Under the pieces are notes generated by a model. That model worked only from the letters and a program-made list of their open reading frames with translations, had not been told where the DNA came from and searched no databases. From an uncultured bacterium (GTDB taxonomy: Bacteria > Patescibacteriota > Gracilibacteria > Absconditabacterales > Absconditicoccaceae), in assembly GCA_903953935.1 (NCBI GenBank), contig CAJBLF010000056.1:1-46952 (forward strand): a stretch of DNA of 46,952 bases, given 5' to 3'. Numbering within the stretch: position 1 is the first letter of the stretch; each line of letters starts with the position of its first letter. Both the position numbers and the translations under genes were made by a program. Shown here piece by piece: positions 1 to 46,952 of this stretch.

Positions 1-2610
1 TGTAAGCACACAGGTGATCACATCGTTGTTAGCGGGGATGTAGGAATATGTGGGTAAATTAGTACCGACATTAGATCCATTCTTCTTCCACTGATAGGAA
101 GGAGTAGATCCACCGTTAACAGGGGTAGCGGTAAAGGTAACCGTAGTACCTGAGCAAACAGGGTTCTGATCAGCGACGATAGAAACGGAGACCGGAACAG
201 GCACACATCCGTACTCGTATGTTCCCATATCAATAATTCCCGTGATTCTAGGGTTACCTGCCAAATCTACTGTAGGTAGTAAGGTACTGATTCCTGTGAT
301 GTCTCCAGTATTGATACAGGGAGAAGTAGATTGTAATTGCCAATTAGCATTTAATCCATCATACCCGGCACCAACACCAGTTGAGGGAGATATGAATTGA
401 GGTGGGTTAGTTATGTTGTTAGTGTAGTTTCCAGAAGGATACGTAGAGCTACCAGGACCACCAATTCCAGCAAGACCATCTTGTATATCACAATGATCAA
501 AAAATGGAGTTGAGTTAGCATCGCCAATAGTAATCTGATTTCCATAGACAGGATTATTGGGTACATTTCCATAGATAATACAGTTTTTGATATATGGATC
601 TGAATCGCTATTAACAAATAAACCAGATCCAAAGTTACCATTATTGTTTACTATAGTAGTGTTTATAATATTTGGAGATGAGTTTATACAAAAAACACCA
701 TAGCCAGTATTGTTGGCTATCAACATATCGACTATGTTTCCAGAGTAGTTCTCCAAATTTAATGCTCCTTGTCCAACAAGAACTGGCGTGATATTATTGC
801 AGATTTTATTATTAGTGAGTGGTATGGCTCCATACATAATAGCACCACCCGCACCATTTCCAGCATAGTTATGCTGAGATGTGTTCCATGTGAATGTTAT
901 GTTATTCACATTCATAAAATAAAAACCACCGCCTGTATTTGCACTATTGTCATGAATGTTATTATGGTCTATGCTAGACGATAAAGTATCTGTTGTAGTA
1001 ACAAATATTCCCCCACCATGATTAGAAGCATCATTATTGTAGATTTCACAATACGATATTTTGATAGGTGTGTGCCATACAGAGATTCCAGCTCCTGAAA
1101 CGCCATGGTTGTTGTTGAATTTGCAGTGATCCAAGATAAGTTTACCATAAGCAATACAAGACAAACCACTTGAATGGCTATACTCTACTTGAGTATACAT
1201 CATTCTACTGGTATCATTGTCTGCCATGGCAAGACGTGCATTGTAGTCGTTATCAAAACGAACTCCATTCCAGCCATTTGTGGTGTCAGAAGCAGTAAGT
1301 TTGACATAGTTAGACGCGTTTCCATTACATATTAAGGTACCGAATACATAAAGTCCACACCCGGGTGCAAACTTAATTTCTGCACCGGCAGCGATAGTAA
1401 GGGTAACTGATGGAGGTACCCACACATTGGTGGTAAAATTCATGATACCTGACCAGGTAGTATTTGTTACCAGAGTGCTACCATCATTAGGCTTGATGCC
1501 CATAATGGCCTGCTGATTATTGGTAAATACATTACCCCCTGGGTTGATATTACCAAGTGAATAATACCCGTTGTAGGTACCATCCCAACCGAAATTGAAA
1601 TGATACATGTTAGCATTGTCTACGCCATCGCATACCCATGCGTGGCCGGAGGTGCCGTCTCCACGATAATAAATTGGTCGACCGGCAACAAGTTCGGTTT
1701 GTAAATAGGTATCCCACTGCGTAGTTGAGTAGCCAGCTTTTTCCATATATTGCATAGTAGAGCTTGCCATTTTGAAGTAGTTTTTGAATCCTCGTGTCAT
1801 GGGATCTTCGCCAGAGAAATAGGTTACACTAGTGTTTCCAGCTCCCCATTCAGACATAGTACTCACCGCAGTATGATACATGATCTTTGAAATATCAGCA
1901 TTTACCGTGGCTGTGCTATTGGGCATGTTTGCCCAATTGTACGGAGTATTGAAGTTAGCACTCGTGACAGGATAGGTTCCTGACTGATAGCTAAAACTTC
2001 CTAATCCAACCGGAGGATTATTCCAAAACTTCAAGATCTGTGCCATAGCTGTGCCGACACATCCCACCCATACATGTCCACCAGGACCAGAAGGGTCAAC
2101 CGGACACATGGAATTGTAGGGCCATCCTTGGCCCCATGTGGTAGTCAGTAGTGGTGTTACTATGACTGTAGGAGATTTTGCAACATAGCCGCCCGTTTTA
2201 TAGGTAAACCATCTGTAAGTAATATCTGCTGACCCCGGAATATTGTTTTCGATGGCATAGCTTATTACTTTGTTGTAGGTGTTCATCAATCCCAAGAAGT
2301 TATTTCCAAATGTAGTATCATTTTCTTTTGGTACTATAAATTCTTTTCCTTCATTGGAATATCCGAGTATCGGTTCAATCCGATCGTCTGCGGCGATTAA
2401 TACGAATCCATTGGTATGTTCAAAGACATAGAACATATTCGTGGTAGAGTTAATGCTGATGTATCTCAGCACCATACGAGAAGAGTCAATGCGGCAGAAG
2501 TTTGCTGCCACTACTTTTGCATCTTTCTCATCCACGTGAGCAGCATATGAAAACATGCTCACCAGGAGAGAAAACAGCAACATTACCGAAATTCTAATTC
2601 TGTTTTTCAT
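1..2610 (-). CDS. Secreted C10 (streptopain-like) cysteine peptidase with beta-helix and Ig-like regions, 3' end cut off
   Basis: The frame opens at ATG 2610 and stays open for 870 codons to the window edge, so the C-terminus is missing. Residues 1-23 form a signal peptide. Residues 25-140 look like a Spi/C10 propeptide (motif [13 protein letters not shown]). The peptidase core shows the nucleophile in [11 protein letters not shown] (Cys184) and the histidine in SGHAWVCDG (His323), the normal C10 pair. From about residue 385 to 800 there are short Asn/Gly-rich rungs typical of a right-handed beta-helix. A PKD/Ig-like domain ([10 protein letters not shown]) follows. Every glycine is GGN and there is no TGA, unlike native genes here. 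The domain mix is common in Bacteroidota, so acquisition is likely (inference). It is probably exported and proteolytic. Confidence 0.85.
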
Positions 2611-2920
2611 AGGTTTTTTTGTTTAGCGTTTTATTTATTATTAATAATTATTATTTATGTAATTGTCTTTTTACATTATACAAAAAAATCAAATAATACG
2701 TCTGTTAAAGATCAGCGGAGATTTGATTTTTTGTTATATGTTTTATTTTGTATATATAGTATATATATGATATAAAAAATCAATACTATTTTTATAAAAT
2801 GTCAATATTTATTAAAATAAAATATTATTGAGTTTTTTTTAATAATCTAATAAAAAAGTATAGGGAAGAAAACACCTTCCCTATAGAGAGTAGTAGAATA
2901 AAATCAAGAATAATGCACGA
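2611..2920. other. AT-rich intergenic region between the C10 peptidase and the M23-like lipoprotein
   Basis: No credible ORF is present. The region is extremely AT-rich and holds the minus-strand terminator listed separately. A TATAAT box on the minus strand (2675-2680) could serve the peptidase gene, but no good -35 box lies at the usual distance. Confidence 0.5.
2853..2886 (-). terminator. Rho-independent terminator of the M23-like lipoprotein gene
   Basis: A perfect 10-bp stem (TATAGGGAAG / CTTCCCTATA) with a 7-nt loop is followed on the minus strand by a T-rich tail. It sits 35 nt after the stop codon. Confidence 0.85.
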
Positions 2921-3901
2921 TTATTGCGCACTGAAATAAAATGGTACAGATGTGTTAGCGCCATTGGTAACTTTTCGCATATTTGTATGTGCATGAGGAG
3001 AAGATGCGCCCGATGCGCCCAAGTTACCTATTTGATCAATTCCTGCGCGCATATATTTGCCTATATACAGACCATTGGGATAGTTTTGTAAGTGTCCGAC
3101 ATAGAAGCGATAAAGATTTCCATCACTTGATTCTTGGACGATGGCGACGTATTTACTTTGACCAAGCGAGGTGTTATAGGTACCAAAATTGGCTATGTAT
3201 CCATCCAGAGGGGATCGTAAAATAGCACCCAAATCCTGGCTTCCCGTGCCACGATTCCAATCATCTGCATAGCATTCATTGGATCCCATATGCGTACCCT
3301 CATTCCAGCCGTATCCATAATGGTACTGCGTACCTTTAGTTTCTTCACCTCCTCGCCATGTTTGATAGTTACCATTTATGTCTACGGTACGATTGGTCCA
3401 GCTTGATCCATCAGCACCAAATGGCCAACTAATCAAGGATGGACACGTAGTGAATGTATTTCTCGTCGTACAGAGTGGAGCATAGGTAGTGGTGCTAATA
3501 TTAGCATGAGAGCTGGTATATACATATCGATAATCAAACCAGCCAGTAGTAGATATTTGTGTAGATAGTGTCCAATAACTGCCGACATATGACAGAGAAA
3601 AATAGATAATATTTCCTGTAGCCTTATCATAGAGTTTTACGGACAAAGCAGAAATCCCTATAGGGTCGTATACTTTAAAAAGATAGCTTGTGGAATTTGG
3701 TCTTCCAAATCGTGGGCTGACAGGATATTCCATCATAACACTAGCTTTCAATTGTGCTCCAGATTCGCCTGGATCAGACGTTTTCACATCTCCACTAATT
3801 TGTGGAGCAGGTTCTGAAGATATGGTGTCCTGATCTTTTTGGCATGAAACCATGGTAAATAACAGAACGATGACCAATAAAAACATAACAAAATTTTTCA
3901 T
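2921..3901 (-). CDS. M23 (LytM-like) metallopeptidase-type lipoprotein
   Basis: The protein has 326 aa from ATG 3901. It starts with a lipoprotein signal (LLFTMVSCQKDQ, Cys in the lipobox), so it should be membrane-anchored. The C-terminal half carries M23-like marks: GTHMGSN with a downstream DDW, and the closing HxH motif SPHAHTN. Between them lie beta-strand segments typical of LytM. M23 enzymes cut peptidoglycan cross-bridges; whether this one is active cannot be told. There is no TGA and all glycines are GGN. The same frame stays open 134 codons upstream to a GTG at 4303, and that upstream part begins with a second lipoprotein-like signal (FFTISCGNEQ). I chose 3901 because it gives a clean signal peptide, but a longer product or a relic cannot be excluded. 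Confidence 0.72.
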   Translation of the reverse strand: MKNFVMFLLVIVLLFTMVSCQKDQDTISSEPAPQISGDVKTSDPGESGAQLKASVMMEYPVSPRFGRPNSTSYLFKVYDPIGISALSVKLYDKATGNIIYFSLSYVGSYWTLSTQISTTGWFDYRYVYTSSHANISTTTYAPLCTTRNTFTTCPSLISWPFGADGSSWTNRTVDINGNYQTWRGGEETKGTQYHYGYGWNEGTHMGSNECYADDWNRGTGSQDLGAILRSPLDGYIANFGTYNTSLGQSKYVAIVQESSDGNLYRFYVGHLQNYPNGLYIGKYMRAGIDQIGNLGASGASSPHAHTNMRKVTNGANTSVPFYFSAQ

Positions 3902-4300
3902 TTTTTTCTGATTTTTTTTGACTTTTTTTTTGAGAGATATGTTTTTCACCAATATACATACAATATTAGGAACACGTTCTTGGTGAATGAACTTGTTTCC
4001 ATTGGTCTCTAGTTTCCTAGGTCTAGAGCTATATAAAGTAATTACTTGCTGTCTATGAAGTATAGATGAGATGCTATACGCCACGATGAATTTCGTCCAT
4101 ATCCCCGCATGTTTATCTGCTAGACAGAAATGCGGGGGTGGGCGCTTATGTTTGTTGCCATACAAACATACGGCATGAGATATAAGTTCGACTGATAAGG
4201 AGAACACTACTTCATCGATGTGCGATACTTGCTCATTGCCGCAAGAGATTGTAAAAAAGCAAAATAGGAAAAAAACTGACAAAGTCAGGACAAAAGTTAT
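3902..4300 (-). other. Long leader/open frame upstream of the M23-like lipoprotein, with a stable hairpin
   Basis: The region is open in the frame of the downstream gene but has poor coding character after its first 25 codons. It contains a GC-rich inverted repeat CCCCGCAT (4103-4110) / ATGCGGGG (4130-4137) with an inner CTG/CAG pairing, strongly GC-biased for this window. It may be a regulatory leader or a decayed lipoprotein start. Confidence 0.4.
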
Positions 4301-4366
4301 CACCCGGGTGCAGACTATAGTTACTTAGCTTCTGAAGCCACGTAAAAAACATTTGCACCCGGGTGC
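4301..4366. repeat. REP-like repeat, paired copy after the vanW-like gene
   Basis: Two CACCCGGGTG palindromes (4301-4310 and 4355-4366, the second as full GCACCCGGGTGC) flank a ~44-bp spacer. The second lies 5 nt beyond the vanW-like stop. The spacer resembles that of 22857-22921 and contains an inner hairpin GCTTC-A-GAAGC on the minus strand. Confidence 0.75.
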
Positions 4367-4371
4367 TAATA

Positions 4372-5610
4372 CTAATAGATGCGTTGATAACAGCTAGAGA
4401 CATCAGTCCCATTTATTTCTCGGACATAACATTTTTTGGTAGATCATTTATATTGTAGTGTTCATTTATCAGTTATTTTTGCTAAAGAAAATGCTTCTTC
4501 CAATCATCCAATACTTCCATCATAATTCATTACTACAATAAGAGGATAGTCGCGTATATTAGTTACTTGTATATCTCTCGTAGGAAAAAACACCGTAGAA
4601 TCTAGGCCAGGGGTATTGATAACTTGTCAGTTGACGACAGAATCATAAAGGTTTGCGTATCGTTTAGTATGGGGATATCTTTCAGTAATTTCTATGGCAG
4701 TATTGGTAAGGACTCATTGATAGAAAGCTGTGCTCGCACCGCATAAGCCTCATCAGTATAAGGGGACATTTACTCCACCGACGATAGCAAATCATACCTT
4801 AAAATTTCATCATAAATTTGCTTGATCAACATTTCTTATCGTATTCTGAAAAGAAAATGTTTCATGAGGATTGATGATTCTAATATTGCCGAGCATAGAA
4901 AATGCCAGACTAATATTATATCTTCTATATGCGGCGTCATGACTAGTTCTATATCTATATGAGACGACTTCATATCAAAGTTTATAGAGATCTTCATTGC
5001 TTTTAAAGAGATAGATATCGTGAAGATTTTCATATTCCTGTTGAGTGATAGTCAATCCGTTGGTTGGTATGCTGTGAGAAATTTTATTTTTGTATTGGAT
5101 GAGTTTGTTGATAATCAGATTATCTAGTACATCTTTTTGAGTAATGTCTTCTAATAGAACAAAGTCAACAAATCCCGTATTGAAGAGTAATCCAATCTTA
5201 TTGTTTCCATCAGTAAATGGTGTAGGTATAAATCCAGAAAATCATTTTGATATCATGGTTTTGAGGATAAGAAGTCTTATGCGTTCATGAGCTTTTCCAT
5301 AGCTATCTGCATTTTTGAGGAGGGGAAGTATAATGGTATTGGGGATATATATGAGAACATTGTCATCTGTTATGATATTTGGTATGGCATTTTGTTGTGG
5401 TTGGATCTGTGGTCGAATATATCGTCCTGTAGTAGTATCGATAGTGAGTGTTCCACTACTAGGATCTGTTATAGTGATATATCCCGTAGTGGCGATAGTT
5501 CAAGACAGTGTGCTTTCTATAGCATATACAGACTGAACTATGAGACAAAAAACTGACAGGAAAAAGACGAAACTACTTCATCATATACACCTTCGTCATT
5601 CTTTTCTCAT
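4372..5610 (-). CDS. VanW-family exported protein
   Basis: With TGA as Gly, ATG 5610 to TAG 4372 reads as 412 aa without interruption and contains 16 in-frame TGA codons. A basic N-terminus and hydrophobic stretch (SSFVFFLSVFCLIVQSVYA) predict a signal peptide or anchor. The C-terminal half carries the VanW signature: NPHETFSF, then GGGLCGASTAFYQGVL, then ITERYPHTKRY, matching the family pattern GGGICQVSTTLY...ERHPHS. VanW proteins occur with cell-envelope and glycopeptide-resistance genes, but their biochemical role is unknown. The promoter lies at 5645-5672 and a REP-like element follows the stop. Standard-code annotation would miss this gene. Confidence 0.85.
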
Positions 5611-5644
5611 AGCGTATGTTTCGATGGGGATAAAACATACAATA

Positions 5645-5672
5645 ATTATATATAAAAAATAAAATATGTCAA
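5645..5672 (-). promoter_or_regulatory. Promoter of the vanW-like gene
   Basis: On the minus strand TTGACA (5667-5672) is followed by a 16-bp spacer and a perfect TATAAT (5645-5650), 35 nt before the start codon. The 16-bp spacing recurs at the other clear promoters of the window. Confidence 0.75.
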
Positions 5673-5680
5673 ATATAATA

Positions 5681-5704
5681 AAGTCTGCGCTCAGTTGCAG
5701 ACTT
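5681..5704 (-). terminator. Terminator after dnaJ
   Basis: An 8-bp stem AAGTCTGC / GCAGACTT with an 8-nt loop is followed on the minus strand by a T-rich run. It lies about 50 nt after the dnaJ stop and just before the vanW-like promoter. Confidence 0.65.
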
Positions 5705-5740
5705 TTGTTTATTCAATTATAAAGCTATTTTGTAACCATC

Positions 5741-5752
5741 GCACCCGGGTGC
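5741..5752. repeat. REP-like palindrome after dnaJ
   Basis: Perfect GCACCCGGGTGC, 2 nt after the dnaJ stop. The flanking minus-strand sequence (GGTTAC, then AGCTTTA) matches the inner part of the copies at 4301 and 22857. Confidence 0.75.
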
Positions 5753-5754
5753 TA

Positions 5755-6828
5755 TTATTTTTTACTCTTAAGTTCACTCCAAAGTTTTTCTTGATCTTTG
5801 CTCAATTTTTTTGGTATGTCGACCTGAGGTATTACATATAAATCCCCCTTCTTGCTCAAAAACCCACCACTACCAAATCCTTTGTTAGCAATCTTGATCA
5901 TATCGCCAACTTGGGTACCTTTGGGAACTTTGATTTTTAGCTTTCCTTCTGGGTGATCAACTGTTATCTCTCATCATAATACCATGTCGAAAATACTGAC
6001 ATTAGCCTTGGTGTAAATGTTGTCACCTTTTCTTTCGTAGAGTCTAGAATTGGCGACATTGATCTGAATATAAAAATCACCTACATGATGACTAGAAGAT
6101 TCATTTCCTTTATTGGCAAATTTTATATATGCACCAGAATTAATTGCTGCTGGTATCTTTACCTCCAAGGTTTCCTTCATTTTTTCCAATCCCCCATGAG
6201 GAAGTGTCTTTCCATCTTTAGTATATATTTTTCCACTACCACCACAGGTAGGACATGCAGTTTGGCTTTGCATAGTGCCAAATGGGGTCTGCATCTGTTG
6301 AACGACGCTACCATGGCCTTTACAGGTGTCACATGTTTTTTCTTCTGCTCCAATCATTTTTTTCATTCTGCTATAGGCGACTTTTTTTGTTACTCCCAAA
6401 AACGATTCTTCAAAACTGATGTCTATAGCGACCTGTATGTCTTCGCCCCCCTGGGTGCTTTTTTTCCTTCATCATCAGCCAAATCCACCACCAAAAATAC
6501 CACCCATAAGATCGCCAATGTCAAAATCTCAGAAGTCAGCTCATCATTGTCAACCTCCAAATCAACCAAATCATCAACCACCAAATCATCCCTGACCATC
6601 AAATCACGAAAATCCTCATTTCCTATATGCATCGTATTGGCCTTTTTTCTTTTCGTCGCCGATAACTTGATATGCCTCATTCATTTCTTGAAACTTTTTT
6701 TTGTCACCACCTCTATCAGGATGATGCTTAACGGCTGCTTTTTTAAATGCCTTTTTAATTTCTTCCTGAGAAGCATCTTCTTTGACTCATAAAATGTCAT
6801 AGTAATTTTTCTTTACATCGAAGTCCAT
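5755..6828 (-). CDS. dnaJ: DnaJ (Hsp40) co-chaperone with a single zinc centre
   Basis: The protein has 357 aa from ATG 6828 and 16 in-frame TGA codons, most in the Gly/Phe-rich linker. The J-domain carries the HPD motif (VKHHPDRGG). The zinc region has only two CxxCxGxG units, CDTCKGHG and CPTCGGSG, where a classical DnaJ has four; by spacing they match units 2 and 3, so the second zinc site is kept and the first is lost. The C-terminal substrate-binding beta domains are present and end in a lysine-rich tail. The function is stimulation of DnaK ATPase and substrate hand-over. No dnaK or grpE is in the window. The gene has its own 3' hairpin terminator and REP-like element. Confidence 0.95.
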
Positions 6829-7059
6829 TAATTAAAATATTAAACTAATAAAATTACGTAGTGAAGTAATGAGAAACATATATAATAGCACGACAGTGCT
6901 AGAAGTGATATTATAGAGAATTGAAAAAAAATTGCAAATTATTCTCAGAAAAAAGTGTCACTTTATATGGTAAGGCATAAGCTAAGATATATGTATAAAA
7001 ACACAAAAATACAAATCATATAAAATGCTATTGCTTTTTGATATAAAATATATATAGTA

Positions 7060-7264
7060 TCAAATACAGACAGAACAGAATGTTCTAGAAACACAATATT
7101 CGTCGATGATTTCGCCTACTTTGGATTTTGTACCTCGTTCATGTGGCTCATGGGATGATCAACATAAAATAGAGTATCATGAGTCCCTGGAAAGGTTTTT
7201 CAAAAAGAGGTTTGCATCGACATCGTGCTCCCGGCTACGCATTCGTAGTTTGGGAGCATTTTTT
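7060..7264 (+). ncRNA. Candidate structured non-coding RNA with intrinsic terminator
   Basis: A promoter-like TTGCTT...TATA segment (about 7031-7060) precedes about 200 nt with nested pairings: GTCGATG (7102-7108) with CATCGAC (7215-7221), ACCTC (7132-7136) with GAGGT (7207-7211), and GGCTCATG (7145-7152) with CATGAGTCC (7178-7186). It ends in a strong terminator (7226-7264): TGCTCCC/GGGAGCA enclosing CTACG/CGTAG, then a T-run. I could not match it to tmRNA, RNase P, SRP or 6S RNA by eye. Confidence 0.5.
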
Positions 7265-7302
7265 AAAAAAAACAATATTAGCACAATCGACTAACGTATA
7301 AA

Positions 7303-7461
7303 AAAATATCCTTGATTTGTTACAAAAAATACCTAAGATGTTTTTACACAATCATCATGGTTCAATTCTGCTTTGTTCAAATTTTGCCATTACGTTTACC
7401 CATGACGGTTGCTAATTGTTTCTTACATTAGCTTGGGGGCTCCGAATATTTCGGAGTCCTT
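7303..7461 (+). ncRNA. Second candidate short transcript ending in a terminator
   Basis: A hairpin GCTAAT...ATTAGC (about 7410-7432) is followed at once by a GC-rich hairpin around GGCTCCGAA/TTCGGAGTC and a T-run (about 7434-7461). Upstream there is only a 25-codon ORF. It may be an RNA, a leader peptide region or only a terminator pair. Confidence 0.35.
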
Positions 7462-7514
7462 TTTCTGTATGTCATAGAGTTTTGAATATCATAGAGTGTA
7501 GATATAGAAAATAA

Positions 7515-8600
7515 TTAATTGTTTTTTTTCATAGCAAGTCCGCACGGAAGTTTTTTGATTATAAAGAGATAGTAGTTCACACCAAAGAAAACGAGCGCCA
7601 TGACCGTAAAGATAATGATCTTATTCAATCTATCCGTTCATTGGATCAGGATAAATATCATCATAATGATAGACCATATCCAGACAAATCATCTTACTTC
7701 TTTTCTGGTTCGTGAGAGTCCGAGAAGTCTATGATGGAGATGGGTATAGTCGCCTTTGAGTGGACTTTTTTTCATGACAAACATTCTCCATAATCAGACC
7801 CATATCGCATCAAATATTACCAATGACAGCGTCACAACTAAGGTTCCTATCTTGGCTCATCCGACGACGGATAAATATGCCAAGCTAAATCAGAAGAACA
7901 TAATCCCAACATCTCTCATCAATCCCAAGGGTTTATATTCCACGACAGTGGCTACCAATGATATCCAGAAGAGGACAAAAGAAATATTTTTTACAAACAA
8001 TAGCGTCTGTAAGTTTGCATCAGTGAAATTGGTATAATGCTTAAAGACAACGAATTGGATCAATAAAAATATCGTCAGAAATCCTATGCTTGAGACGCCG
8101 CTTGCTTGTGCATAAATACCGTCAAATCGATTGATAGCGTTGATACAAATGATAGACCGAGCGACAAATCCTATAGCCAAAACCCATTGGGGCATTACCC
8201 AAATATATCCATTGATGATAATCTCTTGATGAGCGAATCCTCATATTCAGACTGCCAACAATGCTCATACTATATGCATGGCCAATCTGAGCGATGCTGG
8301 TATTTTAAAGGAAATCTTGCCGATATAATTCAATTCTTCGAAAAGTTCAAATATCACGATAGGCAGTGAACCGAAAAAAAGTCCCCAGAATAAATTATTA
8401 TGTAAGTATCAAGGAAAGAGTAATGCGATGATAACAAAAAAAGCAAGATAGACAAATACGCCTTGGATGGTTGGGACAGGTTTTCTCGTGTTTTTTAGGT
8501 CATTACCAGGCTTATCCAAGACATGCAATCGACGGAAAAGTTTGAGTCATCCAAAGGCGATTGCTATAGCTATAATAGGAACAAGAATGTAGTTCATCAT
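7515..8600 (-). CDS. WecA/TagO-like polyprenyl-phosphate sugar-1-phosphate transferase (GT4/MraY superfamily)
   Basis: The protein has 361 aa from ATG 8600 (tandem ATG) with about ten membrane segments. Family marks are the NAINRFDG loop (NxxNxxDG type) and HLHHRLLGL, the histidine motif of WecA/TagO-type enzymes. Such enzymes move a sugar-1-phosphate from a UDP-sugar onto undecaprenyl phosphate to begin a surface glycan. The usual early Asp-Asp motif appears as Glu-Glu (ELFEELNYIG), which is unusual for a Mg-dependent site. In-frame TGA codons mark it as native. The start lies directly after the T-run of a terminator hairpin, so it may be attenuated. A few basic residues and a lysine tail end the protein. 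Confidence 0.8.
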
Positions 8601-8624
8601 AAAAAAAGAGGAGCTAAACTCCTC
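8601..8624 (-). terminator. Terminator or attenuator touching the start codon of the WecA-like gene
   Basis: On the minus strand GAGGAG-TTTAG-CTCCTC is followed by seven T and then at once by ATGATG. It can end transcripts from the coiled-coil operon upstream, and also gate expression of the transferase. Confidence 0.7.
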
Positions 8625-8866
8625 GTATAGTAAGGTTTTGGTCAAGAAATTCTAATGAAAATAGTATAAGGCTATAATTAGTGATATGGGTATGTTTTTG
8701 TTGATTCAATATTTGAATTCTTATTTTTGATTGAAAATAAAGTGTCTCATTAGTCCTCAAAATATTGATATATATAGCGCTGTTTGTATTACTCTTATTA
8801 TAATCAAATGGTATGTGTTTTATTATTATTGTTTTTTGTTTAAATGTATCGCTAAATTTTAGTAGT

Positions 8867-10621
8867 TTAGTTTCGTGGATCGTTAGAAGTGTTCTCGCTT
8901 CCTGTATTTGCAGCTACTTGTTCTTGGTTAGTAACAGCAGTGTTATTATCAGCACCACCAGTAACAGCAGTTTGATCAGTAGGAGTAACTGGATTGTTTA
9001 GTTGAGCGAGTGAAGCATTAGCATCTTGTAGAGTTTTTATATTGTTTTTTACTTCTGTTATTGTTTCAATCTCTTTCGTGAGTGCTGCTATTACTTGTGA
9101 ATTATCTAATTGATTGATGACATCCGTTCTTTTGGTTATTTCTGTTTGTAGAACATTAGCGATGTCGGTAAATTTATCTTCAAGTCTTCATTCTATTCTT
9201 TCGTCTCTGTTTTGTAGTCTTTCTAAACGAGCTTGAGGAGCAACGAGTTCGTTTCTAAGTCAGAGTATTTTTGCGTTATTGTTTTCCATTGCTGTATTTA
9301 ATTTTGCTTGTTGTTGTTCAAGTTGTTCAAGTTGTTGTGACTGTATATTTTGCGATTTCATTATGGTAATGGCATTTGTGATACTCAATAGTTCCTTTCA
9401 TTTGTTCATAGTATCTGTGTTTATTGTTACGATTTTATTATTTATGTCGGTTACTTCTTTTTGGCTTTCAGCGATTTTTGCATCTACCTTATCATCTCTT
9501 TTTGTGAGATTCAATATTCTATTCACTTGTCTTTGGATGTTGTTTGGAAGATTTTTAAATGCCGTACTATCTTGAAGTTTAGTCAAATTATTTTGTGTCT
9601 TATCTATTTTTTCAGTATTTGTTTTTGTTTCTTGTGTTTTCGTTGGTATGCTTTTCATAATGGCTTCAGCTGTAGTTTGTCCGTTTGTTGCTAAATCAGC
9701 AGTAGTAGCATCATCAATAGATTTTTGGCCAGTAGCTCTAGCATCTGTTAATGTTTTCCAATTGGTTTGTGTATAGTCTGTCTCTTTGTATGTGGCAAAT
9801 GCTTCATCTAGCTTTTTCTTAGCAGTAGCTTTGCTCGTATTTAGTGCGTTAATGCTTTCTGTAGAGGTAATAACTGCATTAGCAGCTTCTTCTGCTGCGG
9901 CTTTTTGTGCGGTTGTTCCGTTTTCTTTAGCAGCAAATTGTGTATATTCTGTAAGATAGGCATTGAGTGCTATATCAGTATTTACTCCATACTTTCCATC
10001 CCAAATATCACCTTTTTTACTAGTATCTATTAGTTTTTTTTTAGCATCAGCATTATTGATGTTCCCTTCTAAAAATACTTGTAATGCTGCAACGTTAGTT
10101 TTTGTAGGTGTGGTTAATGCGGCAATGATGTTTTCTTTACCGGGCAAGTCTTTGTATGCGGGGTCAGTAAGGGTAGTTAACATTGTTGTCCTCTTTTCAA
10201 GCCCCTTATCTTTAGTAGTATTATATGTTTCTATAGTTCAAGCTGTTGCCTCAGTTGTAAATTTTTTATCAAATTTTGTAGTACTAGTTTCCATAATAAG
10301 TGGTGTGATAAGTGTCTGGATAGCTTCTAATGTTCTCTTGTCTGCAGCATCAATGGGAGTTTTTTTTAACTGTGCAGCAATATCTATGGCAAGAGTGTTG
10401 AGTTGTGCTTTACCTTCAGGTGTTGTAGCTAGTGCTTTAAGTCATTTCTGAAAATTCGAGTCTAAGACATTAGCTATTGTATCTGCTGTTTCAGGAGTCT
10501 TGACGGCATCAGTAACTTTTGTTAAATTACCTGTAAATTCCTGTCCTTCCCTAGTGGCTTTTTCCTCAGGGGTTTCTATTTTAGGTGCCTCAGTTTTGAT
10601 TTGCTCAGCTCATCCTCACAT
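8867..10621 (-). CDS. Large coiled-coil protein of unknown function
   Basis: The protein has 584 aa from ATG 10621 with TGA-encoded Gly at the start (MGGGAEQ). It is rich in Ala, Thr, Gln, Asn and Lys with long heptad-like stretches, for example around KLNTAMENNNAKILGLRNEL. I see no signal peptide, membrane segment or catalytic motif. The C-terminal 40 residues are low-complexity (TGGADNNTAVTNQEQ). It may be a structural or surface-associated scaffold. It follows the 96-aa gene at 10647 by 25 nt, probably as one operon driven from 10971-10998. The region 8625-8866 downstream of it has no gene. I do not recognise a family. Confidence 0.75.
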
Positions 10622-10646
10622 GATAATAATTTTTTATAGAGTAAAA

Positions 10647-10937
10647 TTAGATACTAGAAAGCATAGTTTCTAGTTCGTTGATATCTTTTTGGTCTTGTTC
10701 ACGAGATTTTATTTCCTGTTCTTTGACCTTTTCCAAGAAGCTCGTAGCCTTTTGGAGACTTGCTTTTTGTTTTTCATCATCAATAGTCTTGATAGTTTCC
10801 TTAAAGGTAGTGATCAATAGGTCGATAAGTGTTTCATCCAAGGGTTTTGCATTGATGAGGATTTTCAATCCTTTGGCAAGTGGCCAAGTATCTTGAAGCG
10901 TATCCAACATGCGCAAAACATATTGTTTTTTATCCAT
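10647..10937 (-). CDS. Small helical protein, unknown function
   Basis: The protein has 96 aa (MDKKQYVLRMLDTL...), predicted all-helical with a charged C-terminal half (KEQEIKSREQDQKD). It has a single glycine and no TGA. It is the first gene of a probable two-gene operon with the coiled-coil protein and has a clear promoter 34 nt upstream. Nothing more specific can be said. Confidence 0.7.
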   Translation of the reverse strand: MDKKQYVLRMLDTLQDTWPLAKGLKILINAKPLDETLIDLLITTFKETIKTIDDEKQKASLQKATSFLEKVKEQEIKSREQDQKDINELETMLSSI

Positions 10938-10970
10938 CGTTTAGGTGTAGAATAGTAAAGTTATAATATA

Positions 10971-10998
10971 AGTATATCTACAAAGGTTTATTTGTCAA
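10971..10998 (-). promoter_or_regulatory. Promoter of the coiled-coil operon
   Basis: On the minus strand TTGACA (10993-10998), a 16-bp spacer, then TATACT (10971-10976). Confidence 0.7.
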
Positions 10999-11137
10999 AT
11001 ATTCGGTCCTGTTTTCATCGATAAAATATACTTGTTTTCTTCTTATAAAAAAATAATATCTGACTGATATATTTATCTCACATCATCAATGAAACATATT
11101 CATTCAACAACGACAACAACTACCACAACAACCATAG

Positions 11138-11206
11138 TATAATGGTAGGAGTTCGTTATTGTAAAATATATGACTCCTACTGAAACATTCATGTAGGATT
11201 TTTTTT
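11138..11206 (+). promoter_or_regulatory. thrS promoter and candidate attenuator
   Basis: TATAAT (11138-11143) is followed by GTAGGAGT (11145-11152), its complement ACTCCTAC (11173-11180), and then GTAGGA plus eight T (11193-11206). The middle segment can pair with either neighbour: with the first as an 8-bp stem, or with the last as a terminator. If transcription starts after about 11150 the first arm is incomplete and only the terminator remains. No T-box sequence is seen. Confidence 0.5.
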
Positions 11207-11226
11207 AACTTTATAGCTATCTACCA

Positions 11227-13113
11227 ATGGAAGAAGCGATTTTGAAACCACGTCACTCACTCTCTCATGTATTGGCGCAAGCAGTACAAAGAGCATTAGA
11301 TCCTCTTGCAAAACTTGGTATCGGTCCCGCAATAGATACAGGGTTTTACTATGATTTCATCTTCTCTGAATGAGTAGAGTGCAAAGAAGAACAACTCAAA
11401 GAAATCAATAAAATGATGGTAAAAATTGTCAAAGAGACACAAAATTTTGATAGAATAGACCTGACCTATACACAAGCAAAAGAGATTATTACTATGCTCG
11501 GTGAAGAATTTAAGATAGATTTGATTAATGAATTCAAGGCCGAAGGGGAAACGGTATTTTCTTATTATGTAAATACAATTCCTCTAGCAGCAAAAGATAG
11601 TTTGCTCAAGGGATCACAGGAATGATATTTTACTAAATATCAAAAAATCAATGAGTATCTCAATGCCAACAAAGCATTTAAAAAAGCGCTTGAAGGACGT
11701 TTTGTTACCTTCATAGATATGTGTGAATGACCACATGTGGAAGGTACAAAGGAAATCAATCCTGATGCATTCAAACTCGATAAAATTGCTTGAGCATACT
11801 GGAGAGGAAATGAAAAAAATCCTATGATGACGAGAATTTACGGACTCGCATTTGAAGACAAAAACGCACTAAAAGCATATATCGAGATGATGGAAGAGGC
11901 AAGAAAACGTGATCATAGATTGATCGGAAAGCAGCTTAAATTATTTACTATTTCTCCATTGGTAGGTGCAGGATTTCCCATGTTACAACCAAATGGTATG
12001 ACTATCAGAAAAGAGATAGAAGATTATTTACGAGAACTTCATAAAGATAAATGATATCAGAGAGTATGGACTCCACACTTATGTAAACATGATCTCTATA
12101 TCACGTCATGACATATAAATAAATATGGTGATAATCTGTTTAAAGTAAAAGGAAGAGATGAGGAATTTTTTCTCAAGCCAATGAACTGTCCTCACCACAT
12201 GCAAATATTCTCTGACAACCAATTTTCATATCGCGATATGCCGGTAAGATATTTTGAACCAGCAACCGTATATAGAGACGAAAAAACAGGTGAACTTTGA
12301 GGTTTACTTCGTGTGAGAGCGATTACACAGGATGATGGACATTTGTTTTGTCGTGCATCACAGATTGAAGAAGAGGTATCGACTATAGTAGATATTATCA
12401 AAAAGTTTTTCTGAACTATGGGTATGATAGACAACTATCGAGTGAGTCTGTCGGTAAGAGGAGAAGACAGATCAAAGTATTTATGATCAGATGATGTCTG
12501 GGAAAAAGCAGAATGAGGGTTGGAAAAAGCTGCTATAGCAAACAATCTTCCATTCAAAAAAATATTATGAGAAGCGGCTTTCTATTGACCAAAGCTTGAT
12601 TTCATGTTCAAAGATTGTCTCTGAAGAGAGTGGCAATTATCTACTATTCAATGTGATTTTAATCTTCCAGAAAGATTTGATTTGAGTTTTATGAATGAAA
12701 AGGGAGAGAAAGAAAGACCAGTTGTTATCCATAGAGCGATATCATGATCACTAGAAAGATTTATGGGAGTGATGATAGAGCATTTTGCTGGAGCATTTCC
12801 TGTATGGCTCGCACCCCAACAAATCAAACTAGTTCCTGTAGCAGAAAAATTTACGGATTACGCAAAGCAGGTAGAAAAAGAAATGAAAGAAAAATGAATC
12901 AGGGCTTCTGTAGATAGTGGTGAAGATTCATTTAGTAAAAAAATTCGCAATGCAGAGATAGAAAAAATTCCATACATTCTCATTGTCGGTGAAAAGGAAG
13001 AGACAACAAAAACGCTTTCTATTCGTGAATATAGGAGTAAAAAGCAGTACGAGATAGGGATTACTGAATTTGTCGACAAGTGTCTAGATGAGATTAAAAC
13101 ACGTAGTTTATAG
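11227..13113 (+). CDS. thrS: Threonyl-tRNA synthetase lacking the TGS domain
   Basis: The protein has 628 aa from ATG 11227 to TAG 13111 with many in-frame TGA glycines. The editing domain comes first, with HSLSH and CEGPH (HxxxH and CxxxH). The class II catalytic core follows with zinc ligands in MNCPHH, DDGHLF and VIHRAISGS, then an anticodon-binding domain ([10 protein letters not shown]). The usual ~60-aa N-terminal TGS domain is absent, since the protein starts directly at the editing domain. It charges tRNA-Thr in the cytoplasm. The leader may attenuate transcription, and a strong terminator follows the stop. Confidence 0.97.
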
Positions 13114-13125
13114 TATTTTTTAGTG

Positions 13126-13160
13126 AAAAAGCTGACCGGATATTGAGGTCAGCTTTTTTT
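13126..13160 (+). terminator. thrS terminator
   Basis: A long perfect stem AAAAAGCTGACC / GGTCAGCTTTTT with a 9-nt loop and a T-run. Confidence 0.9.
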
Positions 13161-13257
13161 TATTATCACATAGGAATTTCGAAACAATTCCTATTCCCCT
13201 AAGATTTCGCTTAGGACTAAAGAGCAAAGCTGGATATAGTATTCCATACGAATGATT

Positions 13258-13343
13258 ATTCGTTTTGGAAACTACACATTATTCAATCATAGTTTCCCAA
13301 TCGGATTATTCATTCGTTTTGGGAACTACATATCATTCAATCA
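13258..13343. repeat. Two 32-bp direct repeats in the gap after thrS
   Basis: The copies at 13258-13289 and 13312-13343 differ at three positions, with a period of 54 bp. GGAAACTA (first copy) and TAGTTTCC (13290-13297) also form an inverted pair. The rest of the 13161-13447 gap holds no gene I can support. Confidence 0.6.
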
Positions 13344-13447
13344 AAAACAGAAGAATTTTTTGAAGAATGAAATGAAAATAGGAAATATTTTTGAAGGATA
13401 ATATGAAAACGACGTTGAATTTCTTTTGGAAGTTCTGGCGTCTTATT

Positions 13448-13993
13448 TTATGATTGTAAGGTATTGAGATAGTTTACTGCTTCATCGATAGTGGTACATC
13501 ATGTACAGGGAAACCTCTTCGTATCTGTGAGGTATCTTTCATCGAGATAGCTGTCAGCAAGTTTATCTGACCATCATCATGTTCATTTCATGACCACAAT
13601 CGGTATTTTTTTTTGATATGCTATAGTTATTTCATTGAGGGTTCAGCTTCCACCGCCTATGGCGATAATTGCATCACAACTTGAGACGAGAACATATTCT
13701 CTTCCTCATCATCTTTCCATTCCTGTACAAACAATTACATCTGTATACTCCTGCATTGCTCATCGGATATCGGGTGTTTTTCCATAGGTAACTCCTACAG
13801 TTGTTCATCAGCCTGATTTAGCTCATCTAGCTGCGGCTGTCGAGAGACTATCGTAATCTTTTTCCGCTCCATATATCAATGTATATCCATTTTTTGCTAA
13901 TTTTTCTCATAACAAGAAAGCGATATTTTCTATATCTTTGGGATAGTTTAGATCTGCGGCGGATCCCATGACGCCAATTTGTTTGATTTTCAT
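13448..13993 (-). CDS. LOG/TIGR00725-like SLOG-fold protein
   Basis: The protein has 181 aa from ATG 13993. It has a Rossmann-like start (IGVMGSAADL) and the family nucleotide-binding motif IAIGGGSGTLNEI, the GGGxGTxxE pattern of LOG ('lysine decarboxylase-like') proteins. LOG enzymes are nucleoside-monophosphate phosphoribohydrolases; other SLOG members are ligand sensors. Many glycines, including those in the motifs, are TGA codons. The gene stands alone, in tandem with the PRTase-like gene upstream. Function beyond the fold is uncertain. Confidence 0.8.
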
Positions 13994-14018
13994 GACAAGT
14001 ACATAATAAATAAAAAAA

Positions 14019-14933
14019 TTATAAGGTATTTTTTTCATCATCCAAGACATCGATAATGCTTTTTTTAGTATCTGTTTGTTGGTCTTTTATAAGGTTACAT
14101 AATCTAGGGAGTTCAAAAAGCTGGGTTATTTCTTTTCTCGCATCATTGATCATGTTCCATAATTTTTTGTTTATTTCTATCATAGTTTTACAAAACTCCT
14201 TGGATGTTTCTTTAGGAATAGATGCTTTTTTTGTCGCGATTCATGGCTTGGATATATAGGATATTCAATACACTTTCCCTGTCTTGTCTTGTAGAGAAGC
14301 TCAGCTCATAGGTGTTCCATAAAAAAAATCTCTTTCATCTATCCAATCTACAAAATTATCTTTTTCTGGACTCAACATAGCTTGTATAGGGACACCATCA
14401 ATGTCTGTTTTTCCAGAAAAATTTACTACAACTCTAATAGCATCAACAACTATTCAATTGTTTTGCAATAGTGCTATTGTTGTTTTCAAGGTATCTCAAG
14501 AAAATAGTCAATCATCACAAAGAATAATGTTTTGTTTGTTTGTTGCTTTGATTTTTTCAACTAAATTTACTATTTGTCACTCAAGCATAGTTCCATCTCT
14601 TTGGGTTATTTCATATTTTGCTCAGGGATCAAGAATGTTTTGATCTTGTTGATACATCCTTGTTGAACTAAAATTAAAATCAGGATCGTCTATGTAGATA
14701 CCATTTTCAAGAGATAGAATAAATTCATCTGTCTTTTTGTTTTGTTGGAAATATTTTTTAATATCCCCATACGCGATCGCTTCTGGTTGTATATCTTGTC
14801 ATTCAAAAGCTTTGAGTAATGCTTCTGTGAGCTCTTTTCTTATGGTGGCTAGATCAAGTTTATTTATGTCTATGTCTGGATTTATCATCTGAATTGTTTG
14901 TTCTAGATCGTTGGTTATATAGTATTTTTTCAT
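14019..14933 (-). CDS. Phosphoribosyltransferase-like domain protein
   Basis: The protein has 304 aa from ATG 14933. The central part NIILCDDGLFSGDTLKTT fits the PRPP-binding loop of type I PRTases (two acidic residues, then a small-residue P-loop), followed by a strand (VDAIRVVVNFSG). The N-terminal 60 and C-terminal 100 residues are not recognised. The C-terminus is helical and charged. In-frame TGA glycines occur in the motif itself. It lies 25 nt upstream of the LOG-family gene on the same strand, so both may act on nucleotides or ribose phosphates (inference). Confidence 0.65.
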
Positions 14934-15081
14934 AGTTATATAGTATATAATAAAAAACTCTTCTGTGTTTCCAGAAGAGTGTAAAAATATTAGTACTGGA
15001 AAATCTAGTGACGATGGTAGAGTGCATGTAAGTGAAATGTTTTATATGATGCTTGTATCATAGAGAATATAAGGAATAAAC

Positions 15082-15170
15082 ACTTTATTAAGATAAAGTA
15101 TATGAAAACAAAAAAAGAAATCAACACTTTATTTAAATAAAGTTGCAATAGAAAAAAATATACGTATATA
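15082..15170 (+). promoter_or_regulatory. Double operator and promoter of the YerC/TrpR-like gene
   Basis: A near-perfect palindrome ACTTTATTAAGATAAAGT (15082-15099) and a perfect one ACTTTATTTAAATAAAGT (15126-15143) are 44 bp apart. The second touches a TTGCAA -35 box (15143-15148), which has a 16-bp spacer to TATATA (15165-15170). This layout suits autorepression with looping or cooperative binding. Confidence 0.7.
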
Positions 15171-15195
15171 CGTAGTATTTAGTTGATAAAAAAAC

Positions 15196-15471
15196 ATGGA
15201 TATCAATCATCTTCAGGATATTTCCAAGGATTTACAAAAAGCATTTCTTCTCCTCAAGACCAAAAATGATGTTTTTAATTTTCTCAGAGACTTGTTAACA
15301 GAAGAGGAGATTGTAGAGTTGAGTCAGAGGTTAGATATTGCACAGAGACTCAAAAGATGAGAGATTTATAAAAAGATAGAAAACGAAACTTGAGCATCTT
15401 CTACCACTATTGCAAGAGTTGCGAAGTTTTTGAATGGTGAGTTCTGAGGATATAGAAAGGCATTGAAATAG
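15196..15471 (+). CDS. YerC/YecD-type TrpR-superfamily transcriptional repressor
   Basis: The protein has 91 aa from ATG 15196 to TAG 15469. Helices LTEEEIVELSQRLDIAQRL and the helix-turn-helix NETGASSTTIARVAKFLN match the YerC branch of the Trp-repressor fold, ending in the typical GGYRKAL. TGA encodes Gly in KRGEIY, ETGASS and FGGY. YerC-like proteins are small DNA-binding regulators with mostly unknown ligands. The two palindromes upstream are probably its operators. It is monocistronic, with a terminator right after. Confidence 0.88.
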
Positions 15472-15491
15472 TTTTTTTTAATTATAACGAG

Positions 15492-15522
15492 AAATCCCTC
15501 CCGAGTTACGGGGGGATTTTTT
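15492..15522 (+). terminator. Terminator after the YerC-like gene
   Basis: Stem ATCCCTCCCG / CGGGGGGAT with a 5-nt loop, then a T-run. Confidence 0.8.
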
Positions 15523-15542
15523 ATTCGCATACATACGTATGG

Positions 15543-15824
15543 TTATAAGATTGTAGGAGATGTTTTCCTTTTCCTGGAGGTATTTTCGGTCTCATCGCGC
15601 GGATAGTTGGGGTGTGATTCCGCAGCATTTTTGACTTCAGGATAAGGAGTTTTGGCAGCAATTGCTTGGATAAACAGAGGATCAGACGACTGTCCAATTA
15701 CATGGATTTGTCGATCGCTAGAAAAAGCAATGATGCCTCTTACGGCTGCGTTGAACGGCGATTCCGCAACTCTTCCGATACTTCCAGGTTTCTCGATGCG
15801 GGGTTTTGATAGTTTTCTTGGCAT
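15543..15824 (-). CDS. Small basic protein, unknown function
   Basis: The protein has 93 aa (MPRKLSKPRIEKPGS...), basic at both ends, with a middle hydrophobic strand (IHVIGQSSDPLFIQAIAA). It has no TGA and its base composition is richer in GC than native genes, as is the next small gene at 15971. A TTGACT box (15872-15877) upstream suggests its own promoter. No family recognised. Confidence 0.5.
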   Translation of the reverse strand: MPRKLSKPRIEKPGSIGRVAESPFNAAVRGIIAFSSDRQIHVIGQSSDPLFIQAIAAKTPYPEVKNAAESHPNYPRDETENTSRKRKTSPTIL

Positions 15825-15926
15825 AGGTATACGTGTTTATGTGAAAGTGTTTGTATATATTTTAATACAAAAGTCAACAAAAGTTTTAAAGGAAATATAT
15901 AGCTCTATTGTTTTTGGTCATAACAG

Positions 15927-15959
15927 AAAATCCCTCCGACATACGGGGGATCTCTTTTT
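15927..15959 (+). terminator. Hairpin similar to the YerC terminator
   Basis: ATCCCTCCG / CGGGGGAT stem with a T-rich tail on the plus strand, similar in sequence to 15492-15522. It lies between two minus-strand small genes, so its transcript is unclear. Confidence 0.5.
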
Positions 15960-15970
15960 AGATACTAGGA

Positions 15971-16264
15971 TTAGATACTGTCTTTGGTGTGCTGAAAGAT
16001 TCTTGCACGATCACGTACAGTAGCAGGAATATCCTGTTTCAGCGGTGTCAAAAGCTCTATAGCTTTTTGTGCTCGTGTTTTTGTTTTTGGATCAGAACAT
16101 TCGTTGGCTATGGTGCCAAGTTTTCTAATCATTGTGGCAGGCGTATGACTTGCCTCATTTCTGGTGTTGAGTTTGTTGGTCTCATTCATTCCAATAATGA
16201 TTCCTTCGATAAGATCGCATTTTTGGCTTCTGTGACCGGGGCTGTAATTTTTCTTTCTATTCAT
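15971..16264 (-). CDS. Small basic helical protein, unknown function
   Basis: The protein has 97 aa (MNRKKNYSPGHRSQK...), Lys/Arg-rich, with helical segments (TRAQKAIELLTPLKQDI). There is no TGA, all four glycines are GGN, and GC is higher than in native genes. It resembles its neighbour at 15543 in size and composition but not in sequence. No family recognised. Confidence 0.5.
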   Translation of the reverse strand: MNRKKNYSPGHRSQKCDLIEGIIIGMNETNKLNTRNEASHTPATMIRKLGTIANECSDPKTKTRAQKAIELLTPLKQDIPATVRDRARIFQHTKDSI

Positions 16265-16449
16265 AATGCTAGTATTTTGTGTCCGAGAAAAATAGTTTTT
16301 TTGTCCTAAAAGTCAAGTTTTAGTAAAGGTGGAAAAATAAAAAAAGAGGTGGATGGTCACAAGAGAATAAACATCTTTCAAGATAAAACATTGAATTCGG
16401 TGGTCCAAATGCTATAGTAATTCAGGATTTATCTTATTAAAAAAAAGAT

Positions 16450-17841
16450 ATGAAACTGACTACTATCGCATACATTTTTGCAGATCACAAAACATTTCTC
16501 GAAAAAGAGATTGCACTCAATTGACGAGTGAGAAGTGTAAGAGATTCCAAAACTTTTGGATTTATTGAACTCAATGATGGGTCCTATCTCAAAAATATCC
16601 AGATTGTTTTTGAAAATGATTTGTCAAATTTCGATGATATTTGTAAACTCACAACAGGAAGTTCTATTAGCATAGAAGGGAAGCTAGTTGCTTCACAATG
16701 AGCAAAACAGGCCTTCGAAGTCAAAGCAACAAAGGTGACTATTGTCGGCACTTGCCCTAGCGATTACCCCCTACAGAAGAAGTGACATAGCTTCGAGTAT
16801 CTTCGCGAAATAGCACATCTCAGACCGAGATCAAATACATTTTCTGCAGTGTTTAGAGTAAGATCATTACTCGCATTTGCTATTCATCAATACTTCCGTG
16901 AACAGGGATTTATCTACGTACATACACCAATTATTACCTGAAGTGATGCAGAAGGAGCAGGAGAGATGTTTAGAGTTTCTACGCTCGATATGCTCAATCC
17001 ACCAAAAAATAACGAAGGACATGTAGATTATAAAAAAGATTTTTTTGGTAAAGAGGCATCATTGACCGTAAGTGGACAACTCAATGCAGAGACCTTCGCA
17101 ACTGCATTCAACAAGGTCTATACGTTTGGGCCAACTTTCAGAGCAGAAAATTCTAACACAACAAAACATCTTTCAGAATTTCGGATGATCGAACCAGAGA
17201 TAGCTTTTGCTGATCTCAAAGACGATATGAACCTTGCAGAATGACTCATCAAATATGCATTCAATTATATCCTTGAACATGCAGATGCAGAGATGGATTT
17301 CTTCGCACAATTTATAAATCCTGAAGTGAAAACAAGATTACAAAGTCTTGTGAAGGCGGATTTTTCTAGAGTGACGTATACAGAAGCTGTTGAGCTTTTG
17401 AAAAAATCGTGACAGAAATTTGAATATCCTGTAGAATGGGGAATGGATCTTCAGACAGAACATGAAAGATATATCTGTGAAAAAATATTTAAAGGTCCGA
17501 CATTCGTTATCGATTATCCAAAAGAGATTAAAGCATTTTACATGAGACTCAATGAAGATGGAAAAACGGTTGCTGCGACAGATCTCTTAGTGCCTGGAGT
17601 TTGAGAAATCGTAGGAGGAAGTCAAAGGGAAGAGAGACTAGAAGTTCTTCAAAAGAAAATGAAAGATATGGGATTGGATGCAGAATGATATGGACGATAT
17701 TTGGATACAAGAAAATATGGAACCGTGCCTCACGCAGGATTCGGAATAGGGTTTGAAAGATTGATTATGTATATTACGGGTATGGAAAATATTCGTGACG
17801 TAATACCATTTCCAAGAGCACCAAAGACATGTGATTTTTAA
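16450..17841 (+). CDS. asnS: Asparaginyl-tRNA synthetase
   Basis: The protein has 463 aa from ATG 16450 to TAA. An N-terminal OB-fold anticodon-binding domain ([18 protein letters not shown]) is followed by the class IIb core: [19 protein letters not shown] (motif 2 region, AsnRS-type) and [15 protein letters not shown] (motif 3). In-frame TGA glycines are frequent. It charges tRNA-Asn in the cytoplasm. It is the first gene of a tight plus-strand run that reaches 22467, with the HIT gene 18 nt downstream. AspRS is excluded by the AENSNT signature. Confidence 0.95.
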
Positions 17842-17859
17842 ATCAATCAAAATCTTGTG

Positions 17860-18267
17860 ATGGAAAATTGTAAATTCTGTAAATTGATAAGATGAGAAAT
17901 TCCAGCATGGATTGTCTATGAAGAAGAAAATGTTATAGCTTTTTTGCCGAAGGAAGTAGAAGTGTATGGTCATACATTGGTCGTACCCAAAAAGCATTAC
18001 GCTGATTTATATGATATTCCTTATGAGACTTTGGCAGATATTTCAAGAATCTCCAAGATGCTAACAATCTGATATAAGGAAAAAATTAACGCAACGGGAA
18101 TGAATCTAATGCACGCCAGTGGCATAGACGGAGAACAATCAGTGTACCATTTTCACATGCATTTACTGCCAAGATTCAAAGATGATGGACTCCACACTCG
18201 ACCGACATTACCACAAATTGATGTAGATAAGGATGAATTATTAAAAAAGATTCAGATAGGAGGATAG
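17860..18267 (+). CDS. HIT-family nucleotide hydrolase
   Basis: The protein has 135 aa from ATG 17860. It begins with a CxxC pair (CKFCKL) that often binds zinc, then has GHTLVVPKKHYADL and the catalytic triad motif YHFHMHLLPR (HxHxH), with a short C-terminal helix. HIT proteins hydrolyse dinucleotides such as Ap4A or adenylated amines; the substrate here is unknown. TGA encodes Gly in LIRGEIP and in TIGYKEK. It is cotranscribed with asnS, probably. Confidence 0.93.
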
Positions 18268-18293
18268 TTTATTTTGTTTGTAAAATAATAGAC

Positions 18294-19019
18294 ATGAAAC
18301 AATGTATTATATGATGATCTTCAGGAGATTTTTGTAGGATCAGTGATGAAAGAAATACCAATGAACAAGTGAATAAATACTTTGTTATAGATGCGGTAAA
18401 TGCTTTGGAAATAATGCTATATGACGCCAAGAGTATTGGATGTAGTATTACCAAAGAGGGTATGGGAGAAAGAATTTCTCATTATTCTATCCATACACCG
18501 ACCAGACATCCTTATCAAAATGATGATGAATCTCATAGAATTCTCCAAGTTATAGAAAAAATATGTACCGAATTACCCATAAAAAATATAGTAATTCATC
18601 CGGATAATGTCGTAGATTGGTCTGTTTTTAAGCAATATAATCATCTCCCTTTTTCTATAGAAAATATGGATGACAGAAAAAAATCTTGTAGATCGGTAGA
18701 AGATATAAAAAAAATCCTTGATGATAATCCTAGATTTTGACTTACTTTAGATTTACAACATTGTTTTACTAATGATTCAACTATGCAGTTAGCTAGAGAG
18801 TTTCATAGAGTGTTGTGAGATAAAATTGTTCAATATCATCTGAGTTGATATCATCCTGATTACCTTCATTATCCATTATTTAAGACACAACAAAATGAGA
18901 TAATCGCATCCTTGGAAAATCGAGATATACCTATAATTATAGAAAGCACGTTTGATGAACAAGATGAATTACAAAAAGAAATAGACTACATATACAAAAA
19001 CAGATCATTTATTTGATAA
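18294..19019 (+). CDS. Xylose-isomerase-like TIM-barrel protein (AP endonuclease 2 family fold)
   Basis: The protein has 241 aa from ATG 18294 to TAA 19017. Strand-end metal-ligand-like motifs occur in the order of the family: HYSIHTP, NIVIHPDN, FSIENMD, LTLDLQH, YHLSGYHPD and IIIEST. These resemble the metal-binding barrel of endonuclease IV and sugar isomerases. It may be a DNA repair nuclease or a sugar epimerase; the sequence does not decide. TGA glycines confirm it as native. It lies 26 nt after the HIT gene. Confidence 0.75.
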
Positions 19020-19027
19020 TAGTATAT

Positions 19028-19957
19028 ATGAAGAAAATTATTTTTGTTGTGATGGTAGTATGCTTTTTGTCCCAATACGCATCTGCAAATCAGTACCCAC
19101 AAGATATAGCGGATGCATATACGTATGCATATCAATTATGAATAACTACAAAACCAACGCTAGATGAGGCTGGTCTCACATGAAATCTGATAAGATCGCA
19201 TTCAGCGAAGATGTTGATAAATCGAACAAAAGAAATCTTAAAAGATAAAATTACCGATTGTACTCTAGAAGAAAAAAATTGAGGAGCACTATCTATCACC
19301 AATACAGACAATCATGTGTTGTTGTGTAATACGGTATTGTCTTCACCTTATGATCATACGTTATTATGATGTAAATTTGATGATATTGGTCAAGAAAACG
19401 AAGAGCTGAAGTGATATATCATTCAGGCGTGTGAAGCTTGACTTATGGGCGTAGATTTTAATGGTAGTCCTATGAAATCTTTCAATCCAAGATGAGTTAT
19501 TACCAAAGCTCAATTTGCAACAATTCTTTCGAGATTTTTACGAGTTGCGAGATATAATGGATGAAATCCTTATTATCAAAAACATATAGATGCACTACAG
19601 ACAGTAGGATTGATGCCAAATATATGATATAAATATTTTGAAACCCAAGCAGAAGTGAGAGGAATTATGTTGTTGATGTTACAATGAGCAGATAAGTATC
19701 TCCAATGTCTCAAAACAGATGAATTCTGTGGATATAAGTGAGGTATAAATATGACATTTGCTCAATGAAGTATATATTATTCTACAACATGAACGACAGA
19801 TCAAGATGTCATTGCATATCTGACAGGAAATATGCTAACATGAATATCTAGTTATTCTTACGTATTCAAAGAAAACTGAAATAAGACATTTTATATTCAT
19901 GATCTTTTTTGACGTCAAGCCGCACTCAATGCCAAAGTTACTTGGATACAAAAATAA
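19028..19957 (+). CDS. Secreted SLH-like / envelope protein
   Basis: The protein has 309 aa from ATG 19028, 8 nt after the previous stop. A signal peptide (IIFVVMVVCFLSQYASA) is followed by segments resembling S-layer homology repeats: FNPRGVITKAQFATILSRFL and YYQKHIDALQTVGLMPN. The C-terminal part (YVFKENGNKTFYIHDLFG) looks like a small beta-sandwich. It probably anchors to the cell wall or S-layer. About twenty TGA glycines would shatter it in standard annotation. A terminator follows. Confidence 0.72.
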
Positions 19958-19964
19958 AAAAAAT

Positions 19965-19987
19965 ACCCTATGAAATAGGGTGCTTTT
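19965..19987 (+). terminator. Terminator after the SLH-like gene
   Basis: Stem ACCCTA / TAGGGT with a 5-nt loop and a short T-run, 7 nt after the stop. Confidence 0.7.
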
Positions 19988-20007
19988 AAAGATAGAAAAA
20001 AATAATC

Positions 20008-20640
20008 ATGTCTGATATACTATACATTTTTCGGGATTTTCGGTGAGTAGTGGCAAGCGTAAAAAGTCCTAAATACAACTACACAAATCAAATAGCAAAA
20101 GCATATGACATATCAGTACCTAAGCTAAAAAAAATAATGGAACCCTACAAAAGCAAGTTTCATAGATGAGTGATGTGAGAAAAAGAATTTTGGAAATCAT
20201 TGTCAGTAGCTATAGGAAAATCTACTCCAGAAGAAGTAAAAAAAATATTTCATCAAGATCCAACTGCTTATGCAGTACTTCATACAAGCATAATAAAATA
20301 TGTAGACAAACTTCAAACATCGTGATATACATCTATCGTACTTTCAGATGTGTTCGCTCCCAAAAAAAAGCTCTTACAAAAAAGTTGATGGTATGGTGGT
20401 TTCGATGATGTACTTCTGTCGTGTGATATATGACTGTGTAAATATGATGACCGTCGCAATAACACAACCAATACTTTCGCTTACGCATGTAAAAAATACA
20501 AAATACAACCAGAAGAGGTGATATATATAGATGACAAAAAGGGAAATTGTGTATTAGCCAAAAGACTAGGATGTAAAACGATAGTAGCAAAAAATTCTCT
20601 ACAAGTAATAAAAGATATCAAAAAAATACTAAAGATTTAA
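20008..20640 (+). CDS. HAD-like hydrolase with a degenerate first motif
   Basis: The protein has 210 aa from ATG 20008. Start (IFRDFRGVV), middle strand (TSIVLSDVFAPKKKLL) and end (PEEVIYIDDKKGNCVLAKRL) follow the order of HAD motifs I, II and III. Motif I keeps one Asp, but the second acidic residue of the DxD pattern is Arg, so phosphatase activity is doubtful. TGA encodes Gly at several sites (FRGVV, HRGVMGE). The terminator before it suggests separate or read-through transcription. Substrate unknown. Confidence 0.65.
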
Positions 20641-20656
20641 CTGATATACTATTCCT

Positions 20657-21259
20657 ATGAAACAACTTATCTACATCCATTGATGAATGTGTTTCCCTGA
20701 TACGGAGACTATGTGTAAGGTTATTGAAAAACGAAATTACAATCCTTTGGAAGAGAAAATATGGAAAGATTGGTTCCAAAAAATTGTGTGATCATATCAA
20801 ATAATCAGACCAGAGATGCCAAATAAAAACATGGCAAGTTACAAAGCATGGAAAATATGGTTTGAAAAGATATTTCCGTATCTCAATGATGAAGAACTTG
20901 TTCTTGTCTGACATTCTTTGTGAGCAATGTTTTTGATTAAGTATCTCTGAGAAAACACCTTCCCCAAAAAGATTAAACAACTTCATCTCGTATCCTCAAT
21001 TTTTGACGAAAGTGATATGGATGATGATAAAAAATATTCGTGAGATTTTGCATATGATCCCCAAGTTATACCTCATATAGAAAATCAGGTTGAAGAAATT
21101 TTCTTATATCATTCAACCGATGATGATATTGTTCCGTATGCCCATACACAAAAAATAAAAGCATATTTGCCCAAAGCAAAAGTAATTACCCTAACAGATA
21201 GAGGACATTTTTTTGGTCAGTTAGAGTTTCCAGAATTATTAGAAAATATTATTGCGTAG
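20657..21259 (+). CDS. RBBP9/YdeN-like alpha/beta hydrolase
   Basis: The protein has 200 aa from ATG 20657. The nucleophile elbow is LVGHSLGAMF (Ser in GxSxG, both flanking glycines encoded by TGA), with acid residue in YHSTDDDIVP and histidine in DRGHFFGQ, a complete triad in family order. N-terminal IYIHGGM forms the oxyanion-hole strand. These small serine hydrolases have few known substrates. It lies 16 nt after the HAD-like gene, probably in one operon. Confidence 0.85.
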
Positions 21260-21287
21260 ATATTTTATTCTATATATATTTCAAGGG

Positions 21288-21602
21288 ATGAAACGAATTT
21301 TGCCAATGATATTCCTCGTACTATTTGAATCAGTCGCAGATATATTTGCTACTAAACGATCACAGAATCAAATAGTACGACGATGAGTTGCTGCCATAGG
21401 ATTTTACATTGTTTGTAATGTTTTTTGGTTGTTTGCACTAAAAAACGGTTCATGATTGGGAAGGTGAGCGCTTATATTTTCTATAGCAAGTGCTGGAATG
21501 GCTATACTAATAGGAATGGCCTTATTTAAGGAGACGTTTACTACCTTGCAAGTTATAGGTGCATGAATGGGAATCGTATCTATCGTACTTTTGACGATAT
21601 AG
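21288..21602 (+). CDS. SMR/EmrE-like small multidrug transporter
   Basis: The protein has 104 aa with four predicted membrane helices. Helix 1 holds the conserved membrane Glu (LVLFESVADIFAT), the proton and drug site of EmrE-type pumps. The last helix (IGAGMGIVSIVLLTI) is Gly-rich as in the family. TGA is used for Gly in RRGVAAIG and LGRGALIF. It probably works as a dimer that exports cationic compounds, though guanidinium export or sugar-lipid transport are alternatives. Confidence 0.8.
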
Positions 21603-21621
21603 ATTTATTTTATATATCAAT

Positions 21622-22467
21622 ATGACCAATATTATTATTTCCAACCCAGAAGATTTTGATCAGAAGTTTCAAAATATCATTGCATGATGACCAGAGCATT
21701 TTCATGTTATCGCTGATTTTGATAGGACATTGACCAAAGCATCTTTCGAAGGAAAGATAACTACGTCATTGATTACTCGTCTACAGAACTGATTTTTTCC
21801 TTCAGAATATGCTGCAGAATCCAACAAAATTTTCGCTAAATATCATCCGATAGAGATAGATGTACATGTTCCCTTAGATGAAAAAAAGAAGGCGATGCAC
21901 CAACGACGAAATGAACAATTTAGTCTTATGTTCAGCTATTGATTGACGAGAGATATTATACAAAAAGCTATGCAATCAGAAGAAACAGCTTTTAGAATAT
22001 GATACGCAGAATTTTTTGATATACTCAATAGTAATCATATTCCTCTGCTTATTCTTTCCGCAAGCGGTCTCTGATATGAAAGTATTTATTATTGTCTTGA
22101 ACACGAAAACAGACTTCATGACAATATTGATATTATATCCAATGCCTTTGTTTGGGATGAAAAATGAATAGCAATAGCTGCCAGAGAACCGATTATTCAT
22201 TCATTCAACAAAGACGAAACCGTCGTAAAAAACTTCCCCATCTATGAAGAGATCAAAGACAGAAAAAATATTATCTTGCTTGGCGATTGATTGTGAGATG
22301 CACATATGGCAGATGGATTTGATTATGAAAATATTATTAAAATCTGATTTCTCAACAACGATACTCCGGAAAATAGAGAGCAATTTCAAAAAACATTTGA
22401 CCTCATTATTCTCGATGATGGGCCGATGGATGAGGTAAATAGTCTTTTAGCAAAAATAGTCTGATAG
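21622..22467 (+). CDS. UMPH-1-like pyrimidine 5'-nucleotidase
   Basis: The protein has 281 aa from ATG 21622 to TAG 22465. Motif I is VIADFDRTLTKA (DxDxT), the second motif is LLILSASG, and the acidic motif III is ILLGDGLGDAHMADG, matching the cytosolic 5'-nucleotidase III (UMPH-1) family. It removes phosphate from pyrimidine nucleoside monophosphates. Gly in both metal motifs is partly TGA-coded. It is the last gene of the plus-strand run and overlaps by 21 bp the end of the minus-strand gene at 22447 when TGA is read as Gly. Confidence 0.85.
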
Positions 22468-22788
22468 GTAGCACCTGGGTGCATACAAAAAAACTAGCGG
22501 AATATCCGCTAGTAAATTTCTTGTGAGCGTAACATATACTCAGAAGATCTTTTCACCCCAATGGTATAATGCTATCAATAACACAATAATAGCCAGAACA
22601 CAGTCTGCGAGAAAAAGAACCAATCCAGTGATATTGCTGATATTAAAGAGAGAAACACACACACCATCACCAATTACGGCTCTAGCGAAATCAATAATTA
22701 TGATTGCTAGCAAAAAACCGATAATAGTAAAGGTAATAGCGCTTTTTCTGTTTCTTTTTGTGGTAAAAATTACGTTTATCCAGCTCAT
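22447..22788 (-). CDS. Small two-helix membrane protein with a TGA-extended C-terminus
   Basis: The start MSWINVIF at 22788 is chosen because the promoter (22822-22849) would put transcription start near 22815, after the more distal ATG at 22830. Two membrane helices are visible: SAITFTIIGFLLAIIII and ITGLVLFLADCVLAIIV. The protein reaches a TGA at 22540. Read as Gly, it continues another 30 codons through the terminator hairpin to TAA 22447, inside the convergent gene. This tail has no clear structure, so the true end is uncertain. Function unknown. Confidence 0.55.
22471..22482. repeat. REP-like palindrome after the UMPH-1-like gene
   Basis: GCACCTGGGTGC, one base off the GCACCCGGGTGC consensus, 3 nt after the stop codon of the plus-strand gene. 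Confidence 0.6.
22486..22513 (-). terminator. Terminator of the small membrane protein gene
   Basis: A 9-bp perfect stem ACTAGCGGA / TCCGCTAGT with a 3-nt loop, followed on the minus strand by a run of seven T. Confidence 0.8.
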
Positions 22789-22821
22789 ATTTCTCTGTTT
22801 TTTGTATGATATTTTTTTGAT

Positions 22822-22849
22822 AGTATACACATTTAATAAAAAAAGTCAA
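22822..22849 (-). promoter_or_regulatory. Promoter of the small membrane protein gene
   Basis: On the minus strand TTGACT (22844-22849), a 16-bp spacer, TATACT (22822-22827). Confidence 0.7.
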
Positions 22850-22856
22850 ATATATA

Positions 22857-22921
22857 ACCCGGGTGCGATATTTCGTTGCTGACTTTCTAAAGCTACTTAG
22901 TAACTATTTGCACCCGGGTGC
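22857..22921. repeat. REP-like repeat, paired copy after tex
   Basis: A palindrome ACCCGGGT (22857-22864, extended by GC) and a perfect GCACCCGGGTGC (22910-22921) flank a ~43-bp spacer that matches the spacer at 4301-4366 at many positions. The second lies 5 nt beyond the tex stop codon. Confidence 0.75.
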
Positions 22922-22926
22922 GATTA

Positions 22927-25209
22927 TTAACTAAACGTAATATTTCCTTTCATAGTAGATTCATTCACACGTTCGTCTCTTTGTACAATCTCCACTTTTT
23001 TCTCGCTACTTCATCTAGCTTCGGTTCTTGGTGCTTGTGGCGCAGAATCATCTTTCATGCTCAAGGAGACCTTCTCTCTCTCGAGGTCAATATCAATGAC
23101 TTTGACTTTTACTTGTTGACCAACCTTTACGACATCTACCGGATTTGCAACAAAATAATTTGCCATCTGTGATTTGTGGACCAATCCATCACTATGTAAT
23201 CCGATATCTACAAATGCTCAGAAATCCGTTACATTTCTTACAATACCATCCAACTTCGTTCCTATTTCTAAATCTTTAATATCCAAAATTGTTGACGAGA
23301 AGCATGGTGCTTCGAGTTCATCTCTCGGATCTAGTCCTGGTCTTTGAAGTTCAGCCAAGACATCTCTTAAAGTCTCTAATCAAATCTTATAAGATTCTGA
23401 CCATTCTTTGATTTTATTCTCTGGATATTTTTCTACGGTCATAGGCAACTTTAAATCCTTTTTTTTAATTCCCATTTCTTTTTCCAACAACTCATAGACT
23501 TGTTTGTGAATCTCAGGATGAATACCCGTTTCATCCAAAATCTCTTTTCCTCATTTGATTCTCAAAAACCCAATCGCTTGTTCATAGGCTTTGGGACCAA
23601 GTCCCTTTACTTTTTTGATCTGTGCTTTGCTCGTAAATTTTCCGTTTTCATCTCTATAAGCAATAACGTTTTTTGCAACCGTTTCGCTGAGTCCAGCGAT
23701 ATATTGCAACAAAGTATAGCTTGCTGTATTGACGTCGACACCTACGCTATTTACGATATCTTCTACCTTTTCTTCCAATTTTTCTTTCAAATATTTTTGG
23801 TCTACATCGTGTTGATACTGTCCGACACCGATAGATTTTGGATCTATTTTTGTGAGTTCAGCCAATGGGTCTTGTACTCTATGGGCGATACTTATGGCTC
23901 CTCTGATGGTTACATCTAGATCAGGATATTCGTCTTGTGCGAGTTTAGATGCAGAATATACTGATGCTCATGATTCAGAAGTAATCATGTATTTTACATT
24001 CAGTTTATATTTTTCAATAAAATCATGAACTACTTTTTCTGATTCTCTCGATGCTGTTCCATTTCCTATAACGATCAAATCTATCTTATACTGATCGACT
24101 AATCTCTTCAACGTTTCCCAAGCTTCCGTTATTTTTTTCTGTGGTTCAGTAGGATAGATGACAGTTTTATCCAAAAATTTTCCTGTTTGATCAACGACAG
24201 CAAGTTTACATCCAGTCCTAAATGCAGGATCAAAACCCAATACACTCATTCATTTTATCGGTGGAGTAAGTAATAGATTTTTCAAGTTCTCACCAAAGAC
24301 TTTGATTGCCGATTCGTCAGCTCGTCTTTTTTTGTCTGATCTAATTTCGCGTTCAAGTGAAGGCAAAAGCAATCTATGTAATCAATCTTCACATGCTTCT
24401 TGGACATAACAGATAGAAGTTCCATAGTTTTTTGGAAAGAAAAATTTTGTCGTTTCTTCTCGGATTTTATCGTTGGAAAATTCTAATTTTACTTGTAGCT
24501 GTTTTTCGGTTTCTGCTCTAGAAACTGCGAGATATGCGTATGACGGCATATCAGAAAGTTTCTTGCTATAGTCGCCATAGATTTTATACACTCATTTATC
24601 ATCAAATGTTTTGGTCTTTTTACAGGCAAGTATTCACATGTTTTCTTCTCTGACTTTGATATCTTCTCTCAGATCAGCATGATCGGATACTGCTTCAGCC
24701 AAAATGTCTTTTGCTCATTGAATTGCTTCAGCTCTATCTTTGACGCTTGTTTTTGCATCACCCGTATCCTTGATAAATTTGTCTGCTTCGGTTTCAAAGT
24801 CTTCTTTACTCATTTGTGCCTTGGTCAAAATATCTGCCAATGGTTCCAATCCTTTCGCTTTAGCGATAGTAGCTTTCGTATTTTTTTTCTCTTTAAATGG
24901 TCTATAGAGATCTTCAACTCTCGCCAAAGTTTCTGCTTCCATAATTTGCTTTTTTAATTCATCGGTCATCAAGCCTTTTTCTTCGATTAGACGAATGACA
25001 TCAGCCTTTCTCGCTTCTAGATTTCTTGTATATCTATACATTTCATCAAAATCTCTGAGCTGCTCATCAGTTGCTCATTCGGTAAGTTCTTTACGATATC
25101 TCGCAATAAATGGAACCGTATTTCCTTCATCCAAAAGCTGGACAATAGTACGTACAATAGTTGGTGAAATTCCAACTTTTTTACTGATGATATTGATCAA
25201 ATCTGCCAT
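22927..25209 (-). CDS. tex: Tex-family RNA-binding transcription accessory protein
   Basis: The protein has 760 aa from ATG 25209. In order: N-terminal helical domain ([19 protein letters not shown]), central YqgF/RuvC-like domain ([20 protein letters not shown]), HhH pairs ([18 protein letters not shown] and [16 protein letters not shown]), and a C-terminal S1 RNA-binding domain ([20 protein letters not shown]). All Tex domains are present at normal length. The last 30 residues form a charged tail. Tex binds nucleic acid during transcription; its exact role is unclear. TGA glycines occur throughout. Confidence 0.95.
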
Positions 25210-25272
25210 AATAAATGACTAAACGATAAAATGATAAAACGCCAAAACGTCGTAAAATAGTATAGTGGATGA

Positions 25273-25932
25273 TTATAATATTTCCACTATTTTAAGGTTT
25301 TTATCTACAAAGGTATAGAGTTTAGCTGGTCTATATTGTACACCAATTTCTTTTTCTCATGTTTCTTTTACTAACCCAAGTTTCTCTATTTTTTTTCTAA
25401 AATTCCTTACATCTATCTGTTGATCAAGAATTGTTTCGTATACATCTTGGAGTTGTCTAAGGGTGAATTTTTTAGACAAAATATATTGTGCTACATTGGT
25501 ATATTCCATTTTCCATTTTAATCTTTGGATAGCATATTCTACTATTTTCTTATGATCAAAAGCAAGCTTTGGCAATTTTTTTACATCAAAAAATTTGACC
25601 TCTTCAGCATCATCTCAAGGCTTGATCATTACATTTTCTCTGGACATCAAAGCTATATAAGCACACGAGATAGCTCTTCCTCTTGGGTCTCTTTTGACTT
25701 CGGAGAAAGTATAAAGTTGTTCCAGGTAAGCGTTTTTTACGCTTGTCTCATCAGCTAGTTTTCTATATGCGGCCTGTTGTAGAGTCTCATCTTCCATAAC
25801 AAATCCGCCAGGCAGAGCTCGTTCTCCTTTGAATGGTTCTATTGATCTTTTGATAAGCAATATTTGGAGACTATCCTGAGTGATAGTAAAAATTATATTG
25901 TCTACAGTGACGAGAATACGTTGTTTAATCAT
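25273..25932 (-). CDS. NrtR-like Nudix-HTH regulator
   Basis: The protein has 219 aa from ATG 25932. An N-terminal Nudix domain (LLIKRSIEPFKGERALPGGF) is followed by a C-terminal winged-helix region (LSKKFTLRQLQDVYETIL and DVRNFRKKIEKLGLV). The Nudix box is degenerate: GGFVMEDETLQQAAYRKLAD has Lys-Leu-Ala-Asp where Glu-Leu-x-Glu is expected. This layout is that of NrtR, which senses ADP-ribose to regulate NAD genes. The upstream gap (25950-26136) has dyads that could be its operator, and pncA-pncB lie elsewhere in the window. The target genes here are inferred, not shown. Confidence 0.78.
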
Positions 25933-25949
25933 CTATCTTATGGTAAAAT

Positions 25950-26136
25950 AAAAAAGACTACTGGTACACCGATTGTTTTCGAATTTTGTAATTACTTCAC
26001 TTGGTTCGTACTTACAATTTCTCAAATCATCGGTATAACTTCGACGTTAGAAAATATTTCAATTGCTTTCATATTTTCTTGGCGTCTCAGTAAGTGTAGT
26101 CTTTTTTGTCTCAAAATCAATAATTGTTGTAAGTAC
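25950..26136. promoter_or_regulatory. Gap upstream of the NrtR-like gene with crossing inverted repeats
   Basis: A perfect 12-bp pair AAAAAAGACTAC (25950-25961) / GTAGTCTTTTTT (26096-26107) crosses a second pair GTACTTACAA (26008-26017) / TTGTAAGTAC (26127-26136). The latter is part of an operator-like palindrome TTGTAAGTACAA. Only a 26-codon ORF lies here. It may hold the promoter and operator of the NrtR-like gene. Confidence 0.45.
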
Positions 26137-26138
26137 AA

Positions 26139-27938
26139 TTAGCTAGGCTTTTTTGAACTCATTAGCTCTTGTAAAATATTCGTTTCCAGCTGTTTCTGAT
26201 ATTTGTCATGGAAGTATTCAGTGTGATATGCACTTTTTTTACTAATGATTCAATTCAGAAACGCATCTCTTCATTGGCTATATTGTGTATCATTATACAT
26301 ATAATATTCTCTTCTGACATCTTGTTGATATTGTTTATATGTACGAGGATCTTTTCCAAGAATAGACGTATCTATATCCATGATGTATTTAGTATCATTG
26401 TCGGTAGGTGTATCTATATGTTTTGTAGCAAGAATAAGCTGCTTAACTTTTTCTATAAACTCTTTATCTAATCATCGTTGGGTAAGCATTTTGTCTGCCA
26501 ATGCAGCGCTATCTTCCTCATTCGTTTTGGAGGTAGGATCGTAGATAGCATCATGAAATAATAATGCACATTCTACCGCGTCGGGATCATTCAATAAATG
26601 TTTTATCTGATAGAGTTCATTGGAACAATCTATTGCATGTAATCGTTTGTGGTAAGATCATTTCATTTTTTGTGAAATTTCATCCCAATCTCAAGATCAG
26701 TCGCCTAGTCTATCGTATATATCTCTGAGCTGAGCAAAAAGCTTTTTCGGATCGTCTTTGACTCATAATCTATTCATCAATCATATAAAACGAAGTTCTC
26801 CAAAGGTATCAATTTTAGTTAGCATGTGATTAAATGTTTGTTCAAAATCAGCATCAGTGCTTTTGCCATCAACTTTTATAAGTGATCATCGTTTGTCTTT
26901 TGCTATTGCTGCTTCAAAAATATCTGCTTTTGCCTGAGTTGAATACTGGCTAGAAACTCTTTTTATAATCTGTTCTTCACTATAATTATTTCTTGATCTC
27001 AGTCTCTGTGCCTGTGTTTCTGGATCTATATCCAAAAGCAAAATGTTATTATTCGAAACATGGGCATTTCATGCTTCTGCTATGAGCGCAGCATTATAGA
27101 GAAGGAGTCATTTTTTATTAAACATTTCTCTTCTCAGTCTTACCTTCATCGGTGTAGCCATAATTTCATTTAATGCTTTCATCTTTTGTGGATCAGAAAA
27201 AACTATTTTTCATAGTTCTGGTCTTATTATACTTCCGTCTACATCTTGTACGTGGCTTCAAAAGGTATTGGCTATGTTAGCTCTTACTGATTGATATTCA
27301 GGTTCTTGGAGGATTGTCTGTATTTTGTGTCAGATAATATCCATATCTAAATCATGTGCGGGTATTCAGTTTTTCTTAGCTATCTCTATAAATTTTGCTG
27401 TCGCATATGATTTCCCCGATCAGATAGTTCAGGTCAATCCCTCAATATATTGTCATAACATTCTTCACTCAATCGCTTGTGTTACATTGAGGGGAGTATA
27501 TTCTCTTAGTTTGTCGCCTTGTTCTCTTGCTATTCCCTTTACAAAACTTGAACTGATATCTTGCTTGTCTCTGGATGAATTGAGAAATATAGTTTCTATT
27601 CCAAGTCCTTGTCTATCCATAGCCATCTGAAATTCTTTTTGTTCGTCAAAATCTTTACTGTTTCTTTGTCCTCTGATGATAGGATTTAGTTGATTCTCAT
27701 AACAAAAATCCGTGAGCATACCTCTAAAAGCTACCACGTCAACATTGTCCTTGTCGGCAAAAATTTGGCGAATCAATTGCATTCTTTCTTGTAATGAGAA
27801 CATATGTTGTCAGACCTTATTTGGATTTACGCCTATAGCCATTACTAATTTATCACAGAACGGCAAAATTCTTTCGGCGATATCCATGTGTCCATAGGTA
27901 ATGGGATCAAATGATCATGGTTGAACTGCATTTTTCAT
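26139..27938 (-). CDS. CoaD-CoaE-HD triple fusion (phosphopantetheine adenylyltransferase, dephospho-CoA kinase, HD phosphohydrolase)
   Basis: One frame of 599 aa runs from ATG 27938 to TAA 26139. Residues 1-158 are Coa[12 protein letters not shown] (T/HxGH motif), [19 protein letters not shown] and [10 protein letters not shown]. Residues 163-375 are CoaE: P-loop GLTGTIGSGKS (170-177, two glycines TGA-coded) and DLDMDIIGHKI. Residues about 380-590 are an HD-superfamily domain: SYHKRLHAI (His430), [10 protein letters not shown] (His462-Asp463) and [13 protein letters not shown], close to the COG4339-type predicted phosphohydrolases. CoaD and CoaE catalyse the last two steps of CoA synthesis and are usually separate in bacteria; animals fuse them as COASY. 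The HD domain may hydrolyse a related nucleotide or phosphoester (inference). About 25 in-frame TGA codons hide the fusion from standard translation. Confidence 0.9.
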
Positions 27939-27966
27939 TATAGAAACAAATAATAATATAAATATA

Positions 27967-28911
27967 TTATGCTGATTTTCTTCTCTGAATCTCATATATA
28001 TAGAGTGTTTGTCGATATTCATGTCCATCGCGATATTCTTTTTTTAATCATTTTTCGTTGATGAGATAATCCATCCATTCAGGATTATTCAAGACATTAA
28101 ATACTTTCAAGGGTACCTCCATACTATCCAATTGTTTGACTATAATGTTTTCTGAGTTGAGGAATTCTTGCATGATAGGCAAAGATAAACTTGAAAGATT
28201 AAGAAAAAGTTTTCCTTTCTCGGTCAGAATTTTGTCTATATTTTGGATGAGATAGATAGGTAAAGAAAGTCATTCATAGGGGTTGTCATCTATGCTTCTT
28301 GGTCTTGGTATATAGGGAGGATTGGAGGCAATGATGTCGAATTGTTTGCCTTTCATATATGCTTTGGCATCTCACAAATAAAATGAGAATCTTTGATCAG
28401 TATAATGATCATGAAAGTATGCTTCCGCATTTTTGTTGATATCATTGAGTACTATAGTTTTTAGGTTGGGATTTTTTTCTCCCGTATATTTTGCGATAAA
28501 TCCTGGACCGCTTCCCACTTCTATCATTGAAGTATATCATTGAAGATCTTGATTTTTTAACGCCCTACAAAAGAAAAGGGTATCGATAGATGGTGACCAT
28601 ACTCAGGGATATTTAAATTTCATATTCTCGAAATTCATTTTTACATCATCATAATCGATACTGATGAGTGGACTTTCGTAGAGTGCAGAAACTGTTTCTC
28701 TTTTGATATAATCAGTAATCTGGTTGATCTGATATCTATCCGTCATCAAAACAGGATTAGGCAAATCAACAACATGAAGTGTCGCATCTTGCGGATGAGT
28801 ATAGATTCTATTTCCTTCAGCATCCTTATCTTGTGCCATGATAGTGGCAAGTTCATTGCCTTGGGCATAGATGGAATGCGTGGAAAGGTCAGAAGCGAAT
28901 TTGTGAAGCAT
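27967..28911 (-). CDS. HemK/PrmC-like class I methyltransferase
   Basis: The protein has 314 aa from ATG 28911. The SAM-binding motif MIEVGSGPGFIAKY and the acceptor motif IIASNPPYIPRPR (NPPY) are both clear. NPPY methyltransferases modify glutamine or adenine amino groups; the NPPYIPRP context and the small N-terminal helical domain favour a PrmC-like release-factor methyltransferase, but the N-terminus is atypical. TGA glycines are present (KYPGVWSPS, YEGLSLP). It lies 28 nt downstream of the fusion gene's start side on the same strand. Confidence 0.8.
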
Positions 28912-28954
28912 ATGATGATATAATAAATAAACACTATTCTAATTTTTTTTTAAA

Positions 28955-30028
28955 CTATTTTTCCAAAGAAAGATTATATCCTGCTATTCTAAATTTATTC
29001 TCATCTCATTTTTGGGTTTTTGGAATCTGTGAAAATACGGTCAGACTACCATTTGCTGGTCTTCGCAGCTCATTAAGTTTGTAAAATGTTTCAAAACTTC
29101 ATCACGAAATAGATTGTACTCATCATAGGATTTGAAGGTGATGGCCAAAACACCAGACATTATTATATCTTGCTTCTTTATAGATGTTGTCGTTGAAGTT
29201 TTTTGATCTAGCGTTGGTAGCTACTTGAGATTCTCATCATGCTGGAGAGGTATAATAATATATCTTCTCTCTTTGTTTTTTTGTCAATAGATGATGAAAT
29301 CATTTTTCACCACTCCAAAAATCTCTGATAAAACTTGGTGCGATATTTGATCCATGATCTCTTTCTCTAATTCTTTCATCAATTTTGATAGCGATATCTT
29401 TACCATTAAAAGATCAGACGATTAAATCTTCTAATTGTTCTTCATTGATGAGTTTTTTAAAATCAATATCCAGTCATTCAATGCCCTTGAGAAAATAATG
29501 TGCTGTTAGTCTAGTTCTCACATAGGGAGAAACATAAATGCGATCGGGAAAAGCATCAGGATTTTCTTTGATAAATTGAGCATAAAGAGGGGACATTTCT
29601 TTTCATTGTTTGTGTCATGCCTCAGAAAGTCATGTTTCATAATCTATACCTACTTCCTCAAAAAAATCTTTGGGTAAAACCTCGGCAAGCTCCTTTTTTC
29701 TAGGATTGATGTTTTTTCACAAAAAAACTTGTAGGAGATGTACCAATATATTGCTATTCTTAGCGATGTTCGGTGTGTTCATAAATTCTTGATAATCAGG
29801 GTTGGATAATATCTTTTTCTTATATTCGTTGTATTTGCTCTCTTCGTGTCTGACACAAGTTAGGTGTCTGGTATTTTGTATGTCTGTTTCGATAATGTTT
29901 GCTGGCAATTGCTGAAAAGTTTCCATATCCAAAATATTATGGAGCGGTTTTTGTAAAGAACCTACATACAATTTTATATTATCGAGTTTGGGAAATCATT
30001 CTGAGGGAAGGTTGGGGACTAAACGCAT
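28955..30028 (-). CDS. Histidine phosphatase superfamily protein
   Basis: The protein has 357 aa from ATG 30028. The active-site segment LTCVRHEESKYNEY has RHEES where the usual form is RHGxS. Further family marks are YVSPYVRTRLTAHYF (second Arg), KIDERIRERDHG, and a late histidine in CFGHHLQI. Length is above the usual 200-250 aa because of insertions. Members are phosphomonoesterases with diverse substrates; none is indicated here. TGA glycines confirm it as native. Confidence 0.82.
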
Positions 30029-30058
30029 AGGAGGGAGAAAAAAAGAATAAATCTGTAT

Positions 30059-30592
30059 CTATGTTTTTCTTGGAATATATTTTCTGTGATGTAATTTTGC
30101 TTTCTGTGTCTTGGGAGTATAATAAATATTGCCAATATTTGCTTGCTTTTTTTCTGAAAAAAACATCTCTGGTATATCTTCTCTACTGTTGGTAAGGCTT
30201 ATGGTTAGTTCTTTTTCGATATTTTGTAAAAGTGTGGTGGGTAATCAAGATAATGGTTGATTGAGTGTATTTTCTTTGCTATGTATTAGATGTATAATCG
30301 TTCCTCTTTCAGTGTTTTGTGGAGGTTCTATGACTGATCACAATCAGATTCCAGGGGGTATCTCGTGGTGCATCATCACTACTTCAGCAGAAATATGGTG
30401 GGTATTTTTATTGAGGAGTTCTAGTATGTGCATTTGTGTATGTCCTATATGACCGACAACAATACATTGTATTTTTCTTGTTGATTCATTGGTGGTGTTG
30501 TCTTCCTCGGAAATTTGTTTAACTTCTCGTTGTCCCTCTTCGTTTTTGATAAAACAGATATGAGGAGAAGATGAGTGTTTGTTTAGGTACAT
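30059..30592 (-). CDS. Hypothetical protein
   Basis: The protein has 177 aa from ATG 30592; a TTG at 30625 would add 11 hydrophobic residues. It has one short hydrophobic strand followed by His-rich sequence (CIVVGHIGHTQMHILELL, then EVVMMHHEIPPG). TGA-coded glycines support coding in the host. The C-terminal 40 residues are basic. It ends 30 nt before the histidine phosphatase gene on the same strand, so the two may be cotranscribed. No family recognised. Confidence 0.55.
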
Positions 30593-30675
30593 ATATGCGC
30601 TACAAGAGAAAATAAAGCGATACAATCGTTTTGTTTCCTTACTATAGTTATTTTAGATAAGATTTCAATATAATA

Positions 30676-30703
30676 TTGACTTATACAATAAAATAATTAT
30701 AAT
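30676..30703 (+). promoter_or_regulatory. Promoter of the 30747 operon
   Basis: TTGACT (30676-30681), 16-bp spacer, TATAAT (30698-30703), 43 nt before the start codon. Confidence 0.75.
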
Positions 30704-30746
30704 TACAAACATAAATATAGCTATTTATTTTTTTGTTTTCTTTATT

Positions 30747-31820
30747 ATGGAAACTTCAAACAGTATCAATCAGGCCCATGTCGATGAGATATTAGACCTC
30801 ATCAATAGTTTTAATTATGATGAACATATCAATGACGAAGGTATAGCATATAGACGAGAGAATAAGCCAAATATGTCGAGAGTAAAAATGGTGCTTGAAG
30901 ATCTTCTGTTTAATAGAGGAGAAAATTTGAGTTTCAGCGATCAGCAATTTTTGATGGAAATATTTTCACTCAATTTCAATGAATTTCTCAAGGAGCATTA
31001 TTCCATTATTGGTCAGGTACAAGATAAAGATCAGATGCTTATTTTTATTCAGGATCTTTATGAACGTATTCATGGGCAAATGAGAGCTAAATATGAGATT
31101 AAGAGGGTTATTTTTACTATTCAGCAAGAATTGCTCAAAAACACATCTGAGAAATTGTCGCCAAAAAATCTTCAAGCGGCACTCAAAAAGAATTCCGCAG
31201 GAAAGATTGTAGAAAGCTATGCAAATCAGAAAGCAAGTTATGCACTAATAAAAACCAACGATAGTAATTATTATCGGATGGATATTAGCAACAATAAGGT
31301 TCTACAATCTTGTGGAGAATCTCTAGAAAAGGCCTATTCATTTCAAGACAATAAGATATTTGTTTTTGAACAACATGGGGTCAAGACAAAAGAACAGGTG
31401 AAATGACTTATCGAAAGTTTCTTAGTGGTCTCAAATAATACCTCATTGAAATCATTTATGCTCTATCTTCAGGAACAATACGACATCAAAAAAGAATCGT
31501 TAAAATCGTTTATGGATGAAGAAAATGATGGTATTGACCTTGCAGATGTCTACGAAGCAAAGTGAGATGTTTTTGTTTCAGTACTTCTTCAATTGTTGAA
31601 TCATGGGCACATCGTTCCCCATGCTAAAAACATCTATATGCTAAATCAGAATACTTGATTTACTTCTCTCTGAACACGAAAATCGATAGATAAACCAACA
31701 TTGCTCATCGAGTGATACAAATGAATTCCAGGTGTACAGATACCAGTAGTAGATAAAAAGAACAAAAAACATATCATCATAAGTAATGGTCAAGAGCAGG
31801 ATTCATTCGAAGCGGACTAA
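30747..31820 (+). CDS. Hypothetical protein, helical N-terminus
   Basis: The protein has 357 aa from ATG 30747 to TAA 31818. The first 220 residues are charged and mostly helical (KYEIKRVIFTIQQELLKN). TGA at 31405 (KGLIES) and later sites (AKGDVF, NTGFTS) must be Gly, otherwise it would end at 219 aa. I see no catalytic motif or membrane segment. It lies 11 nt before a dUTPase-like gene, in one operon. Function unknown. Confidence 0.7.
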
Positions 31821-31831
31821 TTTATCTTTTT

Positions 31832-32800
31832 ATGATAGAGATTATGGGAGCTTTTGAAGCAAGAGATATAGTCTATGGTGCCGAATCATATCTATCACGC
31901 CAGATATTGGAGAAACATATCAAAAAATTCCGAGTGAGTTGAGATTTTAGTGTTGCAAAAGACACTATCGTCAAACCCAAAGATCTCAATATCGTAAAAG
32001 TAAAACTTGAGAAATCACTTTTTCCTGAGTTGGAATATATCACACCATGAATGCTCAAACACCTTGAAATATCTATGAGAAGCTGTTTTGCACAATCATG
32101 AATTCATATCGTAGGAAAGTTTTTTGATTATATCAATAGTGAAAATATCGAAGAATTAAACACGACATGATCTACTGATCTCGATGTATATGTACTCAAT
32201 AGGTGACTTTCTGATGTGCAACTAAAAGATTGATGAGCATTTTTTAGATTGTATTTTAGACCTTCAGGACAATCTATTACCGGGAATGCACTCTATGAAA
32301 TAGTAAAGTCTTGAAAGCTGAAAGTTGAATGAGAATATGGAAAAGCTTGGTCGCTTGTCTGAGCCAATATGCCTGAACCAAATCAAAAAATTACGTGAAA
32401 AATGTTGGATACTTTATATGAAGCCAAAGAGCTGAAAGAGAATGAATCGTCTGAGGCACTCACATTAAAATTACACCTTAATAATAACATCTATATTCCT
32501 GACAATAAAAAATGAATTCTGATTGAATCCAAGAAAAACCTTGTCGATATCCTTCAACCGTTTGATCCAAATGATCCTAGACATACAGAGCATGATTTCA
32601 ATATTGGTGAAACGCATTATGTAGATTTTTGAGAGTATTTCTGAGCCATTATTTATCAATGATACGATGGAGGATGACATCATATTATATCACCACTGAT
32701 CGATCCATGATTCAAATGACCTATTAGAACAGAAATAGTAAGATGAAATGAATTCAATGATTTTATAGAATTACATATCTATCATAAAAACGGAAAATAA
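31832..32800 (+). CDS. dUTPase/dCTP-deaminase-fold-like protein
   Basis: The protein has 322 aa from ATG 31832; an in-frame ATG at 31844 is the alternative. The late segment HHIISPLIDPGFKGPIRTEI resembles the beta-barrel core of dCTP deaminase and dUTPase (SPLIDPGF pattern), and an earlier segment (LSDVQLKDGGAFFRLYF) may be a second copy of the fold. These enzymes clear dUTP or deaminate dCTP, but catalytic residues are not clear here. About fifteen TGA glycines occur. The transcription terminator overlaps the stop codon. Confidence 0.55.
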
Positions 32801-32817
32801 ACATTCCGTTTTTTTTT
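32788..32817 (+). terminator. Terminator of the 30747-32800 operon
   Basis: Stem AAACGGAA / TTCCGTTT with the TAA stop codon inside the loop, then a long T-run. Confidence 0.85.
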
Positions 32818-32821
32818 ATAT

Positions 32822-32850
32822 AAAAAAACCAACTGCCAATATGACAGTTG
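32822..32850 (-). terminator. Terminator of the radical SAM gene
   Basis: Stem CAACTG / CAGTTG with a 9-nt loop and seven T on the minus strand, about 20 nt after the stop. Confidence 0.75.
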
Positions 32851-32872
32851 ATTATAGGATATTCGTGAGTGT

Positions 32873-33793
32873 TTAGAAGAGTATTGAACCCTCATCATCC
32901 CATTTTGTGTACAATTTGCAATTAGGACGAAGGATAAGATACTTTACTTCTTCTTTTGCGCCACCGTTGGAATTCATACAATCATCATCCACTACACAGG
33001 ACATACCATGTACCGAATAACGATAAGCTCCGAAAGGTAAAATCTCCAGAAGACGTCCATTTTTTTTGATGTAGTCATTGATTTCTTGGATTTTTTCTTC
33101 CTTTGCTTTGTGTTTGATTATCCAACCAGCAATCTCTTTTTCAGCATCATTCTGAGGTATTTCGGTATTATACAAGACCCTGAAAGTGATCTGGTTTGCA
33201 CCGAGTGTTTTTGCGCGTTCAAAGATTTCCGCAGGAGTTTTGTCATTGTAATAATCGACCATATTGAGCGATAACCGGAGATTGAAATCGTATTTCCGGA
33301 TGGCTGCACATGTTTCATCGATTTTTACAAACGCTTTTTCATTTTTCGGCCGTGAATACGCTGCGTTGAGATCTGAGTCGAAGATGTTGAATAAACTCAG
33401 CGAGATTGTCTTTATACGTACAAAGTCACGTAACCAACGAAGGTTTTTTTGTCCGCCATTATCAGCTTCTTCAAGTAAGAAGACTCCGCTTGTTTGGATT
33501 TCCATCCAACGGAAAGGTAAACTTAATCGTTTGTTGAGGTCAACCACTTTGCGGATAAATGTTTTGTTGATGAGCGGTTCGCCATCGCCGGTGAACATGA
33601 GTGTGTTGCAACCATTGTCACGTGCAAAATTCATAGAATCCAGATAGTCCTGTTCGTACAAAGCCTCAAACTGATAGTTTTTCTCAATCTGATTTTTGTA
33701 AAAATCGGTATCGGTATGAAGTTTACTTACGCAACAAGCACAACTGTTTACACATGCTCCTGGTACTACAATACTTAAGCTTTGAATTTTCAT
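32873..33793 (-). CDS. Radical SAM protein
   Basis: The protein has 306 aa from ATG 33793. The cluster motif ACVNSCACCVSK gives CxxxCxxC (Cys14, 18, 21), and the SAM-contact motif is MFTGDGEPLI (GEPL). A C-terminal group of cysteines (MSCVVDDDCM, RPNCKL) could bind a second cluster. There is no TGA and every one of about 16 glycines is GGN, which is unlikely for a native gene. The reaction is not predictable. It is divergent from the PP2C/kinase operon and shares its TGA-free character. Promoter at 33838-33865 has host-like spacing. Confidence 0.85.
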   Translation of the reverse strand: MKIQSLSIVVPGACVNSCACCVSKLHTDTDFYKNQIEKNYQFEALYEQDYLDSMNFARDNGCNTLMFTGDGEPLINKTFIRKVVDLNKRLSLPFRWMEIQTSGVFLLEEADNGGQKNLRWLRDFVRIKTISLSLFNIFDSDLNAAYSRPKNEKAFVKIDETCAAIRKYDFNLRLSLNMVDYYNDKTPAEIFERAKTLGANQITFRVLYNTEIPQNDAEKEIAGWIIKHKAKEEKIQEINDYIKKNGRLLEILPFGAYRYSVHGMSCVVDDDCMNSNGGAKEEVKYLILRPNCKLYTKWDDEGSILF

Positions 33794-33837
33794 ATCAATT
33801 GTCGTTTAGTTATTTTTTTGTTTGAATTATAAAAGAT

Positions 33838-33865
33838 ACTATACATATTTATATGTAAAAGTCAA
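33838..33865 (-). promoter_or_regulatory. Promoter of the radical SAM gene
   Basis: On the minus strand TTGACT (33860-33865), 16-bp spacer, TATAGT (33838-33843). Confidence 0.7.
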
Positions 33866-33917
33866 CAAATAATATTCAAGCTAGTATCGGAGATTTGTTT
33901 TTACTTATTGTTATTTT

Positions 33918-33965
33918 TACATTTTCTCTTGCAATCACTTAGAAATTGTATATACTACAATTACT
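33918..33965 (+). promoter_or_regulatory. Shared promoter/operator block, copy A (PP2C-kinase-VWA operon)
   Basis: TTGCAA (33929-33934), 16-bp spacer, TATACT (33951-33956). An inverted repeat AATTGTA / TACAATT (33944-33962) brackets the -10 box and could be an operator. This 48-bp block matches 39129-39176 with three differences. Confidence 0.75.
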
Positions 33966-34168
33966 CAAGAGCAAGAAATAATTTGGTATCGTATATCTGC
34001 GACGGACTGCAAGAGCGATAGTAAATAAGCTTTCAAGCTATATATCTGCTCACGAGTGCTCATTACCTACGCCGGGACTTTGTATGAAGGAAGTCCTTAT
34101 AGATTACATTCTACTTATTGTAATTTATACAAGTTCATTAATAGATACACACTAAAAAAACAAAAAAT
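33966..34168 (+). promoter_or_regulatory. Long 5' leader of the PP2C gene
   Basis: About 200 nt without an ORF. It contains hairpins such as GGACTT...AAGTCC (about 34076-34098) and GCTT/AAGC near 34030. It may be a structured leader; no known riboswitch motif was recognised. Copy B of the promoter has only a 46-nt leader. Confidence 0.4.
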
Positions 34169-35017
34169 ATGAAAAATCTCGATCAATTTCAAGTCGCTGG
34201 AGCTTCTGTCGCTGGTTCGCGCCATGTAAAAATCGGTAAAAACAACCAAGACAGTTATGTTTGGATAAGAAATCCCGACTACATTATATGTGTAGTGAGT
34301 GATGGTTGTAGTAGTGGTCCTCACAGCGAGGTCGGCAGCAATATTATAGCTCCTTTGTTTGCCAAGACACTAGCAACGTATATATCCAAACCACATCCTA
34401 GCCTAAGCGATGAAAATTTTTTTCGTCATGATTGGCTATGGTACAATGTCAGGCAAGATGTTCTTGCCCGTATACGTGTCCTTGCACAGAGCATGGATGA
34501 AAATCTGATAGCAACTATTTGTCAGTATTTTCTGTGTACTGTTGTAGGATGTGTAATTACTCCTACGAGTACGTGTATATTTGGCTGTGGGGATGGGGTT
34601 TTCTCTCTCAATGGCGATATGCATGTACTAGGTCCTTTCCCTGGCAATAAGCCTCCCTACCTATGTTATGGAATAACTGGCAGTGAAGTTACCAATCAAA
34701 ATCCTTCACTTCTAGATATCCAGAGACATATAATCTGTCCTACTGATGATGTACAATCTTTACTTATCGGTAGTGATGGAGTATCTGATCTTGTTGGTAG
34801 TTCTGAAAAGAATTTTCCAGGACAAGATAAACGTATAGGTGACATTAGTCAGTTTTGGACTGATGATATTTACTTCTCCAATCCTGAATGGATGCGTAAT
34901 GTATTGGCAACCATCAATACTGAGAAACGCAAACCTGTATGGGAAGAAAGGACTATTATGAAGTATCAGGGATTATTGCCTGATGATACGACACTCATTA
35001 CTCTTAGAGCACATTAA
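34169..35017 (+). CDS. PP2C-family protein phosphatase
   Basis: The protein has 282 aa from ATG 34169. Metal-binding motifs follow the PPM order: NNQDSYVW, CVVSDGCSSGPHSEVGS, LLIGSDGVSDLV and LPDDTTLITL. It has no membrane segment. It should remove phosphate from Ser/Thr, presumably opposing the kinase encoded 13 nt downstream. There is no TGA. It is the first gene of an operon with the kinase, an isochorismatase-like hydrolase and a VWA protein, the composition of TerY-P-type phosphorylation triads. Confidence 0.9.
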   Translation: MKNLDQFQVAGASVAGSRHVKIGKNNQDSYVWIRNPDYIICVVSDGCSSGPHSEVGSNIIAPLFAKTLATYISKPHPSLSDENFFRHDWLWYNVRQDVLARIRVLAQSMDENLIATICQYFLCTVVGCVITPTSTCIFGCGDGVFSLNGDMHVLGPFPGNKPPYLCYGITGSEVTNQNPSLLDIQRHIICPTDDVQSLLIGSDGVSDLVGSSEKNFPGQDKRIGDISQFWTDDIYFSNPEWMRNVLATINTEKRKPVWEERTIMKYQGLLPDDTTLITLRAH

Positions 35018-35030
35018 AAACAATCTGACT

Positions 35031-36917
35031 ATGAAAACCGTTTATCTCAATGGTCAAGCAATCCGACTTTCGAAAGAAATCGGTGCTGGCCAAGAAGCAG
35101 TAGTGTATGATATGGGAAATGGTCAGGTTGCGAAGATTTATCGTCTGCCCAATGATCCTTATTATACCCAATCTCCTGATGAGCAAAAAGCTGCAACAGC
35201 GAGAATTAGTATGCACCAAAAAAAATTAGCAATGTATCCTGGTGGGCTACCCAGCAACATCATCGTTCCTCGTACTCTGTTGACGGATAAGCAAGGAATT
35301 ATCTTGGGGTATACTATGCCATTTATTACTGGTGCTGAGACCCTTCTTAAATATGGAGATATGGGATACCGACAATCTATGAACATTAGTAATAATGAAA
35401 TCAGAGATATCTTCCTCAATCTTCATGACACGCTAAGAAATCTTCATGATAAAAAAGTAATCATCGGTGATTTCAATGACTTGAATATCCTCGTGAAGAA
35501 CAAACAAGTCTATATGATAGATACTGATTCCTACCAATTTGGTCCCTGGATCAGCACGATGTATACAGACAAATTTATAGATCCTTTGTTGTGTGATACG
35601 CTTCTCAAAAATCATGCTCCCTTCTGGACTATGACTCGCAATCACAACTTCAATGGTGACTGGTATGCGTTCGCTGCTCTGCTCTTCAAATCACTTCTTT
35701 TTGTCGATCCCTACGGTGGTATTTACAAACCCAAAGATCCCAATAAAAAGCTGAAACAACAATTTCGTCCTTCCAAAAGGATCAATGTGTTTCATCCTGA
35801 AGTGCTTTATCCTAAGCATGCATATCCTTACAAGGCTTTGGATGCAAATATGCTCCGCTATTTCCAAGACGTTTTCACCAAGGACAAGAGAGGTGAATTT
35901 CCTCACTCACTCCTAAAGAATATGCAATGGAAATATTGTAATGCGTGTGGTATAGAGTATGCAACTCCTGCATGTCCTATCTGCAATGCGGGTCATATAC
36001 ATATCATGTCTCCTATCTCTGTAAGTGGTAATCTCCAAGTAAAAGAAGTTTTTGTTACGGGTGGTATCATCATGTTTGCTGATGTTCAGCATGGCAAGTT
36101 GGTGTATCTGTATCACGAAAACGACCAATACAAACGTGAAAGTGATAGAGTCGTAATCTCTGGACCTTTGTCCCGCAGTTTACATATCGCTATCAATGGA
36201 AACACTACAGTACTGAGTGAATCTCATACTATGGCAGTTGTTGATCAATCCGGCACATCCCAGAAAATGTTTATTGATTGTGTAGGTACACGTCCTGTAT
36301 GTGATGCCAACGATCATCAGATATACTGGGTTGAAAATGGAAATATCTACAAAGCTAATCCTTTGGGATTACAATACTCACCAATCAATATCGGTCAGGC
36401 TATTGTAGATAATACACTGCTATGGACGGGAGATAAATTTGGATTTGGGGTATACAAGGCCGGCAATATTTTGCAAGGATTTATGTTCGATGATGTAAGT
36501 AGTATAATCAACGACAACGTAAACTTACCTTTTATCAAAGGGCAAGTTATCGATGCAAAGACATATATCAGCGACAATCTTGCATGGTTTATGATTGCTA
36601 GCAAAGACCAATCTCAATATATCAATCACTGTATCGTGATAGATAAACATGGAAAAATCCTGACACATATCACTGATGAACAGGAAAATAAATCATGGTT
36701 ATCTCACATCAAAGGTAAATCTGCTTTTGGCAATTATCTTTTCTGCCCTACAGATGATGGTATTATGAGAATAGGAATCGATCCGAGTGGAAACCTGGAA
36801 ACTAAAGTGTTTGTCGATACAGAAAATTATGTCAACGAGCAATCTAGTTTACTGGTTAGCCCTATGGGTATTTATGTTATCAAACGGAATAAGATTCTTC
36901 TTGTTTCTATAAAATAA
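35031..36917 (+). CDS. Ser/Thr protein kinase-like protein with zinc ribbon and C-terminal beta domain
   Basis: The protein has 628 aa from ATG 35031, chosen because it follows the PP2C stop by 13 nt and begins at the kinase fold; an ORF start at 34983 overlaps PP2C. G-loop GAGQEAVVYD, Lys35 in VAKIYR, catalytic GDFNDLNIL (Asp147, Asn152) and a DTD in place of DFG (Asp164) follow in order. After the kinase comes a zinc ribbon, YCNACGIEY and ACPICNAGH. The remaining ~300 residues form repeated beta strands, perhaps a propeller-like sensor. No TGA is used. Together with PP2C and the VWA protein it resembles TerY-P modules. Confidence 0.85.
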   Translation: MKTVYLNGQAIRLSKEIGAGQEAVVYDMGNGQVAKIYRLPNDPYYTQSPDEQKAATARISMHQKKLAMYPGGLPSNIIVPRTLLTDKQGIILGYTMPFITGAETLLKYGDMGYRQSMNISNNEIRDIFLNLHDTLRNLHDKKVIIGDFNDLNILVKNKQVYMIDTDSYQFGPWISTMYTDKFIDPLLCDTLLKNHAPFWTMTRNHNFNGDWYAFAALLFKSLLFVDPYGGIYKPKDPNKKLKQQFRPSKRINVFHPEVLYPKHAYPYKALDANMLRYFQDVFTKDKRGEFPHSLLKNMQWKYCNACGIEYATPACPICNAGHIHIMSPISVSGNLQVKEVFVTGGIIMFADVQHGKLVYLYHENDQYKRESDRVVISGPLSRSLHIAINGNTTVLSESHTMAVVDQSGTSQKMFIDCVGTRPVCDANDHQIYWVENGNIYKANPLGLQYSPINIGQAIVDNTLLWTGDKFGFGVYKAGNILQGFMFDDVSSIINDNVNLPFIKGQVIDAKTYISDNLAWFMIASKDQSQYINHCIVIDKHGKILTHITDEQENKSWLSHIKGKSAFGNYLFCPTDDGIMRIGIDPSGNLETKVFVDTENYVNEQSSLLVSPMGIYVIKRNKILLVSIK

Positions 36918-36951
36918 GACGCCGGCTCCGCCATTGCGGAGTAACGTCGTT
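36918..36951 (+). terminator. Terminator after the kinase gene
   Basis: GACG...CGTC and CTCCGC/GCGGAG stems with a CATT loop and a T-run directly after the stop codon. It may attenuate rather than end the operon, since two same-strand genes follow without an obvious promoter. Confidence 0.75.
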
Positions 36952-37079
36952 TTTATCCAGCTCAGCTGGGTGAAATAAAACTTAGAGCACTATGAGTTTA
37001 AAATTAATTTTGTCATGAAGTGCTTCGTGACCAATAAAAATAGAAATAAAAATAAGTTAAACACTCTAATTCTTTCACC

Positions 37080-38105
37080 ATGAAAAAGTTTAGTAATCCG
37101 AAGCATTACGATGCTTCCAAGGCCGATCAGGTTTACAAGATTGGCTATCAGAATCTGGCAACTGACGCATTGGACTTCAAAGCCCAAAATGCAATCACAG
37201 ATGCAGCCACCGACAAGTTTAAAATCGCTCTCATGCCTATCGATGTGCAAAATACATTCTGCATACCAGGCTTCGAGCTCTTCGTAGGAGGTGCCCCTGA
37301 AGACAGCAAACGTCTTGCTGAATTTGTTTATGCCAATGTTGGTAGGATCACCAAGATCTTCCCGACTATGGATACCCACAAAGCTATGCAAATTTTCCAC
37401 TCGTTGTTCTTTTTGGACGCTAGTGGAAAACCTGTGCCTGCGATGACTATGATCTCTTCAGCAGATCTGATCAATGACACCTACACCATCAATCCTGGTG
37501 TTGCTGCAAGTTTGGGTGTATCTTATACCGCGCTCAAAAAGCACACTATTCACTATGCACAGTCCCTGGAGAAAAAAGGAAAATATCAGCTGACGGTATG
37601 GCCCTACCATGCAATGCTTGGTGGGATCGGACACGCACTGGTATCGATCATCGAAGAAGCCGTATTTTTCCACACCGTTGCAAGAAACAGTGAATCCGGA
37701 ATAGAGATCAAGGGAGGTAATCCTTTGACTGAAAACTATTCTGTGCTCAGTCCTGAGGTTTTAGATACCTTCAATGGTACCGCTATCGCTCAGCGTAATG
37801 CCAGCTTCATCCAGAAACTTCTGGACTATGATATGCTGATCATTACCGGACAGGCCAAATCACATTGTGTTGCCTGGAGTATCGACGACCTGCTCACCGA
37901 CATCATGGCCAAGGATCCCTCACTTGCAAAGAAAGTTTACCTTTTGGAAGACTGTACTTCGCCCGTAGTTATCCCTGGTATCGTGGATTTCACCGACCAA
38001 GCCAATCAGGCTTTTGAAAAATTCCGCAATGCCGGTATGCACATCGTAAAAAGCACCGACCCAATCGATCAGTGGCCGGATGTGGATGTAAACAAATTTA
38101 TATAA
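37080..38105 (+). CDS. Isochorismatase/nicotinamidase-like cysteine hydrolase
   Basis: The protein has 341 aa from ATG 37080. It carries the three catalytic residues of the family in order: Asp in MPIDVQNTFC, Lys in EIKGGNPLTENYS, and Cys in IITGQAKSHCVAWS. The segment LTVWPYHAMLGGIGHAL matches the PncA motif WPxHC..GT.GA with Met in place of the usual cysteine. It is longer than PncA (about 200 aa). A nicotinamidase or other amidase role is possible. There is no TGA, and GC is higher than in native genes. Its place between kinase and VWA genes suggests a role in the same system. Confidence 0.8.
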   Translation: MKKFSNPKHYDASKADQVYKIGYQNLATDALDFKAQNAITDAATDKFKIALMPIDVQNTFCIPGFELFVGGAPEDSKRLAEFVYANVGRITKIFPTMDTHKAMQIFHSLFFLDASGKPVPAMTMISSADLINDTYTINPGVAASLGVSYTALKKHTIHYAQSLEKKGKYQLTVWPYHAMLGGIGHALVSIIEEAVFFHTVARNSESGIEIKGGNPLTENYSVLSPEVLDTFNGTAIAQRNASFIQKLLDYDMLIITGQAKSHCVAWSIDDLLTDIMAKDPSLAKKVYLLEDCTSPVVIPGIVDFTDQANQAFEKFRNAGMHIVKSTDPIDQWPDVDVNKFI

Positions 38106-38118
38106 TCAATAAAAAATT

Positions 38119-38124
38119 AGGAGG
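38119..38124 (+). promoter_or_regulatory. Strong Shine-Dalgarno before the VWA gene
   Basis: AGGAGG, 8 nt before ATG 38133. Most genes of the window have no SD, so this site stands out. Confidence 0.8.
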
Positions 38125-38132
38125 ACAAAAAA

Positions 38133-38924
38133 ATGTCAAACAGTTCAAACAATCTCGGACTCTTGCAGAATGCTCATGAAGAGGGAGATCTCAGTAGTGG
38201 TTCTTTGAATGCACTTACCAAGATTCCCGATATCGGAGCGATTATTCAACAGGGGCTTGGTGTGCCGATAGATTCGGTACGATCGAGCGAAGTTATTCTG
38301 CTCAATATACTCGTTGATGACTCAGGTTCTATCCAGAGTGCTCGTAATGAACAGCCCATAAGGGATGGACATAATATGTTGATTCAGGCTTTGCTTGAGA
38401 GCAAACAACAGGACAATATCGAAGTTATCAACAGGTATCTCAATGGGAAAGTCTTGTATCCCTATACACCACTATCCCTCGTTCCCAAAATGGATTCAGG
38501 AAATTATGATGCCAATGGAGGTACACCTCTATTTGACGAAACAGCAAAGCTTCTGGCTACTGTCATCGCAAAGGCTCAGGATTTCAAAAACAATGGTATC
38601 CAGGTACGGACGATTACTCTGATTCTCACCGATGGTGACGATTGTCATTCACGTACAAGCACAGCTACTGACGTATCTAAGATTGTCACAGACATGCTCA
38701 GAAGTGAAGATCACATCGTTGCTGCTATGGGATTTGATAATGGATCATGCAATTTCAAAAAAGTATTTTCCGATATGGGAATTCCCGATCGTTGGATACT
38801 TACTGCAAATGCAAATCCAAGTGAAATCCGTAAAGCGTTCCAGATGTTTAGTCAGAGCGCTGTACGTGCTTCTCAGAGTGCAGCCCATTTCAGCCAGACC
38901 AGTCTTGGTGGTTTTGGTGGATAA
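38133..38924 (+). CDS. VWA-domain protein (TerY-like)
   Basis: The protein has 263 aa from ATG 38133. A complete MIDAS site is visible: VDDSGSI (Asp62, Ser64, Ser66), Thr in NGGTPLFDE, and Asp in LILTDGDD. The C-terminal 30 residues are Ser/Ala/Gly-rich (SQTSLGGFGG). VWA proteins of TerY type work with a PP2C and a kinase; both lie upstream in the same operon. The start follows an AGGAGG. All glycines are GGN. It ends the operon before a hairpin and a strong terminator. Confidence 0.88.
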   Translation: MSNSSNNLGLLQNAHEEGDLSSGSLNALTKIPDIGAIIQQGLGVPIDSVRSSEVILLNILVDDSGSIQSARNEQPIRDGHNMLIQALLESKQQDNIEVINRYLNGKVLYPYTPLSLVPKMDSGNYDANGGTPLFDETAKLLATVIAKAQDFKNNGIQVRTITLILTDGDDCHSRTSTATDVSKIVTDMLRSEDHIVAAMGFDNGSCNFKKVFSDMGIPDRWILTANANPSEIRKAFQMFSQSAVRASQSAAHFSQTSLGGFGG

Positions 38925-38974
38925 TCGAGACGCAATCAAAATCCGAATTTTTCTGAGGATTTTATAACGTCGAG

Positions 38975-39043
38975 ATTATACCGGCGATTTTTGATACATA
39001 AAGTACGAATGTAATGTATGATTTCAAAAACAGTCGGTATAAT
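38975..39043. repeat. Long imperfect hairpin after the VWA gene
   Basis: Arms ATTATACCG (38975-38983) and CGGTATAAT (39035-39043) enclose TTTTTGA/TCAAAAA and ACAT/ATGT pairs. It may be an RNA 3' structure, a decayed mobile element end or a recombination site. Confidence 0.5.
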
Positions 39044-39085
39044 GTTAAGAAAGTTTTCTTTCTTAGCTAGTCAACTATTAATGAG

Positions 39086-39115
39086 ACCCGTGTTGTATTT
39101 TAACACGGGTTTTTC
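39086..39115 (+). terminator. Terminator of the PP2C-kinase-VWA operon
   Basis: Perfect stem ACCCGTGTT / AACACGGGT with a 7-nt loop and T-run. Confidence 0.9.
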
Positions 39116-39128
39116 TTATTGTAAAAAA

Positions 39129-39176
39129 TACATTTTCTCTTGCAATTGATTAGAAATTGTATATACTACAATTACT
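39129..39176 (+). promoter_or_regulatory. Shared promoter/operator block, copy B (upstream of the pncA-pncB region)
   Basis: TTGCAA (39140-39145), 16-bp spacer, TATACT (39162-39167), with the AATTGTA / TACAATT dyad (39155-39173). Nearly identical to 33918-33965. Confidence 0.75.
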
Positions 39177-39221
39177 CCGGTGGAGTGAAATAGAATGTGA
39201 AGATTTTATTTCTTACTATAT

Positions 39222-39554
39222 ATGCTCATGTTAACAGCTAAACAATCATCGGACATGCTCAAAAACATGTCTCCACAACAAAGACTAGAAGCATTGAAAA
39301 ACAAAGTAAGCGCAAAAACTAGAGAAGCTCTCGAGGTTAAAATTCGTGAAACTGTAGCGGCATATGAAAGAGATATCGAAATTGTTTTGACATCAAAGAT
39401 ATGTACGGATCCAGACAAAGACATCGCAGCTTTATTAAAGGGATTAGGATATACTAGTGTAAAAATCACTTCTGACTTCCCTGGATATAGTGAAAGTTAT
39501 GAAGGTACGACAAAGATAAAATTCTCTATTCCTGAATTCTGTGATCCTGATTAA
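39222..39554 (+). CDS. Small protein, unknown function
   Basis: The protein has 110 aa from ATG 39222 (39228 is equally possible). It has a helical first half (SPQQRLEALKNKVSAKTREA) and a short mixed second half (DFPGYSESYEGTTKIKF). There is no TGA among few glycines. It is the first gene after promoter copy B, ahead of pncA. No family recognised. Confidence 0.6.
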   Translation: MLMLTAKQSSDMLKNMSPQQRLEALKNKVSAKTREALEVKIRETVAAYERDIEIVLTSKICTDPDKDIAALLKGLGYTSVKITSDFPGYSESYEGTTKIKFSIPEFCDPD

Positions 39555-39635
39555 CATTTTTTTTCTCTTCTACTTATTGTACATATTACATTTACTATTT
39601 ATATATTTACTATTTATATATTTACCCCCTTACCT

Positions 39636-40451
39636 ATGGAAACAATGACAGCAACAAAATCACAGACCACTTCAGTTGAGTCTATACATTTGAATACCTG
39701 TACTGACGTTCAGGATGTCGCTATGATAAGCGTAGACAATACTCAGACCTTTGAAAACAAAGAGCTCAATGAACTTTATGTCACCGAGTGAGAGCAGGTA
39801 GCACAAGCAACAAAAACCATTATGGAGGCGTGTGCATATTATGGGATTACCTTAATCAATGTGATAGAGGAACATCCATTAGGACACATTTCATTAGCAG
39901 CCAATTACAAGGACAAAAAACCGTTTGATTCTATCAATTACTTTGAAGTGGCAAATCGAACTGATGAAGAAAATGGACTAAGCAAAAGAGCTCAATTCAC
40001 GGTAGCTGAATTACAAACATTTTTAAAGGAATTAGCAACAAATGGAACGGGATCACAGATGTTACGACCCGATCATGGAATTGTAGATACCCAATGAGTA
40101 GAGCTCACCCAACCATTACAAGAATCAGATTTTGATGTGAAAATTGTCAAATGAACCAATCCCGCTAGAGAGGCATATAGTTGATTTGATGGGACAACAT
40201 TAGATGAACAACTTACCAAAAGAGAAAAAAAGATTGTACTCATTTGATGAGTAGCTACCGATTATTGTGTGGGAAATACAGCATTAGATGCAAGAAAACA
40301 TGGGTATGAAGTCTATCTTATCGATGATGCTATCAGAGGAGTTGCGCAAGAAACAACTGATGCTATGATGCAGACATTGAAGGGAGAATGAGTCAGATTT
40401 ATTTCTTCTCAAAAATTATTTCAGATTCTCAATCAACAATTTGCTGACTAA
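39636..40451 (+). CDS. pncA: Nicotinamidase (PncA)
   Basis: The protein has 271 aa from ATG 39636 to TAA 40449. Catalytic residues are in order: Asp in MISVDNTQTF, Lys in KIVKGTNPAREAYSGF, Cys in IGGVATDYCVGNTALDA. The metal-site segment LRPDHGIVDTQG fits the family's WP.H motif. It turns nicotinamide into nicotinate. Several glycines are TGA (CTEGEQ, IVKGTN, IGGVAT), marking it as native. pncB starts 27 nt downstream, so both salvage steps are one operon. It is unrelated in sequence detail to the isochorismatase-like protein at 37080. Confidence 0.92.
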
Positions 40452-40478
40452 CGTTTATTTTTATAACCCAATTATCAC

Positions 40479-42152
40479 ATGACTACTTTCGATACAAAAT
40501 CATACAAAGCAAGACTTCAAGAGTTTCCTGAGATTACCTTTGAGGAATATCAACAGATTACAGACTTGCAGGTCAGGAGAGATATTGCAAAAAAAAATAA
40601 AATCATCCAGACTGATGCTTACAATAGGACGATGAATTTTATTAAATGAGAAAAAAAATCTAAACAGAGAGAGACCTTCTCATTGTCTTTCAGAAGATCA
40701 CCAAACAAACAGTATGTAGTAGTAGATGGTATCAGAAGCACATTGAAAGATATTCTAGGAATTAGAATAACTCAAGCAGAACTTGATTTTGCTAAAGCAT
40801 TTTACGCAGACCAAAAGGCAAGATGAGGAAATGGATATTTCGATGCTGATATGTGGCAGGAAGTAGTAAATAATGGTGGGTTTATTCCTTTAGATATCAA
40901 AGCAGTTGCAGATGGTACGGTACTCAAACCCAAAGAGCCAGTGATGTTGGTAAGTGGGCCGGCAGAACTTGCAGCCACCTATGAACCAGTATTTCTCAGA
41001 GCATTTTTTAAAAGTATTGTTGCTACCGATGCTCATTATTTGGAAGAGATTATCTGACAAGGAAGAGTCGCTGAATTCGGTAAAAGAGCAACCGCAAATG
41101 AGGATTTTCATCTCGATGCGGTAGAAGCAAATATCGTAGGCGGAGGATTAACAAGTACCTCAAATGATACGGCGGCATTAGTATATCCACAAGTACTCAG
41201 TGGAGGAACTACCGCACATAGATATTTTGCTTGTTATCCTACAGAAAACGATGCATTCATAAATGCTATAGAAAAATGTGATAAGATAGCATTGCTCGTA
41301 GACTTAGTAGATTCCTACAAATGAATAGACAAGATAGTAGCATTAAAGAAAAAATATAGATCAAGCGGTAAAATTATAGGTATGAGATTGGATAGTGGAG
41401 ATCTCGCTGATCAAGCAGTCTATGCGCTCAAAAAATTACAAGAGCATGATATGCTCGATCCAAAATTGGATAAGATCGTAGTCGCAGATATCTCTACAGT
41501 TGATGATGTAAGACGTGTGGAAGAAGCAGTTGCTGCGGCATGATTCAATCCAAAAGACTTTATTCAATACGGACTCGGATGATTGTTGGTTGCGAGAAAC
41601 AAAACAAGAGATGCATTATCAGCAGCATATAAACTTACTAAAACTGAAGACTGAGCGACAGGAAAACTTTCCAACGATATCGACAAAGAACCGATTCCAT
41701 GAGATACCAATATCGAGATCAGAGATGGGGTAAGATATATCGTCCAAGAGGATGAAGAGATTCAGGGAGAAAGGTTGTTGAAAAACGTATATAGCAATGG
41801 TGAATTATCTTACGATGATAATGATATCCAAGCGGTTACGGATGCAAGAAATCAACTAGTGAAGACTTTTGATTTGGCGAAATTAGACACCAAGGAAAGC
41901 GAGACAACAAGAAAAATTCACGAAGAAGTGAGAGAGAGATTACTTGATAATTTAGATGATCATGTCTCCATGAAGAAGCTCTATGATCAATGAGCAGAAA
42001 CATTTGGTCAAAAAGAAGTATTCGAAACATGGTTACATACGCCACATTTCTTGATGTGATGAGCAACTCCTTATAGTATGATTCAGACACCAGAAGGAAA
42101 ACAAACAATCTATGAAGAACTTATAAGGATCGAACATGGAATATGTTGTTAA
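40479..42152 (+). CDS. pncB: Nicotinate phosphoribosyltransferase with C-terminal MbcA/ParS/Xre-like toxin-binding domain
   Basis: The protein has 557 aa from ATG 40479 to TAA 42150. The core is PncB-like: TDAYNRTM near the N-terminus, LSGGTTAHRYFACY (His247, the phosphorylated His position), MRLDSGDLAD and FIQYGLGGLLV. It makes nicotinate mononucleotide from nicotinate and PRPP. Residues about 498-557 match the antitoxin domain of the MbcA/ParS/Xre type (DUF2384): GAETFGQKEVFETWLHTPHF, then MGGATPYSMIQTPEGK and ELIRIEHGIC. The frame is continuous through TGA glycines inside the tail. RES/MbcT/ParT toxins that pair with such domains attack NAD or PRPP synthetase, so a link to NAD supply is plausible (inference). 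No RES gene is in the window. Confidence 0.85.
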
Positions 42153-42159
42153 AATTATC

Positions 42160-43362
42160 TTATAATAAGTCATTTTTTCCTTGGGTGGTCAATCTGATAT
42201 TTCATTTTTTCATGATATATTCCATGACTTCCATCAGATATTTCGTATCTTTGTAGGCTTTGACTTCTATGACGCTTTTGATTGCATCATTGGTGGGGCT
42301 TGCGATGGTATCCAGGGTTATCCTTACTTCATGGTCATGAAAAATACGTCTATCGAATACCACCTCTTTACCTGCTTGTTTAATGAAAAAACGATACGGA
42401 TACTTGTTAAGTATAGATTCTAGTTCTATTCATGTCAAATCTTTTTTTCATTTTTCTTTGCTGCTATAAAAAAAATTGTAGACACCATTTTTGTGGAGGT
42501 AGTCTTTTTTTGCAAGTGTATGTGCTATTTCCAGATTGCTGACACTTGTATCCGTTGCATGATCTTGTATCTCCCTAAATTTCAAGGTTCATTTTCTATC
42601 AGAAAAAGCAAGTATACGATGATCAAAATAGGTATCGTGATAGGTGCTTAGATTATGATTGGAAAGTCAGAATGTATTTGCTGTTTCTTCAAAAATAGAT
42701 TCTGATTGGTGAGGATTATTGAATATAAATCTGGATTCGTAATATTTTTCTCGATCAAATCCATTCAATTTCGTCAGATTTTTTTGGATATGATATGATA
42801 ATTCGTTTCCAGAATATTTCATTAGTATTGCAGGAGGAAGAGCAATCAAAAAACTGAAGATCGATAATAGCCAAGCATCAAACATATTATTGGAAAGTCA
42901 GTATGCCATAAGAGAAGTATATATGGTGTCATGGACTCATATATCAACAAGCAGATTTTTTAATCCGTTGGATATGTTTTCTTTGAATCATTGTTTTATA
43001 GCTTTTCAGGTTTTCTTATGTTCTATGACTGCTTTTGCATACTCCCATAAGAAAAATCAAATTTTTTCTATAACCGGTCAAGCAAGAGACAATGCTAAGG
43101 TGTTTTGGGTAAGTGAATTTACAAATAAGGTACCCAATACATTGTATCCAAAAGCTACCGCTTCTGCTCATCACAAATCTTTTGCCTCTTTGATCAATGG
43201 ATTCATGGGGACATAGATCAAATCTTTATTATCTATTGATAATTCGTTTGATTCAAGAACATCTTTCAGCTCTACTAGTATCTCTTCTATCCTTTGGTTT
43301 TTTATTCATTCCATGTGTATCAGTTGATCTAATTGTTGTATGAGTTCTTTATTGTTGGTCAT
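42160..43362 (-). CDS. Membrane protein with C-terminal soluble domain
   Basis: The protein has 400 aa from ATG 43362 to TAA 42160, convergent with pncB with a 7-bp gap. The N-terminal part has hydrophobic helices (NVLGTLFVNSLTQNTLALSL, then WLLSIFSFLIALPPAILM). The C-terminal 200 residues are mixed alpha/beta with acidic strands (DHRILAFSDRKGTLKFREI, VEVKAYKDTKYLMEVM). TGA glycines are present. Not recognised with confidence; a CYTH-like fold at the C-terminus is only a guess. Confidence 0.65.
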
Positions 43363-43426
43363 AGCGTAGTGATATATACATAAATACCTGATATATAGTA
43401 ATTTGAAATATAAAATCAAATCATTA

Positions 43427-43454
43427 TTGACATTTAATAGTAAATATATATAAG
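43427..43454 (+). promoter_or_regulatory. Repeated promoter, copy 1
   Basis: TTGACA (43427-43432), 16-bp spacer, TATAAG (43449-43454). The same block recurs at 43938 and 46105. Confidence 0.75.
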
Positions 43455-43460
43455 ATAAAA

Positions 43461-43520
43461 TACAAAAAACAAATAATAAATACAAAAAACAAATAATAAA
43501 TACAAAAAACAAACAAAGTA
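43461..43520 (+). repeat. Three 20-bp tandem units in a 5' leader
   Basis: Units begin TACAAAAAACAAA at 43461, 43481 and 43501; the first two are identical and the third differs near its end. They lie in the leader of the gene at 43526. Confidence 0.8.
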
Positions 43521-43525
43521 GGTCT

Positions 43526-43873
43526 ATGAACGCAACTATTATTAGTATTTTGGCACTCATTATTGCCACGGTATCACTGTATTTTTCTTTATCTAATATA
43601 GTGAATCAGAAGATTGCTCAGATTCATGATCTTGCATGTGATCAGAGTATAAACATTAGATATGAACTGGTTAAAGGGTTTATGACCTCATTGGCCAAAG
43701 GTAATAAACGAGTAAAATTGGGACAACTGATGTTTGAGGTAAGCAAGGAAGTAGATGGTATATCATATCTGCTTACATCATCAGAATATGTATTGCATGT
43801 GGCAGAATATGCATTACCTTCCAATAAAAAACCAATTCGTTTCGTATCATTTAAAAAACAATGTCATGTCTAA
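43526..43873 (+). CDS. Small membrane-anchored protein, unknown function
   Basis: The protein has 115 aa. One N-terminal membrane helix (ISILALIIATVSLYFSLSNI) is followed by a mostly helical soluble part. No TGA. It shares promoter type and leader style with the next two genes (TPM-domain protein and lemA). A terminator follows. Confidence 0.65.
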   Translation: MNATIISILALIIATVSLYFSLSNIVNQKIAQIHDLACDQSINIRYELVKGFMTSLAKGNKRVKLGQLMFEVSKEVDGISYLLTSSEYVLHVAEYALPSNKKPIRFVSFKKQCHV

Positions 43874-43886
43874 CACCACAAAAAGT

Positions 43887-43911
43887 TCCCGGTTATTATC
43901 GGGATTTTTTT
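43887..43911 (+). terminator. Terminator after the small membrane protein
   Basis: Stem TCCCG / CGGGA with an 8-nt loop and seven T. Confidence 0.75.
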
Positions 43912-43937
43912 AAAATGTACATGCTATCGTACTACTA

Positions 43938-43965
43938 TTGACATTTAATGGTAAATATATATAAG
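43938..43965 (+). promoter_or_regulatory. Repeated promoter, copy 2
   Basis: TTGACA (43938-43943), 16-bp spacer, TATAAG (43960-43965), one base different from copy 1 within the spacer. Confidence 0.75.
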
Positions 43966-44023
43966 ATAAATTACAGAAAACAAATATTTAATGTAAAAAC
44001 AAAAAACAAACAAAGTAAAATCT

Positions 44024-46039
44024 ATGAAAAAAATTGTAATGGCACTGATGATGACATGGGTATGTCTCTCAGTATTCGCATTCGACATTCCGGAACGACC
44101 AAACCCACCTAAGCTTGTGAACGATTATATTGGACTCTTGCAGCCCAATCAAATCCAGGCATTGGAAACCAAACTGGTTGAATTCAACAACAAGACGAGT
44201 ATCCAGATTGCTATAGTCATCCTTGATGACCTCGGTGGTGAAGATGCTAAAGTAGTTGTTGATCAACTGGGCGACAAATGGGGTGTAGGACAGGAAGGAT
44301 TGAACAATGGCATTGTCTTCATGATTGTGAAGTACAGCGAAAAAGCGCTGGAAAACATGACGGAGCAGAAGCGTGGAGATTGTCAGATTGCAGTAGCTGA
44401 TGGTTTAGGTGAATATCTGACCGATATCGAAGCCACAAACATCAGTAACGACGTATTCATTCCTTACGCAAAAAGTGATGAGTACTATAAAGGAATCGAC
44501 GAAACCGTAAATACCATGCTCCAAAAGCTTGGTCCTATCGGTTGGGAACAACGTCAGGCATTCATCAAAAAGAAAGAAGCGGAACGCGCAGAAGCTACAC
44601 GCGAATTCTTGAATGGCTTGTTGATGACAGCTATCATCATTGGAATCATTGTTTTGATAACAGTGCTGGTAATTGTTATCAGGAGATCTTATCTCAAGAA
44701 AAAAGAGATACGGGAACGAAGAGCATCGTTAAAGAAAAGTTTCGATGAGAATAATGTCTCGTATAAGCGGCTTTTGGGTATGATTACTTCCATGGGAAAC
44801 GGATATCCTGAATGGGCAAAAACTCGGCATGAGGAGATCGTTAGAAAGATTAATAGCGATATTAAAGTGTCATGTGAAGAGGTACTCAAAAGATTTCCTG
44901 AAGTTGTAGAAACCAATCTTGTGTTAGCTTCTAAATATGTAGGACAATTTACTGATGTAGTTGATCAGTTTGAAAGTATGATAACTCAACTTGATCAGAT
45001 TCCTGCAGAAGTTGATATGTACAATCTTTATGCTCCTGCAGTACTCAAAACTACTCAGGATACGTGGAATGAGTTTTCCAGCAAAATTCAGAACAAACAG
45101 AAACAAGGATACAAACTCCTTGATTACCAAAAACAATCGGAAGGTTTCAAAAATGATCTTTCCAATATTGATACAAAGTTGAAACTCGGAAATGAAGAAA
45201 GTAAGTATGTATATGAAACCAGCAAAACAACCAATGAAGCAATTCATAATGTTTGGTTGAGTATGCAAACATATCTTCAGAATCAGGAATCAACGAAAAC
45301 AATCATTGCATCACTGACGTCTGATATCAATCAAATTCCTACCAAACGCGCTGCTGCTCAAAAGATTCTGGATACGCTCAAGGCTGAGTGTCCCAAAGAA
45401 AATTGGGAAGATCTGGATAAACTTTTTGGTGGCGTAACCGCATTGCTCAGCTTATGCTCAGCAAAAAAAGAAGAAGCAGAAGTAAGAAATGGAATGGATA
45501 TCCAGGATTTTACTACTGCCAAATCCATGGCTGATGAGGGAAATGAAAAGATGCAGCGGATAGAAAACTTGTTCCAGGATATCCAGGAACGAAAGGATGA
45601 AATCATCAATGCTAAAGCGAATTATGCTTCTATGCTGAAATCAGCGAAAACTGCAATTTCTTCGGCATCCAGCAAATGTTCTGATTCGGATGTTGAGTCC
45701 GGAGCTAAAAACAAATTGGCGGAAGCACAGAAAAAGTTCAAATCAGCAGAAGCGAAAGCTACCGAATCGCTCATCAATTGGCTTGCTTGTATTGTACTTT
45801 TGACTGCAGCAAAATCGCTTGCAGACGAAGCATACGGGATGGCCGAAAATGATATCGAAGAAGCGGAAAATGAAAGAGCAAGAGTAGCTGCAGCTGCAGT
45901 AGCAGCCGCAGCCGCGGCAGCCGCAGCAAGAAGATCAGAATCCTACCATTCGAGTTCATCAAGCAGTAGTAGTAGTACAAGTTTCAGTGGTTTCGGCGGC
46001 GGCAGTTTTGGCGGCGGCGGAGGCGGCGGAAGCTGGTAA
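44024..46039 (+). CDS. TPM-domain (YgcG-like) membrane protein with long coiled-coil insertion
   Basis: The protein has 671 aa. A signal peptide (MKKIVMALMMTWVCLSVFA) is followed by a TPM domain: LVNDYIGLLQPNQIQALE, then IQIAIVILDDLGG and DGLGEYLTD. One membrane helix (LLMTAIIIGIIVLITVLVI) is followed by about 350 residues of coiled coil and an Ala-rich stretch. The end is the typical Ser/Gly tail of the family (FGGGSFGGGGGGGSW). All ~50 glycines are GGN, many GGC, with no TGA. TPM proteins often pair with LemA, which is the next gene. It probably faces the periplasm or outside. Confidence 0.85.
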   Translation: MKKIVMALMMTWVCLSVFAFDIPERPNPPKLVNDYIGLLQPNQIQALETKLVEFNNKTSIQIAIVILDDLGGEDAKVVVDQLGDKWGVGQEGLNNGIVFMIVKYSEKALENMTEQKRGDCQIAVADGLGEYLTDIEATNISNDVFIPYAKSDEYYKGIDETVNTMLQKLGPIGWEQRQAFIKKKEAERAEATREFLNGLLMTAIIIGIIVLITVLVIVIRRSYLKKKEIRERRASLKKSFDENNVSYKRLLGMITSMGNGYPEWAKTRHEEIVRKINSDIKVSCEEVLKRFPEVVETNLVLASKYVGQFTDVVDQFESMITQLDQIPAEVDMYNLYAPAVLKTTQDTWNEFSSKIQNKQKQGYKLLDYQKQSEGFKNDLSNIDTKLKLGNEESKYVYETSKTTNEAIHNVWLSMQTYLQNQESTKTIIASLTSDINQIPTKRAAAQKILDTLKAECPKENWEDLDKLFGGVTALLSLCSAKKEEAEVRNGMDIQDFTTAKSMADEGNEKMQRIENLFQDIQERKDEIINAKANYASMLKSAKTAISSASSKCSDSDVESGAKNKLAEAQKKFKSAEAKATESLINWLACIVLLTAAKSLADEAYGMAENDIEEAENERARVAAAAVAAAAAAAAARRSESYHSSSSSSSSSTSFSGFGGGSFGGGGGGGSW

Positions 46040-46062
46040 AATCTATGAAATAATCTATCACG

Positions 46063-46092
46063 GCAGACCTGTATGTAGGGTCTGCTTTTTTT
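46063..46092 (+). terminator. Terminator after the TPM gene
   Basis: Stem GCAGACC / GGTCTGC with a ~9-nt loop and a T-run. Confidence 0.85.
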
Positions 46093-46104
46093 GTAAAATA
46101 AGTA

Positions 46105-46132
46105 TTGACATTTAATAGTAAATATATATAAA
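46105..46132 (+). promoter_or_regulatory. Repeated promoter, copy 3
   Basis: TTGACA (46105-46110), 16-bp spacer identical to copy 1, TATAAA (46127-46132). Confidence 0.75.
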
Positions 46133-46165
46133 ATATACCGATGTGATATTTAACATTATCTATCT

Positions 46166-46243
46166 ATGGGAGTACGCGAAAATCCTGAAGACCAAAGAGT
46201 AGCAAAAAACAAATCAAAAAAATCAAAAAAATGAACGGATTAG
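46166..46243 (+). CDS. Short upstream ORF overlapping lemA
   Basis: ATG 46166 opens a 22-codon, Lys-rich frame (MGVRENPEDQRVAKNKSKKS) that meets TGA at 46232, one base after the lemA start (ATGA overlap). With TGA as Gly it ends at TAG 46241. The ATGA overlap resembles translational coupling in a standard-code donor. It may be a leader peptide or chance. Confidence 0.35.
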
Positions 46244-46830
46244 TAAAAACATTACTCGTATTGGGCATTATTGCCCTCGCATTCATGGGTGGCTGTAACT
46301 ATGTGAAGAACACATTCAACAGTATGGTGGACAAACAGGAAGAAGTCAACAAGGCATGGTCGGATGTGGAAAGCGTCTATCAGCGCCGGGCTGACCTCAT
46401 CCCCAACCTGGTGCTTGTCGTAAAAGGTGCTGCTAATTTTGAGCAGTCAACCCTTACCGCGGTTATCGAGGCAAGAGCCAAGGCAACGTCTATCACCATT
46501 GATCCCAGCAAAGCAACACCGCAGCAGCTGAAACAGTTTACAGAAGCACAGCAGGGTGTACAATCGGCTTTGTCCAGGTTAATGGTGGTGGTAGAAAAAT
46601 ACCCCGAGCTCAAGGCTAACAAAAACTTCTCGGATCTCCAGGTACAGTTGGAAGGTTCAGAAAATCGGATTACTGTCGAACGCAGGAAATTTAATGATGC
46701 AGCAAGAGAGTACAACAGGTACATCAGGCGATTTCCCAACAACTTCCTTACTGGCTTTGGCAATTTTCAGCCACGGGCGTATTTTGAAGCAGACAAAGGT
46801 GCAGAAAAGGCGCCTGAAATAAAATTCTAA
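46231..46830 (+). CDS. lemA: LemA-family protein
   Basis: The protein has 199 aa from ATG 46231. An N-terminal membrane segment with a possible lipobox (ALAFMGGCNYV) is followed by the LemA core: VNKAWSDVESVYQRRADLIP, then SDLQVQLEGSENRITVERRK and the ending YNRYIRRFPNNF. The family is exposed outside the membrane; its function is unsettled, and it is commonly adjacent to TPM-domain genes, as here on both sides. No TGA is used and GC is higher than in native genes. Confidence 0.95.
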   Translation: MNGLVKTLLVLGIIALAFMGGCNYVKNTFNSMVDKQEEVNKAWSDVESVYQRRADLIPNLVLVVKGAANFEQSTLTAVIEARAKATSITIDPSKATPQQLKQFTEAQQGVQSALSRLMVVVEKYPELKANKNFSDLQVQLEGSENRITVERRKFNDAAREYNRYIRRFPNNFLTGFGNFQPRAYFEADKGAEKAPEIKF

Positions 46831-46851
46831 ACCAAACAAAGAGAAAATTCT

Positions 46852-46952
46852 ATGAAAAAATGGGTATTGCTGGTATGCAGCATCATCGTAATGTTGACCG
46901 GGTGTCAGACATCGACGGACAATGGAATACCGAAACCGACAGGGTTTGTCAA
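46852..46952 (+). CDS. Start of a lipoprotein, probably TPM-domain, cut by the window edge
   Basis: ATG 46852 gives 33 codons: a lipoprotein signal (LLVCSIIVMLTGCQTS, Cys in the lipobox) followed by IPKPTGFV, the usual beginning of a TPM domain after LemA. It lies 21 nt downstream of lemA. The rest is outside the window. Confidence 0.6.
   Translation, partial: MKKWVLLVCSIIVMLTGCQTSTDNGIPKPTGFV

Follow-up and report, generated by a model that had tools for sequence, protein, structure and literature searches.

A shared operator-promoter block probably places a TerY-P-type kinase/phosphatase module in an NrtR regulon of a CPR bacterium that reads TGA as glycine

Association with ter genes or with DNA-processing/restriction genes is usual for triads of the TerY-P type and does not define them. 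As outlined in PMC11090510 (citing Anantharaman 2012), such a triad comprises a VWA protein, a PP2C phosphatase, and a Ser/Thr kinase with a zinc ribbon. Among NrtR regulators of NAD metabolism, the Mycobacterium motif is GTTTTCGA-N7-TCGAAAAC, and a Streptococcus motif has also been given (PMC6800001). Here, we located operator sites computationally and assessed how specific and conserved they are, how they co-occur with NrtR, and how a kinase/phosphatase module is associated with NrtR and NAD genes. The results suggest that a promoter block shared by two operons is likely to be the operator-promoter of an NrtR regulon with a TerY-P-type triad and a nicotinamidase-like hydrolase among its members. 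A literature search found no description of NrtR in these bacteria or of an NAD-linked TerY-P module.

The host is a CPR bacterium with genetic code 25 (TGA = Gly), and the window (the whole 46,952-nucleotide stretch of DNA that was analyzed) requires that code, since its genes break when read with table 11. Given code 25, both operons have the gene content described in the original prediction:

34169..35017, + strand: PP2C protein phosphatase, 282 aa, no TGA codon (PF13672, 4.4e-19)
34983..36917, + strand: Ser/Thr kinase (YegI-like), 644 aa, no TGA codon (PF00069, 2.6e-5, under the Pfam cut-off)
37080..38105, + strand: putative PncA-like (isochorismatase-fold) cysteine hydrolase, 341 aa (triad D55-K211-C263; profile match to the PncA of the locus)
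38133..38924, + strand: candidate VWA-domain protein, 263 aa (MIDAS start DDSGS; E. coli YegL, E = 2e-4; no Pfam VWA match)
39083..39113, + strand: intrinsic terminator closing the first operon (13-pair stem, T tail)
39222..39554, + strand: 110-aa protein, first gene of the pnc unit (no match in a Pfam search; relatives at the equivalent place in genomes G001 and G033)
39636..40451, + strand: pncA, nicotinamidase, 271 aa, seven TGA-encoded glycines (PF00857, 2.1e-19; NF008623, 2.3e-24, under cut-off)
40479..42152, + strand: pncB, nicotinate phosphoribosyltransferase (NF006696, 1.3e-45, under cut-off), with a C-terminal Xre/MbcA antitoxin domain at residues 505-554 (PF09722, 9.4e-10)

The kinase is 25% identical to E. 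coli YegI (E = 2e-12) and carries a CxxC...CxxC zinc ribbon at residues 319-334 (CNACGIEYATPACPIC at 319). No ter/tellurite, DNA-processing or restriction genes were recognized among the window genes scanned. The 341-aa protein is not recognized by Pfam or NCBIfam; it is likely a nicotinamidase-like hydrolase, as suggested by its hhalign match to the PncA of the locus (96.7%, E = 3.3e-10). Its D55, K211, and C263 align with D34, K172, and C211 of PncA, and this Asp-Lys-Cys triad is invariant among distant relatives. A structure model of the protein (mean pLDDT 46.7) was too poor for a fold search.

The original prediction was that the two operons share a 48-bp match with three differences, and its coordinates and sequence were verified: 33918-33965 and 39129-39176 are identical at 45 of 48 bases. 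The differences are adjacent (33936-33938) and lie in the spacer between the -35 (TTGCAA, 33929-33934 and 39140-39145) and -10 boxes (TATACT, 33951-33956 and 39162-39167), which are separated by 16 bp in each block as had been reported. The dyad AATTGTA-N5-TACAATT described around the -10 box was likewise present, with N11 between TTGCAA and the dyad, and is itself a copy of a 15-bp operator, TTGTA-N5-TACAA. Likeness of the blocks extends to 68 bp (87%; 33899-33966 and 39110-39177) since the extended region contains another member of the dyad family on its upstream side. Two operator copies lie in each block, the first preceding the -35 box and the second overlapping the -10 box; a third operator, missed previously, precedes each first structural gene. 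The shared block is confirmed and is more extensive than originally stated. The sites are as follows, with scores in bits from a position weight matrix (PWM) built from other genomes:

33908..33922, + strand: operator O1 of the PP2C operon (TTGTTATTTTTACAT), adjoining the -35 box upstream (20.7 bits)
33929..33956, + strand: promoter TTGCAA-16-TATACT of the PP2C operon (kept in the six-genome promoter alignment)
33944..33962, + strand: operator O2 of the PP2C operon (AATTGTATATACTACAATT), overlapping the -10 box (24.5 bits)
33962..34058, + strand: candidate structured 5' leader RNA with a conserved CGACGGACTG hairpin loop (found in the leaders of 6/6 module operons)
34118..34132, + strand: operator O3 of the PP2C operon (TTGTAATTTATACAA), 51 bp upstream of the PP2C start (25.4 bits)
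39119..39133, + strand: operator O1 of the pnc unit (TTGTAAAAAATACAT; 26.3 bits)
39140..39167, + strand: promoter TTGCAA-16-TATACT of the pnc unit
39155..39173, + strand: operator O2 of the pnc unit, the same dyad as O2 of the PP2C operon, over the -10 box (24.5 bits)
39577..39591, + strand: operator O3 of the pnc unit (TTGTACATATTACAT), 59 bp upstream of the pncA start (25.5 bits)

Within the window, the 22-mer AATTGTATATACTACAATTACT (<=3 mismatches) was found only at the two block positions and in 0 of 100 shuffles, and a 17-mer core searched at <=2 mismatches in the 1.3-Mb genome gave exact matches only at the two blocks. These counts place the likeness of the blocks far beyond chance. When the promoters of six genomes are aligned, the operators and the -35 and -10 boxes are conserved. 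In the PP2C operon, O1 aligns with better copies in G001 and at window position 39119, and O3 is conserved in G001, G022, and G071. O3 of the pnc unit occupies the equivalent place upstream of pncA in G001, G022, G033, G071, and G008.

Specificity was evaluated by pattern searches of the genome and in 148 kb of its sequence. The exact form TTATTGTA-N5-TACA, sought across the genome as had been proposed, occurs exactly seven times in 1.3 Mb, in 7/7 cases upstream of NAD-regulon genes: the PP2C operon, pncA-pncB, nadE-nadK-nadM, and a second nadM, the latter two on another contig. There are exactly three copies of ACATTTTCTCTTGCAA, one in each block and one in the nadE promoter. The condition put forward as a refutation, occurrence of the block before many unrelated genes, was not borne out. 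The boxes are recognizable as -35 and -10 elements and other shared promoter blocks exist at 43418/43929/46096, as would fit a block that was simply a strong promoter in common use in this genome; however, the exact 16-mer occurs three times and the dyad core twice in 1.3 Mb, all in the NAD regulon, which makes that explanation extremely improbable. When the PWM, trained on 45 sites exclusively from other genomes, was used to scan the 148 kb, the 14 best matches all fell within regulon promoters, that of nrtR included, although the test is not fully independent because the training sites were picked by the same core (<=1 mismatch). The next match scored 16.4 bits, reverse readings of the same sites aside, and shuffles gave ~1 match above 14 bits. 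An operator (<=1 mismatch) was present within 350 bp of 31/39 lead genes (PP2C, pncA, nadE, nrtR) versus 21/259 others (p = 5e-21).

The candidate reader of these sites is encoded in the same window:

25273..25932, - strand: nrtR, Nudix-related regulator, 219 aa (PF21906, 5.6e-24; PF00293, 3.1e-16)
26124..26138, - strand: operator of nrtR (TTGTACTTACAACAA, nrtR strand), 206 bp upstream of the start (21.9 bits)

The protein matches the N-terminal Nudix-like (PF00293) and C-terminal NrtR winged-helix (PF21906) families, both above cut-off, and its nearest solved structures by profile are AraR (5bs6, 2.2e-52) and Shewanella NrtR (8.4e-46). Its Nudix box (residues 43-65) is degenerate, with G-x5-E retained and RE, EE, and G replaced by RK, DE, and S. 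The score against the NCBIfam equivalog NF050029 (167.8 bits, E = 2.8e-49) is below the cut-off of 400, indicating a family member rather than that equivalog. A site near nrtR had been noted as a TTGTA-N2-TACAA dyad; it is indeed operator-related, but as the 15-bp operator at 26138-26124 rather than as that dyad. This operator is conserved in G001 and G008, and nrtR has its own operator in 9/12 genomes.

We compared 49 genomes of one Absconditabacteria (SR1) family, of which 12 encode NrtR and 37 do not. Clustered sites were identified in 8/12 NrtR-positive and 0/37 NrtR-negative genomes (Fisher p = 1e-6, with related genomes counted as independent). The exact motif was absent from two NrtR-positive genomes, G014 and G017, where it may differ because their NrtRs are 41-58% identical. 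PncB is confined to NrtR-positive genomes, except for one match to the PncB tail domain alone, and some of the association therefore reflects joint travel of NAD genes. NrtR motifs differ widely among taxa (PMC4666351, PMC5343134), so a motif alone cannot name its protein, and the operator could be real and shared yet read by a different regulator. This is unlikely, as the sites track NrtR and precede nrtR itself, classical NrtR targets lie behind them, and no further transcription factor was recognized among the window genes scanned. The original proposal of the NrtR-like protein as reader is thus supported by co-occurrence, by the operators of nrtR, and by genuine family membership; operator specificity and co-occurrence likewise favor a single putative regulator for the phosphorylation system and NAD salvage.

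None of the ~105 glycines of the PP2C operon (0/~105) is encoded by TGA, whereas most surrounding genes use TGA for 25-60% of glycines. Expression alone is no obvious explanation, since GTPase-family matches, including the best EF-Tu-type ones, use TGA. Foreign origin of the operon is likely. A search for a close standard-code donor of the module found none, and a phage origin was considered and set aside, with a single weak kinase-domain match. The repeats flank precisely this TGA-free operon, which raises the question of whether the blocks are ends left by insertion or duplication, with a horizontally transferred operon recombining at, or copying, the pnc promoter, such that their likeness records history rather than joint control. 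Consistent with this, the PncA-like protein is 95-96% identical to that of another genus versus 89% to that of a congener, and module proteins are closer to the other genus, while Tex shows the opposite (78-80% versus 94%). Yet the -35 half with O1 is present a third time, upstream of nadE on another contig, the three differences are confined to the spacer, and the operators are retained in six genomes despite diverged flanks. Module-less NrtR-positive relatives (G008, G061, G032) also carry operators at pncA. We consider history without joint control quite improbable, and an origin by copying would itself be compatible with NrtR control.

The module was present with operators in each of six examined genomes, all NrtR-positive, and adjoins pncA-pncB wherever contigs are contiguous. 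In G110 and G245, standard-code CPR genomes of other families, the four-gene module adjoins NrtR and NAD genes; the adjacent NrtRs are 52% and 45% identical, respectively, and TGT-N7-ACA palindromes in an equal 15-bp frame lie upstream of PP2C. Sites accompanying the NrtR of G110 or G245 have the form TAGTGTT-N5-AACACTA. NAD genes were absent among the neighbors of the G173 module, and no further carriers were detected among 16 genomes in the class of G110. On a Variovorax plasmid, a homolog of the PncA-like protein is encoded divergently from an NrtR gene, in the vicinity of genes for NAD kinase and macro-domain proteins.

The fold of the candidate leader RNA gave z = -2.6 at this locus, -2.8 in G022, and -3.3 to -4.4 in G067, with little covariation. 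Rfam covariance models yielded no matches at gathering score (chance-level ones only, E up to 5), and thus no match to a known (NAD) riboswitch.

ADP-ribose appears upon NAD consumption. In the proposed mechanism, an NrtR dimer would bind the 15-bp palindromes (W)TTGTA-N5-TACAA(W), and sites before the -35 box and over the -10 box would block RNA polymerase, with a third site ~50 bp upstream of the first structural gene. ADP-ribose would release NrtR, switching on the salvage genes pncA, pncB, nadM, nadE, and nadK together with nrtR, and the TerY-P-type module (PP2C, YegI-like zinc-ribbon kinase, VWA protein, and nicotinamidase-like hydrolase) would be induced jointly. We infer binding, repression, the ADP-ribose signal, and a role of the module in the response to NAD loss. 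With one DNA switch before NAD-recycling and kinase/phosphatase genes, the signaling system appears to be co-induced with NAD repair. More tentatively, and with considerable doubt, this may be an NAD-dedicated TerY-P system with its own nicotinamidase-like enzyme, carried beside NrtR in several CPR lineages and raised only during NAD destruction (e.g., by toxins or in phage defense), which would steer the cell response by phosphorylation, with the candidate new leader RNA of these transcripts as a second control layer.

Signals and targets of TerY-P-type triads are poorly known, and the conserved association of such a module with NrtR and NAD salvage offers a testable input (NAD loss, ADP-ribose). 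For uncultured CPR bacteria in which TGA has been reassigned to glycine, the analysis also yields a reconstructed regulon together with its sites and a candidate regulator identified by name. As in the NrtR regulons of Shewanella, Streptococcus, and Mycobacterium, a Nudix and winged-helix regulator with a degenerate Nudix box is combined with palindromic operators before NAD genes and nrtR. The operator TTGTA-N5-TACAA differs from the Mycobacterium and Streptococcus motifs (PMC6800001), and, unlike the regulons of these three genera, this one would include a kinase/phosphatase module in a code-25 CPR host. The Bacteroides AraR/XylR branch, which contains the best solved-structure relative by profile (5bs6), controls sugar genes, whereas the putative targets here are NAD genes. 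The 341-aa protein shares the Asp-Lys-Cys triad of PncA/isochorismatase-fold cysteine hydrolases; unlike PncA, it has 341 residues and is encoded alongside a true PncA. As in the TerY-P triad and E. coli YegI-PphC-YegL, a PP2C phosphatase, a Ser/Thr kinase whose kinase domain is followed by a zinc ribbon, and here a candidate VWA protein with a putative MIDAS motif are encoded in one operon. In contrast to the TerY-P triad, the operon contains a fourth, nicotinamidase-like gene, and its neighbors are NAD genes and NrtR.

The original prediction held that two near-identical 48-bp blocks, at 33918-33965 before the PP2C operon and at 39129-39176 before the pncA-pncB unit, place a phosphorylation system and NAD salvage under one regulator, with the NrtR-like protein as a candidate. 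The sequences are as described, with the two stretches differing only at 33936-33938, within the -35/-10 spacer. The similarity continues beyond these 48 bp to 68 bp because another 15-bp palindrome of this type (TTGTA-N5-TACAA) sits upstream of each -35, in addition to the one over the -10. A third operator lies 51-59 bp before the structural gene in both units, and the units are separated by an intrinsic terminator:

33908-33922, upstream operator of the PP2C operon, 5' of the -35
34118-34132, third operator of the PP2C operon, before PP2C
39083-39113, intrinsic terminator between the PP2C operon and the pnc unit
39119-39133, upstream operator of the pnc unit, 5' of the -35
39577-39591, third operator of the pnc unit, before pncA

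Searches of the whole genome (1.30 Mb in 65 contigs, of which the window is one complete contig) recovered the exact dyad core only in the two blocks, and the promoter 16-mer ACATTTTCTCTTGCAA in these blocks and upstream of nadE on contig C57, where NadE, NadK, and NadM identities could be assigned for nadE-nadK-nadM. The motif TTATTGTA-N5-TACA had seven exact matches: 34115, 39116, and 39574 in the window, 1104, 1211, and 1298 on C57 upstream of nadE-nadK-nadM, and 4987 on C57 upstream of the second gene of a tandem NadM-Nudix pair (L017:3973-5999). All seven precede the PP2C operon, pncA, or nad genes, and this distribution of exact matches therefore argues against a block that merely recurs before many unrelated genes. 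The right end of the window may join C57, because relatives have nadE-nadK after pncB and TPM-type genes seem to be present at both contig ends.

We scanned 148 kb of the genome with a position matrix derived from 45 sites in other genomes. The 14 top matches (≥20.7 bits) all fell in NAD-regulon or PP2C promoters and the nrtR promoter (26124, minus strand, 21.9 bits), a result qualified by the choice of training sites, which differed from the core at one position at most. The best match elsewhere scored 16.4 bits, and shuffled sequence yielded about one match above 14 bits. That site (C20:34858; L018:9858-9872) is a perfect, intergenic TTGTATATGATACAA ~350 bp upstream of a ribonucleotide reductase gene and could be a chance match.

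The protein encoded at 25273-25932 is an NrtR, comprising a Nudix domain and the NrtR winged helix, and its nearest solved relatives are AraR (2.2e-52) and Shewanella NrtR (8.4e-46). Like that of many other NrtRs, its Nudix box is degenerate. NrtR is present in 12 of 49 family genomes. Operators cluster, with two or more inside 8 kb, in 8 of these 12 but in 0 of the 37 genomes lacking NrtR (Fisher p = 1e-6, with related genomes counted as independent). Sites differing from the core at no more than one position were present within 350 bp of 31 of 39 lead genes (PP2C, pncA, nadE, nrtR), whereas among other genes this held for 21 of 259 (p = 5e-21). Such sites occur upstream of nrtR in 9 of 12 genomes, which fits autoregulation. 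Collectively, site specificity, co-occurrence of sites with NrtR, and the nrtR-promoter site support the predicted joint control and suggest that NrtR is most likely the regulator.

In published NrtRs, DNA binding is lifted by ADP-ribose (PMC6800001, PMC12735969). Given the observed layout, NrtR occupying the sites at the -10 and next to the -35 would exclude RNA polymerase. NAD consumption would then generate ADP-ribose and release NrtR, so that salvage genes and the module would be induced together.

The module (34169-38924) encodes PP2C, a YegI-like zinc-ribbon kinase, a PncA-like hydrolase that retains the nicotinamidase Asp-Lys-Cys triad, and a MIDAS-containing VWA protein. The same module occurs in relatives including SR1 RAAC1_SR1_1 and other Absconditabacteria/Gracilibacteria records. 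Within the family, the carriers are the window's genome (G000), G001, G022, G033, G067, and G071, a lower bound since the PncA-like search covered 35 of 49 genomes and G067 and G071 were recognized in fetched loci. All six encode NrtR and have operators upstream of PP2C, and pncA-pncB adjoins the module in every contiguous assembly.

Beyond the family, two standard-code CPR genomes (G110, G245) encode these four genes, in unchanged order, adjoining NrtR. The order in G110 is NadK, a small ORF, NrtR, module, Nudix, QRPTase-like, and NadE; in G245, NrtR precedes the module, and a nicotinate phosphoribosyltransferase is encoded a few genes from them. Both have TAGTGTT-N5-AACACTA palindromes upstream of PP2C, where G245 additionally has a perfect TTGTAAATATTACAA, and all share a 15-bp TGT-N7-ACA frame. 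On a Variovorax plasmid (NZ_LR594690.1; L156:6100-7870), a PncA-like homolog is divergent from an NrtR gene; the intergenic region holds two GTTAGTW-N9-AACTAAC palindromes, one with one mismatch, and macro-domain and NAD kinase genes are nearby. The module's association with NrtR and NAD genes is therefore old and wide, although in one module carrier, G173, NAD genes were not found among the neighbors.

The module probably moved between lineages. Its PncA-like protein is 95-96% identical to that of another genus versus 89% to that of a congener, and the module proteins are closer to the other genus, whereas Tex shows the opposite pattern (78-80% versus 94%). The direct repeats flanking the operon could be read as an insertion scar. 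However, a further, partial copy of the block lies at nadE, operators stand upstream of pncA in NrtR-encoding relatives where the module was not detected (G008, G032, and G061, the last searched over part of its genome), and the operators are conserved where the flanks are not. We favor function over an insertion scar as the explanation of the repeats.

Window genes are intact with table 25 (TGA = Gly); table 11 was rejected, as it breaks most of them. Two gene classes are evident (window 1-4303, 32873-38924, and 44024-46830; L111, L112, L103), a majority with TGA at 25-60% of glycines, including most neighbors of the PP2C operon, and others with none, such as a C10-protease-like gene (0/92 glycines), a TPM-domain gene (0/40), and SAICAR synthetase in G001 and G022. 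TGA-Gly is absent from the PP2C operon and absent or nearly so from the module in the other five species, where the few TGA counted lie mainly within over-long ORF calls. The two classes are likely a footprint of import from standard-code organisms.

Directly 3' of the -10 and its operator, the PP2C operon has a leader with a CGACRGAC loop in 6/6 module genomes (window 33962-34058); the longer loop consensus is CGACRGACWG (L055, L056, L057, L107, L114). G067 has three copies, upstream of PP2C, a 188-aa gene, and pncA. Of eight leaders folded as single sequences, five clearly outperformed their shuffled versions (z -2.6 to -4.4) and the other three did so less strongly; the consensus fold is limited to a hairpin of five pairs, two of which covary. 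Rfam returned no match to the leader. It is a riboswitch candidate and possibly a novel RNA regulator within the NAD regulon.

Operators also lie upstream of a phosphoribosyltransferase-domain protein in G022 and G071 (L118:9620-10612, L116:8012-9004) and a 470-aa radical SAM protein in G001 and G008 (L101:9185-10600, L056:12057-13469), likely further regulon members in relatives. RES toxins destroy NAD; at its C-terminus (residues 492-557), PncB (40479-42152) has a toxin-binding domain of RES/Xre (MbcA) antitoxins (PF09722, 9.4e-10; a match to NF049845 at 8.4e-15 stays under that model's cut-off). The match extends over this tail in G001 and G071 PncB; PncB is shorter in G022, G033, and G008 (491-493 aa), and G007 has a 79-aa ORF resembling the tail only. 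Elsewhere in the window, a second shared promoter block, TTGACATTTAATRGTAAATATATATAARATA, lies upstream of a 115-aa ORF, a TPM-domain gene, and a LemA gene (43418-43457, 43929-43968, 46096-46135). An 83-bp repeat pair (4293-4375 and 22848-22930, 72% alike) carries CACCCGGGTGC palindromes ~50 bp apart, and the similar CACCCGGGTG occurs at C49:8178.

With respect to known systems, three of the module proteins fit the TerY-P triad (as in PMC11090510), the VWA protein as a putative TerY-like member, with the PncA-like hydrolase as the fourth gene. The genomic evidence supports an NrtR regulon that uses an operator of its own and includes a TerY-P-type module.
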